64,000 nucleotides of DNA from contig NZ_QMIM01000024.1 in assembly GCF_003287355.1 (NCBI RefSeq), forward strand, positions 1 to 64,000, given 5' to 3'. Positions 1 to 64,000 of the stretch are shown in pieces. The position numbers were made by a program, and so were the translations under genes. The notes under the pieces were generated by a model. It had not been told where the DNA came from. It worked only from the letters and a program-made list of their open reading frames with translations, and ran no database searches. This stretch comes from Halorubrum sp. 48-1-W (lineage in GTDB: Archaea > Halobacteriota > Halobacteria > Halobacteriales > Haloferacaceae). The first letter of the stretch is position 1, and every line of letters starts with the position of its first letter.

Positions 1-165
1 TTTTGTCGTTAGACGTGGTTTGCCCGGGTAGCAGCGTTTCCATAGGTGAAATCCTATTCTTCAGATATATTCTCACCTGAAACAGCCGGTCGGTGAGAGC
101 TGCTTATGGGACGGTTGTTTCGATGGAGATTGGGGTGAGTAGAATAGGATCGTTGCGGGCGAGGT

Positions 166-472
166 GAACACGTCCAAAGCCCCAGCTGTTCGGTACTACA
201 GAGCAGAGAGTACTCTCTCGGAGAACACCTCCAAAGCCCCAGCCGCGAGGCGGGCGCACGCTCGCTGCGGTTCTCAGTCGCTCGCATTGCTCCTCCCTGC
301 GGTCCTTGTGTCGCCTGCGCCCGCCTCGCGACTGCCTCTTTGAGTCCCACCCCGCACCGCACAGCCCCGCACCTCACGCCTCCCCAGCCTCGTCGACCGG
401 CCTCCGCTTCGCTCCGGCCGGTCGACTCCCTCGCGGGCTCCTCGCGCCCAGTCGGGCGCTCGGAGGCGCGCC
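166..472. repeat. Structured dispersed repeat, copy R1
   Basis: First of four related intergenic elements (others at 14003, 38696 and 53510), all in the same orientation. A conserved head, GAACACCTCCAAAGCCCCAG, occurs twice (166 and 223). It is followed by a perfect 15-bp inverted repeat (244-258 with 316-330), a conserved CTTTGAGTCCC block and a CCTCACGCCTCCCCAGCCTCG block. An 11-bp hairpin (392-402 with 416-426), the block CTCCCTCGCGGGC, a 6-bp hairpin (444-449 with 454-459) and the end GGCGCGCC follow. Stem sequences differ between copies while pairing is kept. I see no gene in the flanking stretches 1-165 and 473-684; a TATA-like CTTTACC at 686-692 serves the next gene. Confidence 0.85.
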
Positions 473-714
473 ACCGCGATCGTTCGTTCCTTCATCTGTA
501 CTGACCGGAGCCAGGATAGAATATATCACTTGCTGAGGATTTCAACAGAGCCACCATAGCCCGACGTGCGGTCGACGAACCCCAGCGCACGCGTTCAACG
601 GCGCATCGGAACACCGATCCAGCGCGTCGTCCGGCCGGCACTCCCTCGGCCGTCACCCCGGACGACCCGCCCGCGGACCGCTGTCGCTTTACCCGCGGAC
701 CTCCGCGTGTTCGT

Positions 715-1428
715 ATGAGCGACTGGGTGAGCCTCTTTTCCGGCGGGAAGGACTCCTCGTGGGCGCTGTACCGCGCACTCGAGGAAGGATTGGACGTCTC
801 GCGGCTCCTGACCGTCCACCCCGCCGGCGACTCGTACATGTACCACACGCCGGCGACGCACCTGGCGGAACTCGCCGCCGAGAGCGTCGGGATCGACCTC
901 GTCGAGGTCGAGCCGGACGACTTCGGGGCCGACGACGTCGACGACGCGGGCGCGCAGGGCGACGCCGAGGTGGAGCCGATGGAAGCTGTGCTCCGCGAAC
1001 TGGCCGGAACGGCCGGGATCGACCTGGCCGGCGTCACCGCCGGGGCGGTCGAAAGCGAGTTTCAGACCGACCGGATCCGCGCGATGTGCGACCGGCTCGG
1101 GATCGACCTCTTCGCACCGCTCTGGGGGGAGGACCCCGTCGAACTCGCCGAGGCGATGTTCGAGGCGGGCTTCGATATCAGGATCGTCCAGGTGGCCGCC
1201 TACGGTCTCGACGAGTCCTGGATCGGGCGTCGCTACGACGCCGACGCCCTCGACGAACTGCTCGACCTCCGGGAGGCGTACGGCGTCCACCCGCTCGGCG
1301 AGGGCGGAGAGTTCGAGACGTTCGTCGTCGACGGCCCCCACATGGACCGCCGGATCGACCTCTCCTACCGGACGGTCTGGGAGGGTGACCGCGGCCACCT
1401 CGAGGTGACGGAGGCGACGCTCGAGTAG
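715..1428 (+). CDS. Diphthine--ammonia ligase family protein (Dph6-like PP-loop ATPase)
   Basis: A 237-residue protein of the adenine-nucleotide alpha-hydrolase (PP-loop) superfamily. The pyrophosphate-binding motif SGGKDSSWAL sits near residue 9, as in the archaeal MJ0570/Dph6 group. That group is thought to carry out the last, ATP- and ammonia-dependent amidation of diphthine on elongation factor 2. Length and the N-terminal placement of the P-loop fit the family. The ATG at 715 lies about 26 bases after a CTTTACC TATA-like box, so a leaderless transcript is likely. No other diphthamide gene is adjacent. The family call is firm; the exact substrate is by homology only. Confidence 0.85.
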   Translation: MSDWVSLFSGGKDSSWALYRALEEGLDVSRLLTVHPAGDSYMYHTPATHLAELAAESVGIDLVEVEPDDFGADDVDDAGAQGDAEVEPMEAVLRELAGTAGIDLAGVTAGAVESEFQTDRIRAMCDRLGIDLFAPLWGEDPVELAEAMFEAGFDIRIVQVAAYGLDESWIGRRYDADALDELLDLREAYGVHPLGEGGEFETFVVDGPHMDRRIDLSYRTVWEGDRGHLEVTEATLE

Positions 1429-1486
1429 ACCGCGACCCCGACAGTGGGTGTACCGTTTTTTAGTACGTGGCCCCCTCGTCGGTGAC

Positions 1487-1954
1487 ATGGAGTTCGACCG
1501 GTACCGCGAGGCTGTCGCTGCGAACCGACGGAAACACGGATTCGACGTCGTCGACGGGGGAGACGACGACTTCGATCGGATCTGGAGCGCCAACGAGGAC
1601 GACCCGACGGTCGGGAGCGTATCGCTCTTCGCCACCGTCGTGAACGCGAACGACGCCGATCCCGAGGACGTCATCGCCACCGCCGACCGGTTCAGGGAGG
1701 TTCTCGCCGACCTGACCGACGGGACGAGCGCCGCCACACCGATCGGGTACGTCGTGTTCGCCGTCGACTCCGCTCACGACGACCTCGTCTCGGCGGCCAC
1801 CTCCTACACCGTCGCCGAGCGTCGGTCGAACGTGTTCCCACTGGTGTACGATCTCGAGAGCGAGACGCTCCACACGCACCCCGTTCCGCGGCTCAAGGGC
1901 CGGGGGATCTATCAGCGACAGAGCGAGGACGCCGAACGGTTCTTCGACGTCTGA
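1487..1954 (+). CDS. Conserved haloarchaeal hypothetical protein
   Basis: A 155-residue soluble, acidic protein I do not recognise. It shows a mixed alpha/beta pattern without membrane segments, signal peptide or cysteine motif, and ends in a charged stretch (GRGIYQRQSEDAERFF). I chose the ATG at 1487 over a GTG at 1448 because a TTTTTTAG box at 1456-1463 lies about 27 bases before it, the usual haloarchaeal distance for a leaderless start. It follows the Dph6-like gene in the same direction after 58 bases but seems to have its own promoter. No function assigned. Confidence 0.75.
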   Translation: MEFDRYREAVAANRRKHGFDVVDGGDDDFDRIWSANEDDPTVGSVSLFATVVNANDADPEDVIATADRFREVLADLTDGTSAATPIGYVVFAVDSAHDDLVSAATSYTVAERRSNVFPLVYDLESETLHTHPVPRLKGRGIYQRQSEDAERFFDV

Positions 1955-1985
1955 CGGTAGACACGATCCGTCTCGGGGGCGTCGC

Positions 1986-3239
1986 TCAGGGCCAGTTGCC
2001 GCCCTGCTCGTAGGCGTCCACGACCCGGCGGAGCGCGACGACGTACGCAGCCGTCCGGAGGTTCGGGAGGTTCTCGGACTCGTACGTCTCGACGATCTCC
2101 TCGAACGCTCCGGTGATCACGCGTTCGAGCTCCTCGTTGACGCGCGCTTCGGTCCAGTGGAACCGCTGTCGGTTCTGGACCCACTCGAAGTACGAGACAG
2201 TGACCCCGCCCGCGTTCGCGAACACGTCGGGGACGACCCACGTCCCGCGTTCGGTGAGCACGTCGTCCGCGCCGGGCGTGAGCGGGCCGTTCGCAGCCTC
2301 CACGACGACGTCCGCCTCGAGGTCCGTCGCGAGGTCGGCGTCGACGGCGTTCTCCAGGGCGGCGGGCACGAGCAGGTCGACGTCGAGCGTCAGTAGCTCC
2401 TCGTTGGTGATCGACTCGGCGTCGCCGTATCCCGAGACGGCCCCCGTCTCGATCTTGTAGTCTTTGACCGCGCGCGTGTCGAGGCCGTCGGGGTCGTAGA
2501 TCCCGCCGCCCGAGTCGGAGACGGCGACGACGCTCGCGCCGAGGTCATCGATGAGCGCCGCCGCCACCGACCCGGCGTTGCCGTACCCCTGGACCGCGAC
2601 GGTCGCGTCCTCGACGTCGCGGTCGAGCCAGTCGAACGTCTCCCGTGCAGCGAGCATCGTCGACCGGCCGGTTGCCTCGACGCGTCCCTCGCTGCCACCC
2701 GAGTCGAGCGCCTTCCCGGTGATAACCCCGGGGGCGGTCGTGTTCTCCAACGTCTCGTAGGTGTCCTTGATCCAGTTCATCTCCCGCTGGCCGGTGTTCA
2801 CGTCCGGTGCGGGGATGTCGCGGTCCTCGCCGATCAGCGGCCGGAGCTCCGTCGCGAAGCCTCTCGTGAGCCGCTCGAGTTCGTCCGTCGAGTACTCGGC
2901 CGGCTCGACCGCGATACCGCCCTTCCCGCCGCCGTACGGGATATCTACGACCGCGCACTTGTACACCATCCAACCCGAGAGCGCCTTCACCTCGTCGCGG
3001 GTGACGCCGGGGTGATAGCGGATCCCGCCCTTGTAGGGGCCTCGGTCGCCGTTGAACTGCGAGCGATAGGCACGGACGGTCTCCAGCGAGCCGTCGTCGC
3101 GCTCGAACGTCAGGTTCGTCTCCAGCACCCGCTCCGGGTTCTTCAGCCGTTCGATGACCCCCTCGTCGGCGTCGAGGTACACCGCGGCGTCGTCGATCTG
3201 TTCCTTCAGGCTCTCGTACGGGTTAGCCTCGTCGCCCAT
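1986..3239 (-). CDS. gdh: Glutamate dehydrogenase (Glu/Leu/Phe/Val dehydrogenase family)
   Basis: A 417-residue protein that interconverts glutamate with 2-oxoglutarate and ammonia using NAD(P). The N-terminal dimerisation domain carries the glycine-rich [10 protein letters not shown] segment and the catalytic region [20 protein letters not shown] with its active lysines. The C-terminal Rossmann domain shows VQGYGNAGS and the family block [14 protein letters not shown]. An upstream in-frame extension to 3326 is possible, but the conserved protein starts at [10 protein letters not shown] (3239), about 30 bases after a TTAACT box. The neighbouring CitE-like and MaoC-like genes suggest a link between glutamate and acyl-CoA metabolism. 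Paralogues are common in haloarchaea, so I give no number. Confidence 0.95.
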
Positions 3240-3303
3240 ACCTCGACCATCCCAACCGCGTGAGTTAACGGTGGCGGCTACCGGCACCCCTTCGCGAACA
3301 CGG

Positions 3304-4197
3304 TCAACGGTCACCTCGAGTTCCACGCAGTCCAGCGGCCGCGGCGCGCTCGAGCACGCGCTCCGCTTGGGCGACGAGCGGCGCGTCGATCATCTCCCCG
3401 TCGACCTCGAAGACTCCCCGGTCGGCACGGTCCGCAGTGTCCCGGGCAGTGAGTACCCGCTCGGCCCACTCGATCTCGTCCGATCCCGGCGTGAACGCCT
3501 CGTTGATCGGGTCGACCTGGTCCGGATGGATCGCCAGCTTGCCGTCGTAGCCGAGCGTGGCCGCGAACTCGGCCTCCTCGCGGAGTCCCGCCTCGTCGGT
3601 GAAGTCGGTGTGAACGGTGTCGAGCGCGTCGACGCCCCCGGCGCTGGCTGTGAGGACGACGTGTTCGCGGGCGTAGAGCACCTCCGTCCCCTCCGCTGTC
3701 CGCGTCGCGCCGAGGTCGGCTGTGAGGTCCTCCGCGCCGAAGACGAGGGCAGTCGTCGCCGGGGCGGTCGCGATCTCCCGGGCAGCGAGGACGCCCTCCG
3801 CGGTCTCGACGAGCGCGAAGACGACCGGATCGATCCCGCGTTCGGTACACAGTTCGGCGACCCGATCGACCGCCGCAGCTTCCTCCACTTTCGGGAGCAT
3901 GACCGCGTCGAGCCGGATGTGATCCCCCGTTTCGGACCCGCCTTCGTCCCCCTTCCCGACGATCGCGTCGAGGTCGGTTTCGGGATCGCTCGCGGTCGGG
4001 CGGACGCACACCTCCGCGTCGGGATCGAAGGCGGGATCCGAGAGGACCGATCGGACCGCCTCGCGGGCGGAGTCCTTGCGTGCGGGGGCGACGGCGTCCT
4101 CCAGGTCGAAACACAGCACGTCCGCGTCCGTTCCGGGGGCCTTCCGCATTAGTTCCGGTCGGTCGCCGGGCGAGAACAGGAGGCTCCGTCGAGACAT
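3304..4197 (-). CDS. HpcH/HpaI aldolase/citrate lyase family protein (CitE-like CoA-ester lyase)
   Basis: A 297-residue TIM-barrel lyase of the CitE group. Typical features are the N-terminal [18 protein letters not shown], the metal-binding LCFDLEDAV, the glutamate in [16 protein letters not shown], the block [13 protein letters not shown], and [17 protein letters not shown] near the C-terminus. Haloarchaeal members include the beta-methylmalyl-CoA lyase of the methylaspartate cycle, which splits methylmalyl-CoA into propionyl-CoA and glyoxylate, and citramalyl- or malyl-CoA lyases. The divergent MaoC-type hydratase at 4317 fits such a pathway. A TTTATTG box about 26 bases upstream and a GAGGAG motif precede the ATG. 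The substrate cannot be fixed from sequence. Confidence 0.9.
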
Positions 4198-4316
4198 GTC
4201 GGTGTCTCCTCGGGGACGCGCAATAAATCGGTCGCGAGGACGGCCTCCCGTCGGTTCGACCGGGAGCCGTCGTCGCGGTCGACAGCGATATGTGACCGCC
4301 CGTGGAGGGGTTCGGC

Positions 4317-4811
4317 ATGACGGGACGCTACTACGAGGAGTTCGAGGTCGGCGAGACGATCGAACACCGGCGGCGGCGGACGGTGAGCGAGGCCGACAAC
4401 CAGCGCTTCTGTGACATGACGATGAACCAGCAACCGCTCCACCTAGACTCGGCGTTCGCGGCCGACACGCAGTTCGGCGAACGGCTCGTCAACGGCCTCT
4501 ACACCATGTCGCTCGCGGTCGGCGTCTCGATCCCTGAGACGACGGACGGGACCATCGTCGCCAACCTCTCGTACGACGACGTCGAGCATCCGAACCCCGT
4601 CTTCCACGGCGACACGATCCGGGCGCGATCGACCGTGACCGACAAACGCGAGACGAGCGACGGCGACCGCGGGATAGTAACCATGCGCGTCGAAGCGTTC
4701 AAGACGGTCGACGGGGACGACGACGTGCTCGTCTGTTCGTTCGAGCGGACCGCCCTCTCGCTGAAGCGACCCGAGGGCGACGGGGAACTCGAGGGCGACG
4801 AAGCGACCTGA
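4317..4811 (+). CDS. MaoC family dehydratase, possibly mesaconyl-CoA hydratase
   Basis: A 164-residue hot-dog-fold protein. The hydratase signature is visible as FCDMTMNQQPLHLDSAFA, with the aspartate and histidine expected for (R)-specific enoyl-CoA hydratases, followed by NGLYTMSLAVGVSI and NLSYDDVEHPNPVFHGDTI. In haloarchaea this subfamily includes mesaconyl-CoA hydratase, the partner of beta-methylmalyl-CoA lyase. Its head-to-head position with the CitE-like gene supports that reading, but no glutamate mutase or methylaspartate ammonia-lyase is in the window. I chose the ATG at 4317 (MTGRYYEEFEVGE) over 4302. The last codons lie in a tandem duplication (4784-4850). Confidence 0.85.
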   Translation: MTGRYYEEFEVGETIEHRRRRTVSEADNQRFCDMTMNQQPLHLDSAFAADTQFGERLVNGLYTMSLAVGVSIPETTDGTIVANLSYDDVEHPNPVFHGDTIRARSTVTDKRETSDGDRGIVTMRVEAFKTVDGDDDVLVCSFERTALSLKRPEGDGELEGDEAT

Positions 4812-4850
4812 GGATGACGAGGAACTCGAGGGCGACGAAGCGACCTGAGG
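4784..4850. repeat. Tandem duplication over the end of the MaoC gene
   Basis: A 30-base sequence (GGAACTCGAGGGCGACGAAG and the next ten bases) at 4784-4813 recurs exactly at 4821-4850, period 37. The first copy encodes the C-terminal residues of the MaoC protein and its stop codon; the second lies just after the stop. It looks like a recent slippage or unequal-exchange duplication. Confidence 0.9.
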
Positions 4851-4885
4851 GCGACCGGGCGGCCGAAGGGGACGGGGTCGGACGT

Positions 4886-5503
4886 TTACTCCTCCGCGAG
4901 CAACAGCCCGAGGTATGACGTTCGAACCTGGTCGTCCGCGTCGATCCCGAGCGTCCTCAGGGTCTCGATCGCGGCCTCCCTGGTCGGATCGATGGCGTCC
5001 TCAGCGTCGACCGCCCGTTCGATCTCGACGAACTCACCGACCCGGTCGACGGAATCCAGCGCGACGGTGAACCCCTCGAATCGCCAGTACTCCCGGCGCT
5101 TCTCGACGGTCGCTGCGGGCTCGAACCCGAGTCCGTCGAGGACCCCCGCGAGCTCCTCGCCGTCTTCCACGCCCGTCTCGTGTTCCGAGCGGGTCTTCGA
5201 GCCGTCGTCGACCAACGGTCCCTTGTAGGTGAGCCGGACCGACTCGCCGGCGTCGGACGCGTCGTCCGTCGTCGCTCCCCGATCGTCCGTCGTCGCTTCC
5301 CGATCGTCCGTCGTCGCTTCCCGATCGTCCGTCGTCTCCCTGCGGATCCGCAACGCCTCGTCGGTCTCGGCGAACTCGCGGTGGGGCGCGTCGTAGTAGA
5401 CGTCCCGTTGCCGGCGGACCGCCCCGGGGTCGGCGCCGCCCTCCCGGAGCCGGCTCCGGACCGTTTCGAGGTCCGCCGGGACCTTGATCTCGACCTCGTA
5501 CAT
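4886..5503 (-). CDS. CYTH domain protein (class IV adenylate cyclase CyaB-like)
   Basis: A 205-residue protein of the CYTH/triphosphate-tunnel fold. The N-terminus MYEVEIKVP carries the ExEx(K) signature; downstream are DVYYDAPHREF, ALRIRR, VRLTYKGP, VEKRREYW and EFVEIE, the charged strands that line the tunnel. Archaeal members are annotated as class IV adenylate cyclases or thiamine-triphosphatase-like enzymes; the true substrate is open. A 7-residue unit (DREATTD) is repeated three to four times around residues 56-80, between two strands. It is encoded by a 21-bp tandem repeat and makes the protein longer than usual. It faces the FKBP gene head to head. Confidence 0.85.
   Translation of the reverse strand: MYEVEIKVPADLETVRSRLREGGADPGAVRRQRDVYYDAPHREFAETDEALRIRRETTDDREATTDDREATTDDRGATTDDASDAGESVRLTYKGPLVDDGSKTRSEHETGVEDGEELAGVLDGLGFEPAATVEKRREYWRFEGFTVALDSVDRVGEFVEIERAVDAEDAIDPTREAAIETLRTLGIDADDQVRTSYLGLLLAEE
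5259..5342. repeat. 21-bp in-frame tandem repeat inside the CYTH gene
   Basis: About four units of CGATCGTCCGTCGTCGCTTC (plus one base), the middle two identical, encode an acidic DREATTD-like loop on the minus strand. The unit length is a multiple of three, so copy-number change would keep the frame. Confidence 0.9.
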
Positions 5504-5594
5504 ACGTCCGCCTCGCCGGCAGTCGTGAAAAGGCCGACGGGACGGTTCCGGCCCGAACCGTGCGCCTTAAGAGTGTAACGGGTGATGTTCCGCT

Positions 5595-6554
5595 ATGAGC
5601 GATCAGGAGCAGGCGGACGCGGCCGAGAGCGCCGAAGGGGCCGACGCCGAATCGGACGCCGAACCGGAGACCGAGGACGCCGGACTCGCCGACGGCGACT
5701 TCGTCCGACTCGCCTACACCATCCGGACGGCCGACGACGGCGACGTCATCGACACGACCGACGAGGCGGTCGCCGAGGAGGCCGAGATAGACACCGAGGA
5801 GTACGAGTTCGAACCTCGGATCGTCGCGCTCGGCGCCGGCCACGTCTTCCCGACCGTCGAGGAGGCGCTGACGGGAGCCTCCGTCGGCGACGAGGGGTCC
5901 GTCGACGTCCCCGCCGAGGACGCATTCGGCGAGTACGACCCCGAGGAGGTCGAGACGGTCAAGGCCGACAAGATCCCCGAGGACAGCCGCTACCCCGGCG
6001 CGCAGGTCCAGATCGACAACCAGCAGGGTCACCTCGAGACGATCATCGGCGGCCGCGCCCGCGTCGACTTCAACCACCCGCTCGCCGGCGAGGACCTCGA
6101 GTACGAGTACGAGGTGCTCGAGGTCATCGAGGACCGCGAGGAGAAGGCCGCCGGCATGCTCGGGATGTACCTCCAGGACGCCCCCGAGGTCCGGATCGAG
6201 ACCGTCGTCGAGGAGGAGGAGACCGTCACCGAGGACGACGACGGTGAGGAGGTCGTCGAGACCGAGGAGGTCGAAAAGGACGTGCTCTACGTCACGGCGA
6301 CCCAGGCGATGCAGATGAACCAGCAGTGGATGTTCCAGAAACAGCAGATTGCCCAGGACCTCATGGGCCGTCTCGACCTCGACCGCGTCGTCGTCGAGGA
6401 GGTCATCGAGGGCGGCGGCATGGGCGGGCTCGGCGGCATGATGGGCGGTATGGGCGGTGCCGGTGCCGGCGACATCGAGGAGGCGTTGGAGGACATCGAC
6501 GTCGACGCCGACGACATTGCCGAGGAACTCGACGACGAGCTCGACGAGGAGTGA
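5595..6554 (+). CDS. FKBP-type peptidyl-prolyl cis-trans isomerase, SlyD-like
   Basis: A 319-residue cytosolic protein. A short acidic leader is followed by the FKBP core (about residues 30-165), with GDFVRLAYTI, VALGAGHVFPTVEEALTG, the inserted-flap segment EDAFGEYDPEEV and RVDFNHPLAGEDLEYEYEV, typical of archaeal long-type FKBPs that catalyse proline isomerisation and act as chaperones. The C-terminal third is acidic and contains a Gly/Met-rich linker (GGMGGLGGMMGGMGG) before an acidic tail. A CTTAAG box about 28 bases before the ATG suggests a leaderless mRNA. Confidence 0.92.
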   Translation: MSDQEQADAAESAEGADAESDAEPETEDAGLADGDFVRLAYTIRTADDGDVIDTTDEAVAEEAEIDTEEYEFEPRIVALGAGHVFPTVEEALTGASVGDEGSVDVPAEDAFGEYDPEEVETVKADKIPEDSRYPGAQVQIDNQQGHLETIIGGRARVDFNHPLAGEDLEYEYEVLEVIEDREEKAAGMLGMYLQDAPEVRIETVVEEEETVTEDDDGEEVVETEEVEKDVLYVTATQAMQMNQQWMFQKQQIAQDLMGRLDLDRVVVEEVIEGGGMGGLGGMMGGMGGAGAGDIEEALEDIDVDADDIAEELDDELDEE

Positions 6555-6651
6555 CGGCCGGTCGACGGCGAAGTGTACCGACCGGTCGACGGCGTCGGCC
6601 ACTCCACGGCCGAACCGATCCTTTTGCGTAGGTCCACGTCCACGGTCGCGT

Positions 6652-6909
6652 ATGGAGATCGAACGGGCACGTGAGGACGTCCTCGTCGCGACGTCGGCCG
6701 CGGTCACGACCGTCCTCGTCGCCGTCATCTCGAGTCTCGTCTCCGGGGTCGCGGTCGGGACGTTGCCAGCGCTCGCGCCGCTCGCCGTGTACTTCGTGTA
6801 CCTCTTCACGCGCAAGGGCGGTCCGTACGGGTCGCTCGACACCCCGCGCAACTGGGCGGCCCTCGCGGTCGCCGTCGGCGTCGTCGTACTCGTGACTGCG
6901 ACGCTCTGA
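6652..6909 (+). CDS. Small membrane protein, unknown function
   Basis: An 85-residue protein with two hydrophobic spans, roughly residues 14-50 (VLVAVISSLVSGVAVG and on to VYFVYLF, possibly two helices) and 70-85. Between them is a short polar loop, TRKGGPYGSLDTPRNW. I do not recognise the family. The ATG at 6652 lies about 30 bases after a CTTTTGCG box, which makes it better than upstream in-frame starts inside the FKBP gene. It may form a loose unit with the FKBP gene, 97 bases upstream. Confidence 0.7.
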   Translation: MEIERAREDVLVATSAAVTTVLVAVISSLVSGVAVGTLPALAPLAVYFVYLFTRKGGPYGSLDTPRNWAALAVAVGVVVLVTATL

Positions 6910-6946
6910 GGACGTTCGGAGTGCGGGAAGCTGTGTCCCGCGGCGG

Positions 6947-7573
6947 TCAGGCGATGTCTCTGCTCGTGTCGACGGCGACCGTGTCGGTGAGCTTGAGCTT
7001 GACCGGTTCCTCGAGGGCCGCCCCGCCGCGGAACTTCGGCACTGCGAGACGGTTCTCGATGGCGGTTCCCGTCACCATCGTCCGGAGGTCGAAGACGACG
7101 TCCGCGACCTGCTCGGTCGCGATCCGGTTCCGGGACCGTTCGCCGCCCGACTTGAGTGCGTGAAGGAACGCCGTCGCGTCCGCCTCGTCGACCCGGCTGT
7201 CGAGGTCCGTCAGGAGTGACCGATACTGGACCGGATCCGCGTCTTCGAGGGGTTCCGTGGAGTCGACGATCACCGTTCCGTCCTCCGGGATCGACTCCAG
7301 ATACGTTCGCGCGCTCTCGATCGGGTCCTCGCCGTCGACGGACTCGACGACCGGCTCCCCGGTCTCGACGGACGATACAGCGAGGCCGCTCTCGACCGCA
7401 TCGGCCGACCGAACGGTCGTCAGGTACAGGCTCTCGCGGACGCCCGCGAACGTGTTCAAGAACAGTTCGGACTGGCTAGCCGGGCCGGCTTTCAACGCCA
7501 CCACGCTCCCGGCGGGGAGCCCGCCGTCGAGCTCCCTGTCCAGGACCGGGATCCCGGTCGGCAGCCGCTCCAT
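6947..7573 (-). CDS. RecA-like ATPase superfamily protein (KaiC/RadA-like) with degenerate P-loop
   Basis: A 208-residue protein resembling haloarchaeal RecA-superfamily proteins of the KaiC/RAD55 type: METLPTGIPVLDR-like opening (here MERLPTGIPVLDRELDGGLP) and GSVVALKAGPASQSELFL where a Walker A should be. The canonical GK[ST] is missing (GPASQSE), although the hydrophobic Walker B strand GTVIVDSTE is kept. ATP hydrolysis is therefore doubtful. It lies 83 bases downstream of a ParA/MinD-like ATPase on the same strand, a pairing that suggests a joint role in positioning or regulation. The ATG at 7573 was chosen because the longer open frame has no family match. Confidence 0.75.
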   Translation of the reverse strand: MERLPTGIPVLDRELDGGLPAGSVVALKAGPASQSELFLNTFAGVRESLYLTTVRSADAVESGLAVSSVETGEPVVESVDGEDPIESARTYLESIPEDGTVIVDSTEPLEDADPVQYRSLLTDLDSRVDEADATAFLHALKSGGERSRNRIATEQVADVVFDLRTMVTGTAIENRLAVPKFRGGAALEEPVKLKLTDTVAVDTSRDIA

Positions 7574-7656
7574 GGGCGCAACTGACTCCTGTGGACGTTT
7601 GGCTCTGTCGATGACGGAGCCGCCAGGACGCCCCGACGCGACGCCCCGACCTCGGT

Positions 7657-8391
7657 TCACGCGATCCGCCACCGGCCTTCGCCGTACGCCTCGACGAGTG
7701 CCCGTGCGGCTGTGTCGTACGCGGATTCGACGTCCGCGTCCTCGAGCGGCGTCGGTGCTCGGGGCGGGATCCGGCCGAGCACGGGACAGTCGAACAGGTC
7801 CGAAACCGCGTCCGGAACCGACCGAGCGCGGGTGACGACGACCCCGAGGGGCGGGCACCCGAGCCGTCGAGCTATCACAGCGGTCTTCGCGACGTCACGG
7901 AGCGCTGGACGGCGGAGCGGCGTCACCAACACACAGCGGTCGGCCGTACGTAGCGGCGCAGCCACGTCCGGCGACGCCCCCGCCGGACAGTCGAGGAGGA
8001 GCGGTGCCTCCTCGGGGACTGCGTCGGAGAGGTCGGCGAAGACGGCGACCGCGTCGTGCTCCCGTGGCCGTTCCGGCGCGTCGAGCACGACCGGCGTACA
8101 GCGGTCGACGGGGACCGGCCGCTCGCTGCGGGCAACCTGCGTGACCGTCGGCCGTTCGCCCCGTTCGATCGGGTTCGAGCCGAGCGGTTCGGCCCCGTCC
8201 ACCTCGGAGCGAGTAGCCTCGGGCGTCGCGACCGGTGTTCCGGTCTCGTCGGCCAACTTCGCGAGGTTCGGCAGGCCCCAGTCGGCGTCCGCGGAAACGA
8301 CCGGTGCGCCCCGTCGGGAGAGCGCCCGTGCGAGTCCGACGGTCGTGGTCGTCTTGCCGCTTCCTCCCTTCCCACCGGCGACTGCTATCAC
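7657..8391 (-). CDS. ParA/MinD-family P-loop ATPase
   Basis: A 244-residue SIMIBI-class ATPase. The deviant Walker A, GGKGGSGKTTTTVGLARAL, is at residues 6-24, the switch I-like DADWGLPNL follows, and LLLDCPAGASPDVAAPL is the Walker B/switch II strand. These proteins dimerise on ATP and organise chromosomes, division sites or surface machines. The sequence is shorter than typical MinD and lacks a clear C-terminal membrane-targeting helix. The neighbour downstream is a RecA-like protein with a broken P-loop, possibly its partner. Confidence 0.88.
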   Translation of the reverse strand: MIAVAGGKGGSGKTTTTVGLARALSRRGAPVVSADADWGLPNLAKLADETGTPVATPEATRSEVDGAEPLGSNPIERGERPTVTQVARSERPVPVDRCTPVVLDAPERPREHDAVAVFADLSDAVPEEAPLLLDCPAGASPDVAAPLRTADRCVLVTPLRRPALRDVAKTAVIARRLGCPPLGVVVTRARSVPDAVSDLFDCPVLGRIPPRAPTPLEDADVESAYDTAARALVEAYGEGRWRIA

Positions 8392-8440
8392 GCGACCGGA
8401 TGGGTCGTTATCCGAAATAAAGGGACGGTCGAACGGAGGA

Positions 8441-8815
8441 CTAGTCGTGACAGCAGCCGCCGGCCTCGCCGCCGAAGTCGACGGCGAGCGGCTCCGATAT
8501 CGCCTCGTTGACTGCCTCGAGCCGCTCTGCGAGGTCGTCCTGTGCGTCGAGGAACTCGCTCATCACGGGCATCGAGTGGAGTTCCTCCTGGGCGTTCTGG
8601 ACGCGATGGAGGGCGGACTGGGTCGCGTCGCCGGTCTGGCGTGCCTGCATGAACTCGGCGCGGATCCGCTCGAACTCGTCGATCCGTTCCTGGACGTCCT
8701 CGTCACGCTGGACAGCCTCGCGTGCCTCCTCGAAACGCTCGTACTCGTGTGTGTGTGCGATCCGCTCGCCGAGTTCGCGTCCGAGCTCCTCGATTGGGGC
8801 CTGTTCGACGCTCAT
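8441..8815 (-). CDS. YlbF family regulator
   Basis: A 124-residue, almost wholly helical protein with the Com_YlbF pattern: an N-terminal helix pair (FEEAREAVQRDEDVQERIDE), a long central helix, and a second helix around MPVMSEFLDAQDDLAERLEAV. Bacterial YlbF/YmcA proteins act in RNA decay and development; in haloarchaea the role is unknown. The C-terminus GGEAGGCCHD carries two adjacent cysteines and a histidine, a possible metal site not expected in the bacterial family. It is divergent from the endonuclease III gene. Confidence 0.85.
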   Translation of the reverse strand: MSVEQAPIEELGRELGERIAHTHEYERFEEAREAVQRDEDVQERIDEFERIRAEFMQARQTGDATQSALHRVQNAQEELHSMPVMSEFLDAQDDLAERLEAVNEAISEPLAVDFGGEAGGCCHD

Positions 8816-8954
8816 GGGTCACGTTACGAGTCGATCGGTTTCAACCTGCCGGAGGTGGGCGGACCGCGAGCCGGAGGGGAGGTCGGGTGGCGGGTCCGCG
8901 TATCGTTCCGAGATGGACGCGGGCCTTTTGAGCGATCGTCCACAACGATCGGCC

Positions 8955-9770
8955 ATGCCCGACGAGCCGGCGGAGAACATCAGCGGCGGTCCGGACGGCG
9001 GTGGCGAGATCGAGGAGTTCACGCCCGGCGACGGGGAGTCCCGCGCCGAGGCGATCGTCGACGAACTCGGCGAGTTGTACTGGCGGAAGGCGTACGGTGG
9101 CAGTGACGGGTTCGAGTGTCTCGTCCGGACGATCCTCTCACAGAACACCTCCGACAAGGCGAGCCAGCCCGCACACGACTCGCTGCTGGGGCGGTACGGC
9201 CCCGCCGACCGGCTGGCCGAGACGCTGGCGGACGCCGACCGCGAGGAACTGGCGGAGACGATCGCGTCGGCCGGCCTCTACAACCAGAAGTCCGAGGTGA
9301 TCGTGGACGCGGCAGTCTGGGCCCTCGAGGAGTTCGGCTCGACGGCTGCGTTCGACCGGTTCGTCACCGAGGGCGATCCGGGCGACGTCCGCGACACGCT
9401 GTTGTCCGTGAACGGGGTCGGCCCGAAGACGGCGGACTGCGTCCTGCTCTTCGCGGGCGGGCGCGGCGGCGTCTTCCCCGTGGACACCCACGTTCACCGG
9501 ATCGCCCGACGGATGGGGGTAGCCCCGCCCGACGCCGACCACGAGGAGGTTCGCGAGGCGATAGAGGCCGAGGTACAGCCGGAGAAGTGCGGCTTCGGAC
9601 ACACCGCGATGATCCAGTTCGGCCGCGAGTACTGCTCCGCGCGCGAGCCCGCGTGTCTCGACGGGCCGGAGGCCTGCCCGCTGTACGACCTGTGTGACCG
9701 GGTCGGGATCGACGAGTTCGACGGCACCGTCGTCGACCCCGGCGACCCCACAGCGACTGCCGGCGACTGA
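8955..9770 (+). CDS. nth: Endonuclease III (DNA glycosylase/AP lyase)
   Basis: A 271-residue base-excision repair enzyme that removes oxidised pyrimidines and nicks the abasic site. Core blocks are CLVRTILSQNTSDKAS, the helix-hairpin-helix LSVNGVGPKTADCVLLF with the catalytic lysine, and the catalytic aspartate in FPVDTHVHRIARRMG. Four cysteines near the C-terminus (spacing C-x6-C-x6-C-x5-C) should bind a 4Fe-4S cluster; the middle spacing is wider than the textbook x2. The N-terminus has a 30-residue acidic extension. The ATG at 8955 sits about 28 bases after a CCTTTTGAG box. Confidence 0.93.
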   Translation: MPDEPAENISGGPDGGGEIEEFTPGDGESRAEAIVDELGELYWRKAYGGSDGFECLVRTILSQNTSDKASQPAHDSLLGRYGPADRLAETLADADREELAETIASAGLYNQKSEVIVDAAVWALEEFGSTAAFDRFVTEGDPGDVRDTLLSVNGVGPKTADCVLLFAGGRGGVFPVDTHVHRIARRMGVAPPDADHEEVREAIEAEVQPEKCGFGHTAMIQFGREYCSAREPACLDGPEACPLYDLCDRVGIDEFDGTVVDPGDPTATAGD

Positions 9771-9860
9771 TCCCCCGCCGATCGGTGGGGACGTTGACCC
9801 GTCTCCGCGGTCGTCGCAGTCGACCCACAAGCACTTACGGCGTCCGCGAGGACGGGAGGT

Positions 9861-10442
9861 ATGTCCACAACCGAGCGTTCGGATACGGTACGGCGTCTCG
9901 CCGCCGGCACTGCGGGCGGACTCGTGGCGTACGTCCTCGGCTACCTCGTCGTGTACGCCACCCAGCTCAGCCGGATCGGCGAAGAGCTCCGGGGGTTCAA
10001 CGTCTTCGCCGACCTCTTCGGCGGCGACCCGATCCCGGCGTGGCAGGCGGTCGGGTGGGTGTTCTACAACGCGCACCTTGTCGCCACCGAGCTGCCGGCC
10101 CCGCTCGGCGGGACGCGCGTGGTGAACTTCATCGCCGAGACGGACGCCGGATCGCTGACGGCGATGTACGTCGTTCCCCCCGTGCTCCTGTTCGTTGCCG
10201 GCCTCCTCGCGGGACGGATCGCGTCGGCGACGGAGCCCACGGAGGGTGCCCTCGCCGGCGGTCTCGTCGCCGTCGGGTACCTCCCGCTCGCGCTCTTCGG
10301 GGTCGTCGCCTTCGGCTACTCGATCGGCGACGGGACGATCGCCCCCGTCCTCCTCACGGCCGGACTGCTCGCGGGGATCGTCTATCCCGCCGTCTTCGGC
10401 GCGCTCGGCGGCACAGCAGGGACGCTTCTCGGGAGCGAGTGA
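9861..10442 (+). CDS. Multi-span membrane protein, unknown function
   Basis: A 193-residue protein with about four to five hydrophobic helices: GGLVAYVLGYLVVYAT, a re-entrant or interfacial stretch around WQAVGWVFYNAHLVA, TAMYVVPPVLLFVAGLLAG, ALAGGLVAVGYLPLALFGVVAFG and PVLLTAGLLAGIVYPAVFGA. No recognised domain. The start ATG is about 28 bases after CACTTACGG, consistent with its own promoter. The downstream neighbour is convergent, so it looks monocistronic. Confidence 0.75.
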   Translation: MSTTERSDTVRRLAAGTAGGLVAYVLGYLVVYATQLSRIGEELRGFNVFADLFGGDPIPAWQAVGWVFYNAHLVATELPAPLGGTRVVNFIAETDAGSLTAMYVVPPVLLFVAGLLAGRIASATEPTEGALAGGLVAVGYLPLALFGVVAFGYSIGDGTIAPVLLTAGLLAGIVYPAVFGALGGTAGTLLGSE

Positions 10443-10497
10443 GCGAACCGAACGCCGGACCCCGGCGACGCTCGCCGAACCGTACGTCGCTGTCGTG

Positions 10498-10947
10498 TCA
10501 GTACCCGCCTTCGGGGTCGAACCGGTCGCCGTACTCGCGAACGGGGTCGACGGGTCGGCCCTCGTCGGTCTCGGGTGCGACGTAGTCGACGAACGACTCG
10601 ACGTCCGGCTCGCGGACGCGGACGTCGACGTCGATGTCACCGAGCTCGTCGGGGTCGCCGACTGCGAAGTTGACGACGCCCTCGAAGGCCGCCTGCTTCT
10701 TCAGAGCGAAGGAGAACCCTTCGTCCGTCGCTTCGTTCAGGAACACTCGCCGGGCGGTGTCGAGGATCTCCTGTTCGTGGAGGACGTCGGAGAACGCGTC
10801 GAGGGTGTGCGTCTCCGCGACGAGCTGTCCGTCCTCGTGGACCGGCTCGGCGTCGGGGAACACGTTCCGGACCGCGTCCGCGACCCGGTCCGTCACCTCG
10901 GTGTCGTTGACCGGCGCGACGATCCGGACGTCGACGCTGTAGATCAC
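10498..10947 (-). CDS. UPF0201 family protein (probable RNA-binding)
   Basis: A 149-residue archaeal conserved protein. It opens with VIYSVDVRIVAPVNDTEV and has an alpha/beta layout with LDAFSDVLHEQEILDTAR and ALKKQAAFEGVVNF. UPF0201 proteins structurally resemble RNA-binding folds; function is not settled. The GTG start (10947) overlaps the stop of the UPF0200 gene by four bases (GTGA), so the two are translationally coupled. The C-terminus is acidic. Confidence 0.88.
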   Translation of the reverse strand: MIYSVDVRIVAPVNDTEVTDRVADAVRNVFPDAEPVHEDGQLVAETHTLDAFSDVLHEQEILDTARRVFLNEATDEGFSFALKKQAAFEGVVNFAVGDPDELGDIDVDVRVREPDVESFVDYVAPETDEGRPVDPVREYGDRFDPEGGY

Positions 10948-11591
10948 GGTCGACCACCGCCGGTAGCGGGGTCGGCGTCGGGGTCGGCCGAGCCGCCGGC
11001 CCCCTCGGTGGTATCGTCGGTCGCCTCGTCGTCGCGGCCACCCTCCTCCACGTCGAGCACCTCGCGGACCCGTTCGCGGAACGCCTCGAGCGTTCCGGTG
11101 TTGTCGATCTCGACGTCGGCGCGCTCTAGGGTCTCGCCGAGCCCGAGGTCGATCTCGCGTTCGTCGCGTTCGCGGAGCGCCTCGAGGTCGGCGTCGGAGT
11201 CGTCGCGGCCCCGCTCGCCCAGCCGTTCCGCGCGGAGTTCGAAGGGTGCGTGGATCGCGACGAGCGTGAACCCGTCGCCGAAGGCCTCGCGGAACCGCTC
11301 CAACTCGACCGTCGAGCGGAGGCCGTCGACGAGGACCGTCCCCGCAGTGCGCTCGTCGGCCGTCTCGCGGATCCGCGGGATCGTCCGGGCGGCGATGGCG
11401 TCGTCGCCCTCCTCCTCGCGGAGGACGCCGGCGATCCGGCCGTGGTGTTCGGCCGGGTCGAGGCCTCGGTCGCGACACTCCTCGCGGATCACGTCGCCCA
11501 TGACGACGACCGGAACCCCGGCGGACTCGGCGACGTTCGCCGCCTCGCCCTTGCCGCTCCCCGGGAGGCCGACGGTACCGATGACGTTCAT
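10944..11591 (-). CDS. UPF0200 family P-loop kinase-like protein
   Basis: A 215-residue nucleotide-kinase-like protein of archaea. The P-loop VIGTVGLPGSGKGEAANVA at the N-terminus has the GxPGSGK motif, followed by VVVMGDVIREECRDRG and VLVDGLRSTVELERFRE. It is related to adenylate and dephospho-CoA kinases, but the substrate is unknown. The last 40 residues are a low-complexity acidic/glycine tail (DDTTEGAGGSADPDADPAT), encoded just before the overlap with UPF0201. The conserved UPF0200-UPF0201 adjacency in archaea suggests a shared role. Confidence 0.88.
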   Translation of the reverse strand: MNVIGTVGLPGSGKGEAANVAESAGVPVVVMGDVIREECRDRGLDPAEHHGRIAGVLREEEGDDAIAARTIPRIRETADERTAGTVLVDGLRSTVELERFREAFGDGFTLVAIHAPFELRAERLGERGRDDSDADLEALRERDEREIDLGLGETLERADVEIDNTGTLEAFRERVREVLDVEEGGRDDEATDDTTEGAGGSADPDADPATGGGRP

Positions 11592-11663
11592 TACCGTCGG
11601 CTACCCGCGTCGTGGACTTAGGCTTGCTGTTGCGGTTCCCTCCGATCCGACGCGAACCACGAC

Positions 11664-11673
11664 GGTTTTTACC
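11664..11673 (+). promoter_or_regulatory. TATA-like box of the tRNA-Arg gene
   Basis: GGTTTTTACC lies 25-34 bases before the tRNA 5' end, the usual archaeal distance. Confidence 0.6.
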
Positions 11674-11697
11674 CGCCCACACGGATAGTCGGGGCGA

Positions 11698-11772
11698 GGG
11701 CACGTAGCTCAGCCAGGATAGAGCGTCGGACTTCTAATCCGATGGTCGTGGGTTCGAATCCCACCGTGCTCG
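11698..11772 (+). tRNA. tRNA-Arg (anticodon TCT)
   Basis: A 75-base cloverleaf. The acceptor strands GGGCACG and CGTGCTC pair with one G-U, and the D arm is TAGCTCAGCCAGGATAGAGC. The anticodon stem TCGGA/TCCGA encloses loop CTTCTAA with anticodon TCT at 11733-11735, the T arm is GTGGG-TTCGAAT-CCCAC, and the discriminator base is G. No intron and no encoded CCA. It reads AGA codons, rare in this genome. A second copy of the 3' end follows at 11872. Confidence 0.95.
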
Positions 11773-11775
11773 TGG

Positions 11776-11802
11776 CGAACGGCACAACGGTCGTGCCGTT
11801 CG
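11776..11802 (+). terminator. Perfect hairpin just after tRNA-Arg
   Basis: CGAACGGCAC and GTGCCGTTCG form a 10-bp perfect stem with a 7-base loop, four bases after the tRNA. It could limit readthrough or be the edge of an old insertion. There is no T-run, so termination is uncertain. Confidence 0.4.
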
Positions 11803-11871
11803 GCCGAGACTAGGGATTCGAACCCTCTCAGTCGCGCACAGCGAGCGATGCGAGCGAGCACGTCCGATTTC

Positions 11872-11893
11872 GGTTCGAATCCCACCGTGCTCG
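11872..11893 (+). repeat. Exact duplicate of the tRNA-Arg 3' end (probable att scar)
   Basis: GGTTCGAATCCCACCGTGCT plus CG is identical to tRNA positions 11751-11772, 121 bases downstream, with unrelated flanks. A decayed third copy, ATCCCACCGTGACCG, is at 11944-11958. Duplicated T-arm/3'-end segments are what tyrosine-recombinase elements leave when they integrate at tRNA genes. No integrase remains here. Confidence 0.7.
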
Positions 11894-11986
11894 TTCACCT
11901 CCGTTCACGCACACGGTGTACCCCCGGTCGCTTCGCTCACGGGGATCCCACCGTGACCGTTCATTCCGAGCTCGTGGCGGCTCGTT

Positions 11987-13009
11987 CTACGCCCCGGACG
12001 AGGACGTGAACCGCAATCGGTACTCGTAGTACTCGTCGCCGTACAGCACCGTCCCCGTGCCGTGTTCGGCGTCGCTGAAGGCGTCACTCTCGACGTTTCC
12101 GTCGAGGTAGGCGCGCTCGTGAAGCGCCGTCACCACGTCCCGATACGCGTCGGAATACGGATGCGTCTCCTCGTACTCGCCCCCGCGAGCCGACCGAAGC
12201 ACCTCCGATTCGTCCGTGGAGAGCGCGTCACGGGTGATCCGAGCGTCGACGAAGGTCGCCCGGAGGATCGCCTCCATTCGCTCGGGACTCGTCGCGACGG
12301 GTTCGACGGTCGCGCGATGGACCGGCTCGTAGAACCGCTCTTCGGCGACCTCGACGGCGTACTCCGTCTCGCGGTAGACGACGCGGTCGGGACCGTCCTC
12401 GGACAGGACCCGGCTCGTTTCGACCGCCCCCTCGGACCGGTAGACGTAGCCGCCGCGTTGAACCAACCCCCACGGGACGCCACCCTCGTTGCGGCGGGCA
12501 CGGGCGGCCATGTGTGCGATCTCGACGGCTCGTTGGTCGCTTTGGGGAAGCTCCTCGACAGCGACAGCGTCGACGTCGGTGTCGCCACCGTCGTCGATCC
12601 GCGTCCCGTCCCGAAGTCTGAGGACGGGACGAGTCTCGGCGGCTTCGTCGACCACGACCGACCCGGCCCGGTAGTAGGTTCCGTCCGCTCTGACGTACGT
12701 GGGATCGTCGGGGGTGGACCGGAACGGCGTTCGGTACTGTGTCGTGTACGTCGATCCCTCGAGCGTCGTCCGGAAGGCCTCCTCGGCGTCCGGTGAGCGG
12801 GCATCGGCGAGGTCGATCACGTACCGATCCCGGAGGTTATCGCTCCGAGGAGACAGGGTGAAACGTAGGGACCGTTCGGCGGATCCGTCGGGTTCGCCGG
12901 CCCCGCTCTCGACGGAACCGAACGGCCCGAGACAGCCCGCGACCGCGGCGACCGCGGTCGCACAACCGGCACCCAACAGTCGTCGTCTGGTCGTCGACTC
13001 CTCCGTCAT
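11987..13009 (-). CDS. Predicted Tat-exported lipoprotein, unknown function
   Basis: A 340-residue secreted protein. The N-terminus MTEESTTRRRLLGAGCA has a twin-arginine motif; the hydrophobic segment ends in the lipobox VAGC, so the mature protein is probably lipid-anchored on the outer face of the membrane. The rest is acidic and hydrophilic with YVIDLADA, YYRAGSVVV and YDEYYEYRL-like strands; I recognise no domain. I used the ATG at 13009 because it places the arginine pair correctly; an in-frame start at 13054 would bury it. It follows the tRNA region, convergent to it. Confidence 0.8.
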   Translation of the reverse strand: MTEESTTRRRLLGAGCATAVAAVAGCLGPFGSVESGAGEPDGSAERSLRFTLSPRSDNLRDRYVIDLADARSPDAEEAFRTTLEGSTYTTQYRTPFRSTPDDPTYVRADGTYYRAGSVVVDEAAETRPVLRLRDGTRIDDGGDTDVDAVAVEELPQSDQRAVEIAHMAARARRNEGGVPWGLVQRGGYVYRSEGAVETSRVLSEDGPDRVVYRETEYAVEVAEERFYEPVHRATVEPVATSPERMEAILRATFVDARITRDALSTDESEVLRSARGGEYEETHPYSDAYRDVVTALHERAYLDGNVESDAFSDAEHGTGTVLYGDEYYEYRLRFTSSSGA

Positions 13010-13167
13010 ACCTGAGCGACGTCTCGATCGGGTAAAGACGTTGGTGTGGCTCAAACGGCTCTTTGATCCTACGCGTCGCCCCGGCGGTGACGGTAGCGCT
13101 CGGACCGGGTAGGATACTCGAACCGGGGCGTCGGTGGAGTTATGTTCACACTCGCGACATCGCCGGT

Positions 13168-13872
13168 ATGGACGACACTCGGGTCGCGATCGTGACGGCG
13201 GCGGGAAGCGGCATCGGAGAGGCGTGCGCTCGGCGGCTGAACGACGACGGGTACGTGCCGGTGTTGTTGTCGCCGTCGGGTAGCGCCGTCGACGTCGCCA
13301 ACGACCTCGGCGGCGACGGCTTCGAGGGCTCGGTCACCGACCCCGACGACCTGCGGGCGCTCGTCGAGACGACCCACGAGCGGTACGGCCGGATCGACGC
13401 CGTGGTGAACAACACCGGGCACCCGCCCTCCGGCGACCTCGTCGAGATCTCCGACGAGGAGTGGTACGAGGGGATGGACCTGGTGTTGCTGAACGTCGTC
13501 CGGATGGCCCGGCTCGTCACGCCGATCATGGAAGCACAGGGTGACGGGGCGATCGTGAACGTCTCGACGTTCTCGGCGTTCGAGCCCTCGAGCGACTTCC
13601 CCGTGTCGTCGGTGTTGCGGGCTGGCCTCGGGAGCTACACCAAACTCTACGCCGACCGATACGCGTCGGACGGGATCCGCATGAACAGCGTCCTGCCCGG
13701 GTTCGTCGACAGCTACGACGTCGACGAGGAGACGAGGGCGCAGATACCGATGGGACGGCCCGCACGGACCGCGGAGATCGCCGACGCGGTCGCGTACCTC
13801 CTGTCGGAGGAGTCGAGTTATATCACCGGCCAGAACCTCCGCGTCGACGGCGGGCTCACGTCGTCGGTGTAG
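13168..13872 (+). CDS. SDR family oxidoreductase with an altered catalytic site
   Basis: A 234-residue Rossmann-fold protein. The cofactor motif is TAAGSGIGEACA near residue 10, NNTGHPPSGD corresponds to the NNAG block, and the end GQNLRVDGGL matches 3-oxoacyl-ACP-reductase-like SDRs. Where the YxxxK pair should be, the sequence reads SSDFPVSSVLRAGLGSYTKL, so the usual tyrosine and lysine appear replaced (F and S); only the upstream serine (NVSTFS) is clear. It may be a divergent subfamily using other residues. The ATG at 13168 was chosen over 13063 for the fold start. Confidence 0.82.
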   Translation: MDDTRVAIVTAAGSGIGEACARRLNDDGYVPVLLSPSGSAVDVANDLGGDGFEGSVTDPDDLRALVETTHERYGRIDAVVNNTGHPPSGDLVEISDEEWYEGMDLVLLNVVRMARLVTPIMEAQGDGAIVNVSTFSAFEPSSDFPVSSVLRAGLGSYTKLYADRYASDGIRMNSVLPGFVDSYDVDEETRAQIPMGRPARTAEIADAVAYLLSEESSYITGQNLRVDGGLTSSV

Positions 13873-14002
13873 GCGATCGCGTGCGGATCGCGGGGGATCG
13901 GTCTCGTTAACGACCCAGTCGAGCACGTGTCGTCGCTGGCGCGGTAGGCGTTTTCAAATCCCCGGCCGCTCGAGAGTGTAAGGCAGGAAACGTGACTTCG
14001 AC

Positions 14003-14245
14003 GAACACCTCCAAAGCCCCAGTTGCGACGACTCGCGCGGCTTGCTGCGGTCCTCGTCGCTCACTTCGTTCGATCCTCCGGTCCTTGCTGCGCCGTGCTT
14101 CGTCCTCGCAACTGCCCCTTTGAGTCCCGCCCGCCGCACCGCGACCGCACCTCACGCCTCCCCAGCCTCGTTGCTCGCGCTCTCGCGCTCGCAACTCCCT
14201 CGCGGGCGGTTCGCGGGTGCTGACGCACCCGCTCACCGGCGCGCC
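14003..14245. repeat. Structured dispersed repeat, copy R2
   Basis: The same module order as R1: head GAACACCTCCAAAGCCCCAG, first stem AGTTGCGA...TCGCAACT, the block CCCCTTTGAGTCCC, CCTCACGCCTCCCCAGCCTCG, second stem GTTGC...GCAAC, CTCCCTCGCGGGC, a GCGGGTGC/GCACCCGC hairpin and terminal GGCGCGCC. It fills most of the convergent spacer 13873-14291, which has no gene. Confidence 0.85.
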
Positions 14246-14291
14246 ACCGCACCGTATCGTAGCGGAAACGATCCGTGCCGGCAGGAAAGCC

Positions 14292-15296
14292 TCAGTCAGC
14301 GACGTTCGGCGTCCCGAGGTACTCCTCGTTGATCTCGTACTCGCCCTCGTCGTTTTCTATCAGGTACTCGCCGTAGTAGGGGACCCGGTTCTCGACGACC
14401 GCCTCGAACGTCTCGGCGATCTCCTCGCGGCTCATCTCCCCCATCGACCGGAGGTCGTCGTTGCGGTTGAGACAGCCCTTCAGGTACCCCTCGTGGGTGA
14501 CGCGGACGCGGCCGCAGTTGGCACAGAACTCCTCGTTCTCGACGGGGTCGACGATCTCGACCATCCCGCCACCCTCGCCGTCCGCGTCCTCGCCGACGAA
14601 GTACCGCTTGCGGTCGTGCATCTCCCGTCGTTCGATCCGGTCGGCCTCCTCGGCGAGCCAGTCGTGGACACGCCCGATGTCGATGTTCCACTCCGGTTTC
14701 CCGGTCAGCTCCGGCATGTACTCGATGAGCTGGAGCTGGAGCCCCTCGTTTTCGGCGACGTGTTCGACCATCTCCTCGACGTAGCCCGCGGTGTGGGTGA
14801 ACACCACCATGTTGAGCTTCACGGGGTCGAGCCCGGCGTCGACGGCGGCCCTGACGCCCTCGAGCACCTGCTCGTACGCGCCCGACTTCGTCACCGCGGC
14901 GAAGTCGTCGGGGTCGAGCGCGTCCTGTGAGACGTTCACGCGGTCGAGCCCCGCCGTCTTCAGGTCCTCGGCGCGTCCCGGGAGGAACGTCCCGTTCGTC
15001 GTCATCGAGACCTCCATGGAGTCGGGAGTCCGCTCGATTATCTCCTCGAGGTCCTGTCGAAGCATGGGTTCGCCGCCGGTGAACTTCACCGAGTCGACGC
15101 CGTAGCCCTCGACGACTTCCAGGAAGCGGACCACGTCGTCGGCGCTCATCTCGTCCGGGCTGGGCTCCATCGGGCCGCGCGTGTCGCCGAGACCCTCGTT
15201 GTGACAGTAGATACAGTCGAAGTTACACCGGTCGGTGAGCGAGACCCGAACGCCCGTAACCTCCCGTCCGAAATCGTCCGCGAGCGGCTCGGCCAT
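14292..15296 (-). CDS. moaA: GTP 3',8-cyclase MoaA (molybdenum cofactor biosynthesis)
   Basis: A 334-residue radical-SAM enzyme that makes 3',8-cyclo-GTP, the first step to molybdopterin. The SAM cluster motif is [26 protein letters not shown] and [10 protein letters not shown] follow. The C-terminal second cluster cysteines are in [18 protein letters not shown]. The start at 15296 ([13 protein letters not shown]) lies about 26 bases after an ATGTTTAAAC box. The cofactor can serve both molybdo-enzymes and the tungsten-type aldehyde oxidoreductase at 32974. Confidence 0.95.
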
Positions 15297-15363
15297 ACCG
15301 ATGGATACCCGCACGAACGTTTAAACATCCGGGTCGATCCGGGAGGAACGTAACTTTGAGAGG

Positions 15364-16146
15364 TTACGGGATCCGCACTCGGAGTCCATCGACAGCGACC
15401 CGGACGTCGCCGTCGAAGCCCGCCTCCCGGACGCTCGCAGTCATCTCCGTCTCTCTGCCGCCGGTGTGCGGGTAGAGGTGTGAAAGCAGTAGCGTCCCGA
15501 CGTCGACGTCCGAGAGCGACGCCCCGAGCGAGGTGGGCGTCGGATGGTTCGAGACGTCGGTCCCGTCGGGGAACGAGCAGTCGTGGACGAGCACGTCGCT
15601 GCCGTCCGCGAAGCGCGCGAGCCCCGCGAACGCCTCGGAGTCGCCCGACAGCGTGAGCGGCCCGTCGGCGGGGTCGTCGTCGCTGTTCGGCGGCGAGAAC
15701 CGATACGCCAGCCCCGACATCGAGTGGCGCGTCTCGCGGCCGACGGCGTCGAACCCGCCCGCGGTGAACGCCCGGCCCGCCGGCACCTCGCGGAGCGCGA
15801 GGTCGATCCGCCCGTCGAGGTAGTCGTGGACGTCGAGCAGGCCGTCGACGAGCGCCTTGGTCCCCGTCGGGCCGACGACCTCCAGGTACTCCTCGCCGGC
15901 CAGCCACCGCGCCTTCACGAGCGGGAGCAGCGCGGCGACGTGGTCGAGGTGGTGATGCGTGAGCAGGACGGTCGAGACCCCCTCGTAGCCGGAGTCGGTG
16001 TCGGCGAGCCGATGGAGCACGCCGCTACCGCAGTCGACGAGGAGCGACCGATCGTCGTCGCCCTCGCGCTCCTCGAGGAGGTACCCCGCCTGGACCCGGT
16101 CGGGGACCGGCATCGCGCTTCCGCTACCGAGGACGGTGAGGTCCAT
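15364..16146 (-). CDS. Metallo-beta-lactamase fold hydrolase (RNase Z-like)
   Basis: A 260-residue MBL-fold protein starting MDLTVLGSGSAMPVPDR, with the zinc motif TVLLTHHHLDHVAALLPL, a later VLVHDCSFPDG and LLLSHLYPHTG. The arrangement is that of RNase Z/ElaC relatives, but the exosite of true tRNase Z is not obvious. It may be a phosphodiesterase of unknown target. A TATA-like CAACTTACTTG lies upstream of the ATG, consistent with its own promoter. Confidence 0.87.
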   Translation of the reverse strand: MDLTVLGSGSAMPVPDRVQAGYLLEEREGDDDRSLLVDCGSGVLHRLADTDSGYEGVSTVLLTHHHLDHVAALLPLVKARWLAGEEYLEVVGPTGTKALVDGLLDVHDYLDGRIDLALREVPAGRAFTAGGFDAVGRETRHSMSGLAYRFSPPNSDDDPADGPLTLSGDSEAFAGLARFADGSDVLVHDCSFPDGTDVSNHPTPTSLGASLSDVDVGTLLLSHLYPHTGGRETEMTASVREAGFDGDVRVAVDGLRVRIP

Positions 16147-16201
16147 ACTCGGGCGTGTGCCCCGGCGGACAAGTAAGTTGACGACCGAGCGCTCGACGCC
16201 G

Positions 16202-16627
16202 CTACTTGATCAGGAACACGGGTACCGTCGCGTCGTCGGTGACGCGGTCGGAGACGCTCCCGAGCGATCGGATCCGCTCGCGCGGCGATTTCCCCTCGGG
16301 GCTCATCACGATCACGTCGATCCCCTCCGCCTCCGCGTACGCGACGATCTCGGTGTCCGGGGTGCCTTGGCGCACGCGTGTTTCGACGTCCAGTCCGGCC
16401 TCCTCGGCCCGCTCCGCGACCGCGGCGACGGCGGCTTTACCCTGCGATTCGAGGTCCGCGATGACCTCGTCGTGGAGGTCGCCGGAGCTCGCGTTCGCCA
16501 CGCGACGGTCCACGACGTACAGCGCGTGGACGGTCGCGCCGTGGTCGCTCGCCAGCGGGATCGCGTGATCGAGCGCTCGGTCGACCGCCTCGCTGCCGTC
16601 GGTCGGGATCAGCACGTCGTCGTACAT
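16202..16627 (-). CDS. Universal stress protein, UspA family
   Basis: A 141-residue single-domain Usp with the N-terminal strand MYDDVLIPTDGSEAVDRAL, VHALYVVDRR, and the ATP-binding C-terminal block VIVMSPEGKSPRERIRSLGSVSDRVT leading to VPVFLIK. The usual G-x2-G-x9-G[ST] pattern is partly degraded (SPEGKSP...GSVSD), so nucleotide binding is uncertain. A TTATACC box is about 26 bases upstream of the start. Its role in stress response is by homology. Confidence 0.9.
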   Translation of the reverse strand: MYDDVLIPTDGSEAVDRALDHAIPLASDHGATVHALYVVDRRVANASSGDLHDEVIADLESQGKAAVAAVAERAEEAGLDVETRVRQGTPDTEIVAYAEAEGIDVIVMSPEGKSPRERIRSLGSVSDRVTDDATVPVFLIK

Positions 16628-16754
16628 GGTCGACCGTTCGCGCGGAACCGGTATAAGAATGGGGCCGTCTCCTCATCGGGTGGGGTTCCGCGCGGGCTCG
16701 CCCGGGGTTCCACCCGCCCCTGTCACGCTTCGGTCGTCGATCGACTCGCTCGAC

Positions 16755-17327
16755 TCATCTCGGGTCGGCTCCCTCCGCACGCCAGGGTCCGCCGATCTCC
16801 GACCGCGTCGCCGACTCGGCCTCGCCGTCCCGGAAGACGCTCACTCGACCGGTCTCCTCGCTCAGGGTTACCGTGGCGACGACCTCGGGACGGACCGACG
16901 TCTCGATGGCGCTCATGTGTCGCGATCCCATCCACGATTCGTAGCCGACGTCGTCGGTGAGATCGGCCTCCTCGCTTCCGGTGCCGAGGTCCCTGAACCG
17001 GAGCATTTGGGACTCGATCTCGCCGTCCACCGCGACGACGATCCCGCCGTCACCCTCGAGACTCACCGCCTCCGTCGCCTCGACGAACGCGTCCTCGTCG
17101 AAGACGGACCGACACTGGTCGCGCGGCCATCGGTTGTCGCCCATGGGGTCCGCGTACGAGCCGTACTCGCGGTCGGCGACGACCGCGAAGTACAGCCCGG
17201 GTCCCTTCACGTGCGGTTCCTCCCAGCCGTCGAAATCGAGGCTCACGTGTTCCGCACAGAACCGCAGGCGGTCGATCAGTTCCCGAACGCGTTGGTGTGA
17301 CCCGTACTCGATCGCGAGTCTACTCAT
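16755..17327 (-). CDS. dacZ: Diadenylate cyclase (DAC domain, DacZ-type)
   Basis: A 190-residue protein built of a DisA_N/DAC domain that condenses two ATP into cyclic di-AMP, an essential signal in haloarchaea. The motifs are GDGGIVVAVDGEIESQ (DGA-like) and WMGSRHMSAIETSV (RHR-like), then TLSEETGRVSVF. The N-terminal half is the haloarchaeal extension (FCAEHVSLDFDGWEEPHVKG). Starts at ATG 17327 or GTG 17348 are possible. I prefer the ATG because it overlaps by eight bases a short leader ORF (17320-17373) whose ATG is correctly spaced from the TATA box. Confidence 0.85.
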   Translation of the reverse strand: MSRLAIEYGSHQRVRELIDRLRFCAEHVSLDFDGWEEPHVKGPGLYFAVVADREYGSYADPMGDNRWPRDQCRSVFDEDAFVEATEAVSLEGDGGIVVAVDGEIESQMLRFRDLGTGSEEADLTDDVGYESWMGSRHMSAIETSVRPEVVATVTLSEETGRVSVFRDGEAESATRSEIGGPWRAEGADPR

Positions 17328-17373
17328 CGCCTCCCCGTTCGTGTCCACCCTCGTCGGCGACGCTCGTCTCCAT
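17320..17373 (-). CDS. Possible 17-codon leader peptide before dacZ
   Basis: ATG at 17373 opens METSVADEGGHERGGDE and stops inside ATGAGTAG, the same bases that start dacZ. The TATA box ATATAA (17397-17402) is 26 bases upstream of this ATG, so a leaderless transcript would begin at the leader, not at dacZ. DacZ translation would then depend on coupling. Conservation has not been tested. Confidence 0.35.
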   Translation of the reverse strand: METSVADEGGHERGGDE

Positions 17374-17396
17374 ACCTACTCCAACGGGCGTCCCGC

Positions 17397-17402
17397 ATAT
17401 AA
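17397..17402 (-). promoter_or_regulatory. TATA box upstream of the dacZ leader
   Basis: TTATAT on the minus strand, centred about 26 bases before the leader ATG at 17373. Confidence 0.55.
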
Positions 17403-17434
17403 GGGATTTCGAGTCGGAGCCCGGGCCGACCCCG

Positions 17435-18364
17435 CTACTCGCTCGCGGACGACGGGCGCAGGAGGCCGGCGTCGAACCGGTCGGTCCTGAGGAGGCCGAC
17501 GCCGAACGCGAGCGCGACGAGCGCGGGGATGGCGTTCCCGAACCAGACGTTGATCCCGCCCCAGAGGATCACGAAACTCACCATGTCGTCGAGCATGAAC
17601 TCGCACGACGCCAGCCGCTCGCGGACCGCGTCCGTGTCGAACGCCCGATCCAGCGTGACCACCGCGACGACCGCCGACAACACCCACCCCGCGTAGTTCG
17701 ATAGGGGAACGTCGTAGAACGCACCGCCGCCGAACGTCCAGAAGCCGAGGGCCACCGCTCCCGGATCCAACACCACGTCCATCGCGACCACGGTCGCGCT
17801 CACGGCGACCAGTCGGACCGGGCCGTTCGAGGCACGACTGCCGAGGAGCAACAGACAGAGCAGGTAGGCGTTGACCACGAGCGGAATGAAGAACACGGGG
17901 AGCGCGAGTGGAACCCCGCCGAGCATCGGCCCGAGGTCGATCGCGTACTCGAACCCGCCGTACGGCCAGCCGGTCCGAACCCCGACGCTCTCGATGAGGT
18001 ACGTGTACGAGACGAGGACTGCGAGCCAGCCTACAGCCCGCCGGTCGAAGAGGGGCAAGATCCCCGCCACGAGCGGCGACCGCATCACGACGACGCCGAA
18101 CAGCACGAACCAGGGGTGGAAGGCGAACGGCTCCGGGACCCAGCCCTCCGCGCTCCCGACCAGCGTGACGGCGCCGACCGCCGGGAACAACACGGCGATA
18201 GTGAACCGGTTCTCGCGGACGATCCGGTCGAGGGACGCCTCGACACCCCCGCGGGTGCTCGGCAAACGGTCGCGGGCTGTGCCCGTCCCGGGGGTCGTGG
18301 CCCCCTCGGAGCCCGCGTCCGCCTCCGGGTTCGTGGCCGTCGTCGACGAGCCGTCGTCGCTCAT
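17435..18364 (-). CDS. cruF: Bisanhydrobacterioruberin hydratase (CruF-type)
   Basis: A 309-residue integral membrane enzyme that hydrates the C50 carotenoid ends in the last step to bacterioruberin. After a 45-residue polar N-terminus there are seven or eight hydrophobic helices (for example FTIAVLFPAVGAVTLVG, VGWLAVLVSYTYLIESVG, GWVLSAVVAVVTLDRAF). The family blocks TGWPYGGFEYAIDLGPML, VLDPGAVALGFWTF and SNYAGW match archaeal CruF. The start overlaps the lyeJ stop by four bases (ATGA), so it is the last gene of the crtD-lyeJ-cruF operon. Confidence 0.93.
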   Translation of the reverse strand: MSDDGSSTTATNPEADAGSEGATTPGTGTARDRLPSTRGGVEASLDRIVRENRFTIAVLFPAVGAVTLVGSAEGWVPEPFAFHPWFVLFGVVVMRSPLVAGILPLFDRRAVGWLAVLVSYTYLIESVGVRTGWPYGGFEYAIDLGPMLGGVPLALPVFFIPLVVNAYLLCLLLLGSRASNGPVRLVAVSATVVAMDVVLDPGAVALGFWTFGGGAFYDVPLSNYAGWVLSAVVAVVTLDRAFDTDAVRERLASCEFMLDDMVSFVILWGGINVWFGNAIPALVALAFGVGLLRTDRFDAGLLRPSSASE

Positions 18365-19332
18365 CCGAGCGCCTCCCAGACCGGGTAGACCCGCCAGAGC
18401 CCGCCCATCGCGAGTAGCGTCCCGACGGCGGTGTTGAGTGCGGGGAACCACCAGTAGGCGCGGTCGACGGCGACCGACGAGGTCGCGACCCAGGCCACGA
18501 AGACGGGATAGATCCCGAGAAGCGCGCCGAGCCGGACGTCGACCGCGGCGAACGCGATCGCCGCCGTGACCCAGCAGGCGAGACAGTACGCGTACGTCCG
18601 CGACTCACCGAGCACCGTCGCGGTCGTCCGGATCCCCGCCTCGCGGTCGGGCTCGATGTCGGGGATCGCGGAGAACGTGTGCATCCCCATCGTCCACAGC
18701 CACGCGCCCGCGAGCGCTGTGGCCGGCGGGACCGCCCCCGCGACCGTGGCGTACGCGGCGGCTCCCGGGAGGATATAGAGCCCGTTCGAAGCCGAATCCG
18801 CGAACGGGATCGTCTTGAACCGCAGCGGCGGCGCGCTGTACCCCGCAGCGAGGACGAAGAAGCCGGCGAGGAACGGCCACGCGACGCGGGGCGTAATGGT
18901 GAACGTCCCAACGCCGATGGCGGCGGCCCCCAGGACCGCCAGCAGGGCGGGACGGTTCCCCTGCCAGCGCGCCTCCCGGTCGCTCTTCTTGGGGTTGTGT
19001 TCGTCGATGTCGGCGTCGAAGACGTCGTTGACGCCGTAGAGGAAGACGTTCGCCGGGACGAGGAAGTAGCCGGCGAGCGCGACCGTCGTGGGCGTGAACA
19101 GGCCATCGAGACCGTCGATACCGTAGGTGACCCCGACCGCGACCGGGCCGGCGAGGTAGAGCCAGAAGCGCGGCCGAGAGAGCACGAACAGGTATCGAAG
19201 GTGGTCGGCGAGCGAGTCCCTCCCGTCGGGGTCACGGCTCCCCTCGTCGTCGGGGTCACGGCTCCCATCGCCGTCGGGGTCACGGCTCCACTCGTCGTCG
19301 GCTCGTTCCGTATCGAGGGGGGTTCCGGTCAC
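18361..19332 (-). CDS. lyeJ: Lycopene elongase/hydratase (UbiA prenyltransferase)
   Basis: A 323-residue membrane enzyme that adds C5 units to lycopene on the way to bacterioruberin. The prenyl-diphosphate motif is YGVNDVFDADIDEHNPKK, with a second, weaker aspartate site near SAIPDIEPDREAG, and eight or nine helices. It starts with GTG four bases after the crtD stop and overlaps cruF. The first 30 residues contain an 8-residue repeat (SRDPDGDG) encoded by a 24-bp tandem repeat at 19225-19296; this hydrophilic leader is unusual for the family and probably dispensable. Confidence 0.93.
   Translation of the reverse strand: MTGTPLDTERADDEWSRDPDGDGSRDPDDEGSRDPDGRDSLADHLRYLFVLSRPRFWLYLAGPVAVGVTYGIDGLDGLFTPTTVALAGYFLVPANVFLYGVNDVFDADIDEHNPKKSDREARWQGNRPALLAVLGAAAIGVGTFTITPRVAWPFLAGFFVLAAGYSAPPLRFKTIPFADSASNGLYILPGAAAYATVAGAVPPATALAGAWLWTMGMHTFSAIPDIEPDREAGIRTTATVLGESRTYAYCLACWVTAAIAFAAVDVRLGALLGIYPVFVAWVATSSVAVDRAYWWFPALNTAVGTLLAMGGLWRVYPVWEALG
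19225..19296. repeat. 24-bp in-frame tandem repeat in the lyeJ N-terminus
   Basis: The block GTCGGGGTCACGGCTCC recurs at 19225, 19249 and 19273, encoding three SRDPD units. Confidence 0.88.
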
Positions 19333-19336
19333 GGCC

Positions 19337-20836
19337 TCAGATCGTGTCCGCGATCCGTTCGGCGGTCAGTCCCCCGCTTATCAGACACATCGGGACGCCG
19401 ATCCCGGGCGTCGTGGTCGCGCCGGTGAAGTAGAGCCCGTCGATCGCCGACGAACGGTGTGGCGGTCGGAAAAGTGACGTCTGTCGGAGGGTGTGTGCGA
19501 GCCCGAGCGCGCTCCCCTCGTAGCTGTTGTACCGGTCCGCGAAGTCCGCGACACAGAACGTCTCCTCGAAGACGATCCGGTCGCGAAGCTCCGTCCCGGT
19601 GTTCTCCGCGATGTCGTCGAGCACGAGGTCCCGATACTCGGCGCGTAGCTCCGGCGTGTCCTCCAGCCCCGGCGCGATGGGGACGAGCGCGAAGAGGTTG
19701 CTGTGACCCTCCGGGGCGACCGTGCCGTCCGTCTTCGAGGGCACACAGAGGTAGTAGGCGGGGTCGTCCGGCCAGGCCGGCTCGTCGAAGATCTGCGCGA
19801 AGTGCTCCTCCCACCGCGTCGGCAACACCAGGGTGTGGTGGGCCAACTCCTCGACGTCGCCCTCGACGCCGAGGTACAGGAGGAACGCCGAGGGCGCGTA
19901 CGTCCGCGACTCCCAGTACTCCTCGGTGTACTGCCGTTTTCGCTCGGGCAACAGCTCCTGTTCCGTATGGGCGTAGTCGGCGTTCGAGACGACGACGTCG
20001 GCGAGGTAGCGGTCGCCGTCGACGGTGTCGACCGCGAACGCGCCGTACCGACCCTCGATCCCGGTCACCTCCGCGTCGGTGACGAACTCGACGCCGAGCT
20101 CCCCGGCGAGGTCGACGATCCCGTCGACGACCGCACCGAGCCCGCCGTCGGGGTAGTACACGCCCATGTTGAAATCGACGTGGCTCATCAGGTTGTACAG
20201 CGCGGGCGTGTTCGTCGGGGACCCACCGAGGAAGACCAGCGTGTACTGCATCAGCTGCTGGAGCTTGGGGTGATCGAAGTACCCCTCGACGTGACCCTGC
20301 ATCTTGCCGAGCAGCGAGAGCCCCCACGAGTACCGGAGCACGTCGCGGTCGACGTAGTCGCGGAGGCGGGGGCGGTCCTCGTAGACGAAGTGTTCCATCC
20401 CGATCTCGTAGGTGCGTTCGGCCTCCTCGAGGTAGTCGTCGAGCGCGTCGCCCGCGCCGGGCTCGTACGCCTCGAACAGCTCGCGGTTGTGGTCCATGTC
20501 TGGGAGCACGTCGACCCGGTCGCCGTCCTTCCAGAACACGCGGTAGTGCGGGTCGAGGTGCGTGAGCGTGTAGTACTCCTCGGGCGAGCGGTCGAAGTGA
20601 TCGAAGAACCGTTCGAACACGTCGGGCATGAGGTACCACGACGGGCCCATGTCGAAGCGGAACCCGTCGGCCTCGAGGCGGCTCGCGCGCCCGCCGAGCT
20701 GTCCGTTCTTCTCGAGGAGGGTGACCTCAGCGCCGGCGTCGGCGAGGTAACAAGCCGTCGAGAGGCCGCCGAACCCGCCGCCGATAACGACGACCGACTC
20801 GCCGGCCACGGGGTCGATGTCCGGGGCCACGTCCAT
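19337..20836 (-). CDS. crtD: Carotenoid 3,4-desaturase (CrtD-type phytoene desaturase family)
   Basis: A 499-residue FAD-dependent desaturase. The dinucleotide-binding motif SVVVIGGGFGGLSTACYLAD is near residue 15. FRFDMGPSWYLMPDVF and the C-terminal GLYFTGATTTPGIGVPMCL are typical of CrtI/CrtD enzymes. With lyeJ and cruF it makes bacterioruberin. A strong TATA box (20860-20867) lies 24-31 bases before the ATG, so the operon is probably transcribed as a leaderless mRNA from here. Confidence 0.93.
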   Translation of the reverse strand: MDVAPDIDPVAGESVVVIGGGFGGLSTACYLADAGAEVTLLEKNGQLGGRASRLEADGFRFDMGPSWYLMPDVFERFFDHFDRSPEEYYTLTHLDPHYRVFWKDGDRVDVLPDMDHNRELFEAYEPGAGDALDDYLEEAERTYEIGMEHFVYEDRPRLRDYVDRDVLRYSWGLSLLGKMQGHVEGYFDHPKLQQLMQYTLVFLGGSPTNTPALYNLMSHVDFNMGVYYPDGGLGAVVDGIVDLAGELGVEFVTDAEVTGIEGRYGAFAVDTVDGDRYLADVVVSNADYAHTEQELLPERKRQYTEEYWESRTYAPSAFLLYLGVEGDVEELAHHTLVLPTRWEEHFAQIFDEPAWPDDPAYYLCVPSKTDGTVAPEGHSNLFALVPIAPGLEDTPELRAEYRDLVLDDIAENTGTELRDRIVFEETFCVADFADRYNSYEGSALGLAHTLRQTSLFRPPHRSSAIDGLYFTGATTTPGIGVPMCLISGGLTAERIADTI

Positions 20837-20859
20837 ACTCTATCCTTGGACGGGACCCG

Positions 20860-20867
20860 TATAAATA
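20860..20867 (-). promoter_or_regulatory. TATA box of the crtD-lyeJ-cruF operon
   Basis: TATTTATA on the minus strand, at the correct distance for transcription to begin at the crtD ATG (20836). Confidence 0.7.
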
Positions 20868-20924
20868 CCACCACGACGACGGCGGTGGGTACCACTAAGT
20901 CGTCGACGCCCGTACCGATCGTCG

Positions 20925-21719
20925 ATGGATAAAACGGTCGCGCTCACCGGGGCCACAAGCGGTATCGGACGGGCGGTGGCAGAGGCGTTCGTCGACGCCG
21001 GCGCGTTCGTCGCCGTCTCCGGACGGGACGGCGACGCCGTCGATCGGACGGTCGCGGAGCTGAACGGGACGTCGACGGGCGGGGACGGCGATAGGTCCAC
21101 CAGCGACTCTGTGGGAGACGCCGATTTCGACGACGCTACCGACGCCGCCGACACCGAAGTCGCCGACCCCGTCGCCGGAACCGCCTGGGGGGCCCGCGTC
21201 GACGTCCGCGACGAGTTCGACCTGGAACGCTTCTTCGAGCGCGTCGTCGGCGAGGCCGGCCCGATCGACGTCGTGCTCGCCAACGCGGCCGTCTTCCACG
21301 GCGCGCCGGGCGAGTCGCCGACCGACCGGCTGAGCTACCGCGAGTTCGACGACACGATGCGGACGAACGCGCGCGGGGTGTTCGCCACGATACGCGAGGT
21401 GGTTCCGCACCTCGCCGACGAGGCACGCGTCCTCGTTCCTTCCGGCTCGGTCGCGCACGAGTCCAAGGCGGGAATGGGCGCGTACGCGGTCTCGAAGGCT
21501 GCGGCGGAGGCCGTCGCCCGTGGCTTCGCCGCCGACGTCGACGCGACGGTCGGCGTCGTCGACCCGGGGCTCGTCGCCACCGACCTCACCGGGATGGAGC
21601 GCGCCCGCGACCCGGAAAGCGTCGCGCCGCTCTTCGTCTGGGCGGCGACCGACGCGCCCGCAGAGAAGCTTGACGGCGAGCGTGTGGGACTCCGCGAGTG
21701 GAAGAAAGCGACGCGGTAG
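20925..21719 (+). CDS. SDR family NAD(P)-dependent oxidoreductase
   Basis: A 264-residue short-chain dehydrogenase with TGATSGIGRAVAEAF at residue 8, the NAAVFHG block (LANAAVF), catalytic serine in VPSGSVAHES and YAVSKAAAEAVARG as the YxxxK motif. Residues 47-85 are an acidic low-complexity insertion (STGGDGDRSTSDSVGDADF onward) between the second strand and helix. It is divergent from the carotenoid operon. The substrate is unknown; the family includes 3-oxoacyl-ACP reductases and sugar or steroid dehydrogenases. Confidence 0.88.
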   Translation: MDKTVALTGATSGIGRAVAEAFVDAGAFVAVSGRDGDAVDRTVAELNGTSTGGDGDRSTSDSVGDADFDDATDAADTEVADPVAGTAWGARVDVRDEFDLERFFERVVGEAGPIDVVLANAAVFHGAPGESPTDRLSYREFDDTMRTNARGVFATIREVVPHLADEARVLVPSGSVAHESKAGMGAYAVSKAAAEAVARGFAADVDATVGVVDPGLVATDLTGMERARDPESVAPLFVWAATDAPAEKLDGERVGLREWKKATR

Positions 21720-21957
21720 TCCGGGCGTCACCTCTTATCAGATGCCGACACACCCCGTCACGTGACGCGCTCGACCGCCGTGCGGGGGAACGCGGGTGTG
21801 CGGTGTGGTCCCGCGCGGTTTCGGGAGGAGGGACGCGGTTCCACGACCGACACGCCTCCCGACCGACACGCACCGCCTGTTCGCCAGCCCCCGATCCGGT
21901 CTCCCGGTTCCCGAGCGCCGAGGACACGCCGATCCGGGCTCGCCGTTCGGCGTCGAC

Positions 21958-22605
21958 TCACTCGGGAGCGACCGCTTCCCGGAGCGCCTCGGTCGCCGCA
22001 CGCGGGTCCGCGACAGCGGTGATCGCGGAGACGACCGCCACGCCGGTCGCGCCCGCCTCCACGACGCTCGCCGCGTTGCCCGCGTCGATCCCGCCGATCC
22101 CGATCACGGGGACGTCGACCGCCCCGGCGATCGCCGCGACGCGTTCGAGACCGATCCCGTCACGGTCGCCCGAGACCTCCTTCGAGTCCGTGCCGTAGAC
22201 CGCCCCGACGCCGAGGTAGTCCGCACCGGCGGCGACCGCCTCCCTCGCCTCCGTGACGGTCGACGCCGAGGCGCCGACGATCGCGTCGGGACCCAGACGC
22301 TCCCGGGCGACCTCGACCGGGAGGTCCGACCGGCCGAGGTGGACGCCGTCGGCGTCGACCGCCGCTGCGAGGTCGATCCGATCGTTGACTATCAGGGGAA
22401 CGCAGGCCTCCGCGGTCAGCTCGCGGAGGCGAAGCCCGAGGCGATACCGGCTCCGCGCGTCGGTACCCTTCTCGCGGAGCTGGACGACGTCGATCCCCCC
22501 GGCCAACGCGTCGGCGACGACGGTCGGCGTCTCCCGTCCCGCCGAGTACTCGGCTCCCGTCACGAGGTAGGTCCGCCACGACGACGGGTCCGGTGTCGTA
22601 TTCAT
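21958..22605 (-). CDS. thiE: Thiamine-phosphate synthase
   Basis: A 215-residue TIM-barrel enzyme that joins the pyrimidine and thiazole halves of thiamine. Motifs are DVVQLREKGTDARSRYRLG, PLIVNDRIDLAAAVDADGVH, LGRSDLP, DYLGVGAVYGTDSK and PVIGIGGIDAGNAA. These include the pyrophosphate and thiazole-phosphate contacts. The 238-base spacer downstream to the SDR gene holds no recognised gene. Confidence 0.94.
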   Translation of the reverse strand: MNTTPDPSSWRTYLVTGAEYSAGRETPTVVADALAGGIDVVQLREKGTDARSRYRLGLRLRELTAEACVPLIVNDRIDLAAAVDADGVHLGRSDLPVEVARERLGPDAIVGASASTVTEAREAVAAGADYLGVGAVYGTDSKEVSGDRDGIGLERVAAIAGAVDVPVIGIGGIDAGNAASVVEAGATGVAVVSAITAVADPRAATEALREAVAPE

Positions 22606-22707
22606 CGGTAGTATGTCTAAGTGGTCGAAGCAAAACGGTTTCGGGAGCCTGGCTGAAGCGATCGGATCCCGTACGCAGGAAGGCAGAAAACGGGAACTAC
22701 GACGGGT

Positions 22708-23568
22708 CTACTCGTCGGCTGCGACCGATTCGATGACCTCGACGCTCCCGGTGAGTTGGCGGTGGACGTACGGGATGTCGATCCCGGCCTCGTCGAACGC
22801 CTCCTTCACCGCGGTGACGTACTCCGAGCGCACGCGGACGAAGTCGCCGCGGTCGGGATCGGCGATCCACCAGCGGGACTGGAGCCCCACGTCGGAGTCG
22901 CCGAGTTCGACGAGCCGAACGGAGGGGGCGGGGTCGTCGAGGATGTCCTCGTGAGCCTCCGCCTTCTCGACGATGATGTCGGTCGCCTGTGCGATGTCGT
23001 CGTCGTAGCCGATGCCGAAGACGAACTTCTGACGGAGCGTCTCGTAGGCGACCGGGTTCGTGACCGCGTTGTTCGCGAGGTCGCCGTTCGGCACCGTGAC
23101 CCGCTCGTTGTCGAACGTCCGGACCCGCGAGACGCGGAGGTCGATGTCCTCGACCCGACCCGCGTTACCTTCCCACTCGATCCAGTCGCCGACCTCGAAC
23201 GGCTTGTCCTTCAGGATGAACACGCCCGCGACGAAGTTCCCGAGCAGGTCCTGGGCAGCGAACCCGACCGCGAGCGCGATCGCGCCGCCGAAGACGGCGA
23301 ACGCCGAGAGGAACGCGCCGTACCCCGCGAGCGTGAACCCGATCGCGATCGCAGCGACCCAGACGACCGCGTTCGCGACGCTCGACCCGAGGCTCTTGAC
23401 CGCCTCGTCCAGCCCTCGGGACTCGATCGTCCGCTCCACGCCGGGCACGAAGAGGACCTTCCCGAGCAGCAACACGGCGACGAATCCGACGACGAACAGG
23501 AACGCGGTGATCAGTATTCCCGTGACCGCCCCCGCGATCCCCGTTAACCCGAACTGAAGTGGTAGCAT
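22708..23568 (-). CDS. Mechanosensitive ion channel family protein (MscS)
   Basis: A 286-residue small-conductance channel homologue. Three N-terminal helices are visible (GAVTGILITAFLFVVGFVAV, ANAVVWVAAIAIGFTLAGYG, and the pore helix FGGAIALAVGFAAQDLLGNF), followed by the beta domain VGDWIEWEGNAGRVEDIDLR, RVTVPNGDLANNAVTN, and a C-terminal alpha/beta domain. It should open under membrane tension to release solutes. A TATTTAAAG element at 23589-23597 is correctly spaced for a leaderless start. Confidence 0.92.
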   Translation of the reverse strand: MLPLQFGLTGIAGAVTGILITAFLFVVGFVAVLLLGKVLFVPGVERTIESRGLDEAVKSLGSSVANAVVWVAAIAIGFTLAGYGAFLSAFAVFGGAIALAVGFAAQDLLGNFVAGVFILKDKPFEVGDWIEWEGNAGRVEDIDLRVSRVRTFDNERVTVPNGDLANNAVTNPVAYETLRQKFVFGIGYDDDIAQATDIIVEKAEAHEDILDDPAPSVRLVELGDSDVGLQSRWWIADPDRGDFVRVRSEYVTAVKEAFDEAGIDIPYVHRQLTGSVEVIESVAADE

Positions 23569-23588
23569 TGTCGGCCCATTCGGAGAGG

Positions 23589-23597
23589 TATTTAAAG
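23589..23597 (-). promoter_or_regulatory. TATA box of the MscS gene
   Basis: CTTTAAATA on the minus strand, centred about 25 bases upstream of the ATG at 23568. Confidence 0.6.
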
Positions 23598-23627
23598 AAG
23601 CTACTGGCAGCGCAGTTGTTTATCGGC

Positions 23628-23700
23628 GGTCGGCGCGTTCGTTACCGCGGCCGATCGGCGCGTTCGTTACCGATGTCGATCGGTACGTTCGCTACCGCGG
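23628..23700. repeat. 25-bp intergenic tandem repeat
   Basis: Three imperfect copies of GATCGGCGCGTTCGTTACCG plus five bases, starting at 23628, 23653 and 23678, between cofG and the MscS promoter. Confidence 0.85.
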
Positions 23701-23723
23701 TCGACCGACACGAGCGACCGATC

Positions 23724-24896
23724 TCAGTCGTCGCCCGCCGGTCGAGCGTCGAGCGGCCCCTCGCCGCGGGCGACCGCCCTGAGCCGCCGGCCGTGGACGT
23801 CGTCGGTGCGGATCCGGTCGCGGACCGCGGGCGGGAGCCACGCGTCGCGGTTCGCCGGAGCCGAGGCCGGGTCCACGCCCGCGGGGCGGATCTCGGCCGG
23901 AAGGTACCGGGCGTGGGTGGGAAGCCGCTCGCGGAGGGGGATCCCGCCGGCGTCCGCGACCGCCCGGAGCCCCTCGAGGTCGGGCCACGCGTACGCGGGG
24001 TTGATGTAGTCGTCGGTGACGGGGGAGACGCCGCCGAGGTCGTCGACGCCACAGTCGACGAGGTCGGCCGTGGGCGAGAGGTTCGGCGGCACCTGAACCG
24101 ACACCTCGGACGGCAACGCAGCCCGCGCCATCGCCACGACCCGTCGCATCGTCTCCAGGTCCGGTTTCGCGAAGTCCGACCGCTCGTTCGGCACGACGTT
24201 CTGGACGATCACCTCCTGGACGTGGCCGTACCGCCCGTGGAGCTCGGCGATCGCGAGCAAACTCTCCGCGCGGTCCCGCCACCCCTCGCCGATCCCCACG
24301 AGGATCCCCGTGGTGAACGGGACGCCCTGCCGACCCGCCGCGCGGATCGTGTTCAGCCGCTGGCCCGGCGTCTTCCGGCGTCCCCCGCTGTGGGCGTCGA
24401 CGTCGGCGGTCGTCTCCAGCATGACGCCCATCGAGGCGTTCACCTCCCGCAGGTCGCGGAATCGCGCCTCGGTGAGATCGCCCGGGTTCGAGTGCGGGAG
24501 CAGTCCCTCCTCCAAGGCGATCTCACAGGCGCGATAGAGGTAGTCGTGGATCGAGTCGAACCCCCAGTCGTCGAGTCGCTCGTGGATCCGCGTGTACCGG
24601 TCATCCGGATCGTCGCCGAAGGTGAAAAGCGCCTCCGTACACCCCGCGTCCGCACCGATCCGACACCGCTCGCGAACCTCCTCGGGCGAGAGCAACGAGG
24701 CCTCGCCCGGCACGTCGTAGTAGGTACAGTACGTACAGGTGTACCGGCAGGCGGTCGTCAGCGGCACGAAGACGTTCCGCGCGAACGTGAGCCCGTCCGC
24801 CGTGTCGACGTCGGCGGGACCCACGGAGAGCAGTCGCTCGACCGCCCCGCCGTCGACGTCGATGTCGATCCCGTACTCCGCTGTACCCACGAACAC
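23724..24896 (-). CDS. cofG: 7,8-didemethyl-8-hydroxy-5-deazariboflavin synthase, CofG subunit
   Basis: A 390-residue radical-SAM enzyme that, with CofH, makes the F420 chromophore from tyrosine and a flavin precursor. The cluster motif is PLTTACRYTCTYCTYYD. TFGDDPDD, VMLETTADVDAHSGG and the PPNLSPTADLVDCGVDDLGG block are characteristic. The open frame extends to 24959. I prefer the GTG at 24896 because family members begin just before the AEYGIDIDVD-like sequence and a CTTTTTGAA box lies about 26 bases before that codon. cofC is immediately upstream. Confidence 0.92.
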   Translation of the reverse strand: MFVGTAEYGIDIDVDGGAVERLLSVGPADVDTADGLTFARNVFVPLTTACRYTCTYCTYYDVPGEASLLSPEEVRERCRIGADAGCTEALFTFGDDPDDRYTRIHERLDDWGFDSIHDYLYRACEIALEEGLLPHSNPGDLTEARFRDLREVNASMGVMLETTADVDAHSGGRRKTPGQRLNTIRAAGRQGVPFTTGILVGIGEGWRDRAESLLAIAELHGRYGHVQEVIVQNVVPNERSDFAKPDLETMRRVVAMARAALPSEVSVQVPPNLSPTADLVDCGVDDLGGVSPVTDDYINPAYAWPDLEGLRAVADAGGIPLRERLPTHARYLPAEIRPAGVDPASAPANRDAWLPPAVRDRIRTDDVHGRRLRAVARGEGPLDARPAGDD

Positions 24897-24977
24897 GCAC
24901 CACCCTCCGCGGTCGAGTTCAAAAAGCGTCGCGGTCCCGGACAACGGTCGTGGTTCCACCGGAAGCGATCGCCGCGT

Positions 24978-25691
24978 TCACTCGCGGACGACGCCGACCC
25001 GGCCGCCGTCGGCGTCGAGTGCGAACCCGGCCTCCCGGAGCCACCTCACAGCCGCGCCGTCGCCGTGGAGCAACACCTCCGCGAGGTCCGCGTGTTCGTC
25101 GACGTCCGTCGCGAGCCGGTAGGAGTCGACCGTCCGGACCGTCGCGCCGAGTTCGGCCGCGATCCGGCGATGATCGAGGTAGGACGCGCCGTGGTAGTCG
25201 ACCCGGAACCGTGGGTGTGAGACGACGAGGGCGTTGGTTCCGCCGCCGCGGCCGGGCGCGATCGTCACGTCGGCCGGCGCCGTCGTTTCGGCGTGTCGGG
25301 GCGTGTCGGCGTCGCCGTCGCGACGACCGGTCACCGCTCCGCCGAACAGCCGTTCGAGCGCCTCCGGGGTCGCGAGCGCGAGGTCGGCCATCACGACGGC
25401 GACCGCGCCGACCGCCTCGCCGGGACGGCGCTCCTCGAGCGCCGCGTTCACCGCGTCGGTGAGCGGTCGGTCGTCGACGGTGACCGGCGGGTCGAGCGGG
25501 GCGGTCGCGGGCGCTGTGGTCGGGTCGATCTCGTCGGTCGCGAGAACCCGTGGATCCCCGCCGGCGTCGACGATCGCTGACAGCACGTCGGCGAGCATCG
25601 CCCGCGCGAACGCGGCCCGCTCGGAGGGAGAGAGGGTGTCGGCGAGCCGCGATTTCGGCCGGTCGGCGGAGAAGGGGACGAGGACCTCCAT
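24978..25691 (-). CDS. cofC: 2-phospho-L-lactate guanylyltransferase
   Basis: A 237-residue nucleotidyltransferase of F420 biosynthesis that activates phospholactate (or phosphoenolpyruvate) with GTP. The N-terminus MEVLVPFSADRPKSRLADTL carries the GTA-like basic residues, VAVVMADLALATPEALERL is the metal-binding strand, and IAPGRGGGTNALVVSHP is the family hallmark. It sits between cetZ (11 bases upstream) and cofG, all on the minus strand, so the three may share a transcript. Confidence 0.93.
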   Translation of the reverse strand: MEVLVPFSADRPKSRLADTLSPSERAAFARAMLADVLSAIVDAGGDPRVLATDEIDPTTAPATAPLDPPVTVDDRPLTDAVNAALEERRPGEAVGAVAVVMADLALATPEALERLFGGAVTGRRDGDADTPRHAETTAPADVTIAPGRGGGTNALVVSHPRFRVDYHGASYLDHRRIAAELGATVRTVDSYRLATDVDEHADLAEVLLHGDGAAVRWLREAGFALDADGGRVGVVRE

Positions 25692-25702
25692 TCGGCGGTC
25701 GC

Positions 25703-26881
25703 CTAGAACAGCGACTCGAGCTCGTCGCCGTCGTCGCTGACGAGGTCGTCGAGGTTCTGGTCGCTCTCCTGGCGGATCTCGTCCAGGTTGTCCTGCGCCT
25801 CGATGGCGACCTGCTGGAGCTCCTTGATCCGGGGGACGTTCGTGACACCCGCGAGCAGGATCACGGTGGCGACGAAGCCCGCACCGCGGTACGGGTAGTC
25901 GCCGCCGCGGACCTCCATCGAGCCGGTCTGCTCTTCGAGCCACTTCCGGCCGCGCTCGATACCTTTCCGGTTGAGGTACTCGGGCGGCCCCGCGAGCACG
26001 AGCAGCGCCCGCTCCGCGCCCTCGATCTCACAGGGAAGGGTGAGCCGGCCGAGCGCCGCCTTGCGGACGAGGCTCGTGATCCGGTTCGTGGTGTGGGCGC
26101 TGTCGAGCTCGTCGCCGCCGTCGTCGTTGCGGAGCCGGGAGAGCAGCCCCCCCGAGCTGCGCTCCTCGACCTCCTCCTCGGCGTAGCCGACCGTGGAGAC
26201 GCCGCCGCCCGAGAGCGTGTTGATGATCTCCGAGGAGTCGACGACGCTCTCCGCGACCTCCTGACCCTGCTGGATCTCGCCCGCGCCGAACAGGATCCCG
26301 AAGCGCCGGACGATCTCCTCGTTGATCTCCTCGTAGCCGCCCTGGACGGACTCGCCCGTCTTCCGCCAGGCGTCGTTGTCGAACACCATCAGGTTGTCCA
26401 CCTCGCGGACGAACGTCTGGAACGATCGGGCCGCGTTCAGGGTGTAGATGCCGCCCTCGTCGCTGCCGGGTAGCACGCCGAGCCCGTAGACGGGTTCAGT
26501 GTAGATCCGCTTGAGGTGTTTGGCCAACACCGGCGCGCCCCCGGAGCCGGTGCCGCCACCGAGTCCCGCCACGACGAGGAACGCGTCCACCTCGTGGACC
26601 GGGATCGAGTCGATCGCGCCCTGTACCTCGTCGATGTCCTCCTCGGCGATCTCCGCGCCGAGCTCGTTGTCCGCGCCGACCCCGTGACCCTTCACCCGGG
26701 ACTGCCCGATGAGCACGCGCTGGCTCTCGGGGATGTGTTCGAGCCCCATGAGGTCGGCCTTGGCCGTGTTGACCGCAGCCGCGGCGCGCACGATCTCCGA
26801 GCCCGTCCGTTTGTCGTACTCGAGGAACTTGTCGACGACTTTCCCACCCGCCTGTCCGAACCCGATCATTGCCAGTTTCAT
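25703..26881 (-). CDS. cetZ: Tubulin-like cell-shape protein CetZ
   Basis: A 392-residue FtsZ/tubulin-superfamily GTPase of haloarchaea. It starts MKLAMIGFGQAGGKVVDKF and has the tubulin signature LGGGTGSGGAPVLAK, NTAKADLMGL, and a C-terminal domain lacking the FtsZ tail. CetZ1 of Haloferax controls rod shape and motility. The neighbourhood with cofC and cofG looks like the CetZ1 locus as I recall it, so CetZ1 is the best guess. The ATG at 26881 is preceded by GGAGGGAG at a good distance, whereas most genes here look leaderless. Confidence 0.92.
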   Translation of the reverse strand: MKLAMIGFGQAGGKVVDKFLEYDKRTGSEIVRAAAAVNTAKADLMGLEHIPESQRVLIGQSRVKGHGVGADNELGAEIAEEDIDEVQGAIDSIPVHEVDAFLVVAGLGGGTGSGGAPVLAKHLKRIYTEPVYGLGVLPGSDEGGIYTLNAARSFQTFVREVDNLMVFDNDAWRKTGESVQGGYEEINEEIVRRFGILFGAGEIQQGQEVAESVVDSSEIINTLSGGGVSTVGYAEEEVEERSSGGLLSRLRNDDGGDELDSAHTTNRITSLVRKAALGRLTLPCEIEGAERALLVLAGPPEYLNRKGIERGRKWLEEQTGSMEVRGGDYPYRGAGFVATVILLAGVTNVPRIKELQQVAIEAQDNLDEIRQESDQNLDDLVSDDGDELESLF

Positions 26882-26887
26882 AGTGGA

Positions 26888-26895
26888 CTCCCTCC
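26888..26895 (-). promoter_or_regulatory. Strong Shine-Dalgarno sequence of cetZ
   Basis: GGAGGGAG on the minus strand, six bases before the ATG. A TTATG box near 26927-26931 would give a leader of about 20 bases. This is unusual among the mainly leaderless genes of this window. Confidence 0.6.
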
Positions 26896-27113
26896 GTCTT
26901 TGAAACGACCAGAGTGGGATCTGGAACATAAGGCTTCTGGTGACGTTACCAGACCTGAGATCCGCACTCGCCCCGATCCGCCCTTCATCTCCTCGCGGTC
27001 GGCCGATCCGGTGAGCCTCGTCTGGGGGGCTGTTGGGCGTGCTGTCCGGGCGCCGATCTCTGATATAATTCTCTTGTCAATTCCCCCGGTGGCGGTCCCC
27101 ACGGGGTCGACGG

Positions 27114-28010
27114 TCATTCGATCCCCAGATACGCCGAGAGCGTGGTCATCTCCGCCTCGTCGACGTCGAACGCGTCGACGTCGTTGTCGGCGGTCGTGTT
27201 GTCGAACTTCAACGACCGGTACTGGTCCCCGCCCATCGGGAACCCGGGGACGATCCCCAGCACCGAGAGGCCGACCTTCGCGAGCGGCATCGGTAGTGGA
27301 ACGATCCGTACGCCTTTCCGTTCGGCCTCGTAGACGAGCTCCGTCACCTGTCGTAGCGTCAGCACCTCCGGACCGCCCACCTCGTAGGTCTCGCCGACGT
27401 ATACGTCGGACTCCAGAGCAGCCACGAGCATCGGGACGAGGTCCTCGACGTGGATCGGCTGGAAGCGTGTCTTGCCGCCGCCGGGAAGCGGATACAGGGG
27501 CACGCCCGGGGCGAACATCCCCTTGAGCCGCTTCGTGAAGGAGACGAACTCGCCGCCCTCGCCGAAGACGACCGACGGCCGGAACACCGTCCAGTCGAGA
27601 TCGCTCCCGCGGACGATCCTCTCGGCTTCCCCCTTCGCCCGGATGTACGCCGTGTCGCCGTCGGGGTCGGCGCCGAGCGCGCTCAGCTGAAGGAACCGGT
27701 CGGCGCCGGCCTCCTCACAAGCCCGGACGAGGTTCTCGGTCCCGCCGCGGTGGACCCGGTCGTGCATGACGTTGCCGCCCTTCGGCTCGAAGAGCGGCGA
27801 GAGCGCGACCAGGTTAACCACCGCGTCCTGGCCCTCGACCGCGGGCGCGATGGAGTCGTAGGCCGTGACGTCGCCGACGGCGGAGTCGACCTCTTCGGGG
27901 GTCTCGGCGGGCGAACTCGACATCGCGGTCACCTCGTGGCCGTCCTCGACGAGCGCGCGACAGAGGTACGACCCGATGAACCCGGTTCCGCCGGCTACCA
28001 GCACCTTCAT
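27114..28010 (-). CDS. NAD-dependent epimerase/complex I NDUFA9-type protein
   Basis: A 298-residue atypical SDR. MKVLVAGGTGFIGSYLCRAL is the cofactor motif; VVNLVALSPLFEP, RFLQLSALGADPDGDTAYIRAKGEAE and the WTVFRPSVVFGEGGEF block match NDUFA9-like proteins that bind NAD(P)H and lack the usual sugar-epimerase role. The YIRAKGEAE segment retains YxxxK. Function in haloarchaea is unknown. It lies upstream of cetZ on the same strand, with a 232-base gap that contains a second TATA-like sequence (AATTATATC, minus strand, about 27060). Confidence 0.85.
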   Translation of the reverse strand: MKVLVAGGTGFIGSYLCRALVEDGHEVTAMSSSPAETPEEVDSAVGDVTAYDSIAPAVEGQDAVVNLVALSPLFEPKGGNVMHDRVHRGGTENLVRACEEAGADRFLQLSALGADPDGDTAYIRAKGEAERIVRGSDLDWTVFRPSVVFGEGGEFVSFTKRLKGMFAPGVPLYPLPGGGKTRFQPIHVEDLVPMLVAALESDVYVGETYEVGGPEVLTLRQVTELVYEAERKGVRIVPLPMPLAKVGLSVLGIVPGFPMGGDQYRSLKFDNTTADNDVDAFDVDEAEMTTLSAYLGIE

Positions 28011-28100
28011 ATCCCTTCGGTTTGCGAGGAACGAAGGTAAAGTTACCGCGGCGTCAGACGCTCGAACGACACGTGTCAACGACACCCAACGTGTTCGACG

Positions 28101-29078
28101 TCAGGTCCACCGGTCCAGGCCGGTCTGGACCCGTGACTCCCGGATGCGTTCGAACCCGCGAGCGACCTCGTCGGCGTCGACACCCCACTCCTCGACCACG
28201 TACGCCCGTGCGGCCTCGACGTCCGGGTCGATCGTCGCGTCGAAGCCAACGTCGGAGACCGGTGGGTCGAGGAAGAACTCGCGGACCGCCTCCGCGTTCG
28301 GGATCGACGCGTCGCGCGCCTCGAGGACGCCCCACAGGTCGCCGTGTTCGCGCACCGCCGAGACCGCCGTCTTCGGCCCGACACCGTGGACCCCCTCGTT
28401 GAAGTCGGTTCCACACAGCATGGCGACGTCGACGAGCCCCTCGCGGTCGAGGCCGAGCTCCTCGAGTGTCGCCTCGAGGTCCATCAGCTCCGGGTTGCCC
28501 TTGCTCGTCAGCTGTCGGAGCGTCGTCGGCGCGCCGAAGAGCAGCGTGTCGTAGTCCTCGCTTCCCGCGTGGTCGACGCTCCCCGTCGCAGCCATGTGCG
28601 CACACTGAGCTTCCCCCTCGGCGGGGGCCTCGACCACCGGCACGTCGAGCAGGTCGAACAGCTCACGGGTCGTCTCCTGGATGGTGTCGGTGAGCCGCTG
28701 GGTCCGCGCGGAGAGCCGGGCCGCCTCGATCGCGTCACCCCGCTCGACTGCGGCCGCCTGGCGCTCCTCGGCGCGCTCGCGTTTCTCCCGGCGGTCGGTC
28801 ACCTCGTCGGCCTTCAGCTCCGTCACCTCTCCGTCGAACACCATCACCGGGACCAGGTCGTGTTCGAAGAACTTCGGGAGCCCCTGGACGACCCCGATCA
28901 GGTTGGCGACCTCGACTCCCTCGGCGGTCGTGTAGGCGCCGTCGTTCGTCCACTTCACCGTCGTCGTGAGGTAGCGGTACAGCCAGTTGTGCGCGTCGAC
29001 GGCGACGACGCTCCCCTCCAGCTCCTCGAAGGCGACCTCGCGTATCGACGCGAGGTCGCGCAGGTCCGCGTTTCCCAT
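28101..29078 (-). CDS. fen: Flap endonuclease 1
   Basis: A 325-residue structure-specific nuclease that removes 5' flaps during Okazaki-fragment processing. [20 protein letters not shown] and [15 protein letters not shown] form the N-region, [18 protein letters not shown] the next metal site, [14 protein letters not shown] and [12 protein letters not shown] the I-region, then the helix-hairpin-helix [19 protein letters not shown]. The C-terminal VQTGLDRWT fits a PCNA-binding box. A TTTAATAG box is upstream of the ATG. Confidence 0.96.
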
Positions 29079-29164
29079 TACGCGTCCGATGGGCTCGCGG
29101 GCTATTAAACGGTCGAGACGGCGGCGGGACGCCGGAGCGATCGGGAGGAAGACGGCCGGACGCG

Positions 29165-30475
29165 CTACGTCGAACTCGCCGGAGCCAGCTCAGCCGCCTT
29201 CGAGCGCGCGCGAGACACGACGGACGGCTTGGCCTCGAACGCGAGCGTGACGTGTTCGTCGGCGTACGTCTCCTCGTCGACGTGGGCGTGGTCGTGGATC
29301 CACGAGACGAGGCTCATCGCGTCGTCGGAGACGGGAACCATCAGTCGCTCGCGCTCCCACTCCGGTAGCTCGGCCTCCACGCGGTCGCGGAGCTCCGCGA
29401 CGCCCGCGCCCGTCCGCGCCGAGACGGCGACCGGGTCCGGCGCGAGCCCCGAGAGCGCGGCGCGTTTGTCCGCCAGCTCGCCGGGATCGAGCCGGTCTAT
29501 CTTGTTGAAGACGGTGACGATGGGGGCCTCGTTGCGCTCGTACAGCGTGTCGTGGCTCGTCACGAGCTTCTCGCGCATCTCGGGGACCGGCTCGCTCGCG
29601 TCCACCACGAGCAACACGAGGTCCGCGCGGTACACCGAGTCCAGCGTCGACTCGAACGACTCGACGAGCCAGTGCGGGAGGTCCGCGATGAACCCGACCG
29701 TGTCCGTGAGCAGGACGTCCCGTTTCTCCATCTCCACCCGACGGGTCGTCGTGCCGAGCGTGGTGAACAGCATGTCCTCCGACTCGGCGGTTCGTTCGAG
29801 GTCCGGGTGGCGGTCCTCGTTCTCGTCGACGTCGAGTTCGGCGGCCAGCTGCCGCATCAGCGTCGACTTCCCGGCGTTGGTGTAGCCCGCAAGCGCGACG
29901 AGGTCGAACCCGGAGTCGCGGCGCTGCTCGCGGCGGGCCTGCTCCTTCTCCGCGATCGACTCCAGCTCGTCGCGGATCTCCGATATCTGGCGTTTGATGT
30001 CGCGCTCGACGCTCTCGTCGTACTCGCCGAGCCCCATGAAGCCGGGCCGTTCGTCGCGTTTCGCCAGGCTGGCCTTCGCCTCCGCGCGCGGCAGCTCGTA
30101 GCGCAGTTCGGCGAGTTCGACCTGGAGCTGGGCCTTCCGGGTGTTCGCGCGCTGCCCGAAGATCTCGAGGATGAGCGTGAACCGGTCGATCACCTCGACG
30201 CCCTCGGGAAGTTTCTTCCCTATGTTGAACGTTTGATACGGCCCCACGTCGTTGTCGATCACGACGCAGTCGGCGTCCCGCTCGCGGACGAGGTCGCGGA
30301 GCTCCGCGACCTTCCCCTCCCCGAACATGAACGCGGCGTCCTCGGTGCGAGTCTGGGCCAGCCCGCCGACGACCTCGTAGCCCGCGGCCTCCGCGAGCCG
30401 GGATATCTCGGTCAGGTCGGCGTTGCCGGCGTCGACGCGCTTGGCCACGACTGCCCGGCTGGAGTCGTCACTCAC
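29165..30475 (-). CDS. hflX: GTPase HflX
   Basis: A 436-residue ribosome-associated GTPase. The N-terminal HflX domain includes [34 protein letters not shown] and [14 protein letters not shown]. The linker is a helical [10 protein letters not shown] region. The G domain holds [18 protein letters not shown] (G1), the G3 [17 protein letters not shown] and VFNKIDRL (G4). Bacterial HflX splits stalled ribosomes; the archaeal role is likely similar. The ATG overlaps the stop of the DUF2209 gene (ATGA). Confidence 0.95.
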
Positions 30476-30898
30476 AGGAGCAACCCCCGAGCGGCGTACG
30501 CGGCGTGATGTGCGGCCTGCACTGTTTCGCGTTCACCTATGCTCTCGACGTATTTAAAATCGGGCTGGAAGCTCAGCCCCACCAGCTCCGCGGGCTCCTC
30601 GTAGAACTCGCCGTGTTCGGAGACGACCGGACAGGCCGGCGGCTCCGGGAGGTTCCCCACCGCCTCGGCGACGAGGTCCACGGTCGCCTCGAGGGTCGGC
30701 CCCTCGCGCACGCTGGCGAACCCGATCCCCTCGACGGAACGGATGCGGCTGGAGTCGATCCGGGCGTGGACCGCGGCCGCGACCATCAGGTACTCGCCGT
30801 CCTCCTCGTGGCGGCCGCTGATGTCGACGCCGACGACCTCAGGGACGGGTGCCGTCCACCTCGGTCGTGTGGACGCACGCCGTGCGCGTTCGAGCCAT
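30472..30898 (-). pseudogene. DUF2209 family protein with an apparent frameshift near the start
   Basis: The frame running from about 30845 to 30472 encodes VVGVDISGRHEEDGEYLMVA and further DUF2209-like sequence (TVDLVAEAVGNLPEPPACPV, YVESIGERETVQAAHHAAYA), an archaeal conserved family. No ATG, GTG or TTG occurs in this frame after the preceding gene. An ATG at 30898, with an AGAAATTCAAG box and GGAGGGGG upstream, opens MARTRTACVHTTEVDGTRP and hits TGA at 30839. Removing one base in the GTCCCTG run (about 30842-30845) would join the two. It could be a sequencing error, a true frameshift, or an unusual start. The stop overlaps hflX by four bases. Confidence 0.6.
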
Positions 30899-30956
30899 GG
30901 TGGCCGTAGATCCCCCTCCGGCTTGAATTTCTCGCTCGACGGGTTCGAGAGTCCGG

Positions 30957-32051
30957 TTACCGGGCCAGCGGCATGTTGTAGCTCGTCTCCTCCGCCATGA
31001 CGACCTCCCAGGTCGCCTCGCACTCGCAGGACACCTGCTCGAAGACGGTCGGGTCCTGCCGGCGGTCGAAGTCCTTGATCGCGGTCTGGACCCGGTCGTC
31101 GCACTCGCCGCAGTTGTGCGCGCCCCGGTCGGAACCGTGCCCGACCGGGTCGGAGACGACGATGGCGTCGACGTCGGCGGTCTCCTCGAGGACGTGTGCG
31201 ACCGTCCAGAGCCACGGCGGCCGGTAGCCGCCCTCGAAGAACAGCTCGTCGACCATGGTGTACCGCTGGACGTTCGTCGGGTTCATCGAGACGGTGTGAC
31301 ACCCCCCGACGTCCGCGCATCGGCGGATCGAGTCGACCATGTCCGCGGCGGCCTCCGGCTCCGCGAGGAACGGCGGCTTCAGAAGTAGATACGCCTTGAC
31401 GCCCACGTCGGCGTCGAACGTAGCGTCGGCGGCTTCAGCCTCGCCGCAGGCCTCCTCGAAGTCGGCGAACGCGAAGTACTTGTTCACGCAGTCGCGCCGG
31501 ACGCGGTCGGTCGCGGTTTCGAGCCCGACCGCCACGTCGGTCGCGATCCCGTGGTCGGCGAAGTCGCCGATCTTCTCGCGGTCGACGAAGTCCGGCAACG
31601 ACTCGACGACGATCCGGTCGCGGTCCGCGAACGTCTCGGCGATCGCCCGGCGCGTCTCCGCGGGGACCTCACGCTCGTCGAGGAAGGAGCCGGAGGTGTA
31701 GATCTTGATCAGCTCCGCTGGCTCCTCGGCGTTCTCGCGTTCGTGGTCGAGACACGCCTCGATCTGGGTGAGGAGGTCCTCGTGGCTCACGCTACCGCCC
31801 TCGACTGACTCCGCGACGTACCCGCACATGGTACAGCCGCCGGCGCGGGCCCAGCGACAGCCGCCGGTGTTCAAGATGATCGTGAGCGAGTTCACCACCC
31901 CGTCAGGGGTGTTGTCCTCGTCGATCCAGACCCGGGTCGGCTCCGTCGGGTCGTACGTCTCCGAGCGCTCGGCGCGGATGTCGCGCATGACCGCGTTGTG
32001 CGCGTCCATGCCGCGCCCCTGCTCGTACGCCTCGGGGCTCGGTTGACTCAT
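30957..32051 (-). CDS. Archaeosine biosynthesis radical SAM protein RaSEA
   Basis: A 364-residue Elp3-like radical-SAM protein. The cluster motif is NTGGCRWARAGGCTMCGY, then IYTSGSFLDEREVP and VGLETATDRVRRDCVNK. The C-terminal part has HNCGECDDRVQTAI and VSCECEATWEV, a second cysteine set. RaSEA works with ArcS to turn preQ0-lysine-tRNA into archaeosine at tRNA position 15. The length and the cysteine layout fit. A CTTTACG box lies about 26 bases before the ATG. It is followed by DUF2209 and hflX on the same strand. Confidence 0.88.
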   Translation of the reverse strand: MSQPSPEAYEQGRGMDAHNAVMRDIRAERSETYDPTEPTRVWIDEDNTPDGVVNSLTIILNTGGCRWARAGGCTMCGYVAESVEGGSVSHEDLLTQIEACLDHERENAEEPAELIKIYTSGSFLDEREVPAETRRAIAETFADRDRIVVESLPDFVDREKIGDFADHGIATDVAVGLETATDRVRRDCVNKYFAFADFEEACGEAEAADATFDADVGVKAYLLLKPPFLAEPEAAADMVDSIRRCADVGGCHTVSMNPTNVQRYTMVDELFFEGGYRPPWLWTVAHVLEETADVDAIVVSDPVGHGSDRGAHNCGECDDRVQTAIKDFDRRQDPTVFEQVSCECEATWEVVMAEETSYNMPLAR

Positions 32052-32177
32052 TGTCGGGGAGAGCGGCCGAGCGCGTAAAGCCGTGTCGTCACGTCGGGAG
32101 GGTGGCGAACACGACCCCGAGCCCGAAGCGGACGAACGTCGCCGACGCGACGACGGCGCACCACCTCACGCCGTCTG

Positions 32178-32660
32178 CTACTTCGACGTCCGTTTCCCTC
32201 GAACGGCCCTGACCGCGACGGCGAGGACGCCCGCCGTCGCCCCGACCGCGTTGACGAGCGAGTCGCGCCACGCGAAGGTCCGCCAGGGCACCCCGATCTG
32301 GAGGAGTTCCACGCCGAACCCGAAGGCGACCGCGACCGCCCCCGCGACGACCAGTCCACGGCTGTCGCGGCCCGTCGCGCCCGCCGACAACGCGGCGAGC
32401 ACCGCGTAACCGACGAAGTGGAACGGGTCCGTCGGCGCGATCACGCCGGCGACGGCCTCGAGTATACCGTGACCTCCCCCGGCGCTCTCGCCACCCACGT
32501 TCGGTACGGGAACGAGCGACACGGCGAGAACGACCACTGCGAAGGCGGCTGCCGGTCGACGGCGGTCCCGGGAGGTGGCACGCGTCGGGCCCCGACCCCT
32601 GTCTGTCGATCCACCGTGTTCGGTCGCGTCCGCCGACCCCTCGCGCCTCGAGTCGCTCAT
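32178..32660 (-). CDS. VanZ family membrane protein
   Basis: A 160-residue protein with a polar 35-residue N-terminus and about four helices: AAFAVVVLAVSLVPV, FHFVGYAVLAALSAG, LVVAGAVAVAFGFGVELLQIG, and LVNAVGATAGVLAVAVRAV. The GFGVELLQIGVPWRTFAWRD block, with its glutamate and aspartate between the last helices, is the VanZ hallmark. Function beyond the family name is unknown; VanZ confers low-level teicoplanin resistance in some bacteria. Confidence 0.85.
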   Translation of the reverse strand: MSDSRREGSADATEHGGSTDRGRGPTRATSRDRRRPAAAFAVVVLAVSLVPVPNVGGESAGGGHGILEAVAGVIAPTDPFHFVGYAVLAALSAGATGRDSRGLVVAGAVAVAFGFGVELLQIGVPWRTFAWRDSLVNAVGATAGVLAVAVRAVRGKRTSK

Positions 32661-32973
32661 GACCGCCCGTTCGATCGGGGGGCGGATAGCTCTTCGCGGC
32701 GCCCGTGACGTGTACTATCGGAAAAAACCGCCGACTCCGTCGTGCTCGTCGCCCGTCTGCCCGCGAAACCACCCATGAGAACGTCCGTGAACCGGTCTCG
32801 GCTCTCCACCGTCTCCCGTCCGCAACGGGAGCGTGCCCGTGTCGACGCGTTCACTCGCTCGGCGGGGACTCCCCGGCGTGACGGGACCCGTGTAACTGGT
32901 TTCGGTTTCGACGCGACGTGAAGAGCTAACAGGCTGTGGTCCGTCTATAATGAACGAGCATTACATGACTGAC
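32661..32973. other. Divergent spacer between VanZ and aldehyde oxidoreductase genes
   Basis: 313 bases with no gene I can support. It holds a TTTTTTCC (minus strand, about 32723-32730) that could serve VanZ with a leader, and a clear TATAAT at 32946-32951 serving the oxidoreductase gene. Confidence 0.6.
32946..32951 (+). promoter_or_regulatory. TATA box of the aldehyde oxidoreductase gene
   Basis: TATAAT, centred 25 bases before the ATG at 32974. It overlaps the first in-frame ATG (32950), so that codon would not be in the mRNA. Confidence 0.6.
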
Positions 32974-34890
32974 ATGGGTGGCTACAGGGACCGAGTTGCA
33001 CAGGTCGATCTCGGCGAGGGAGCGGTCGAGTACCGTGGGATCGACGACGAGGACGCCGAGAAGTACATCGGCGCGCGCGGGCTGGGCGTCAAGTACGTCT
33101 TCGACGCCGGGCCGGACGTCGACCCGATGGGGCCGGACAACCGCCTGGCGTTCATGACCGGTCCGCTCACGGGCACGCAGACCGTGATGAGCGGCCGGAT
33201 CGCGTTGGTCACCAAGTCCCCGCTCACGGGGACGGTCACCGACTCGCACCACGGCGGCTGGTCCGGCGCGCGCCTCAAGTGGGCCGGCCTCGACGGTATC
33301 CTCCTCGACGGGAAGAGCGACGACCCGGTGTACCTCGTCGTCGAGGACGGCGACGTGGAAGTCCGCGACGCCTCCCGCGTCTGGGGCAAGGGCGTCCACG
33401 ACACCATCGACGAACTCGGCGAGGAGGTCGAAGGGTCGGTCGGCAAGAACCTCTCGGTGATGGCCATCGGACAGGCCGGCGAGAACGGCGTCCGATACGC
33501 CTGCGTGATGAACGAGGACGACCGCGCGTCCGGCCGCGGCGGCACGGGTGCCGTGATGGGCTCGAAGAACGTCAAGGCGGTCGTCGTGAAGAGCGGCACC
33601 GACATGCCGAAGCCGGCCGATCCGGAGACGTTCAAGAAGGGGTACCAGCAGTCGATGGAGGTCATCCGGGAGTCGGACGTGACCGCGCCCAACGAGGGCG
33701 GGCTCTCGATGTACGGCACGAACGTCCTGATGAACGCGACCAACGAGATGGACGGGCTGCCGACGAAGAACGCGAAGTACACCTCCACGGAGGCGTACAA
33801 CGAGACCGAGGGTGTCGACGTCGACGCCGAGCGGGTCTCCGGCGAGAACGTCCGCGAGAACATCCTCGTCGACGAGCCGACGTGTCACTCCTGTCCGGTG
33901 GCGTGTAAGAAGGAGGTCGAGGTCCAGCTCAACCACAAGGGCGAGGACATGAACGTCCGCATGGAGTCCTACGAGTACGAGTCGGCGTGGGCGCTCGGCC
34001 CGAACGCGGGACACACCGATCGCGACGAGATAGCCCTGATGCTCGATCGCTGTAACGACGTGGGCGTCGACACCATCGAGGTCGGCAACACGATGGCGAT
34101 GGCGATGGAGATGACCGAGGAGGGCAAACTCGACGCCGGCATCGACTGGGGCGACTCCGAACGGATGATCGACCTCATCGACGAGATCGGCAACCGCTCG
34201 AGCGAACTGGGCGACCTCCTCGCGAAGGGTCCCGACCGGCTCGCCGACGCGAAGGACGCCCACGACAACAAGCTCTCGGTGAAAGGCCAGAGCATCGCGG
34301 CGTACGACCCGCGCTGCATGAAGGGGATGGCGATCGCGTTCGCCACCTCGAACCGCGGGGCGTGTCACCTGCGGGGGTACACGCCCGCAGCGGAGATCCT
34401 CGGGATCCCCGAGAAAGTCGACCCCTACGAGTGGGAGGGCAAAGGCGAGTTAACCGCCACCTTCCAGGACCTACACGCGATCTCGGACTCGTTCGACATC
34501 TGTAAGTTCAACGCGTTCGCGGAGGGGATCGAGGAGTACGTCCTCCAGTACAGCGGGATGACGGGCAGGGAGGTCACCGAGGACGAACTGTTCGAGGCGG
34601 GCGAGCGGATCTACAACCTCGAACGCTACTTCAACAACCTCGCCGGCTTCGACGGCGAGGACGACAGCCTCCCCGGCCGGTTCGTGGAGGGCCACCCGGA
34701 CGCGATCCCGGGGCAGGGCGCGAGCGAGGGCGAGTTGGCCGAGCTCGACCTGATGAAAGCGGAGTACTACGAGCACCGTGGCTGGGTCGACGGGGTCGTC
34801 CCGGACGAGAAGCTCGACGAGCTGGGGATCGATGTCGGACCCGGCACCGGAGTCTCCGCCGGCGACTCCGCGGCGCCCGCGGACGACTGA
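32974..34890 (+). CDS. aor: Tungsten-dependent aldehyde:ferredoxin oxidoreductase family protein
   Basis: A 638-residue enzyme oxidising aldehydes to acids with ferredoxin. The pterin-binding N-domain shows YIGARGLGVKYVFDAGP, LAFMTGPLTGTQTVMSGR, VTKSPLTGTVTDSHHGGW and GRGGTGAVMGSKNVKAV. Cysteines for the 4Fe-4S cluster are in PTCHSCPVACKKEVE with a later GACHLRGYTPAAEILG. Three in-frame ATGs exist (32950, 32965, 32974). I chose the last because the TATA box is 25 bases before it, though 32965 (MTDMGGYRD) is also plausible. Clustered at a distance from moaA. Confidence 0.9.
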   Translation: MGGYRDRVAQVDLGEGAVEYRGIDDEDAEKYIGARGLGVKYVFDAGPDVDPMGPDNRLAFMTGPLTGTQTVMSGRIALVTKSPLTGTVTDSHHGGWSGARLKWAGLDGILLDGKSDDPVYLVVEDGDVEVRDASRVWGKGVHDTIDELGEEVEGSVGKNLSVMAIGQAGENGVRYACVMNEDDRASGRGGTGAVMGSKNVKAVVVKSGTDMPKPADPETFKKGYQQSMEVIRESDVTAPNEGGLSMYGTNVLMNATNEMDGLPTKNAKYTSTEAYNETEGVDVDAERVSGENVRENILVDEPTCHSCPVACKKEVEVQLNHKGEDMNVRMESYEYESAWALGPNAGHTDRDEIALMLDRCNDVGVDTIEVGNTMAMAMEMTEEGKLDAGIDWGDSERMIDLIDEIGNRSSELGDLLAKGPDRLADAKDAHDNKLSVKGQSIAAYDPRCMKGMAIAFATSNRGACHLRGYTPAAEILGIPEKVDPYEWEGKGELTATFQDLHAISDSFDICKFNAFAEGIEEYVLQYSGMTGREVTEDELFEAGERIYNLERYFNNLAGFDGEDDSLPGRFVEGHPDAIPGQGASEGELAELDLMKAEYYEHRGWVDGVVPDEKLDELGIDVGPGTGVSAGDSAAPADD

Positions 34891-34893
34891 CCC

Positions 34894-34965
34894 GGCCGAC
34901 GAAGGTTCGGGCCGACGAAGGTTCGGGCCGACGACGACTCCGGCCGACTCCGGCCGACGACGGCC
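34894..34965. repeat. 16-bp intergenic tandem repeat
   Basis: GGCCGACGAAGGTTCG is repeated at 34894 and 34910, then degenerates into GGCCGACGAC and GGCCGACTCC units to about 34965, immediately after the oxidoreductase stop. Confidence 0.85.
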
Positions 34966-35027
34966 ATCCTGACTGACGGCGGTTCGAGCCGTCCATTTTT
35001 TACGTCATCCCGCCGGTAGCGTCACAC

Positions 35028-35336
35028 ATGGTCCACGACCCGCTCTCTCCCTCCGAAGCACTGCGCACCCGACTCGGGGCGGCTCTCGCAGCCGTGAGCC
35101 TGTTCGTATTCGTGTACGGCGTCGTGGTCGTCGCGCAACTACTCCTCGCTGTCCTGATCGCGGGGTTCCTGACGGTCGGCGTGTACCTCTGGTATCGGAC
35201 GTTCGCCGTCCTCGATTCGATCGCCGACGCTGTACAGCGGATCGCGGACGCGACGGAACACGAAGCCCACGAAACCGCCGACCGCGACGCGTCGGGTCCC
35301 GTGCGTTCGACCCGGCTCACGGACCGTGAGGAGTGA
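35028..35336 (+). CDS. Small membrane protein, unknown function
   Basis: A 102-residue protein with two close helices (ALAAVSLFVFVYGVVVVA and LLAVLIAGFLTVGVYLWY) followed by an amphipathic helix, VLDSIADAVQRIADATEHEA, and an acidic tail. No known domain. A TTTTTTAC box at 34996-35003 lies 26-29 bases before the ATG, arguing for a real leaderless gene. Confidence 0.75.
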   Translation: MVHDPLSPSEALRTRLGAALAAVSLFVFVYGVVVVAQLLLAVLIAGFLTVGVYLWYRTFAVLDSIADAVQRIADATEHEAHETADRDASGPVRSTRLTDREE

Positions 35337-35417
35337 GTCCAGCTTCGAGGACGGGTCGCGCGACCCGCCCTCTCCGCCGGATTGAAACCCGGGACGTCCT
35401 CGGTCGTGCGTGGAGGG

Positions 35418-35807
35418 CTACGCGAAGACGACGAACCGGAACAGCCAGAGCACGACCATGCCGACAGTGATGGTCGCGAACACGTTCTCGGTCCGCCAGG
35501 CGACGGCACCCGCGGCGATGCCGGCGATCAGTCGCTCGTCGGCGAGCGTCGCGACGAGACCCGGTCGGATCGTCATCAGATCCGGGAAGACGAGCGCCGC
35601 GAGCACCGCCGGCGGCACGTACCTGAGCGGGCGGCGGATCCGTTCGGGGACCTCGTCGATCCGGCCGAACAGGTGGATGAACGAGAGCCGGAACGAGTAC
35701 GTGGCGATCCCGATGACGACGATGGCGACCCAGACGCGCGGGGAGCTGACGAGGCCGGGAAGCGCGGAGAGCACGGAGGCGCCGGCGAGATCGGGAAGTC
35801 CCGTCAT
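35418..35807 (-). CDS. azlD: AzlD family branched-chain amino acid exporter subunit
   Basis: A 129-residue protein with four helices (VWVAIVVIGIATYSFR, LRYVPPAVLAALVFPDLM, LIAGIAAGAVAWRT, FATITVGMVVLWLFRFVV). The TYSFRLSFIHLFGR and YVPPAVLAALVFP blocks are the AzlD signature. It forms a two-component exporter with AzlC; its ATG shares one base with the azlC stop (TGATG), so the pair is coupled. Confidence 0.9.
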   Translation of the reverse strand: MTGLPDLAGASVLSALPGLVSSPRVWVAIVVIGIATYSFRLSFIHLFGRIDEVPERIRRPLRYVPPAVLAALVFPDLMTIRPGLVATLADERLIAGIAAGAVAWRTENVFATITVGMVVLWLFRFVVFA

Positions 35808-36502
35808 CACGTCCTCGCCTCCGTCAGTAAGCCGACGCCGATCCCCGCGATGGCCCCGACGAGGAGGCCGAGGTTGAGCGGGAGCCCGGCGACCGCGACC
35901 GCGACCGCGCCCCCGACGACGCCCGCCGCGGTGGTCGGCCGGTCCTTCATCGCGGGGACGAGGAGCGCGAGGAACACGAGCGGCACCGCGAACGTGAGCC
36001 CCCACGCGTCGGGGACGCCGGTTCCCACGACGACGCCGACGACCGTACAGATCTGCCACACCAGCCACAGGGACGCGGCCGCGCCGAAGTAGTAGCGCCA
36101 TCGGCTACGGTCGTCGTTCCGCTCGTACTCGGCGACCGAGAGCGCGTACGCCTGATCGGTGAGCAGATACGCGAGGGCGGCCCGCGTTCGCCGGGCGTAC
36201 TCGGCGAAGTGTGGCGCGATCGACGCGGAGTACATCACCATCCGGAGGTTGATCACGACCGCGGTGCCGATCACGACGGCGAGCGGCGCGTTCGACCCGA
36301 GGAGGTCGATCGCGGCGAGTTGGGACGCACCCGCGAACACGATCACTGACAGCCCGACCGCCTCCGCCAGCGTGAGCCCGGCCTCCGCGGCGGCGATCCC
36401 GGCGACGAGCGCGAACGGGACGATCCCGAGCATCAGCGGCGTCACGTCGCGCACGCCGGCCACCAGGTCCTCGTGGAGGACGGTTCCGTTCGTTCGAGTC
36501 AT
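35807..36502 (-). CDS. azlC: AzlC family branched-chain amino acid exporter
   Basis: A 231-residue membrane protein with the AzlC pattern VTPLMLGIVPFALVAGIAAA, SVIVFAGASQLAAIDLLG, INLRMVMYSASIAPHF and LTDQAYALSV. It exports branched-chain amino acids or analogues with AzlD. The ATG overlaps the stop of the TrmJ-like gene by four bases (ATGA), making a four-gene coupled run from 38015 to 35418. Confidence 0.92.
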   Translation of the reverse strand: MTRTNGTVLHEDLVAGVRDVTPLMLGIVPFALVAGIAAAEAGLTLAEAVGLSVIVFAGASQLAAIDLLGSNAPLAVVIGTAVVINLRMVMYSASIAPHFAEYARRTRAALAYLLTDQAYALSVAEYERNDDRSRWRYYFGAAASLWLVWQICTVVGVVVGTGVPDAWGLTFAVPLVFLALLVPAMKDRPTTAAGVVGGAVAVAVAGLPLNLGLLVGAIAGIGVGLLTEART

Positions 36503-37407
36503 TCGCGGGGATAGGCCGGCTCGTCGTGTTTGGCTGCGAGGTAGTCTGCGTGTTCGAGCTTCGTCGTCGCCTTCCGGACCGTCCCCAGAAGCGAGTGGAC
36601 CTCACGTTCGGTCGGATGCGCGCGCCCGAGCAGTCGGCGCCACAACAGCGCGTTCTTCTCGCGCCGGTGCTCGCGCTGGCCGGTCGCCTCGAGGAAGTCG
36701 TCGAAGAGGTCGTGGAGCCGCTCCACGTCGGCCTCCGGGGCGCGGGTGACCGCGGTGTCCGGAAGCTGCGTCTCCTCGACGGTGAGCTCGCGGAGCTCGT
36801 ACAGGATGACGGTCGCCGCCTGCCCGAGGTTGAGCACCGGGTAGTCGTCGGCAGCGGGGATCGAACACACCTCGTCGAGCCGTGAGAGCTCGTCGTTGTT
36901 GAGCCCGCGTCCCTCGCGACCGAAGACGATCGCGGTCGGCGCGTCGACGTCCGAAAGCGACTCCCGCAGCTCGACGGGCGTCTTGAACGGCCACCGCTCG
37001 TGGCGTCGGTCGTCCTCGCCGGTGATCGCGGTGGTGCCGACGGTGTGGTAGTTCTCGACGACCTCCTCGAAGGTCACCTCGTCGGCGTTCGGGAGGACGT
37101 CCTCACGCGCGTGGCCGGCGAAGCCGTACGCCTCGCCGTCCTCGTCCAGCTCCGGCGGGTCGACCAACTTGAGGTCCGAGAGCCCGAAGTTCTTCATCGC
37201 CCGCGCGATGGTCCCGACGTTTCCCGGCGTCTCCGGCTGTACGACGACTACCACCGGCTTCCGGCGTGTCGGGGTTCCGGCGGGTTCGCTCACGTTTCGC
37301 GCGTCTCGCCCGTCCTTCGCGTCTCCCGTATCGCGCCCGTCCTTCGCGTCTCCCGTATCGCGCCCGTCTTTCCGCTCTCCAGTGTCTTCTGCGTCGCCCT
37401 CGCTCAT
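36499..37407 (-). CDS. TrmJ-like SPOUT RNA methyltransferase
   Basis: A 302-residue SpoU/TrmH-class 2'-O-methyltransferase. The SAM-knot motifs are VVVVVQPETPGNVGTIARAM, AIVFGREGRGLNNDELSRL and CSIPAADDYPVLNLGQAATV; a helical C-terminal domain follows, as in TrmJ, which methylates position 32 of tRNAs. The first 45 residues are a disordered leader with a nine-residue repeat (KDGRDTGDA) encoded by a 27-bp tandem repeat at 37307-37375. It is coupled to azlC (ATGA) and to the gene upstream (TGATG). Confidence 0.9.
   Translation of the reverse strand: MSEGDAEDTGERKDGRDTGDAKDGRDTGDAKDGRDARNVSEPAGTPTRRKPVVVVVQPETPGNVGTIARAMKNFGLSDLKLVDPPELDEDGEAYGFAGHAREDVLPNADEVTFEEVVENYHTVGTTAITGEDDRRHERWPFKTPVELRESLSDVDAPTAIVFGREGRGLNNDELSRLDEVCSIPAADDYPVLNLGQAATVILYELRELTVEETQLPDTAVTRAPEADVERLHDLFDDFLEATGQREHRREKNALLWRRLLGRAHPTEREVHSLLGTVRKATTKLEHADYLAAKHDEPAYPRE
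37307..37375. repeat. 27-bp in-frame tandem repeat in the TrmJ-like gene
   Basis: CGCCCGTCCTTCGCGTCTCC plus seven bases starts at 37307, 37334 and 37361 (last copy partial), encoding KDGRDTGDA units. Confidence 0.9.
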
Positions 37408-38015
37408 CAGTTCGATGGATACTCCGTCGAGAGGTCGACGTCGGCGTCGGCCAGCTCGTCCTCGCTGAGGCGGTCGTCCGCCGTGTCGTCGTCCCCCTCG
37501 TCGGACGGCTTCTCGCCGGCGAGCGCGCGGATGTCGATCCGCTCGCCCTCGAAGCCCTCCTCGAGGCGCTCCTGGATCTCCTGTTGGTCCGGGAGGTCGG
37601 GGAGCCCGTCGGGGTCCTCCTCGACGTGCTCGACGGACGCGTAGCCGTCGGGGGCCTCGTTGCCGGCGGCGACCCACTCGTGGAAGCGATCGCCGAACTC
37701 CTGACGGCCCTTGTGCTCGCTGCCGCCGGCTTCGCGGAACCAGTAGATGAAGTCGGGCTCGTGTTCGGCACAGAGCAGGACCTCACCGCCCGGCTCGCCG
37801 TACACGATCTCCGCCTGTCGACAGCGGTGAACTTCGGCGTCGCCGTACTCGAGGTAACAGACGTCGCACGGCTCCTCGACGAGCCCCACGAGCCTGACGA
37901 GCCGCTCTCTGGGCTCCTCCGGGATCTCGTCGAGGGGACGTAACTCGCCGTCCTCGGAGATGATCTCCTCCTCGTCGAATCGCCAGCCGCGGAGGCCGAT
38001 GCTCACTTTCGCCAT
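37407..38015 (-). CDS. Conserved haloarchaeal protein with a possible zinc site
   Basis: A 202-residue soluble, acidic protein I do not recognise by name. It starts [18 protein letters not shown]. Between residues 50 and 85 it has [25 protein letters not shown] and [12 protein letters not shown], that is CxxC plus HxC and CxxH, a plausible zinc-binding treble. The C-terminal third is acidic and probably disordered. It starts the coupled run with the TrmJ-like gene and azlCD, so a link to RNA or translation is possible. Confidence 0.75.
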
Positions 38016-38125
38016 GTCCACTGGTTCTCGCGGCGCGGATAAAAGCGCGTCCTTCCGGGCCCACGATTCCGGTACTCGGCGAGTTCGCGGTCGATCGGGA
38101 TACACGGCGGGAGTTTCCGAACCCC

Positions 38126-38569
38126 TCAGGACCGGTCGCGGTCGAGCGTTCGGTCCCGCTCCCGTGTCCGCCACTCCGCTGTGTCCTCCGGCGTCTCGGT
38201 CTCGAGTAGCTTGTCCAGCTTGCGCTCGAACTGCTCGTCGGTCAGGTCGCCCTCGGCGTATCTGGTTCGGAGGCGGTCGATCGCGTCGGCGGTTCCCTCG
38301 GGGGGCTCTTCGGCTCGGTCGGCCTCTCGATCCCGCCATTCACGTTCGCTTCGGTCCTCGGATCCGGCCTCCGCCGATCCCTCCTCTTCCTCCTCGTCGT
38401 CGAACAGCATCGAGACGACCGGGACGACCACGACGTAGCCGAACAGCATGAACGGGAGCCACCACCCGAACCCGAGGAAGAGCGCGGCCAGCCAGACGCC
38501 GGTGACCACGGTCGAGGCGATCTCGGTCGCGTTCGCCTTCGCACGGTCGAGCGGGGACGGATCGGTCAT
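38126..38569 (-). CDS. SHOCT domain membrane protein
   Basis: A 147-residue protein with two close helices ([17 protein letters not shown] and [18 protein letters not shown]), a DDEEEEE acidic linker, and a C-terminal SHOCT motif, [25 protein letters not shown] is a short oligomerisation-type module usually found at the C-terminus of membrane proteins. The ATG at 38569 places the helices near the N-terminus; the longer open frame upstream lacks support. Confidence 0.85.
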
Positions 38570-38695
38570 GTGGCCGGATTCGACGGAGACGGACAAAACG
38601 GTACCGTCGGATCTGTAGGGGGGAGATTTCGTTGCTTGCAGGGAAGACATCTCCAACGTCCCACTCGCTCGGCTGTACATCATTGCTACCGCGGT

Positions 38696-38967
38696 GAACA
38701 CCGCCAAAGCCCCAGTCTCGGGGCGGGCGCACGTTCGCTGTGGTCCTCGGTCGCTCGCGTTGTCGCCGGCGCTTTGCGCCGGCTACCCGTGGCGCGGAGC
38801 GCCACGCTGCTTACGTCACCTGCGCCCGCCTCGAGACTGCCCCTTTGAGTCCCGCCCCGCACAGCACCGCACCTCACGCCTCCCCAGCCTCGCGGTTCGC
38901 GCTCTCCGAGCGCTCACCGCGTCCCTCGCGGGCTGCTCGCGCCCTACCGGGCGCTCGCAGGCACGCC
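38696..38967. repeat. Structured dispersed repeat, copy R3
   Basis: Head GAACACCGCCAAAGCCCCAG, first stem (TCTCG, GGCGGGCGCA / TGCGCCCGCC, TCGAGA) enclosing two extra perfect hairpins (GCCGGCGC/GCGCCGGC and GTGGCGC/GCGCCAC). Then CCCCTTTGAGTCCC, CCTCACGCCTCCCCAGCCTCG, stem CGCGGT/ACCGCG, a CGCGCCC/GGGCGC-type hairpin and the end GGCACGCC. It lies in the divergent spacer 38570-39078, which otherwise contains only the folP promoter. Confidence 0.85.
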
Positions 38968-39078
38968 GACCGCACGACGGATCGTTGTAGTGGATCGTTT
39001 CGATCGTTGCGGTGGATCGTCCGTCCCGTCGCCCGCCGGTTCCGGGTCGGCTTTAACCGTCGCGACCCTCGATCCGGT

Positions 39079-40248
39079 ATGCGAAACGTGGACGCTGTGG
39101 GCCTCGGGATCGGCGACGACTACCCGCCCCGGATCATGGGCGTGTTGAACGTCTCCGTGGAGTCGCCGTACGATCCGAGCGTGTACGACGACCCGGGTGA
39201 GGCGGCGGAGTACGTCGACGAGGAACTGATCGCCGAGGGAGCGGACATCGTCGACGTCGGACTCGAGTCGGCCAACAAGGACCTCGACGTGCTCTCCGCC
39301 GAGGAGGAGTTGGAGCGGCTCGACACCGCCGTGGAGACGCTGGAGTCGACCGCCGGCGACGCGGTCTGGTCGATCGAGACCCGGTACCACGAGGTCGCCG
39401 ACGCGGCCCTCTCGCGCGGGTTCGACATGGTCAACGACGTCTGTGGGTTCGCCGATCCGGAGATGCCGCGCGTGTGCGCCGAACACGACGCCGCCGTCTC
39501 GAAGATGGCGTCGCCGCCCGATCTCGGTCAGCCGGGCGCGATCGAGGACGTCGACGAGATCTACGACGCGCTCTCGCGGAACGGGTTCACGGAGAAGACG
39601 CTCGTCGACCCCGCGTTCGGCGGCTGGTCCGAAGAGAAGACGCTCGCCGACGACCGCGAGACGTTCCGCCGGCTGCGGGAGTTCCGCGGCTACGGCCGAC
39701 CGATCCTCGTCTCCATCAACCGGAAGAACTTCCTCCGCGACGTCGTCGGGCGACGCACCGAGGCCGCGCTCCCGGCGTCGCTCGCGGCCACCTCGATGGC
39801 GGTCGAGCGTGGCGCACACGTGATCCGCACCCACGACGTGGCCGAGACCCGGGACGCGGCGCTTATCGGGGAGGCGTTCGCCCGGACGCGCGTCCGTAGT
39901 GGGGGCGCAGTGGACGTAGAGGAGCTCGACGTGACCACGGTCCGCGAGGCCGAGCGACACCTCGACCGGCTCGGGGCCTCCCGCGAGATAGCCGACGCGG
40001 CGGTCGTCCACACGTACGAGCTGTCGGGACTGTCGCCGGAGGCGGTCGGCGCGCTCCAGACCGCTGTGAACGGGTGTGACGCCGCCTTCGTCGTCGGCGG
40101 GGAGGGCCACGGTGGCGACGACGACACCGCTGAACGGACCCGCGGCGTCCTCGTCGGCACGGCTACCGAGCTATCGACGGTAGTATCCGCCGCTTCCGGC
40201 GTTTCAACCGCGCTCGATGCCGCGCTCCGGACGATCGACGGCACTTAG
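39079..40248 (+). CDS. folP: Dihydropteroate synthase
   Basis: A 389-residue protein whose first 270 residues form the pterin-binding TIM barrel: IMGVLNVSVESPYDPSVY, GADIVDVGLESAN, MVNDVCGFADPEMPRVC, and ILVSINRKNFLRDVVG. It condenses the pterin pyrophosphate with p-aminobenzoate. The C-terminal 110 residues are an extra haloarchaeal region (LSPEAVGALQTAVNGCDAAF) of unclear role. The ATG at 39079 follows CTTTAACC by about 26 bases. mptE, which makes its pterin substrate, is next. Confidence 0.9.
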   Translation: MRNVDAVGLGIGDDYPPRIMGVLNVSVESPYDPSVYDDPGEAAEYVDEELIAEGADIVDVGLESANKDLDVLSAEEELERLDTAVETLESTAGDAVWSIETRYHEVADAALSRGFDMVNDVCGFADPEMPRVCAEHDAAVSKMASPPDLGQPGAIEDVDEIYDALSRNGFTEKTLVDPAFGGWSEEKTLADDRETFRRLREFRGYGRPILVSINRKNFLRDVVGRRTEAALPASLAATSMAVERGAHVIRTHDVAETRDAALIGEAFARTRVRSGGAVDVEELDVTTVREAERHLDRLGASREIADAAVVHTYELSGLSPEAVGALQTAVNGCDAAFVVGGEGHGGDDDTAERTRGVLVGTATELSTVVSAASGVSTALDAALRTIDGT

Positions 40249-40390
40249 AAGTAAGAGAAAGTTTATGGCGTCGTGTGGACAACGTTTCGACCGGACGCCG
40301 AAGGGGCATGCGGGTAGGGGTACTCTGTGCCACTTCGGCCCACACCATATTCGTCCCCACCAGCGACAGCGCCGTCCGTACCCGCGACGG

Positions 40391-40444
40391 TACCGGGAGG
40401 ACGCCGAGTACCGGGAGGACGCCGAGTACCGGGAGGACGCCGAG
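40391..40444. repeat. 18-bp tandem repeat with SD-like cores before mptE
   Basis: Three exact copies of TACCGGGAGGACGCCGAG end eight bases before the mptE ATG. Each contains GGGAGG, so the leader offers three Shine-Dalgarno-like sites at 18-base steps. Confidence 0.9.
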
Positions 40445-40452
40445 GTGATCGC

Positions 40453-41157
40453 ATGAACTTCGAGACGTTCGAACCGGTTTACGAGGCGATCCTGGCCGAT
40501 TTCGGGTTCGATCGCGACGCCGACGAGCGGGCCCGTGACGTCGCTGTCGGGCTGTCGACGCCGTTCGACCTCTCGCGGTTCGACGACTGGGCGGGTCGGA
40601 CCGTCGCCGTGGCGGGGGGCGCACCGTGTCTCCGCGTGGGATCGGAGATCCGGATCGCTCGCGAGGCCGACGTCGTCGTCGCCGCGTCGACGGCGGCTGA
40701 TATCCTCCTCGAGGCGGGCGTCGACGTCGACTGTCTGGTGACCGATCTCGACAAGAACCCGGAGACGGCAGTCGAGTTGACCGCCCGTAGCGTGCCGGTC
40801 GCGGCACACGCCCACGGCGACAACCTGCCCGCGGTTCGCGAGTGGCTCCCGCGGTTCGACGCCGAGTACACCCTGTCGACTACTCAAACAGCTCCGGTCT
40901 CCCCGGTGCACAACCTCGGCGGGTTCACCGACGGCGACCGCGCCGCCTTCCTGGCGGATCACGTCGGCGCCGGCCGCCTGGTTTTCCCGGGCTGGGACTT
41001 CGACGACCCGGACGTGGGTCCGATGAAGGCGCGAAAGCTCGACTGGGCTGCGCGCCTGCTCGGCTGGTTGGAGCGTCGACGCGGCGAGCGGTTCGCCGTG
41101 CTCGACGGTCGCCGAGACCGGGTGCGAACGGAGTTCGAGGCGCACCTCACGGACTGA
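40453..41157 (+). CDS. mptE: 6-hydroxymethyl-7,8-dihydropterin pyrophosphokinase, MptE-type
   Basis: A 234-residue archaeal enzyme, unrelated to bacterial FolK, that pyrophosphorylates hydroxymethyl-dihydropterin for the folate-like pathway. Motifs are VAVAGGAPCLRVGSEI, DVVVAASTAADILLEAGV, DCLVTDLDKNPET, VAAHAHGDNLP and PVHNLGGFTDGDR. Adjacent folP consumes its product. The ATG at 40453 overlaps the stop of a 63-codon upstream frame (40265-40456), which I do not call as a gene. Confidence 0.9.
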   Translation: MNFETFEPVYEAILADFGFDRDADERARDVAVGLSTPFDLSRFDDWAGRTVAVAGGAPCLRVGSEIRIAREADVVVAASTAADILLEAGVDVDCLVTDLDKNPETAVELTARSVPVAAHAHGDNLPAVREWLPRFDAEYTLSTTQTAPVSPVHNLGGFTDGDRAAFLADHVGAGRLVFPGWDFDDPDVGPMKARKLDWAARLLGWLERRRGERFAVLDGRRDRVRTEFEAHLTD

Positions 41158-41183
41158 GGCGACGGCCCTAGCTCATCGAGCGA

Positions 41184-41375
41184 TCAGACCCGGAGAAACA
41201 GTCCGTAGCCGACGATCGACAGGAGCGCGGCGAACAACGCGATGAGCACGCGCCGTTTCGTGACTCGCGGTCGCGTTCTGGGCCGCGATCGCTCGGGTGA
41301 AGCGCGTTGGTTCCGGTTGCGCAATCCGTTTCGCTCCCCGTCGGGCACGCACTGTCCATTACCGCGATCACTCAT
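41184..41375 (-). CDS. 63-residue single-span membrane protein, end of the secreted-protein operon
   Basis: The protein begins MSDRGNGQCVPDGERNGLRN, is basic in the middle (PRTRPRVTKRR), and ends in one transmembrane helix (VLIALFAALLSIVGYGLFL). Its ATG overlaps the stop of the acidic-protein gene by eight bases (ATGAGTGA), so it is coupled to it. No family recognised. As the last gene of the signal-peptidase operon it may assist secretion or anchor the acidic protein. The reading frame continues upstream, but the overlapping start is the most natural. Confidence 0.65.
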   Translation of the reverse strand: MSDRGNGQCVPDGERNGLRNRNQRASPERSRPRTRPRVTKRRVLIALFAALLSIVGYGLFLRV

Positions 41376-42297
41376 CGTCGTCCTCTCCAGCGTCGTCCTC
41401 TCCAGCGTCGTCGTCGTCCTCAGCAGTATCGTCACCTCCAGTATCGCTGTCCTCTTTAGTATCGCCGTCCTCTCCATCATCGTTCTCCCCATCATCGTTC
41501 TCCCCAGCATCGTCCTCTCCGCTATCTCCGGCGTTTTCGTCCTCACCGTCGCCCGTGTCGTCGTCGCTTCCGGCGTCCTCACCTTCGGGAGCGGATCGCG
41601 TCTCGTCCTCGTCACTCGCTCCGTCCTCGTCACTCGCTCCGTCCTCGTCACTCGCTCCGTCCTCATCGTCGGACTCGCCCTCAGCGTCTCCCGCCGAGGA
41701 TGACCCCGCTCCGGTCGCGTTGGCTTCGTCGCCGCCCTCGTCACCTTCACCGGCGTCTCCGTCCGTTCCGGTGGTCCCCTCGTCGTCCTCGACGTCACCG
41801 TTTTCGTCGTCGATCTCGCTACCGTTCTCGGGTTCAGTCGGTTGGTCGGTGGTCGAATTCGAGCCGGGGTCCGTCCCGTTCGCCGGTTCGTCGTCCTCGG
41901 CGTCGGTCTGGGAACCGTTTTCCCCTTCGGTCTCCGTCGTCTCTCCCTCCCCGCCGTCGAGGGCGGTTTGGGTGATCCCGGTACCTTGGCCCACACCGGT
42001 CCCGTTGTCTTTGCCGACGGCCTTTCCGTCACCCCGATCGGTACCGTTGTCTTTGTCCTTGTTGACCGCGTCTTCGTCGTTGTTTCCGTCCGTCTCGTTC
42101 CCGTCCGTTTCGTTCCTCGAGTCTTTCGCTGCGAGGCCACCCTCCTCGGAGTCGAGCTCCGCGAATTCCTCGACGGTCGAGAAGTTCCCCTGGACGGTGG
42201 TCTCGTCGGAGAACACCGCGAGCGTCCCGAATCCGCCGCCGAATCCGGAGACCAACACGAGGACCGCGACGATCAGCACCGACGCAGGATGGTTCAT
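41368..42297 (-). CDS. Very acidic low-complexity secreted protein with SipW-type signal
   Basis: A 309-residue protein. The N-terminus MNHPASVLIVAVLVLVSGFG is a signal segment ending in LAVFSDETTVQGNF, the SipW-type cleavage neighbourhood. From residue 60 on it is almost only D, E, G, N, S and T, with several NGT/NGS/NST sequons (possible N-glycosylation) and a GASDED unit repeated three times, encoded by an 18-bp repeat at 41606-41659. No fold recognised; it resembles a polyanionic matrix or ion-binding polymer. The start overlaps the signal-peptidase stop (ATGA). Confidence 0.8.
   Translation of the reverse strand: MNHPASVLIVAVLVLVSGFGGGFGTLAVFSDETTVQGNFSTVEEFAELDSEEGGLAAKDSRNETDGNETDGNNDEDAVNKDKDNGTDRGDGKAVGKDNGTGVGQGTGITQTALDGGEGETTETEGENGSQTDAEDDEPANGTDPGSNSTTDQPTEPENGSEIDDENGDVEDDEGTTGTDGDAGEGDEGGDEANATGAGSSSAGDAEGESDDEDGASDEDGASDEDGASDEDETRSAPEGEDAGSDDDTGDGEDENAGDSGEDDAGENDDGENDDGEDGDTKEDSDTGGDDTAEDDDDAGEDDAGEDDDE
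41606..41659. repeat. 18-bp in-frame tandem repeat in the acidic protein gene
   Basis: TCCTCGTCACTCGCTCCG occurs three times in a row (41606, 41624, 41642), encoding GASDED. Confidence 0.9.
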
Positions 42298-43370
42298 CGT
42301 CCCTCCTCGTCGGCGATATCGAGACCCTCGTCGACCGCCCCGGCCCGGCCGTCCGCGGCGGGCGCGATCACGGGGCGCTCGAAGATCCCCGTCGGGCTCC
42401 CGTCGTCGATACCTCCCGGTTCGTCGACGCGATCGTCCTCACGGACGCTTGCGTCCCCGGGACCGTCGCCGACACCGTTGTTTCCGCCGACGGAGACGTC
42501 CGCACCGCCGTCGTCACCGTGTCCCGTATCCCCGCCGTCGTCCGGGTCGGACACGGCGTCGGCTGACCCATCCCCGTCGCCGGCCGTGACGAGGAGCACG
42601 ACCGCCATCAACAGCGTCATGCCGGTTCCGACCGCGACCGCGACGGCGAGGGCGGTCCGGAGCGTGTACCCGACGTACGCCACGTACGGGACGAAAAACA
42701 GGAGGACGGCGACTGCGCCCTCGACCGTTCGATTCGTCACGACGAACCCTGAACCGGTTGCGGTCTCGTCCGCGCTCGCGTCCGCCGCTTCGGTCTCGAC
42801 GTTCGTTTCCGCCGTCGCGTCCACATCGGGTGCGTCCACCGCGTCCGAGCCGCCGCTATCCCGAGTCCGGGAGCGGTAGAGGCTCCAGACCTCGGAGAGC
42901 GCGAGCAGGCCGAACGGCACGACGACGAGCAGGGCGAACCCGATCGGCGTGTCCGTGAACTGGATCACGTACCCGATGTACGGGATCGTGACGGTCACCG
43001 CGCCGAGGACGTTCTCGGCGGGCACGAGCGCAGTGTCCGGCCCTTCGTTGGCGTCGCCCTTCGTCTCGAAGGCGAACTCCCCGTCGGCCGTCTCCACGCC
43101 GGTCACGCGATGGGTCACGGGGGTCTCGCTGTCGCCACGGACGTACGTGATCACGTCGCCCTCGGCGATCGTCGCCGGGTCCCGTTCGTCGACGACGACC
43201 ACGTCGCCGGGGGCGATCGCGGGCGTCATGCTCGCCGTCAGGACGACGAAGCTGTACTCCGCGCCGACGACCGCCGGCACCGCGTACACCACGAAGGGCG
43301 CGACGACCGCGATCAGCAGGGCGATCCCGAGCAGGTTGGCGATTCTCTTGAGCGTGATAGGTGAGTTCAT
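42294..43370 (-). CDS. Signal peptidase I, archaeal/SipW type, with a C-terminal extension
   Basis: A 358-residue membrane protease. After an N-terminal helix (IANLLGIALLIAVVAPFVVY) come the Ser-His dyad motifs VVLTASMTPAIAPGDVVVV (serine) and TPVTHRVTGVETADG (histidine), then ETKGDANEGPDTALVPAENV, all as in SipW/ER-type signal peptidases. A helix near residue 140 follows. The extra part has two more helices (VAVLLFFVPYVAYVGY and MTLLMAVVLLVTAG) and a 90-residue acidic/glycine tail. Its place among SipW-type substrates, with ATGA overlaps on both sides, marks it as their dedicated peptidase. Confidence 0.92.
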   Translation of the reverse strand: MNSPITLKRIANLLGIALLIAVVAPFVVYAVPAVVGAEYSFVVLTASMTPAIAPGDVVVVDERDPATIAEGDVITYVRGDSETPVTHRVTGVETADGEFAFETKGDANEGPDTALVPAENVLGAVTVTIPYIGYVIQFTDTPIGFALLVVVPFGLLALSEVWSLYRSRTRDSGGSDAVDAPDVDATAETNVETEAADASADETATGSGFVVTNRTVEGAVAVLLFFVPYVAYVGYTLRTALAVAVAVGTGMTLLMAVVLLVTAGDGDGSADAVSDPDDGGDTGHGDDGGADVSVGGNNGVGDGPGDASVREDDRVDEPGGIDDGSPTGIFERPVIAPAADGRAGAVDEGLDIADEEGR

Positions 43371-44872
43371 TGTAGGTCCTCCGGGGCACAGATCGAGTTG
43401 CCGTCCGTGAACGTGCCGCCGACGAGTTCGTAGAGCGTTCCGCCCGACCCATCGGAGCCGAACGTGTCCCCGATGGCGAGCACCTCCGAGCAACTGGTGT
43501 GGACGTCGACGGTCTCGGAGGCCTCGTCGTCGCCGCCGTCGACGATCTCGATCGTCGTGTCCTGTCCGAGACTCGTTCCGACGTTCCCCCACGTCTGTGG
43601 GACGTCGCTACCGTCGGCGGTGAGCGTTCCGCCGGGCGCGATCGTCGTATCCTCGAACACGACCTCGGCGTCACCACCGCCCGTTCGTTGCGTGGTAACC
43701 CGGATCGTGACGTCGGACTCGCCGTCGTACCTGAACGTCAGGTCGCGGTACCTGACGTTTCCGCCGCACTCGCAGTCGCCCGAATCGTCGTGGCCGTCCT
43801 CGTCCTCGTCTCCATTGTCGTCGACGCAGACGTCGATCTGGACGTTGCTTATTCCGGCGAGCCCGCCCTGGCCTGGTCCCTCGGGCGAGTACAGTAGCTC
43901 CCCCGTGTCGTTGCTCGGAGGTTCTATCGGATACGCTTCGGTATCGTCGCCCCCCTTGATCCGGACGGCACACAGCTTTCCGGCCGGGTCGCCGTTCTCG
44001 TCCACGAGTTCGAACTGTACGCCAACGGCCTCGTCCCCGTCGCCGTTGTACTCGACGTCGGTGACGGAGAGGTACGCGTCGCCGGCGAGCGGTCCCTCGT
44101 CGATCGAGAGCCACGTCGACACGTTTCCGGATCCGCTGCCGACGACGTTCCCGTCGATGTCGTCCGCCTTCCCTCCCTCGACGCAGTCCACACACTCCGC
44201 TTCGGGTTCGTCACACGGGCCGAGCCCCGCAAAGGGGTTCGATCCCGCGGCGGCGTCCTCGGAGACGTGCCGGCACTGTTCGGTGTAGAGATGGAACTCG
44301 AACTCGGTCGTCTCGCCGGCCGCGTCGGCTGGGGCGTCATCGGGTAGCTCCCAGACGAGTTGGATCTCGAGGGTGTCACCCTCGGGATCGAGACACGGGT
44401 CACCGTCTCGGTCGTCGATCCGAAGCCCGTCGACGAACTCACGACGGAGCTCCGAGAGCGACCCCGAAGAGACCAAGCCGTCGTCGACCCGGAGGTCAGC
44501 TTCGAGCGCGTCGCCGAGCGGGTCGGCGGTCGGCGGGCAGGTCGTCGCGAACCAGAGCCGCGCGGGGTTGCTCCGGACTGCGACGTCGAACGTCACGTCC
44601 CCGGAGTCGCCGCGGTCGATCGGCTCGTCGGGCGTGAAGCTCACGGTCCCGTTCGAGACGGTACAGTCGCCGTCGTCGCACGACACGTCGAGTTCGACCT
44701 CGCCGGCACCCATGGCGTTGTTCGGGAGCGTCTCCTCGTCCGAGAGGTACGCGAACGTGCCCGCGCCGCTGGCGGCCCCGATCGCGCCGAGTCCGCCGAG
44801 GCCGGCCAGGAGCCGGCGGCGGCTGAGGCCGGCCGGTCCGGAACTCCCGCGTCCGCTTCCGTCGGCGGTCAT
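43367..44872 (-). CDS. Secreted Tat/SipW-type signal protein, TasA-like
   Basis: A 501-residue exported protein. The signal LSRRRLLAGLGGLGAIGAAS carries a twin arginine and ends GTFAYLSDEETLPNN, like SipW-dependent signals. The first domain (to about 215) is a TasA-like beta sandwich ending FEFHLYTEQCRHVSEDA. A second, cysteine-containing region follows (EAECVDCVEGGKADDIDG) with calcium-like acidic segments, then beta-rich repeats to the end. It is coupled to the signal-peptidase gene (ATGA) and to the gene upstream, so it is co-expressed with its likely processing enzyme. Confidence 0.85.
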   Translation of the reverse strand: MTADGSGRGSSGPAGLSRRRLLAGLGGLGAIGAASGAGTFAYLSDEETLPNNAMGAGEVELDVSCDDGDCTVSNGTVSFTPDEPIDRGDSGDVTFDVAVRSNPARLWFATTCPPTADPLGDALEADLRVDDGLVSSGSLSELRREFVDGLRIDDRDGDPCLDPEGDTLEIQLVWELPDDAPADAAGETTEFEFHLYTEQCRHVSEDAAAGSNPFAGLGPCDEPEAECVDCVEGGKADDIDGNVVGSGSGNVSTWLSIDEGPLAGDAYLSVTDVEYNGDGDEAVGVQFELVDENGDPAGKLCAVRIKGGDDTEAYPIEPPSNDTGELLYSPEGPGQGGLAGISNVQIDVCVDDNGDEDEDGHDDSGDCECGGNVRYRDLTFRYDGESDVTIRVTTQRTGGGDAEVVFEDTTIAPGGTLTADGSDVPQTWGNVGTSLGQDTTIEIVDGGDDEASETVDVHTSCSEVLAIGDTFGSDGSGGTLYELVGGTFTDGNSICAPEDLQ

Positions 44873-45639
44873 GCGGACCCCTCCTCGTGCTCCGGGACCG
44901 ACTCCGCGAACGGGTTTCCGTCCCAGCCGCAGTCGACCGCGTAGAACGACACGTCGAAGTCGACGGACCCTCCCTTCCCGCCGTTGCCGCCCTCGCCGAC
45001 CGGGAACGCCCAGTTGAACGCGAGACAGCGGCTCTCCTCGGGTTCCAGACAGCCGTTGTCGAGGATCCCGGGATCGACTTCGATCCCTCCCGTCAAGTCG
45101 TCGCCGTCGAGCTCCGCAAGCGTGCCGGAAAAGATCCCGGTGCCGAACTCGGGGAAGTCATCGACGTTCTCCGCGCCGGCACAGCCGCCGACGCCGAGGA
45201 ACCCGGTGTCGTAGCGGGCGGAAACCTCGATCCGCTCCGCGAGCATCCGGCTCGCCGGGTCGGCCCCGATATCAGGGTCGATCTTCATCCACACGCGGAC
45301 GCCGTCCGGAACGTTTTCGCCGAGGTCGTCGATCCGGAGGCTCACGCTCGTCGAACCCGAATCGCCCGGGAGGACGTTCTCCTGGTCTACGAGCCGTATC
45401 GAGCCGCCGACGTCGGCGACCTCGTCGGTCGGGCTCTCGTCGACGAGTTCGTCGTTGTATCTGGTTCGCCAGCCGACCAAGAGGCGGGTCGGAACGTCCG
45501 ACTGCGCGTAGGTGTAGCTCGTGTACTCGTCCGGGGTGCTCGTCCGGCGACCACCCGCCATTCCGAGAGAGGCGAAGCCGACGGCTCCGACGCCCGCGAG
45601 TGCCTGCCGCCGAGTCAAGTGTATGTCTCGTTTCGTCAT
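44869..45639 (-). CDS. Secreted Tat-signal protein of the SipW cluster
   Basis: A 256-residue exported protein with LTRRQALAGVGAVGFASLGM as a twin-arginine signal but without the YFSD block of its neighbours. The mature part is beta-rich, with GDSGSTSVSLRIDDLGENVP and a C-terminal FDVSFYAVDCGWDGNPFAES, a divergent form of the cluster's EQCRHND motif. It is the first gene of the coupled run 45639-41184. A CATACATAGG sequence near 45703 may be its promoter. Confidence 0.8.
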   Translation of the reverse strand: MTKRDIHLTRRQALAGVGAVGFASLGMAGGRRTSTPDEYTSYTYAQSDVPTRLLVGWRTRYNDELVDESPTDEVADVGGSIRLVDQENVLPGDSGSTSVSLRIDDLGENVPDGVRVWMKIDPDIGADPASRMLAERIEVSARYDTGFLGVGGCAGAENVDDFPEFGTGIFSGTLAELDGDDLTGGIEVDPGILDNGCLEPEESRCLAFNWAFPVGEGGNGGKGGSVDFDVSFYAVDCGWDGNPFAESVPEHEEGSA

Positions 45640-45949
45640 TCGTGTCCTTGTCGTCGGCTCCGGACGGCCGGTTCGTCGATAGTCTCCACGCCTCTCCGGT
45701 ACCTATGTATGACCCCCCTACCCGAACGGTTCGGATCCCGAACCGCGTTGATTGACCGATTCAACCGACGGCAGGGGGTGCCTATCGGGCGGTTTTTCGC
45801 CCGGATCCCGTCGTCGGTCGCGTCCGTCGCGATCCGCTACGGGAGTCCCACCGGCGGAGTCGAACCGCCGTCTCGACCGTCCCATCGAGGGAGTTCGAGG
45901 GTGAGGGGGACGGATCCGACCGATCCGGATCCGGTGTCTATGCTTGCGT
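45640..45949. other. Spacer upstream of the signal-peptidase operon
   Basis: 310 bases between vWA protein 1 and the Tat-signal gene. It contains an orphan T-arm-like hairpin (45853-45869), a GGGCGAAAAACCGCCC hairpin near 45790-45805, and a TATA-like CATACATAGG (minus strand, about 45703). The out-of-frame tail of vWA protein 1 runs to 45837. No other gene is supported. Confidence 0.6.
45853..45869 (-). repeat. T-arm-like hairpin, orphan copy
   Basis: On the minus strand GGCGG-TTCGACT-CCGCC, a five-bp stem with a perfect T-loop consensus, followed by GGTGGGA as in the other copies. Here I find no good partner for GGTGGGA upstream, and no start codon lies close downstream. Confidence 0.7.
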
Positions 45950-47507
45950 TCAGCTCTCCGCGTACGGGTTCGTCTCGCCGTCGTTGTGGCGGCACTGTTC
46001 GGCGGCGAATCCGATCGCGAACTCCACGGAGTCGGTCTGGACCTCGTTGCCGACGCCGGTGGGAAGCTCCCACTCGAAGCCGAAGCAGCGAGTTACCGAA
46101 TTCGTGAAGCAGACGCGCTCTTCCGCCTCGAGGTTCGCATCGAGCTCGATTCCGTCCGAGAGCTGGGCCATCACCTCGCTCAGCGTACCTTCCGCGATGA
46201 CCGCCTCGCCTGAGAGGATGACCGAGGAGATCTGTGAGTAGATCGTCTAGTTCCGTCCCGGTCGGCGAATCGTAGTAGAGGACGGTCCCGTTGCTCGAAC
46301 TCGCCATCGATATGAGCGTGTTCTGAGCGGTACTCCCGGAGTTAACTCCCAATCCGATCGTGAACACGGTGATATCGTTGGGAGAGTCCTTTGCATCGTC
46401 CGCCGCGTCGATCGCGTTCTGGACGTGATCGCTTCCTTGTCGGGCAGATCTGGTCGGCTGTCCGTCACCGAGTAGAACGATTACCTGATCGACCCCACGG
46501 TCGTTGCTGGTGAGTTCGTTGGTTGCTCGATCGACGCCATCGTCCATCATGGTCTGTCCGGTAGAGGTGATCCCGAGGTTGCCGGGCTGAAGATAGCCCT
46601 CCACTAACGAGTGATCGGATGTGAGCCCCTGTCGGAGCTGTCCGTTGCTCGCGAACGTTACGAGTCCGACACGATCGTTCGATCCGAGATTGTTGACGAA
46701 CTGTAGCGCGGCCGCCTTCGCCTGCTCCATCTTGCTTCCGGGGCCGTTGCTCATCGACCCGGAGGTGTCGATCGAGAGCATCACGTCGACGCCCTCTCCC
46801 TCCTCGCTGTCGGTCTCAGCCTGATGGATGTTGTCGCAGTTGTCGTCGTACCACACCTTCGCCTGGATCGAGTCAGCGAGCTGGCCGTCTCCGTCGGGGT
46901 CGTCCGTGGCATCTCCCATCTCCTCGAGCGTTTCCTGCTCGGGTTCTGTGTAGCCGTTCTGGTCGTTGCCCGTGAGTGCCCCGCCGATCCACATGTAGCC
47001 GGGGTTGTCGTACAGGTGTGTACTGAACGTGACCTCGCCGTAATCGCCGGGTTTGACGTCTCCGATGCGAATGAGCGCGTTCTCGAGATCGCCCGCATCG
47101 ATCAGCTCGTCGCGCTGGAATCCCTCTCCCTCGCCGGCTTCGGAGTCGTAAATGCCGTTCGCGCCGATGACCCAGTCTTCGGCTCCGGGGTAGTTCTCGC
47201 GGCTCGGGACCTGATCGAGGAGGTAGACGCCGGTGTCGTCGTCGGTCGGTTCCATGTCCTCGTCGACGAACGTGGCGTTCGGGTAGTTCTGTTGGAGCTC
47301 CGCGAGACGACCGGAACCTCCCCGGTACGTCATCCGGTAGTCCATCTTGAGGTCGAGTTCGCCCGCGGTGAGCGTGTTGTCTTCGAACGACTCGTCGTCG
47401 CTGAAGTAGGCGGTCGTGCCGAGTCCCGCCCCCGCGGAGGCCACGCCCACGGCCCCGAGGCCGGCGAGCATCTTCCGCCGCGAGAGTCCTAGTTTGTCGT
47501 CGGTCAT
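45950..47507 (-). pseudogene. vWA-domain secreted protein 1, frameshifted near the C-terminus
   Basis: The frame from ATG 47507 encodes a signal (LSRRKMLAGLGAVGVASAGA, then TTAYFSDDESFEDN), a TasA-like strand region split by a vWA domain with MIDAS motif MLSIDTSGSMSNG, STGQTMMDDGVD and VIVLLGDGQPT. After TGTELDDL (about 46240) this frame turns arginine-rich. The next frame continues YSQISSVILSGEAVIAEG to FAAEQCRHNDGETNPYAES and stops at 45950, matching its paralogues. GATCTACTC in place of GATCTCTACTC, a two-base loss, would explain it. Either a decayed gene, a phase-variable one or a sequencing error. Confidence 0.75.
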
Positions 47508-47530
47508 GATTGGTCCCCCGAAGGGGAACT

Positions 47531-47585
47531 TCCCACCGGCGGGTTCGAACCGCCGTCTCGACCGCCTACGGGGCTTCGAGTGGGA
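47531..47585 (-). promoter_or_regulatory. tRNA-like acceptor/T-arm element before vWA protein 1
   Basis: On the minus strand TCCCACT (47585-47579), a 24-base middle, GGCGG-GTTCGAA-type arm read as GGCGG-TTCGAAC-CCGCC, then GGTGGGA, which pairs with the first segment (six Watson-Crick pairs and one G-U). The ATG is 24 bases further on, preceded by a second small hairpin CCCC-TT-CGGGG. Confidence 0.65.
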
Positions 47586-47626
47586 GGCGGGCAACACGGT
47601 CGTGCTGTCCGCGGTCGGTTGCGTCG

Positions 47627-49426
47627 CTATACGGGTTCTGCGGTCTCGCCGTCGAACGGGTTCGTCTCGCCGTCGTTGTGGCGGCACTGTTCGGCGTGGA
47701 AGTCGATATCGAACTCCACGAGATCCGTCTGAACCTCGTTTCCGACGTCGGCCGGGAGCCACCACTCGAAGCCGACACACCGCGTCAGACCAGGGGGATA
47801 ACACGCCGTACCGTCGACGAATCGATTGGCGTCCAGCGCATATCCTTCCGCGAGCGTCTCAAGCACCTCTCTGAGGGTGCCGTCGGCGATTACCGCCTCT
47901 CCGAAGAGGATTTGTGCGATCTGTGCGAAGATCTGTACCAGTTCGATCTCCTCGGGTGCCTCGAAGAACAGCGTCGGCTGTGTTCCACTGATATCCTCCG
48001 AAGCGATGTCGACGAGCGTCTGCCGTGCGGGAGCCGTGTTCGGGACGCCCTCCAGCCCGAAGCCGATCGCGTAGATAACGACGTCGGTCTCGTCTTTGAT
48101 CTCGTCGGCGACGTCCTCCACGTCGTCCTGTGCGTTCGAGACGCTGACGTCGTCCGCCGCAGCCTCCTTGTCGTAGTCGCTCCACGACTGCCAGGTGGAG
48201 TACGACGGGAAGTCGGAACCGTCCCGGTAGGTCCACGTGGGTGCACCGTCGCCGATGACGAGCATGACCTTCCGACGGCCGGAGTTGCTCGCTTCGAGCA
48301 CCTGCCGACCGCCGTAGAGCCCCGCACCGATGTTCGTCCCGGCTCGGGGAGCGTCGCCGTACTGGTAGGCCTCGATCTGGTCGATGGCACCGTCGATGGT
48401 TGACGTGTTGCTCGCATCCGTGAGCACGAGGAGTTCCTCGTCTATCCCGCCGAACTGGACGATTCCGAGCCTGTCGTCGTCGCCGGATCCGTTCACGTTC
48501 GTTCGAAGGTTGTCAGTGAGGGATTCGATCGCGGATACCGCTTGGTATATCCGCGAGTTCGGACCCTGTCCGTCGCCCACGACGTTGTCCGGGCCCGGAT
48601 CGCCGATCTCGTAGGTCATCGAACCCGAGACGTCGACGACGACCGCGATGTCGACGGGGCCGGATTCTTCGCCCTCCTCGTAGACGTTGTTACAGTTGTC
48701 GTCGTACCAGACGCGAGCGCGGATCGCGTCCGCGAGCTGGCCGCCCCAGTCGCCCTCGACGTTGTAGTAGCGTTCGTCGTCCGCGGCCGCATCCGCGAAG
48801 AACTCGGAGTCGTCGCTTTCGGTTTCCGTGTACCCCGCGTCCTCGAGAGCGGTCCGTTCGGGATCGTTGATCCCGTTCTGCGCGTCACGGGTCAGACTCC
48901 CGCCCATCCACATGTACGCGGGATTGTCGAACAGGTGGAAGCTGATCGTCGCCTCGCCGTAATCTCCAGGCTTCACGTCCTCGAGTTTGAACAGCGGGAA
49001 GCCGGCGTCGGTGAGTTCCTCGCGTTCGAAGCCGCCGAGCTCTCCGTTGGACTCCACCCCGACGTTCGCGGCCTCGATCCACCCGTCCGGCTCCGGGTAG
49101 TCGCTACGCTCCGGCACTTGGTCGAGCACGTAGGTCCCGGACCCCTCGGGGTATTCGGTCACGCTGACGTTCTCGTTGTAGTTCGGGTCGTCGTCGTAGA
49201 CCGCCCGAAGCTCCTCGAGGCGTCCCGGCCCGCCCTCGTACGTGATCCGGTAGTCCATCTTGAGGTCGAGTTCGCCCGCTTCGAGGGAGTTCCCGGTGAA
49301 CCCCTCCTCGTCGCTGAAGTACGCCGTCGTTCCGAGGCCCGCACCCGCGGAGGCGACACCGATCGCTCCGAGGCCGCCGAGTAGCGTCCGGCGTGAGAGG
49401 CCGTTTTCCGTTCTTTTTCGTGTCAT
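47627..49426 (-). CDS. vWA-domain secreted protein 2 with Tat/SipW-type signal
   Basis: A 599-residue exported protein. Signal LSRRTLLGGLGAIGVASAGA then TTAYFSDEEGFTGNS. The TasA-like beta domain (DVKPGDYGEATISFHLFDNP) is followed by a vWA insert of about 280 residues: VVVDVSGSMTYEIGD (MIDAS), RAGTNIGAGLYGGRQ and VMLVIGDGAPTW. The beta domain resumes with FGEAVIADGTLREVLETL and ends FDIDFHAEQCRHNDGETNPF. The MIDAS predicts metal-dependent ligand binding, as in pilus adhesins. It lies between two tRNA-like spacers. Confidence 0.88.
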   Translation of the reverse strand: MTRKRTENGLSRRTLLGGLGAIGVASAGAGLGTTAYFSDEEGFTGNSLEAGELDLKMDYRITYEGGPGRLEELRAVYDDDPNYNENVSVTEYPEGSGTYVLDQVPERSDYPEPDGWIEAANVGVESNGELGGFEREELTDAGFPLFKLEDVKPGDYGEATISFHLFDNPAYMWMGGSLTRDAQNGINDPERTALEDAGYTETESDDSEFFADAAADDERYYNVEGDWGGQLADAIRARVWYDDNCNNVYEEGEESGPVDIAVVVDVSGSMTYEIGDPGPDNVVGDGQGPNSRIYQAVSAIESLTDNLRTNVNGSGDDDRLGIVQFGGIDEELLVLTDASNTSTIDGAIDQIEAYQYGDAPRAGTNIGAGLYGGRQVLEASNSGRRKVMLVIGDGAPTWTYRDGSDFPSYSTWQSWSDYDKEAAADDVSVSNAQDDVEDVADEIKDETDVVIYAIGFGLEGVPNTAPARQTLVDIASEDISGTQPTLFFEAPEEIELVQIFAQIAQILFGEAVIADGTLREVLETLAEGYALDANRFVDGTACYPPGLTRCVGFEWWLPADVGNEVQTDLVEFDIDFHAEQCRHNDGETNPFDGETAEPV

Positions 49427-49462
49427 GAGTGTGCTACCGCGCTTCGTGTGAGCGCGGAGAAA

Positions 49463-49501
49463 TCCCGCCGGCGGAGTCGAACCGCCGTGCTCCGAACGGG
49501 A
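49463..49501 (-). promoter_or_regulatory. tRNA-like acceptor/T-arm element before vWA protein 2
   Basis: Minus strand TCCCGTT (49501-49495), an eight-base linker, GGCGG-TTCGACT-CCGCC, then GGCGGGA. The acceptor-like helix has changed from T-A to C-G at one position relative to its relatives and has two G-U pairs, while the T-arm is intact. A CGCG...CGCG hairpin and the ATG follow within 37 bases. Confidence 0.6.
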
Positions 49502-49502
49502 T

Positions 49503-49520
49503 CCACGCGGATTCGCGTGG
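49503..49520 (-). terminator. Hairpin after vWA protein 3 gene
   Basis: CCACGCG-GATT-CGCGTGG, a perfect 7-bp stem 25 bases after the stop of the upstream gene, without a T-run. It may terminate or stabilise the mRNA end. Confidence 0.4.
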
Positions 49521-49544
49521 GGGGAGTTCACAGATCAGGACGGA

Positions 49545-51062
49545 TCAGGCTGCGAACGGGTTGCCAGGCTCGTCGTTGTGGCGGCACTGTTCGGCGTGGA
49601 AGTCGAACTCGAACTCGACGGAGTCCGTCTGGATCACGTTGCCGACTTCGGTGTCGATGGACCACTCGAACGCGACGCAGTGGGTTCCCGGACGGAAACA
49701 GGCCGCATTGGCGTCTGTGGAGCCGATCAGGGGTGCCGGATCGAGTCGCATCCCTCCGCTCATCTCGTCGCCGAACTCCTCCAAGGTGCCCTCGAAGATG
49801 ACCTCCTCACCGACGATGATCGCCTGGAGGATGTCGTCGTAGATGAGCGGCAGAACCGTGGAGAGGTCGTCCGCCGAGGAGTTGTAGTAGTCGGTTCCGT
49901 CTCCATCGCCGGACGAAGTCGGCGTGTTGCCGGCCATGTCCCTGAGTAGCTGGGGCTCGCCATCTCCGGGCTCGTTGATGTCGATCGTCACGATGCGGGT
50001 GCCCGCGCTCTTCGCGGCGTTCGCCTCGTCCAGTTCGTCGACGTTGCTCTCGAACTGCTCGCCGTCGGTCAGGACGATCATGACCTTCTGCGCGTCCGAT
50101 CGACCGTTCGAAGCGAGGAACGACTGGGCCTCCTGGACCGCGAGCCCCAGCGCGGTGCCGGTGACGTCATCGGGAGCGGCCTGAATGTCGTCGATCGCGT
50201 CCTTCACGTCGCTCTCGACGCCGGACGGGGCGAATTGGACGCCGTCGGCGTAGTCGCTCCCGATGTAGTCCTCGTTTCCGAAGGTCAACACGCCGAGGTG
50301 CGTGTCGGCGGTCTCGTCGAAGACGACCTCACAGAAGCTCTCTGCGGCCTCTCTGGCTTCCGCGAGCTTCGTGGTCTGACCACCCCCTCCGTCGGAGATG
50401 ATGCCGCCGTACTGATCGTACTCCATCGAGCCGGAGATGTCCTGTACGATGAGGATGTCCGTTTTGCCGGCCTCCTCGTCGTAGGTGTTCGAGCAGTCGG
50501 AGTCGTACCACATGCGGACGTCGATGTTCTCGGCGAGTTCACCCTCGCCCTCACCGCCGGTCTCGTCCACGAGCGATTCGGGCTCGTTCAGCCCGTTGTC
50601 GTCGTCGTTGTAGACGCTCCCACGCATCCAGACGTACGCGGGGTTGTCACAGATGTGGAAGGACATCGTGACCTCGCCGTAGTCGCCGGGCTTCACGTCG
50701 TCGAGCTCGAAGATCGGGATCTCGTCGCCGTTGATCAGGCCTTCGGTATCACACGAGAAGCCGAGATCGGCCCGTTGCTCCCAGGTCAGCGGTCCCTCGG
50801 ACGTGTCCTCCCCGTACTGCTCGATGAGTTGTTCGGCCGTGGGACGCTGACCGATGACTTCCGGTCCGTTCGGACCGTCGTAAGTCGCCTTGTAATCCAG
50901 CATGAGGTCCAGCTGGCCGGCCGTCAGGGTGTTCTCGGTGAACCCCTCCTCGTCGCTGAAGTACGCCGTCGTTCCGAGACCCGCGCCGGCGGAGGCCACG
51001 CCGATGGCTCCGAGTCCCGCGAGCATCTTGCGCCGCGAGAGTCCCATTTTCTTGTCTTCCAT
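49545..51062 (-). CDS. vWA-domain secreted protein 3 with Tat/SipW-type signal
   Basis: A 505-residue paralogue of proteins 1 and 2. Signal LSRRKMLAGLGAIGVASAGA then TTAYFSDEEGFTEN; beta domain with DVKPGDYGEVTMSFHICDNP; vWA insert with IVQDISGSMEYDQYGG (MIDAS), DDVTGTALGLAVQEAQ and VMIVLTDGEQFESN. Beta strands resume at GEEVIFEGTLEEFGDEMSGG and the protein ends FEFDFHAEQCRHNDEPGNPF. Its vWA is shorter than in protein 2 and the sequences have diverged, so these are old duplicates. Confidence 0.88.
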   Translation of the reverse strand: MEDKKMGLSRRKMLAGLGAIGVASAGAGLGTTAYFSDEEGFTENTLTAGQLDLMLDYKATYDGPNGPEVIGQRPTAEQLIEQYGEDTSEGPLTWEQRADLGFSCDTEGLINGDEIPIFELDDVKPGDYGEVTMSFHICDNPAYVWMRGSVYNDDDNGLNEPESLVDETGGEGEGELAENIDVRMWYDSDCSNTYDEEAGKTDILIVQDISGSMEYDQYGGIISDGGGGQTTKLAEAREAAESFCEVVFDETADTHLGVLTFGNEDYIGSDYADGVQFAPSGVESDVKDAIDDIQAAPDDVTGTALGLAVQEAQSFLASNGRSDAQKVMIVLTDGEQFESNVDELDEANAAKSAGTRIVTIDINEPGDGEPQLLRDMAGNTPTSSGDGDGTDYYNSSADDLSTVLPLIYDDILQAIIVGEEVIFEGTLEEFGDEMSGGMRLDPAPLIGSTDANAACFRPGTHCVAFEWSIDTEVGNVIQTDSVEFEFDFHAEQCRHNDEPGNPFAA

Positions 51063-51086
51063 GATGTGTCATCCCCATTGGGGAAA

Positions 51087-51143
51087 TCCCACCGACGGAG
51101 TCGAACCGTCGTCCCGGCCGTCCGTTTTCAGAGTCCGGTGGGA
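51087..51143 (-). promoter_or_regulatory. tRNA-like acceptor/T-arm element before vWA protein 3
   Basis: Minus strand TCCCACC (51143-51137), a 26-base middle, GACGG-TTCGACT-CCGTC, then GGTGGGA, which pairs perfectly over seven bases with the first segment. The T-stem has an A-T pair where the relatives have G-C, a compensatory change. A CCCC-AAT-GGGG hairpin and the ATG follow within 25 bases. Confidence 0.7.
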
Positions 51144-51173
51144 CGAGCGAAACGCTCGCTCGTAGTCGTGTGT

Positions 51174-52541
51174 TTATACGTCGATCCGGAAGCCGAGGCC
51201 TTCGCGGTTCGGCGGTGAGCCGGCGGGCCACGACATGGTAACCGTACCGCTAATGACGTCACCCTCGCCGAACGAAACGCCGTTCAGCGTGATGTTCTGT
51301 TGGCCACCCACGTTGCCGTCGACGGAGACGGAGTCGGGGCCGGACGGGGACGTCCTGTTGAGCATGACGTCGTTTACCTCGATGCTCGAATCGGAAGCGG
51401 ATGCCTTCGCCATGACAACGACAGCGTTCGCGGTCGGCAACGGCGCAGGTGCGACGGAGATCTGCGTCCCGTCAATGCTCCACTTGGCGTTGTCGTTCTC
51501 GATGATGAGTTCGAACGGGACGGCTTCGTTGTTGGGCCACGAGACGTTGGTGTCGGGCGTGAGGACCGTGTCGTCAGGCAGTCGGATGTCCATTTCGCGG
51601 TTGGCCGCACCGCCGCCGTCACCGTAGATACCACGAGCGTGCCACACCGTGCCCTCGAGTTCGGGGAAGCCCTCGCCCGCGACGCTCTCGACACACGGGT
51701 TGTTCGTCCCGTCGTTGTGGCGAGCCTGTTCCGCGTAGAACTCGAAGTCGAACGTGACGGAATCGGTCTGGATCTCGTTGCCGACCTCCTCGCCCGGAAC
51801 CTCCCAGGTGAAGCAGACGCACTGATCGGCGATCTGCGGTACGTCGTCGTCGAACGCGGCGTCGACGCCATCGAAGTGCGGGCGGTTCGCGATCGGTGCG
51901 TCGGGGTCGCCGTCACCGGACAGGGGGACGCCGTTGGAAAGCGCGTCCATGACCTCGGCCAGCGAACCGGAGACGATATCATCGCTGACTTCGCCGCTGG
52001 CGTCGCAGTACGACACCGTCACCTGCATCGCGTCGGCGAGCTCGCCGTCGCCGTCGATGTCGTCGGTCGTCTGTTCGTTGTTCTCGTCTCCGGAGTCCGC
52101 TTCCGGCTCCGTGACGGTGTTCTCGTCGTTGGAGGTCAGTTCTCCACACATCCATAGGTACGCGGGGTTGTCGACGATCGAGAAACAGAACTCGCCCTCG
52201 CCGGAGTCGCCGGGTTTCAGGTCCTCGACTTCGATCTGGAGTTCCTCACCCTCTGTCAGCTCGATCCCGTCTTCCTCGACGGTCTGGCCGATAACGCCGC
52301 CTTGGATGTACGTCCCGTCCGGGGTCTGGTAGCTACCGTAGCTGCCCTGGTCCTCGGAGTAGTTCACGTGGACGAAGAGGTCGAGCGAGCCCGCGGTGAG
52401 CGTGTTGTCAGTGAAGCTCTCCTCGTCGCTGAAGTACGCCGTCGTTCCGAGTCCCGCACCCGCGGAGGCGACGCCGATCATGCCGAGGCCGCCGAGCATC
52501 TGCCGCCGCGAGAGTCCGAAGTTGTCGTTGTTGTCGTCCAT
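51174..52541 (-). CDS. Secreted Tat/SipW-type signal protein with C-terminal beta domain
   Basis: A 455-residue exported protein, first gene of the block. Signal LSRRQMLGGLGMIGVASAGA then TTAYFSDEESFTDN; TasA-like domain with DLKPGDSGEGEFCFSIVDNP and QTDSVTFDFEFYAEQARHND, where the cluster cysteine is alanine. There is no vWA; instead residues 290-455 form a beta-rich domain (GTVWHARGIYGDGGGAANRE, VPFELIIENDNAKWSIDG) that may be a carbohydrate-binding-like or filament-contact module. The spacer upstream carries the phased boxes and a large palindrome. Confidence 0.85.
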   Translation of the reverse strand: MDDNNDNFGLSRRQMLGGLGMIGVASAGAGLGTTAYFSDEESFTDNTLTAGSLDLFVHVNYSEDQGSYGSYQTPDGTYIQGGVIGQTVEEDGIELTEGEELQIEVEDLKPGDSGEGEFCFSIVDNPAYLWMCGELTSNDENTVTEPEADSGDENNEQTTDDIDGDGELADAMQVTVSYCDASGEVSDDIVSGSLAEVMDALSNGVPLSGDGDPDAPIANRPHFDGVDAAFDDDVPQIADQCVCFTWEVPGEEVGNEIQTDSVTFDFEFYAEQARHNDGTNNPCVESVAGEGFPELEGTVWHARGIYGDGGGAANREMDIRLPDDTVLTPDTNVSWPNNEAVPFELIIENDNAKWSIDGTQISVAPAPLPTANAVVVMAKASASDSSIEVNDVMLNRTSPSGPDSVSVDGNVGGQQNITLNGVSFGEGDVISGTVTMSWPAGSPPNREGLGFRIDV

Positions 52542-52651
52542 TGAGTATCCCTGGCGTCTCGGCCAGTACCCCTCCCTTGGTGGAAGGGGGGATAGTTACG
52601 ACTCGACACGTCGGATCCGAACGCCGCCATCGGCCGACCGAACCCGCCAAT

Positions 52652-52688
52652 CGGCCGATATAACCGCTCGTTCGAGCGATATCGGCCG
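52652..52688. promoter_or_regulatory. Nested palindrome in the divergent control region
   Basis: CGGCCGATAT (52652-52661) and ATATCGGCCG (52679-52688) flank an inner CGCTCG/CGAGCG palindrome (52665-52678). It is a likely operator for the secreted-protein operon (start 52541) or the regulator gene. Confidence 0.6.
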
Positions 52689-52730
52689 TTTTTCGGCCTA
52701 TCGAAGGATCGTCCGGAAGGGACGGATGGA

Positions 52731-52830
52731 GGCCCCTACCGGTTACCTCGGGTCGCCTACCGGATCCGTCCGCACCGCCTACTGCTCCCGCTGACGGCAC
52801 CTACCGTATCGCGTGGGATCGCCTACCGTG
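52731..52830. promoter_or_regulatory. Array of five CCTACC-type boxes with 21-22 bp spacing
   Basis: CCTAC[CT] cores start at 52735, 52756, 52778, 52800 and 52822, within the wider consensus CGCCTACCG. Steps of 21, 22, 22 and 22 bp put all boxes on about the same face of the helix, as expected for cooperative binding of a regulator. It lies between the secreted-protein operon and the winged-helix gene. The whole spacer 52542-52928 has no gene. Confidence 0.7.
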
Positions 52831-52928
52831 GGCCTGGACGGATCGACCGAGTTCGATTGGTAGCATGCGACACACCCGTACGCGGCGCATACATATCCCC
52901 CCAGCCATCCTTCACGTTCTCGAACGAG

Positions 52929-53468
52929 GTGTTTCCTATTCCCCTACAGATTCGACCCGATTCGTTGCCGGAGACCGTCATCCACGACGTGCTCTCGAAC
53001 AGCCGCCGGAAGAGCGCCCTCCGCGAGCTTCGGACGCGCGGCGGGGCCGTCTCGGTTCGGGAGCTCTCGGAGGCGATCGCGGCCGACGAGACCGGGCAGT
53101 CCCCCGCCCCGCGTGGCGTGCGCGAGAGCGTGTACGCCTCCCTCCACCAGACGCACCTGCCGCGGCTCCACGACCTCGGCGTCGTCGAGTACGACCGCAC
53201 GCGCAAGGAGGTGCGCGCGTGTCGGGGCGCACGCGACGTGGAACGCTACATGACCGTCGTGGCCGGCTACGGGTTCACCTGGACGGAACTGTACCAAATG
53301 CTCGGCGTCGTAACGCTCTGTCTCGTGCTCGCCGCCCAGCTCGACGCGCCGGTCGTCGGCGCGGTCGACCCGCTCCTGTGGACGAGCGTCGCTCTCGCGG
53401 CGTTCGCGGTCGTGACGGTCGCACAACTCTGGACCGCCTACCGGCTCTCGATATCGCTCTCGCGGTGA
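52929..53468 (+). CDS. DUF7344-type winged-helix protein with membrane anchor
   Basis: A protein of about 179 residues. The N-terminal winged helix (VIHDVLSNSRRKSALREL, then VSVRELSEAIAADE, VYASLHQTHLPRLHDLGVVE and YDRTRKEVRAC) is typical of haloarchaeal DUF7344 regulators. Two C-terminal helices follow (MLGVVTLCLVLAAQL and LLWTSVALAAFAVVTVAQLW), so it may sense at the membrane and bind DNA. The start is uncertain: GTG 52929 fits a CATACATATCC box 30-40 bases upstream, while TTG 52857 opens the frame. Its position makes it the best candidate regulator of the secreted-protein cluster. Confidence 0.78.
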   Translation: MFPIPLQIRPDSLPETVIHDVLSNSRRKSALRELRTRGGAVSVRELSEAIAADETGQSPAPRGVRESVYASLHQTHLPRLHDLGVVEYDRTRKEVRACRGARDVERYMTVVAGYGFTWTELYQMLGVVTLCLVLAAQLDAPVVGAVDPLLWTSVALAAFAVVTVAQLWTAYRLSISLSR

Positions 53469-53509
53469 TCGAGGATACGTCGTTGCGGAGGCGGTAGAGG
53501 CGACCGCGA

Positions 53510-53978
53510 AGAACACCGCCAAAGCCCCAGCTGTTCGGTTCTACAGAGTAGAGAGTGCGATTTCAGCGGCCACCTCCAAAGCCCCAGCTGTTCGGCTATA
53601 CGTTGTTGCTACCGCGGAGAACACCTCCAAAGCCCCAGTCGCGAGGCGGCCGCACGCTCGTTGCGGTCCTCAGTCGCTCGTTTCACTCGCTCCCTGCGGT
53701 CCTTACGTCGTCATCAGAACGCAGTGCGTTCTGATTGGCTCACGAGAGCTCTGCTCTCGTGAACGCCTGCGCCCGCCTCGCGACTGCCCCTTTGAATCCC
53801 ACCCGACCGCTCCGCCCCGCACCTCACGCCTCCCCAGCCTCGCGGTTCGTGCTCTTCGAGCGCTCACCGCGTCCAGCGAGGGACCGAAGGTCCCTCTGGC
53901 AACCGGCGCTACGCGCCGGCGACCTCGCGGTCGGTTCGCGGGTGCTGTCGCACCCGCTCACCGGCGCGCCGGCGCGCC
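53510..53978. repeat. Structured dispersed repeat, copy R4 (longest)
   Basis: Contains three head units (CCAAAGCCCCAG at about 53519, 53576 and 53628), the first two followed by the same CTGTTCGG tract seen in R1. Then come a long first stem (TCGCGAGGCGG / CCGCCTCGCGA) enclosing extra perfect hairpins (AGAACGC/GCGTTCT, CACGAGAGC/GCTCTCGTG), CCCCTTTGAATCCC, CCTCACGCCTCCCCAGCCTCG, CGCGGT/ACCGCG, AGGGACC/GGTCCCT, CCGGCGC/GCGCCGG, GCGGGTGC/GCACCCGC, and two GGCGCGCC ends. It fills the spacer 53469-54094. Confidence 0.85.
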
Positions 53979-54094
53979 AACATACCGGATCGATCGTTTC
54001 TTAGGCTACTTCGATCGGAGGGAGGCGTCCGTGAGGTCTCTCGTGTTCACCGAAGAGAACCGTTTTGACCGCGAGAGCGTGAGTGCCGGCATCG

Positions 54095-54415
54095 ATGTAT
54101 CTGGTTACCTTCCGTCTCGATCCGGGGGAGTATGACGCGGAGTTCCACGAGCTAAACGGTGCGATACAGGCCGTCGCCGAGGAGACGGAGGGATATCTGG
54201 GCAAGCGGACGTGGCACGCCCCGGAGAGCGAGGAGGTTCTCGTCGTGTACTACTGGGAATCGCTGGACGGGCTCGCGTCGTTCGGAGCGGATTCCACCCA
54301 CGAACGGGCGAAACGACGGTGGACGGAGTGGTACGACGCGTACGAAGTCACCGTCACGGAGGTCGTCGACGCGTACGGGAGCGGGTTCGGTGACGACGCG
54401 GACCCTCCCGGGTAG
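54095..54415 (+). CDS. Antibiotic biosynthesis monooxygenase (ABM) fold protein
   Basis: A 106-residue ferredoxin-like protein. MYLVTFRLDPGEYDAEFHEL, TEGYLGKRTWHAPESEEVLV and VYYWESLDGLASFGADSTHE follow the ABM pattern; EWYDAYEVTVTEVVDAYGSG is the last strand. Such small proteins include monooxygenases and haem-degrading enzymes, but active residues cannot be fixed here. The ATG at 54095 is favoured over the GTG at 54083 by a CGTTTTGAC box about 28 bases upstream. Confidence 0.78.
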   Translation: MYLVTFRLDPGEYDAEFHELNGAIQAVAEETEGYLGKRTWHAPESEEVLVVYYWESLDGLASFGADSTHERAKRRWTEWYDAYEVTVTEVVDAYGSGFGDDADPPG

Positions 54416-54439
54416 CACATCGCTGTCCCGTTCGACCGG

Positions 54440-55213
54440 TTACCCCACCCGCGGCTTCGGCATCAACGCCTCGAACTCGCGGGCGTTGAGCCACTCCAAC
54501 AGCTGGACGAGCTGGTCCACGGCGGCCTCGAACAGCTGTTCAGCCTTCTCGGGCGTGACGTCGGTCGGGTCGCCGAACGCGCCGTTCGCGGAGTTGTCGA
54601 CCGCGTCGTAGAAGGTCCGGGCGCCGTGGACCATCGTCTCCGAGTCGGCGATATTGACGAGCCCGCCGTCGCGGGCGGCCTCGAACTCCTCGGAACGGAC
54701 GAGGTCGGGCGCGAGGTGGGTGATCATCGCGGTCTCCTTGGGACCCGCGTGGGGCCCGTTCTGCGCGAAGAGGTCGTCGACGAGTTCCGGGATCGACTCG
54801 TCCCACATCCACTCGATCGCGTACATCGTCCCCTCCTGGTGGAGCCGCCGGCCGACCTCCCGGAGGTGGTCGACGTTGCCGCCGTGGGCGTTGACGTAGA
54901 CGACGCGGTCGATCCCGTGGTACCCGAGGTTCCGCGTGAGGCTCTCGACGTAGTCGCGGAACTCCGGCGGGTCGACCCAGAGCGTGCCCGGGAACTGGCG
55001 GTGGTGCGGGCTGACGCCGACGTCGACGGTGGGCGTCCGGGGGAACCCCGTCGCCTCGGCGGCCGCGGTCGCGAGCCCCTCCGCGATCAGGTGGTCGGTC
55101 GCCAGCGGCAGGTGCGGCCCGTGTTGTTCGGTCGAGCCGAGCGGCACGATCGCGGTGGACTGTCCGTCGAGTCGGTCGCCGAGTTCCGGCCAGGTGTGGT
55201 CCGCGAGATACAT
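54440..55213 (-). CDS. Creatininase family amidohydrolase (ArfB-like candidate)
   Basis: A 257-residue enzyme. [22 protein letters not shown] has the metal ligands (E, H, D), [19 protein letters not shown] the central histidines, and [17 protein letters not shown] a further glutamate and histidine. In archaea this family includes the FAPy deformylase ArfB of riboflavin/F420 synthesis, as well as creatininase and MftE relatives. F420 genes elsewhere in this window make ArfB attractive but unproven. A TTTGATAC box precedes the ATG at 55213. Confidence 0.85.
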
Positions 55214-55394
55214 ACCGGTCCCTGGATCTCGGCCCGTATCAAACCCCGTGAGGAGGCAGTCTGGCGGGGGAACTCGACGACGGACCCGCCCGATAACGAT
55301 CGGCGGCGGATGCCGGCAGGGCAAGCCGGAGGGACGGACCCCGCATCGGACCCCTTCGTCACCCTTTTTGTGTCGCCAGGTCGAACTTCACCAC

Positions 55395-55790
55395 ATGTTC
55401 GGAGGAGGCGGCATGAATCCACGGAAGATGAAACAGATGATGAAACAGATGGGGATCGACGTCGAGGAACTCGACGCCGAGCGGGTCGTCGTCGAGACGG
55501 CCGACGGCGACCTCGTCTTCGAGAACCCCCAGGTCACGCGCATGGACGCGCAGGGCCAACAGACCTACCAGATCGTCGGCGACCCCGACGAAGTCGCCGA
55601 CGCCGGGGCGGGCGGCGCGAGCGCGGTCGAGGCTGCGGACGACGACGGCTCCGACGGCTCCGACGACGGGATCCCGGACGAGGACGTGGCGCTCGTCGCG
55701 GAGCGCGCGGGCGTCCCCGAATCGACGGCTCGCGAGACGCTGGAAGCCCACGACGGCGACCTCGCTGGTGCGATCGCCGAACTCGAGTGA
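55395..55790 (+). CDS. nac: Nascent polypeptide-associated complex protein
   Basis: A 131-residue ribosome-bound chaperone. It starts [20 protein letters not shown], the basic ribosome-contacting region, followed by the NAC domain ([20 protein letters not shown]) and a C-terminal UBA domain ([20 protein letters not shown]). An acidic linker of about 25 residues joins them. A CTTTTTGTG box lies about 26 bases before the ATG. The stop overlaps the start of the downstream methyltransferase (GTGA). Confidence 0.95.
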
Positions 55791-56557
55791 CCGAGCCTGC
55801 GTACCTCCTGGTCCACGATGACCGCGAGTACCTCTTAGAGCCCGGCGAGGAGTTCGGCACCGACCTCGGCGTGCTGGAGGTTCCCGCGGACGTCGCTGCC
55901 GGGGACGTCGTCGAGAGCCACCTCGGGACCGCCTTCCAGGTGCGTGAGCTTCGTGGTCCCGACCTGTTCGATCACCTCGAGCGCACCGGCGCGCCGATGA
56001 TGCCGCGCGACGTCGGGCTCGTGGTGGGGCTGACCGGCGTCGCGTCGGGCGACCGCGTCCTCGACGCCGGTACGGGAACCGGGATCCTCGCAGCCCACCT
56101 GGGTCGGGTCGGCGCGGACGTGACCACCTACGAGATCGACCCGGAGTTCGCGGACGTGGCGCGCGAGAACATGCGCGTCGCCGGCGTCGAGGACCGCGTC
56201 GAGGTCCGGACCGGCGACCTCGCCGAGGAGGTGGACTCCCTCGTCGGCGCGGGCGAGGCGACCGACGGAACACCCCCGGCGGCTCCGTTCGACGTGCTCA
56301 CCCTCGACACCGGCGACGCGCCGTCGATCGTCTCGCACGCGCCGGACCTCCTCGTGCCGGGCGGGTTCCTCGCCGTGTACTCGCCGTTCGTCGAGGGGAC
56401 CCGCGAGGCGGTGACGGCCGCACGTGAGGCCGGACTCGCGGAGATCGAGACGTTGGAGACGATCCAGCGTGGAATGGACTTCTCCGAGCGCGGATCCCGA
56501 CCCTCCACCCGCGGCGTCGGCCACACGGGCTACCTCGTGATCGCTCGGGCACCCTGA
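55787..56557 (+). CDS. tRNA (adenine-N1)-methyltransferase-like protein (TrmI family)
   Basis: A 256-residue Rossmann methyltransferase with a small N-terminal beta domain ([20 protein letters not shown]). It has the family lead-in [20 protein letters not shown] and the SAM motif [20 protein letters not shown]. Later blocks are [18 protein letters not shown] and [20 protein letters not shown]. Archaeal TrmI methylates adenines 57/58 of tRNA. The GTG start at 55787 overlaps the NAC stop, so they are co-translated, a chaperone-tRNA modification pair. Confidence 0.9.
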
Positions 56558-56645
56558 ACGGGGACTCGACCCTGAACGGGGACTCCATCCTGAACGGGGA
56601 CTCCATCCTGAACGGGGACTCCATCCTGAACTGGGAATCCACCCT
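56554..56645. repeat. 18-bp tandem repeat after the methyltransferase gene
   Basis: Five units of CTGAACGGGGACTCCATC with small changes start at 56554, 56572, 56590, 56608 and 56626, with a partial sixth at 56644. The first unit contains the methyltransferase stop codon, so the array begins at the exact gene end and reaches towards the promoter of the next gene. Confidence 0.92.
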
Positions 56646-56700
56646 GATCGGTCGTCAGAAATTGAGTAACCTTCTTTCCGCCACGACCGTCAAGAGGGGT

Positions 56701-57576
56701 ATGACGATCGTCGCCGACGTCGAGACCGCGCTCGCCGGGCGCTCCGACCTGGTCGCCGTCGGCGTCGACGCGTCGATCCTCTCCGCGGTGCTCTCTGCGC
56801 GCCGTCAGGGTGGTGACGGTCGCTGGCGGGTGGCGTGTCGGCCGGGGGTCGTCGACGACCTCGGTCGCCGGTTCGTGCTCGGGACCGCCACAGCCGAGGC
56901 CTGCTCGCGGGGAACGATCGCGCTCCGGACCGCGACCGGGGCGCGACCGGACCGGACGCTGTTCGCGAGCCCGGGGCGAACCGACGCGGTCGTGGGGCCC
57001 GCGACCGACCGAGCGCTCCTCGCCGAGGCCGACCCGGACCGGGCGGTCGCCGCCTCGGAGGTCGTCGAGACGCGTTTCGAGATGGCCGAGCCGGCGTCGG
57101 TCGGCATGCCGTCGCGGAACCGCCTGCTGTCGGCCGCCCGCGAGGCGCTCGACGGCCGGTTCGCGGACGACCTGGGGGTCGTCCTCTCGACGCTCGACAC
57201 GGATCCGACGGCTCTCGCTCGCACCGAGCCGTTCGACGATCGAACGCTACTTGTCGCGTTGGCAGCCCGTCACGACCACCTCTTCTCGGACGTGCGCGAG
57301 TGGGCGGACGACGTCGGGATCGCGCCGAAACAGACGTTCTCGCCGGCGCGACGCGCGCTCGAGGAACGCGGGCTGATCGAGTCGATCAAGGTGCCGATGG
57401 GGATCGGCAGGCCGAACTACCGCCTCCGGACCGTCGACGAGACGCTCTACCGCGTCGACGCCGAGCGGTTCCTGCCCGCGCTCCGCGAGCTGTTCGAGGC
57501 TGTGGACGCCGTGGGCGGGCCCGGCATCGGCGGAGCGGGGGGTGACGACCGGCCGGTGTGGGACAGACGACCCTGA
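56701..57576 (+). CDS. TbsP-like transcriptional regulator (DUF5821-type)
   Basis: A 291-residue haloarchaeal protein. The N-terminal two thirds form an alpha/beta sensor-like region (DLVAVGVDASILSAVLSARR, VACRPGVVDDLGRRFVLG). The C-terminal part holds a winged helix (LFSDVREWADDVGIAPKQTF, RALEERGLIESIKVPMGIGR, PNYRLRT). This architecture matches what I recall of TbsP, a regulator linked to glucose metabolism in Haloferax; the assignment is by memory of the family. An AAATTGAG element upstream may be its promoter. The ATG at 56701 was chosen over an in-frame start at 56662. Confidence 0.7.
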   Translation: MTIVADVETALAGRSDLVAVGVDASILSAVLSARRQGGDGRWRVACRPGVVDDLGRRFVLGTATAEACSRGTIALRTATGARPDRTLFASPGRTDAVVGPATDRALLAEADPDRAVAASEVVETRFEMAEPASVGMPSRNRLLSAAREALDGRFADDLGVVLSTLDTDPTALARTEPFDDRTLLVALAARHDHLFSDVREWADDVGIAPKQTFSPARRALEERGLIESIKVPMGIGRPNYRLRTVDETLYRVDAERFLPALRELFEAVDAVGGPGIGGAGGDDRPVWDRRP

Positions 57577-57610
57577 GGGGAACCGTCACCGACGCTGGAT
57601 CGGCTTCGGC

Positions 57611-59056
57611 TCAGAGCCGACCGTCGTCGACCGCGTCCACGAGCGCGGATCCGGCAGCGCGCCAGTCCGCCTCGGCCTCGGAGAATACCCGCTCGGCGCG
57701 CTCGGCCGCGTCCGCCACGACCGCGTCGACGTCGACGCCGACGATCCCGCCCGCGGAGACGAGCTGCGTCCCGTCGACGAATACGTCCTTGACGGCGTCG
57801 CTACCGCCACCGTACACGAGGTTGGGGATGGCGGTGTGGAACGGCTGTGTGACGGTCGGCGCGACGCCCGGGCGCTCCATGTCGCAGACGAGCACGTCCG
57901 CCCGCTTGCCGGGCGAGAGCGACCCGACGCGGTCGGCGATCCCGAGCGCGCGGGCGCCGCCGACCGTCAACAGTTCGAGGACGCCGCTCGCGTCGAGCGC
58001 GGTCGGGTCGGTCCTGTCGGCCTTCGCCAACATCGCCGTCGTACGTGCCTCGCGGAGCGCGTCGTGGCCGCCGGGGCCGGGCGCCTGGTCGGTGCCGATC
58101 CCCACGGATCCCCCGTGTTCGAGGTACTCGACGACCGGCGGGACGATCCCGTCGATGGCGGTGATGGAGGAGGGACAGCCAACCATCCGGACGCCGGCGT
58201 CGGCGAGCCGAGCGCGCTCCTCGGGGGTCGCGCCGTGGAGGTGGGCTGCGAGCAGGTGGTCGCCGAGGAGGCCCTCTCGGTCGAGGACGCCGACGGTCGT
58301 CTCGCCCTCGCCGTACCGGGCGGCGATCTGTCTGCGCTCGCGGTCCCCCTGTGCGACGTGCATGTGGACCGTTCGGTCCTCCGTCCGGGCCCGCTCGACG
58401 ATCGTCTCGAGGAGGTCGAGCGAGACCATGTCCAGCGCCTGTGGGCCGTACGCCGGCTCGACGAGTGGGTCGTCGCCGAACTCGGCGACGAGGTCGTCGG
58501 CGCGCGCCAACCCGGCGTCGCCCCCGTCTCGGTCGAACGGATACGGCTCGTCGGGGCCGATGTCCGAGCGGTCCTCGGGGACCTCGTTTATCGTCTCGGT
58601 GGCGACGACGCGCAGCCCCAGCGGGCGGTACACCTCCCGAACGAGTTCGCCGACGCCGGCGGCGTACTCGCCGACCGTCGTCGTGCCGGATGCGAGCGCC
58701 TCGATCGCGGTGAGCTCCGCGCCGACGACGCCGTCTTCCGGGGTCGCGTGTGCGGAGATCGGTCCCAGAGAGCGGGTCATCCACTCGATCTCCGGGACGT
58801 CCTGGGCGGCCCCCCGAAGCACCGTGTGGTGGCCGTGAACGTGGGCGTTCACGAGCCCCGGGAGCGTCAGACAGCCGCCGCCGTCGACGGTCCGTTCCGC
58901 GTCCCCCGTGTCGACCCCGTCCGCGGGGCCGACGTAGGTGATCTCCCCGTCGGTCCAGCCGACCGCGCCGTCGTCGACGATCCCCAGATCGCCTGTCGCG
59001 CCCGACACGTCCGGGTCCATCGTGACCAGGAGCGTTTCGGTGACGAGCGTGTCCAT
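57611..59056 (-). CDS. Amidohydrolase, SAH/MTA deaminase type
   Basis: A 481-residue metal-dependent deaminase of the TrzN/SsnA group. TLPGLVNAHVHGHHTVLRGA holds the HxH site, VHMHVAQGDRERRQIAARYG and HLLAAHLHGATPEERARLAD the later histidines, and SVGIGTDQAPGPGGHDALRE the aspartate. Archaeal members deaminate S-adenosylhomocysteine, methylthioadenosine or 5'-deoxyadenosine. The nearby SAM synthetase (60415) supports a role in recycling SAM by-products. Confidence 0.87.
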   Translation of the reverse strand: MDTLVTETLLVTMDPDVSGATGDLGIVDDGAVGWTDGEITYVGPADGVDTGDAERTVDGGGCLTLPGLVNAHVHGHHTVLRGAAQDVPEIEWMTRSLGPISAHATPEDGVVGAELTAIEALASGTTTVGEYAAGVGELVREVYRPLGLRVVATETINEVPEDRSDIGPDEPYPFDRDGGDAGLARADDLVAEFGDDPLVEPAYGPQALDMVSLDLLETIVERARTEDRTVHMHVAQGDRERRQIAARYGEGETTVGVLDREGLLGDHLLAAHLHGATPEERARLADAGVRMVGCPSSITAIDGIVPPVVEYLEHGGSVGIGTDQAPGPGGHDALREARTTAMLAKADRTDPTALDASGVLELLTVGGARALGIADRVGSLSPGKRADVLVCDMERPGVAPTVTQPFHTAIPNLVYGGGSDAVKDVFVDGTQLVSAGGIVGVDVDAVVADAAERAERVFSEAEADWRAAGSALVDAVDDGRL

Positions 59057-59197
59057 GGGGGTCGATCACGTGCGGACGGCAAGGAACTATCGGTGGTGGT
59101 GGACGCCCTGGCCGCGACGGTAGCACCAGCCGAAACGGCCGCGACGGCCGCGAGCCGTGTGACAAGAACTAACTCCGGGCGGGACCCTCAGTTCGCC

Positions 59198-60319
59198 ATG
59201 CCGAAGTTCTCCGACAGGGTCGAACGGGTCTCGATAAGCGGTATCCGGGAGGTGTTCGAGGCGGCCGGCGACGACGCGATCAACCTGGGGATCGGCCAGC
59301 CCGACTTCCCGACGCCGGAACACGCCCGGCGGGCGGCCGTGGACGCCATCGAGGCGGGGAAGGCCGACGCCTACACCGGCAACAAGGGGATCGCCCCGCT
59401 CCGGGAGGCGATCGCCGAGAAACACCGCACGGACCAGGGCGTCGACCTCGACCCCGTGAACGTGATCGCCACCGCGGGCGGTAGCGAGGCGCTCCACATC
59501 GCCCTCGAGGCACACGTGAGCGCCGGCGACGAGGTGGTGATGCCGGACCCCGGGTTCGTCTCCTACGACGCGTTGACGAAGCTGGCGGGCGGGGATCCGG
59601 TTCCGGTGTCGCTCCGCGAGGACCTCACGCTGGATCCCGCTGTGGTCGAGGAGGCGATCACCGACGACACCGCCGTGTTCGTCGTCAACTCGCCCGGCAA
59701 CCCGACCGGGGCCGTCTCCTCCGAGGCGGACGTCCGGGAGTTCGCGCGGATCGCCGACGAACACGACGTGCTCTGTCTCTCCGACGAGGTGTACGAGTAC
59801 ACCGTCTTCGACGGGGACCACCACTCGCCGATGGAGTTCGCCGAGACCGACAGCGTCGTCGTCGTCAACTCCGCCTCGAAGCTGTTCTCGATGACCGGCT
59901 GGCGGCTGGGCTGGGTGTACGGCTCCGCGGAACGGATCGACCGGATGCTCCGGGTCCACCAGTACGCGCAGGCGTGTGCGTCGGCACCCGCCCAGTACGC
60001 TGCCGAGGCCGCGCTCCGCGGCGACCGCGACGTCGTCGAGCGGATGACCGACTCCTTCGAGCGTCGCCGCGATATCCTGCTCGAGGGGTTCGCCGACGCC
60101 GGCATCGAGTGTCCCGTCCCGCAGGGCGCGTTCTACGCGATGCCGCGGGTCCCGGAGGGCTTCGTCGAGGAGTGTCTCGACCGCGGCGTGATCGTCGTCC
60201 CCGGCGAGGCGTTCGGGGAGGGGGGACGGGGCCACGCGCGGATCTCCTACGCCACCGACGAGGCACACCTCCGGGAGGCGGTCTCGGCCATGGCGGACGC
60301 GTACGAGGCGGTCCGGTAA
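59198..60319 (+). CDS. Class I/II pyridoxal-phosphate aminotransferase
   Basis: A 373-residue fold-type I enzyme. INLGIGQPDFPTPEHARRA and NSPGNPTGAVSSEADVREF are substrate-site blocks; CLSDEVYEYTVFDG carries the cofactor aspartate/tyrosine region, and VNSASKLFSMTGWRLGWVYG the Schiff-base lysine. GHARISYATDEAHLREA has the carboxylate-binding arginine. It is probably an aspartate- or aromatic-type transaminase. The ATG at 59198 is the true start; a huge upstream open frame is antisense to the deaminase gene and not coding. Confidence 0.92.
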   Translation: MPKFSDRVERVSISGIREVFEAAGDDAINLGIGQPDFPTPEHARRAAVDAIEAGKADAYTGNKGIAPLREAIAEKHRTDQGVDLDPVNVIATAGGSEALHIALEAHVSAGDEVVMPDPGFVSYDALTKLAGGDPVPVSLREDLTLDPAVVEEAITDDTAVFVVNSPGNPTGAVSSEADVREFARIADEHDVLCLSDEVYEYTVFDGDHHSPMEFAETDSVVVVNSASKLFSMTGWRLGWVYGSAERIDRMLRVHQYAQACASAPAQYAAEAALRGDRDVVERMTDSFERRRDILLEGFADAGIECPVPQGAFYAMPRVPEGFVEECLDRGVIVVPGEAFGEGGRGHARISYATDEAHLREAVSAMADAYEAVR

Positions 60320-60380
60320 CGACCGGGGGTCGCCACGCCGATTACCTGGAGACATTATTCCGTCTCGAGTGGTTTCCGCA

Positions 60381-60388
60381 AGTTATAC
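60381..60388 (+). promoter_or_regulatory. TATA box of metK
   Basis: AGTTATAC, about 27-34 bases upstream of the metK ATG at 60415. Confidence 0.65.
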
Positions 60389-60414
60389 TGCTGCCGGGGA
60401 ACGACGATTCTGGC

Positions 60415-61617
60415 ATGAGCCGGAACATCCAAGTCAGCCGCCTCGACCGACGGGCGGTCGAGGACCAGGAGGTCGAGATCGTCGAGCGGAAGGGTATCGG
60501 CCACCCCGACTCGATCTGTGACGGTCTCGCGGAGTCGGTCTCGCGGGCGCTCTCACAGCTCTACCTCGACCGCGTCGGGAAGGTCCTCCACTACAACACC
60601 GACGAGACACAGCTCGTCGCGGGTCGTGCCGCCCCCGCGTTCGGCGGTGGCGAGGTCGTCGAACCCATCTACGTCCTGATCGTCGGCCGCGCCACGAAGG
60701 AGTACGAGGGGCGACAGCTCCCGGTCGACTCCACCGCGCTCACGGCCGCCCGCGAGTACCTCGCCGAGGCGATCCCCGAACTCGAGTACGGGACCGACAT
60801 CGTCGTCGACGTCCGCCTCGGCGAGGGTTCCGGCGACCTCCAGGACGTCTTCGGCGAGGAGACCCAGGAGGTCCCGATGGCCAACGACACCTCCTTCGGC
60901 GTCGGCCACGCGCCGCTCACGGAGACCGAGACCGTCGTCTACGAGGCCGAACGCGAGCTCAACACGACCTACTACGCCGACCACCCCGAACTCGGCCCCG
61001 ACGTGAAGGTGATGGGCAAACGCGAGGGTGACCGCATCGACATCACGGTCGCAGCCGCGATGGTCGACGCCTACATCGACGACTTCGACGACTACGACGA
61101 CGCCGTGGAGAACGTCCGCGAGTTCGTGACCGGGCTCGCCGAGAGCCACACCGACCGCGAGATCAACGTCGACGTCAACACGGCCGACGACTACGAGGAG
61201 GGCTCGATCTACCTCACCGTCACCGGCACCTCCGCCGAACAGGGCGACGACGGCTCAGTCGGGCGGGGCAACCGCGCGAACGGGCTCATCACCCCCAACC
61301 GGCCGATGTCGATGGAGGCCACCTCCGGGAAGAACCCCGTCAACCACATCGGGAAGATCTACAACCTGCTGTCGACGCACATCGCGGAGACGGTGACCGA
61401 CGAGGTCGACGGGATCCGCGACCTCCAGGTCCGACTGCTCTCGCAGATCGGCCGGCCGATCGACGAGCCCCACGTCGCCGACGCGCAGATCGTCACCGAG
61501 GAGGACGTCGATCTGTCGGCGATCGAAGACGAGGTCGTCGCCATCGTCGACGACGAGCTCGCCGACGTGACCGGCGTGACCCGGCGCGTCATCGACGGCG
61601 ACGTCTCGACGTTCTGA
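60415..61617 (+). CDS. metK: Archaeal S-adenosylmethionine synthetase
   Basis: A 400-residue archaeal-type methionine adenosyltransferase, unrelated in detail to the bacterial form. It makes SAM from methionine and ATP. Blocks are [57 protein letters not shown], and [20 protein letters not shown] with [17 protein letters not shown]. Length fits the family (about 400). A TATA box sits just upstream, giving a short or no leader. Confidence 0.96.
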
Positions 61618-61670
61618 GGTCGCGCCGGACGACCGCAACCGATTTGGGACGGCCCCGCGAGCCACCGAAC

Positions 61671-62123
61671 GTGACGCGGGTGTGTCTCCTCGGCGACCCC
61701 GACGTGAACCTGAGTTACGAGCTGTTGTCCCGCGAGACCGCGCGGGAGGCGCTCGCGACCTACGAGATCGCCGAACCGTTCACGAACAGCGTCGCCGTCG
61801 ACACCGTGAGCCTCGGCACGGCGGTGTCCCTGCTCAACGACCTCGACTGGTACCTCGTCAGATTCGTCGCCGAGGCGATCGTCCTCGAGCCGTCCGTCTC
61901 CCGATCCGAGTGGCTCTCGCGCGACCTCGCACGCGAGGTCCGCGACGGGGTGGTCCCGCCCGAGGAGACCGACCAGCGGCTGAAGGTGTTCGGCCTCGTC
62001 GACGGCGAACCGGTCGAGCCGCTCTTCGTGCGCCGGACGCAGGGCGAAGTCCCGGAGTACGACCTCCGGGACGTCGAGGAGACGCTCGTGGTGCGGGTGA
62101 GCGAGTCGGAGTTCTCGGGATGA
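61671..62123 (+). CDS. Conserved haloarchaeal protein (possibly DUF5804)
   Basis: A 150-residue acidic soluble protein: VCLLGDPDVNLSYELLSRET, FTNSVAVDTVSLGTAVSLLN, WYLVRFVAEAIVLEPSVSRS. I recall a haloarchaeal DUF5804 with this look but cannot confirm it. The GTG start at 61671 is supported by a CGATTTGG box about 27 bases upstream and by the conserved strand right after it. It follows metK by 53 bases on the same strand. Confidence 0.72.
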   Translation: MTRVCLLGDPDVNLSYELLSRETAREALATYEIAEPFTNSVAVDTVSLGTAVSLLNDLDWYLVRFVAEAIVLEPSVSRSEWLSRDLAREVRDGVVPPEETDQRLKVFGLVDGEPVEPLFVRRTQGEVPEYDLRDVEETLVVRVSESEFSG

Positions 62124-62141
62124 ACTCCCACGATCCGCCGC

Positions 62142-62897
62142 CTAGCGCCCGATCGTGCCCTGCCGGGTGACCGGCGCGTCCGGGTCGATGCGGAACGCGA
62201 CCAGGGTCGCGTCGGCGTCGGCGGTGAGCGTGAGTTCGGCCCCGTCGCCGACGATCAGCCCGCTCTCGGTCGACTCGAGCGTTTCGCCGCCGGCGGAGAC
62301 GGTTCCATCGAACACGTAGAAGTACGTGTCCCAGCCGTCCTCGGCGGGGACCGCGAGATCGCGGCCCGCCTCGAGGCGAGCGTCGTGGAGGTGGACGCGG
62401 TTACGGACCGACAGGGGAGCGTCGGAGCCCTCGGGACCGAACAGGTGTCGCCACTCGCCCGCGACCGGCTCCGGGAGCGGTTCGTGCTGGATCCCCGCGG
62501 GGAGGTCGAGCTCGTGCGGCCGGACGAAGATCTGGAGCATGCGTAAGGGCGGGTCGTCCGCGAGGGTGCGCTCCTCGTGCCAGAACCCCTCGCCCGCGTT
62601 CATGACCATGAGGTGGTCGGCGTCGGTGACGAGCGCGTTGCCCCGGCGGTCGTCGTGACGCATCACGCCCGCGGGCACCCACGAGACGATCTCCTCGTTC
62701 CGATGCCGGTGCATCGGGATCAGGGTGCCGGGGTCCATGAACGACTCGACGACGGTCGAGAGGGGGCCGTACCCGTGGTCCTCGTGGTCGGGACGGAGGC
62801 GTCCGGGGAAGTTGAAGCGGGTCCGGAACGCTCCCTGATCCCGGAAAACCGTCGATCGCGGGGCGGTGTACAGCGTTGCCGCCGATCCGGTACTCAT
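62142..62897 (-). CDS. Pirin family protein (bicupin)
   Basis: A 251-residue double-cupin protein. The first cupin has MDPGTLIPMHRHRNEEIVSW, giving HxH and E metal ligands, then VMNAGEGFWHEERTLADDPP and LRMLQIFVRPHELDLPAG, as in pirins with quercetinase activity (YhaK/YhhW). The second cupin (RLEAGRDLAVPAEDGWDTYF) lacks the metal residues. The substrate in haloarchaea is unknown. Confidence 0.9.
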   Translation of the reverse strand: MSTGSAATLYTAPRSTVFRDQGAFRTRFNFPGRLRPDHEDHGYGPLSTVVESFMDPGTLIPMHRHRNEEIVSWVPAGVMRHDDRRGNALVTDADHLMVMNAGEGFWHEERTLADDPPLRMLQIFVRPHELDLPAGIQHEPLPEPVAGEWRHLFGPEGSDAPLSVRNRVHLHDARLEAGRDLAVPAEDGWDTYFYVFDGTVSAGGETLESTESGLIVGDGAELTLTADADATLVAFRIDPDAPVTRQGTIGR

Positions 62898-63028
62898 GGG
62901 AACGGTACGGCTGCGGGACAGAAATAGACGACGTCTTCCGCTGGTCGGTGCGGATCTCGAGGCGACGGCCGTTCGCCGACTTTACAGGCGGTCGAGGCGA
63001 ATGCCCCGGGGCTTGACCCCGAGGCGAT

Positions 63029-63160
63029 TCACACGCGGAAGGTTGTCACCAACAGGAGGAGAACCGAGACGATACTGACGAACGCGAGCCAGCCGACGAT
63101 GATGATCCCCGCGCGCCGCACGGTGAGCTCTTCGCCGCTGAGGATCTTCCCGATGCTCAT
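63029..63160 (-). CDS. 43-residue single-span membrane protein
   Basis: The open frame MSIGKILSGEELTVRRAGII continues into IIVGWLAFVSIVSVLLLLVT and ends TTFRV. A short basic/acidic head is followed by one transmembrane helix, so it should insert in the membrane with a tiny outer end. It is too short for common ORF cut-offs, but a strong TATA box (63183-63191) is exactly placed for a leaderless start at 63160, and codon use is haloarchaeal. No family recognised. Confidence 0.7.
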   Translation of the reverse strand: MSIGKILSGEELTVRRAGIIIVGWLAFVSIVSVLLLLVTTFRV

Positions 63161-63182
63161 ATCGGAGGCATCGATCAGCCGG

Positions 63183-63191
63183 AATATAAAA
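63183..63191 (-). promoter_or_regulatory. TATA box of the 43-residue membrane protein gene
   Basis: TTTTATATT on the minus strand, centred 27 bases before the ATG. Confidence 0.7.
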
Positions 63192-63244
63192 CTCGGCATT
63201 CGGGCCGTTTCCCGGAGCCCGTTTCGAGCGGAACTCGATCGGAG

Positions 63245-64000
63245 TCAGCTCCGGTCCAACACCAGCGGTTCGATGGCGAGCGTCCCCTTCGCGACCGTGA
63301 GGATCCGGAGAACGTAGGAGACGAACAGCATGAACGGGGACAGCGTCACCGCGAACGCGGCCCCGACCGCGAGGACGACGTGGTCGATCCCGCGCGTGGC
63401 CCCCGGGAACGTCGTCACGTCGACGACGGCGAGCGCGGTGCCGGCGACGATCAGAGCGGGCACGGCCGCGTAGAGGATCCGCTGTGAGAGGTCGATGAGC
63501 GCCCACTGGAAGTACAGGGTCTTGACGTGTTCCCGTGCCGGACCGTACAGCGCCAACGACGACTGCAACTCGTCGAGCAGGGCGCGTTCGGCCTCCGAGA
63601 GCGACCCCTCGTACTCGGCCGAGAGACGCTCGATCCGGGCGATCTTCCGGCCGTACTCGAACCCGAGCGCGGCCGAGACCACGTCGAAGGAGCCGAATCG
63701 AGCGCCGTCGAGCCGTTCCGTCGTCTCGGTCGCGTCCCTCGTGACGCCGTCGGCGAACGCCCCGACGTCGTTCCGGAGGTCCGCGTCGTCCGAACCGGCG
63801 ACGGACGTCCGGAGGGCGTCGGCTCCGTCGGCGACGGCCTCGACGATGTCGGCGAGGAAGACAGCGGGGTCCGTCGAGGCGGGCGAGCCGATCAGTTCGG
63901 CCGTCAACGCCCGTACGTCCATCGAGTTTCGCATTCGGTCGCGCTGGTCGCCGAGCGGGCCGTTCTCTTGGGTGAGCACGAGCTGGCCGATCGTGACGAC
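63245..64000 (-). CDS. Membrane protein, 5' end cut by the window
   Basis: The frame is open to the window edge (VVTIGQLVLTQENGPLGDQR at the boundary), so the start is outside; internal starts at 63979 or 63922 seem less likely. The visible 251 residues begin with a helical, acidic domain (FLADIVEAVADGADALRTSV, IARIERLSAEYEGSLSEAER) and end with two transmembrane helices (LYAAVPALIVAGTALAVV and HVVLAVGAAFAVTLSPFMLF). I recognise no family. It lies upstream of the 43-residue gene on the same strand. Confidence 0.75.
   Translation of the reverse strand, partial: VVTIGQLVLTQENGPLGDQRDRMRNSMDVRALTAELIGSPASTDPAVFLADIVEAVADGADALRTSVAGSDDADLRNDVGAFADGVTRDATETTERLDGARFGSFDVVSAALGFEYGRKIARIERLSAEYEGSLSEAERALLDELQSSLALYGPAREHVKTLYFQWALIDLSQRILYAAVPALIVAGTALAVVDVTTFPGATRGIDHVVLAVGAAFAVTLSPFMLFVSYVLRILTVAKGTLAIEPLVLDRS

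Follow-up and report, generated by a model that had tools for sequence, protein, structure and literature searches.

Both Bacillus and thermophilic archaea are known to make TasA-type fibres. The locus analysed here, found in a 64,000-nucleotide stretch of DNA from Halorubrum sp. 48-1-W (the window), resembles the tapA-sipW-tasA operon of B. subtilis and the sipW-calY operon of B. cereus in its TasA-type sandwich, in its SipW-type signals with an aromatic FSDE start, and in a seemingly dedicated ER-type signal peptidase encoded within the operon and overlapped by an accessory gene. In contrast to these operons, its signals are of the Tat type, vWA domains interrupt some of its subunits, and it has several paralogous subunits, along with g5, g6 with its DUF7467 domain, the polyanionic g8 and intergenic tRNA-like RNA. 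In Bacillus, TasA reportedly takes up an N-terminus donated by TapA (PMC10151520), and archaeal bundling pili (ABP) have been described as a TasA-like system (PMC9674648). The AbpA bundling pili of Pyrobaculum calidifontis and the threads of Sulfolobus are, like the proposed fibre, archaeal donor-strand filaments, but they come from thermophiles and, compared by fold only, match less well than TasA does. Pilus-tip adhesins such as Mfa5 of type V pili likewise carry a MIDAS vWA domain in a pilus-associated surface protein, whereas the Halorubrum vWA lies within a TasA-like subunit. Finally, in Haloferax volcanii tRNase Z cuts a tRNA-like structure that precedes 5S rRNA, and RNase P and tRNase Z are the enzymes that cleave t-elements in general (PMC4326828). 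The Halorubrum elements are likewise tRNA-like RNA in a haloarchaeal transcript, but, compared by description only, they differ in lying between fibre protein genes, near start codons and with a hairpin after them.

Taking the locus as a whole, we consider it probable that it encodes a TasA/camelysin-type surface or biofilm fibre with vWA-bearing subunits, made from messages divided by RNA elements, which would give the haloarchaea a multi-subunit, Tat-type, peptidase-linked version of the TasA system. In the open-licence literature on SipW and Haloferax, on haloarchaea and vWA, and on TasA, Halobacteria and pili, we found no description of such a system.

The gene cluster and its signal peptidase

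Nine minus-strand genes, g1 to g9, make up the locus, as read from the open reading frames and the DNA (Table 1). The cluster is real and conserved: the order of TasA-like genes (varying in number), g5, g6, SipW-like peptidase and g8 is kept in most of 40 relatives, counterparts occupy the position of g9 in nine, and, among the relatives read, six also have DUF7344 genes close to the cluster. The g5/g6, g6/g7 and g7/g8 overlaps are 4-nt ATGA each, while g8 and g9 overlap by 8 nt, ATGAGTGA.

Table 1. Features of the locus, with positions in the window and the basis of each assignment
Feature	Position	Strand	Description	Basis
g1	51174..52541	-	Tat + SipW-type signal, TasA/camelysin-like core, vWA absent, C-terminal choice-of-anchor W domain	PF12389, NF041928 and TIGR04088 all over cut-off; AF2 model similar to TasA fibre
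g2	49545..51062	-	Tat + SipW-type signal; vWA inserted in TasA-like core; MIDAS intact	PF00092 E 1.9e-14; PF12389 over cut-off; alignment; MIDAS residues
g3	47627..49426	-	Tat + SipW-type signal; vWA inserted in TasA-like core; MIDAS intact	PF00092 E 6.8e-14; TIGR04088; MIDAS residues
g4	about 45950..47508	-	like g3, but frameshift near 46,245	PF00092 E 4.6e-17; DNA; orthologue alignment
g5	44869..45639	-	Tat-exported TasA-like protein, SipW motif absent, conserved YTxYTYAQ start	profile-profile match to TasA-like core, E 8e-32; alignment
g6	43367..44872	-	Tat + SipW-type signal; N-terminal half TasA-like; DUF7467 C-terminal	TIGR04088 21.9 bits (cut-off 19); DUF7467 match; TasA-like profile match E 1e-33
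g7	42294..43370	-	SipW-like ER-type signal peptidase (Ser47/His87/Asp106/Asp112)	TIGR02228 122.7 bits, over cut-off; catalytic residues invariant; linkage
g8	41368..42297	-	polyanionic, secreted or anchored; SipW-like N-terminus	mature net charge about -101; sub-threshold TIGR04088; position kept in most relatives
g9	41184..41375	-	63 aa, Arg-rich, membrane segment at C-terminus	DNA and translation
DUF7344 gene	52857..53468	+	divergent from cluster; candidate regulator	PF24035 E 1.6e-26
RNA element before g2	51081..51145	-		R1 match 56 bits
RNA element before g3	49457..49503	-		R1 match 56.8 bits
RNA element before g4	47525..47587	-		R1 match 46 bits
RNA element in g4-g5 gap, about 200 nt before g5	45840..45894	-		R1 match 50.3 bits

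An earlier, sequence-only reading of this DNA had described nine genes in one direction, among them a frameshifted vWA gene and a SipW-type signal peptidase, and all of these are present; what is more, the comparison of gene order in relatives that it proposed found the linkage conserved and not scattered. It had joined the last five genes by ATGA overlaps, which is right as far as g8 but not for g8/g9; it had counted four Tat plus SipW-type signals, overlooking that of g6; and its span, 41184-53468, covers the cluster but at its end takes in the divergent DUF7344 gene. The two further exported proteins that it saw, g5 and g6, do carry Tat signals, and its polyanionic component is g8. What it overlooked is that g5 and g6 are, by their profile matches, also TasA-like, and that the N-terminus of g8 is SipW-like and resembles a donor strand.

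The SipW-type signal model TIGR04088 exceeds its cut-off in g1 to g4 and g6, and all five matches in the whole 3.58-Mb genome fall inside the cluster. Haloferax volcanii has SipW-type signals as well. The signal of g5 is Tat only; g8 scores 14.4 bits, below threshold, with 18.4-18.6 bits in three relatives. As for the peptidase g7, the S26 Ser/His dyad (His within THRV) and the conserved Asp residues are invariant across alignment A7, and the Bacillus SipW equivalog model NF046067 gives 105.5 bits, below its cut-off of 190. Judged by these profiles, g7 is SipW-like and not the Bacillus equivalog. Across 148 genomes of the family, peptidase and SipW-type signals are both present in 84, both absent in 61 and discordant in 3. 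Namely, the signals occur in 84/86 peptidase-bearing genomes as against 1/62 peptidase-free ones (Fisher 5e-38). Among the matches listed, 124 of 145 signals lie at most 15 kb from a peptidase, and 21 of 145 are distant from any detected one. Co-occurrence and proximity in relatives thus support a peptidase dedicated to the SipW-type signals of the cluster, and g7 would remove these signals from the exported subunits.

The TasA-like core and its inserted vWA domains

The PDB profile search of the core used non-vWA members only, because, with vWA members in the alignment, vWA proteins ran throughout the 60 matches listed; the full model of g2 was likewise rejected as a route to the core fold, its structural matches being filled by vWA domains. 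The non-vWA profile aligns with the greater part of B. subtilis TasA (5of1 and 8aur; E about 4e-4). For the AF2 model of the g1 core, Foldseek ranks 8aur, a TasA fibre, first (E 2.9e-5, prob 1.00). By structural Z, three TasA entries are the top three matches (9.1, to 8aur, 8.0 and 7.7), with the threads of Sulfolobus next at 6.6 and the bundling pili of Pyrobaculum at 6.1. The AF2 models are of moderate quality (pLDDT 76.6 and 78.2, falling below 50 in the N-terminal strand), and at that level they support a TasA-type beta-sandwich in the g1 core. The camelysin model PF12389 exceeds its cut-off for g1 and g2, falls below it for g3, g4 and g6, and matches 13/17 members of the non-vWA alignment at E 0.01.

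In g2 to g4, the alignment places the vWA domain between strands that the non-vWA paralogues conserve. Both g2 (D208) and g3 (D265) have the MIDAS residues DxSGS, T and D, and so does the vWA part of g4 when read from its N-terminal frame. At the frameshift, g4 has 2 nt fewer than its orthologues, which are intact in five relatives; this loss may be a real lesion or a sequencing error, and the g4 DNA and orthologue alignment give no sign of programmed frameshifting. Lodged as an insert within the TasA-like sandwich, the vWA need not be located at the fibre tip; it would decorate subunits, and domain insertion suggests itself as a way in which adhesive vWA heads enter a polymer. The sequence-only reading had rightly noted intact MIDAS sites in two vWA genes, yet the alternative vWA tips that it drew from them are not the best fit. 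Its SipW-processed TasA-like fibre or adhesion core, on the other hand, is borne out by the likeness of g1 to TasA, in sequence over the full length and in predicted fold, and by the tight linkage in relatives. Overall, its observation is confirmed and its interpretation partly supported.

Could the vWA proteins nevertheless serve only as alternative adhesin tips, on a fibre of the non-vWA paralogue? Tip subunits bearing vWA are known from type V pili, the best structural match of the g2 vWA, tied with others, is the pilus-tip vWF domain of Mfa5 (Z 22.3, rmsd 2.0, 183 residues), and relatives differ in how many vWA genes they have and of which type. We hold this to be unlikely, however, as each vWA sits in an otherwise complete subunit with a donor-type N-terminus, so that internal polymerisation is possible, and as vWA paralogues are often more numerous than non-vWA ones within one locus. 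It is also improbable, in our view, that there is no fibre at all and that the TasA-like proteins, processed by SipW, act separately at the surface or as adhesins associated with the S-layer, without ever polymerising. Bacillus camelysins, whose name the matching Pfam model bears, were originally described as surface metalloproteases, and polymerisation here is a matter of sequence and prediction; yet several of the best structural matches are filament subunits with strand complementation, namely those of the TasA fibre, the Sulfolobus thread and the Pyrobaculum pili, and the N-terminal segment is among the best-conserved parts of alignments A1 and A3, as an assembly strand would be. Recognition of the signal peptide would conserve the N-terminus too.

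Returning to a fibre with vWA-bearing subunits, we infer from the genes, their homology and linkage how processing, assembly and adhesion might proceed. Tat would export g1 to g4 and g6 in the folded state, whereupon g7 would cut off their signals and expose an N-terminal FSDEExFxxNTLTAG strand. By analogy with TasA, this strand would complete the beta-sandwich of a neighbouring subunit as a donor strand. The MIDAS vWA domains in a sandwich loop of g2 to g4 would act as metal-dependent binding heads, either spread along the fibre or placed at chosen positions. In this scheme, g5 is a candidate base or cap, and g8, whose N-terminus resembles a donor strand and whose tail is polyanionic, may be a starter like TapA or a coat on the surface.

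tRNA-like RNA elements between the genes

An RNA element between genes, absent from the sequence-only reading, mimics the acceptor and T arm of a tRNA with 12 bp (6 + 6 bp) and a TTCRANY T-loop. In its helix, 97.4% of cells are paired, both sides change in 8/12 pairs, and none of 500 shuffles is as good. Among 7-nt-loop hairpins upstream of signal genes, TTCGACT occurs 31 times and TTCGATT 6 times, with every other loop found at most 4 times. All 122 R1 matches lie on the coding strand, and the element stands before 73/106 internal genes versus 12/76 first or isolated genes (p 5e-13), one third of internal genes having no detected element. The distance from the model end to the start codon peaks at 16-18 nt. 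An encoded CCA after the helix is absent in 78/78 elements, which is compatible with predicted tRNase Z processing. Rfam gave zero matches at E up to 5 in positions 45000-53000 of the window, and ARAGORN zero tRNAs within the cluster; the elements are therefore neither recognised tRNA genes nor catalogued RNA, and tRNA-like spacers in such a fibre-operon setting are apparently undescribed so far.

Punctuation of transcripts by tRNAs is known from mitochondria. We tentatively propose, as a serious possibility, that tRNA mimics punctuate the fibre-subunit mRNAs of Halobacteria, with RNase P and/or tRNase Z cutting at the acceptor/T-arm elements and so setting subunit ratios; if true, this would be a counterpart of mitochondrial punctuation in the mRNA of a cellular operon. 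So read, the elements stand about 24 nt upstream of internal start codons, and TasA-like, vWA-bearing and DUF1102-type fibres are all covered. The elements might instead be leaders that control translation or mRNA decay and are not cleavage sites. In particular, 64 of 74 elements are directly followed by a second hairpin, mostly CCCC-GGGG, against a mean of 25.6 and a maximum of 36 in shuffled sequences. The 3' arm of this hairpin is as far from the start codon as a ribosome site would be, and the hairpin likely covers that site. The fixed distance from element to start codon also suits a leader. What such a role alone leaves unexplained is the 12-bp acceptor/T-arm geometry with its tRNA-type T-loop, and we regard it as possible but doubtful. 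Most likely, then, the tRNA-like folds between subunit genes would serve either as leaders or as points where RNase P/tRNase Z cleaves. Through processing or translation control they would let one transcript yield each subunit at its own level, a concrete candidate answer to the question of how unequal subunit amounts come from a single operon. One could also see in the elements no more than passive by-products of the duplication of paralogous genes, or sites of DNA recombination, with no function as RNA. This would suit their going with a paralogous family, four in one array, but is very improbable given the compensatory changes, the fixed spacing, the rarity before first genes, and the occurrence before a different protein family and in many genera.

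The element is present in 107/242 Halobacteria and in 44/74 genera sampled; with fibre-subunit genes marked by it in over half of these genera, it is usable for finding further fibre systems. Two protein families are preceded by it, the TasA-like genes and the DUF1102-type pilin genes. The DUF1102-type haloarchaeal proteins share Tat-type starts with the proteins of the cluster, but they belong to another family, lack the SipW-type motif and are encoded outside g1-g9. The protein of one element-preceded gene (L093) matches PDB 9p0a, 'Pilin', with E 8e-12.

The gene cluster, its signals and its conservation

The nine genes named g1 to g9 all run in one direction, as the sequence-only reading had it, and both the DNA and the translations bear this out. 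The window is contig 9 of a haloarchaeal genome of 3.58 Mb. In a profile search, five of them (g1-g4 and g6) encode signals of the Tat plus SipW type that exceed the TIGR04088 cut-off, and these five are the sole SipW-type signals by that model in the whole genome. The start of the polyanionic protein g8 (309 residues, with a net charge of about -101 in its mature part) is SipW-like but weaker, scoring 14.4 bits here and 18.4-18.6 bits in three relatives. The small Arg-rich protein g9, whose membrane segment is C-terminal, has counterparts in the same place in nine relatives. Aligned with five intact orthologues, g4 is 2 nt shorter, through a lesion of recent date or an error in sequencing.

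The peptidase g7 scores 122.7 bits against the archaeal/ER-type signal peptidase model and falls below the cut-off of the Bacillus SipW equivalog model; its Ser47, His87, Asp106 and Asp112 are invariant among 11 aligned sequences. In this genome P0007 matches at E 1e-10 at the g7 site alone, and further S26-type peptidases are encoded elsewhere.

Coordinates of the features discussed (in the window unless a locus is named)
Feature	Position	Strand	Remark
Cluster g1-g9	52541 to 41184	minus	
Hairpin upstream of g1	52542-52600		CCCTTC-N7-GGAGGG
Palindrome and GTAGG repeats	52600-52830		between g1 and DUF7344 gene
DUF7344 gene	52857-53468	plus	divergent; candidate regulator
Gap before g5	45640-45890		long spacing
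L061, one peptidase cluster	382-4438		near DUF7344 gene
L061, other peptidase cluster	5080-14832		opposite orientation; near DUF7344 gene

Relatives in the same genus probably include Halorubrum rubrum, aquaticum and cibi. Among 148 family genomes, a g7-like peptidase and SipW-type signals were both found in 84, neither in 61 and only one of the two in 3 (Fisher 5e-38, a value that overstates independence, because the genomes are kin and the counts come from the matches listed). Scattered genes with unconserved linkage, the outcome that the earlier reading had named as speaking against it, are the opposite of what is seen: linkage is strong, since 124 of 145 SipW-type signals among the matches listed in the family genomes lie within 15 kb of a peptidase, and the order of TasA-like genes (some with vWA), g5, g6, SipW and g8 is repeated in most of the 40 neighbourhoods read in detail.

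In some relatives (L063, L065, L069) the peptidase is directly followed, ahead of the g8-like gene, by one more Tat protein, whose start is TasA-like (TAGTLDL or similar), and in one genome, probably Natronocalculus amylovorans (L061), two peptidase clusters stand back to back. Upstream of g1, a palindromic CGGCCGATAT...ATATCGGCCG stretch and several GTAGG repeats form a possible regulator-binding region.

A TasA-like core with inserted vWA domains

The core alignment of g1-g3 with sequences from relatives yields the common motifs AGxLDL, DVKPGD, DNPAYxWM, GxLADAI, GTLxEV and VGNEVQxDSVxFDxxFxAEQCRHND. A profile of the members lacking vWA matches B. subtilis TasA (5of1, 8aur) with E about 4e-4, in a stretch that begins near the LKPGD motif and runs to the end. 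For the g1 core, residues 1-291, the AlphaFold2 model (pLDDT 78.2, pTM 0.73) has the TasA fibre as its top Foldseek match (E 2.9e-5, probability 1.00), and in structural alignment its top three rows are all TasA (Z 9.1, 8.0, 7.7), with Sulfolobus threads (Z 6.6) and Pyrobaculum bundling pili (Z 6.1) among those below. In g2-g4 the vWA domain separates the ADAI-x-VWYD strand of the core from its GTLxEV segment, and is therefore inserted into the sandwich; g2, g3 and the readable part of g4 retain intact MIDAS residues. By profile comparison g5 (E 8e-32) and the N-terminal half of g6 (E 1e-33) are also TasA-like, with the shared Tat region contributing part of both scores. The start of g5 carries the conserved YTxYTYAQ and no SipW motif.

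The protein system is probably a new form of TasA/SipW fibre. Gene content, homology, linkage and RNA structure are shown here; how the fibre works we infer from TasA biology (PMC9674648, PMC10151520). SipW-type cleavage would expose a donor strand, strand exchange would chain the subunits, and the N-terminus of an accessory protein, for which g8 or g5 are candidates, would initiate the chain. The vWA heads, carried by subunits, would then line the fibre or appear wherever the subunit order puts them.

A tRNA-like element between the subunit genes

More surprising than the protein system is an RNA element, first apparent as a short repeat family in the g1-g2, g2-g3, g3-g4 and g4-g5 gaps. When 6-bp hairpins with a 7-nt loop of any sequence were counted upstream of 107 Tat/SipW genes, the loop TTCGACT occurred 31 times and TTCGATT 6 times, all others at most 4 times. 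The outer helix has 6 bp, typically (A/T)CCCAC...GTGGG(T/A). On the 5' side an internal bulge of about 3-30 nt separates it from the inner stem, also of 6 bp (e.g. CGRCGG...CCGYCG), which closes the T-type loop. Helix and stem together make 12 bp and so equal the acceptor/T-arm stack of tRNA in length. Over 35 sequences 97.4% of cells are paired, a percentage biased upward by selection of the elements for pairing, and both sides change in 8 of 12 pairs. None of 500 shuffles reached this pairing and covariation, and slid structures pair at most 53%; the compensatory changes and slid controls are stronger evidence than the percentage paired. Rfam gave no match for the element, and in the literature searched, which did not take in the key t-element paper (Biochimie 2012), we came across no account of it in such a setting.

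As to function, RNase P and tRNase Z take H. volcanii t-elements as substrates (PMC4326828), and by analogy the intercistronic elements would be cut, splitting the subunit messages. CCA follows the helix in 0 of 78 cases, which is compatible with tRNase Z, and references in PMC11143913 provide a bacterial precedent of polycistronic mRNAs processed by RNase P. Nearly as likely as cleavage is translation control through a second hairpin, mostly CCCC-GGGG, which follows the element in 64 of 74 cases (shuffled mean 25.6) and places its 3' arm at the expected position of the ribosome-binding site. Cleavage and translation control may also act together.

In this genome the covariance model R1 matches at exactly four sites, each of them inside the cluster; it also matches 107 of 242 genomes of the class (44 of 74 genera) and, in a phylum sample, none outside the order. 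All 122 matches examined for strand (67 sources) lie on the coding strand, and the commonest spacing from model end to start codon is 16-18 nt. Among genes that come after another of the kind, 73 of 106 have the element in front, against 12 of 76 that are first or isolated (p 5e-13, ignoring kinship). Before g5 its distance to the start codon is about 200 nt, with a similar length in relatives, while the g2-g4 spacing is short. The first gene, g1, lacks the element and has a different hairpin about 48 nt upstream; four Halorubrum-type relatives show a similar one ahead of their first gene.

Within the family, 118 of 150 R1 matches among those listed lie near a peptidase or SipW-type signal. 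Outside such clusters, the element stands upstream of genes for DUF1102-type Tat proteins (L093, L098, L105, L109, L200), and one such protein with the upstream element matches PDB 9p0a 'Pilin' (E 8e-12). Since it also precedes these DUF1102-type, pilin-like genes, the element is therefore a marker of exported fibre-subunit genes more generally. In L200 the protein combines the DUF1102-type domain with a right-handed beta-helix.

Follow-up and report, generated by a model that had tools for sequence, protein, structure and literature searches.

Short tRNA-like elements lie between the secreted-protein genes of a Halorubrum gene cluster, and their structure places them in the same class as the t-element that precedes haloarchaeal 5S rRNA. 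Based on this likeness, we suggest a model in which t-elements punctuate operons; probably, they are cut out of the polycistronic mRNA, leaving separate, hairpin-fronted mRNAs with short leaders. A sequence-only reading of this DNA had proposed that the mRNA is cut by tRNA-processing enzymes. This proposal is supported because the elements covary in relatives and are placed in operon spacers; cleavage itself is inferred.

The window is the whole stretch of DNA that was analysed, 64,000 nucleotides of Halorubrum sp. 48-1-W (NZ_QMIM01000024.1:1-64000). On its minus strand lies a cluster of SipW-type secreted-protein genes with the following features, given in the direction of transcription.

51174..52541, minus strand: first cluster gene, with a SipW-type signal and a choice-of-anchor W domain; without a t-element upstream
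51144..51162, minus strand: hairpin immediately 5' of element A, CGAGCGA-GCGTT-TCGCTCG; may be where the upstream mRNA ends
51087..51143, minus strand: t-element A, preceding vWA3; acceptor TCCCACC/GGTGGGA (5' strand 51143-51137), D-arm-like part with GG, T-arm GACGG-TTCGACT-CCGTC
51063..51086, minus strand: vWA3 leader, hairpin CCCC-AAT-GGGG; predicted mRNA 5' end 51085, from the 5S boundary
49545..51062, minus strand: vWA3, SipW-type secreted vWA protein
49503..49520, minus strand: hairpin directly 5' of element B, CCACGCG-AATC-CGCGTGG
49463..49501, minus strand: t-element B, short form, preceding vWA2; acceptor TCCCGTT/GGCGGGA (5' strand 49501-49495), GG linker, T-arm GGCGG-TTCGACT-CCGCC
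49427..49462, minus strand: vWA2 leader, hairpin CCGCGCT...AGCGCGG; predicted mRNA 5' end 49461 (presumed cut position)
47627..49426, minus strand: vWA2, SipW-type secreted vWA protein
47531..47585, minus strand: t-element C, preceding vWA1; acceptor TCCCACT/GGTGGGA (5' strand 47585-47579), D-arm-like stem CTCGA/TCGAG with GG, T-arm GGCGG-TTCGAAC-CCGCC
47508..47530, minus strand: vWA1 leader, hairpin GTTCCCC-TTC-GGGGGAC; predicted mRNA 5' end 47529 (presumed cut position)
45950 (about)..47507, minus strand: vWA1, SipW-type secreted vWA protein; the assembly has a frameshift near 46245
45846..45906, minus strand: t-element D, 3' of vWA1; acceptor CCTCACC (5' strand) paired to GGTGGGA, long D-arm-like part, T-arm GGCGG-TTCGACT-CCGCC; next ATG at a distance of about 205 nt
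45639-44869 and 44872-43367, minus strand: further genes after vWA1, then a SipW-like signal peptidase I

Every sequence detail that had been given for the acceptor/T-arm elements before vWA3, vWA2 and vWA1 is present on the minus strand, and folding confirms the second hairpin described before each ATG, with a leader hairpin 3' of all three elements. Element D had been overlooked, and so had what joins the acceptor to the T-arm, a conserved GG or D-arm-like part. The core pattern of the elements occurs in four copies in the 3.58 Mb genome, all within the SipW-type cluster, and the reversed control gives 0 matches. For elements A and B, the lowest-energy single-sequence fold differs from the full tRNA-like fold, and the structure of these two therefore rests on covariation and not on energy. 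Relative to intact homologues in L067 and L068, vWA1 is frameshifted (identity of about 82% and 87%, each in a different frame), reflecting either a real mutation or an assembly error; as sequenced, its reading frame continues through element D.

The elements are not chance matches, as the pattern is far beyond chance. A structural search of 283 kb of loci yielded 42 full elements, whereas five order-1 resamplings yielded 0-2 each. Of the 42, 35 stand in front of a gene with an RR-type signal, and a few are genuine tRNAs. A 21-base core is present in 45 of 170 genomes of the family (0 matches in the reversed control), and a 20-base core gave, in a public collection of 84,980 species and among the matches listed, haloarchaeal hits in all cases except three. 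A covariance model, R1, was built from 18 short forms, all of them mRNA elements, with no 5S sequences. It matches 196 of 391 haloarchaeal genomes and 55 of 84 genera (E up to 0.01), and this genome count, like those of the other large searches, is a lower bound set by strict filters and includes some matches to the 5S rRNA t-element. With these filters, about half of the sampled haloarchaeal genomes have no match, and all matches of a phylum-wide R1 search fall inside the haloarchaeal order. Two matches outside the haloarchaea were set aside: one in Promicromonospora (L097) looks like chance, and one in Caulobacter (L161) has no covariance-model match. A third, in Pediococcus (L105), is not a chance match and prompted the viral scan described below. 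No Rfam 15 family matches the elements at or near its gathering score. No element was called as a tRNA by ARAGORN, and the possibility that the elements are true tRNA genes was rejected, as neither ARAGORN nor a tRNA model finds a complete cloverleaf with an anticodon arm.

The structure is supported by compensatory changes, which show that its base pairs are under selection. It had been noted from the window that bases change while pairing is kept, and a lack of covariation in related genomes had been named as one of two outcomes that would refute the proposal; this outcome is clearly contradicted. In relatives, 9 of 11 base pairs carry double changes (112 cells versus 36 after shuffling) in an alignment of 123 distinct rows that was fitted to the structure and whose first members were found by a pattern fixing part of the T-arm. 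The signal is abolished when the pair partners in this alignment are shifted. In a divergent, hand-picked set aligned by sequence only, 9 of 11 pairs again show double changes (41 cells versus 9), and the acceptor pairs alternate among C-G, G-C, U-A and A-U. The elements thereby combine an acceptor-like stem, a T-stem of 5 bp and a tRNA-type T-loop, all supported by covariation, as haloarchaeal t-elements do. Between acceptor and T-arm, almost every form keeps a GG. Short forms have this linker GG 2 or 3 bases past the sixth acceptor base in 104 of 119 cases, and it is invariant in the divergent set; in long forms, GG ends a D-arm-like stem or precedes a hairpin that takes the position of the anticodon arm. 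By analogy with tRNA, in which G18-G19 are similarly placed, the linker GG would dock on the T-loop. In the leader 3' of the acceptor, a stem-loop with a stem of at least 4 bp is present in 86% of cases versus 44% in shuffled sequences. Upstream hairpins of at least 7 bp are modestly enriched (15% of elements versus 5%); because the enrichment is only modest, such a hairpin was dropped as a defining part of the element and is regarded as optional.

In an unplanned result, R1 also matches elements that abut 5S rRNA, and a single model thus recognises the mRNA elements together with the 5S rRNA t-element. In one genus (six genomes), all R1 matches are directly 5' of an Rfam-called 5S rRNA, for instance ACCGATATTGGTATGGCGACGGTTCGATTCCGTCGATCGGAT directly followed by TTAAGGCGG, and 5S rRNA begins 1-3 nt past the acceptor of its t-element. 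The t-element was described as a structure upstream of the H. volcanii 5S rRNA that is processed by tRNase Z (PMC4326828), and H. volcanii tRNase Z efficiently cleaves pre-5S rRNA in vitro (PMC3296008). A crRNA placed between two t-elements is released in vivo, the enzymes being RNase P and tRNase Z, and the cloning primer for the laboratory t-element is ACCGATATTGGTATGGCAACC (PMC4326828), a sequence nearly that of the 5S elements of the genus mentioned above. A second model, R2, built with 5S elements included, detects the 5S t-element in several further families and in the Halorubrum genome, where it is a long form. Because R1 and R2 match both kinds of element and because of the likeness to the primer, we assign the mRNA elements to the t-elements; as judged from sequence and structure, they belong to the same class as the haloarchaeal 5S element. 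The Halorubrum genome encodes RNase P RNA and a tRNase Z, the latter scoring above the curated cut-off. In a separate haloarchaeal genome (L390, genome G174, C1 1498507-1498738), two t-elements about 190 nt apart precede a 5S rRNA and a 5S-like sequence, which suggests tandem 5S genes with one t-element each.

The placement of the elements was analysed for all TIGR04088 (SipW-type) genes of eight genomes; the genomes were picked for having elements and the genes were not. A T-arm is present at 29 of 33 genes that follow another gene at a spacing of at least 20 nt, versus 4 of 32 genes that have no upstream gene or overlap it (Fisher p = 5e-10). This is the arrangement of mitochondrial-type punctuation, in which tRNA-like structures lie between the genes of one transcript, the shared transcript being assumed here from gene orientation and spacing. 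The elements are, then, punctuation within operons and not a promoter-proximal leader. Their distance to the ATG is mostly 17-36 nt. Genes for DUF1102-type surface proteins are also found downstream of such elements. Few AT-rich 8-mers occur 5' of the elements, which argues weakly against separate promoters. Because element D is far from an ATG and four SipW-type genes without an upstream gene also bear an element, separating cistrons may not be the only role.

These placement data also bear on two other explanations. In the first, the element is a cis-regulatory leader, the tRNA-like fold binding a protein or ligand, such as a tRNA-binding enzyme, and controlling translation of the downstream gene without being cut. 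The constant distance to the ATG and the adjacent hairpin would fit such a role, and tRNA-like folds do serve as operators or riboswitches, e.g. yjdF (PMC9142559). However, members of the same gene family that have no gene upstream, or that overlap one, lack the element; unrelated gene families and 5S rRNA are served by it too, and element D is about 205 nt from the next ATG; we therefore consider a leader of this kind unlikely. In the second, which we find less likely still, the element chiefly serves the upstream mRNA, whose 3' end would be formed or protected by way of an RNase P cut, and no new downstream 5' end is needed. Element D, which stands at the end of the vWA run and a long way from the next gene, and the slight enrichment of upstream hairpins would agree with this, but the tight spacing to the ATG and the leader hairpin of most elements favour the downstream side, and cleavage of the 5S element is on the 3' side. 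That the elements are left over from tRNA genes or from attachment sites derived from tRNAs, and multiplied as gene and spacer were duplicated together, we reject as highly improbable: tRNA-like sequences are att sites in haloviruses (PMC8707807) and the flanking genes are paralogues, but both strands of both stems covary across genera, the operon position is constant, and in the Halorubrum genome the core sequence is confined to the cluster and absent from the tRNA genes, including their 3' ends.

In the punctuation model, an element in a spacer, consisting of an acceptor stem of 5-6 bp, a linker or D-arm-like part with GG, and a T-arm, and lacking a proper anticodon arm, would be recognised in the long transcript. 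RNase P would cut at the 5' side of the acceptor and tRNase Z, by analogy with the 5S boundary, one base past it. As a consequence, the downstream gene would obtain its own mRNA with a hairpin-fronted leader (for vWA3, vWA2 and vWA1, about 22-35 nt long), and the message 5' of the cut would obtain a defined 3' end and may end in its own hairpin. Such an arrangement could allow neighbouring surface proteins to differ in stability or dose. The analysis demonstrates the structure, the selection on its pairs, the operon position and the class shared with the 5S element; in vivo cleavage, the enzymes, the docking at the elbow and this purpose are inferred.

The design is overall similar to that of known systems. 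The 5S rRNA t-element and the mRNA elements share a compact acceptor, a TGG linker and a T-arm, and R1 and R2 match both (PMC4326828, PMC3296008). The ruler from the T-loop to the downstream RNA is the same, and some mRNA elements are long forms with a D-arm-like part, as is the Halorubrum 5S element. Unlike the 5S element, the mRNA elements sit between protein-coding genes, and for them cleavage is presumed. In mitochondria, tRNA structures between genes likewise mark the cut sites of a long RNA; however, mitochondria use real tRNAs, whereas the haloarchaeal elements have no proper anticodon arm and are not tRNA genes. The mascRNA of MALAT1 and menRNA have a reduced tRNA-like fold with acceptor and T-arm and are cut by RNase P and tRNase Z. 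By contrast with the haloarchaeal elements, which match no Rfam family, these RNAs are eukaryotic and form the 3' end of a long non-coding RNA.

A motif search around the sites at which haloarchaeal mRNAs are processed gave no unifying signal, and recognition of structure was suggested instead (PMC8303175). If our model is correct, the elements provide a defined, structure-based signal for mRNA cutting that is conserved class-wide, uses a characterised enzyme pair and has cut positions predictable to the base, and tRNA punctuation extends from mitochondria and rRNA to archaeal mRNA operons. The RNA is of a known kind and its use and scope are new; mRNA-borne examples may already appear in the 2012 work on H. 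volcanii tRNA-like elements. The question is directly testable in Haloferax volcanii. With about even confidence, we speculate that compact t-elements are a general, uncatalogued form of mRNA punctuation that is found in haloarchaeal surface-protein operons class-wide, at near-seamless gene borders in a probable haloarchaeal mobile element, and in phages of lactic acid bacteria and freshwater, and that arose repeatedly or crossed domains.

Further elements were observed in mobile and viral DNA. In L272 (4370-5202, plus strand), three different t-elements separate adjacent small genes of what is probably a haloarchaeal provirus or mobile element. In two of them the first acceptor base falls within the upstream stop codon, and two are followed by the next ATG after 3-4 nt; two of the small L272 proteins have no family match. 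In Pediococcus acidilactici (L105 5154-5196 and 3806-3848, minus strand), two full compact elements are present in a prophage-like region near an integrase gene and genes of repressor type. Each element closely follows a stop codon and precedes the next open reading frame; these elements are not due to chance. A pattern scan of IMG/VR gave 35 contigs, several of which resemble the Pediococcus prophage, with the element just after a stop codon. In many IMG/VR contigs (L279-L311, e.g. L302 515-558, plus strand), the elements have the form GCCCACGCTGGTG...GTGGGC, and 5' of them lies a conserved hairpin with ACTCGGAC as its loop and TTCG/CGAA or TTGG/CCAA as its stem. This leader hairpin is that of one phage group and is common to many of the contigs, and the L279-L311 contigs tested have no Rfam match above the gathering score. 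Finally, in L305 (4585-4622, plus strand), a viral contig possibly from a halovirus, the linker of the element contains the TAA stop codon of the upstream gene.
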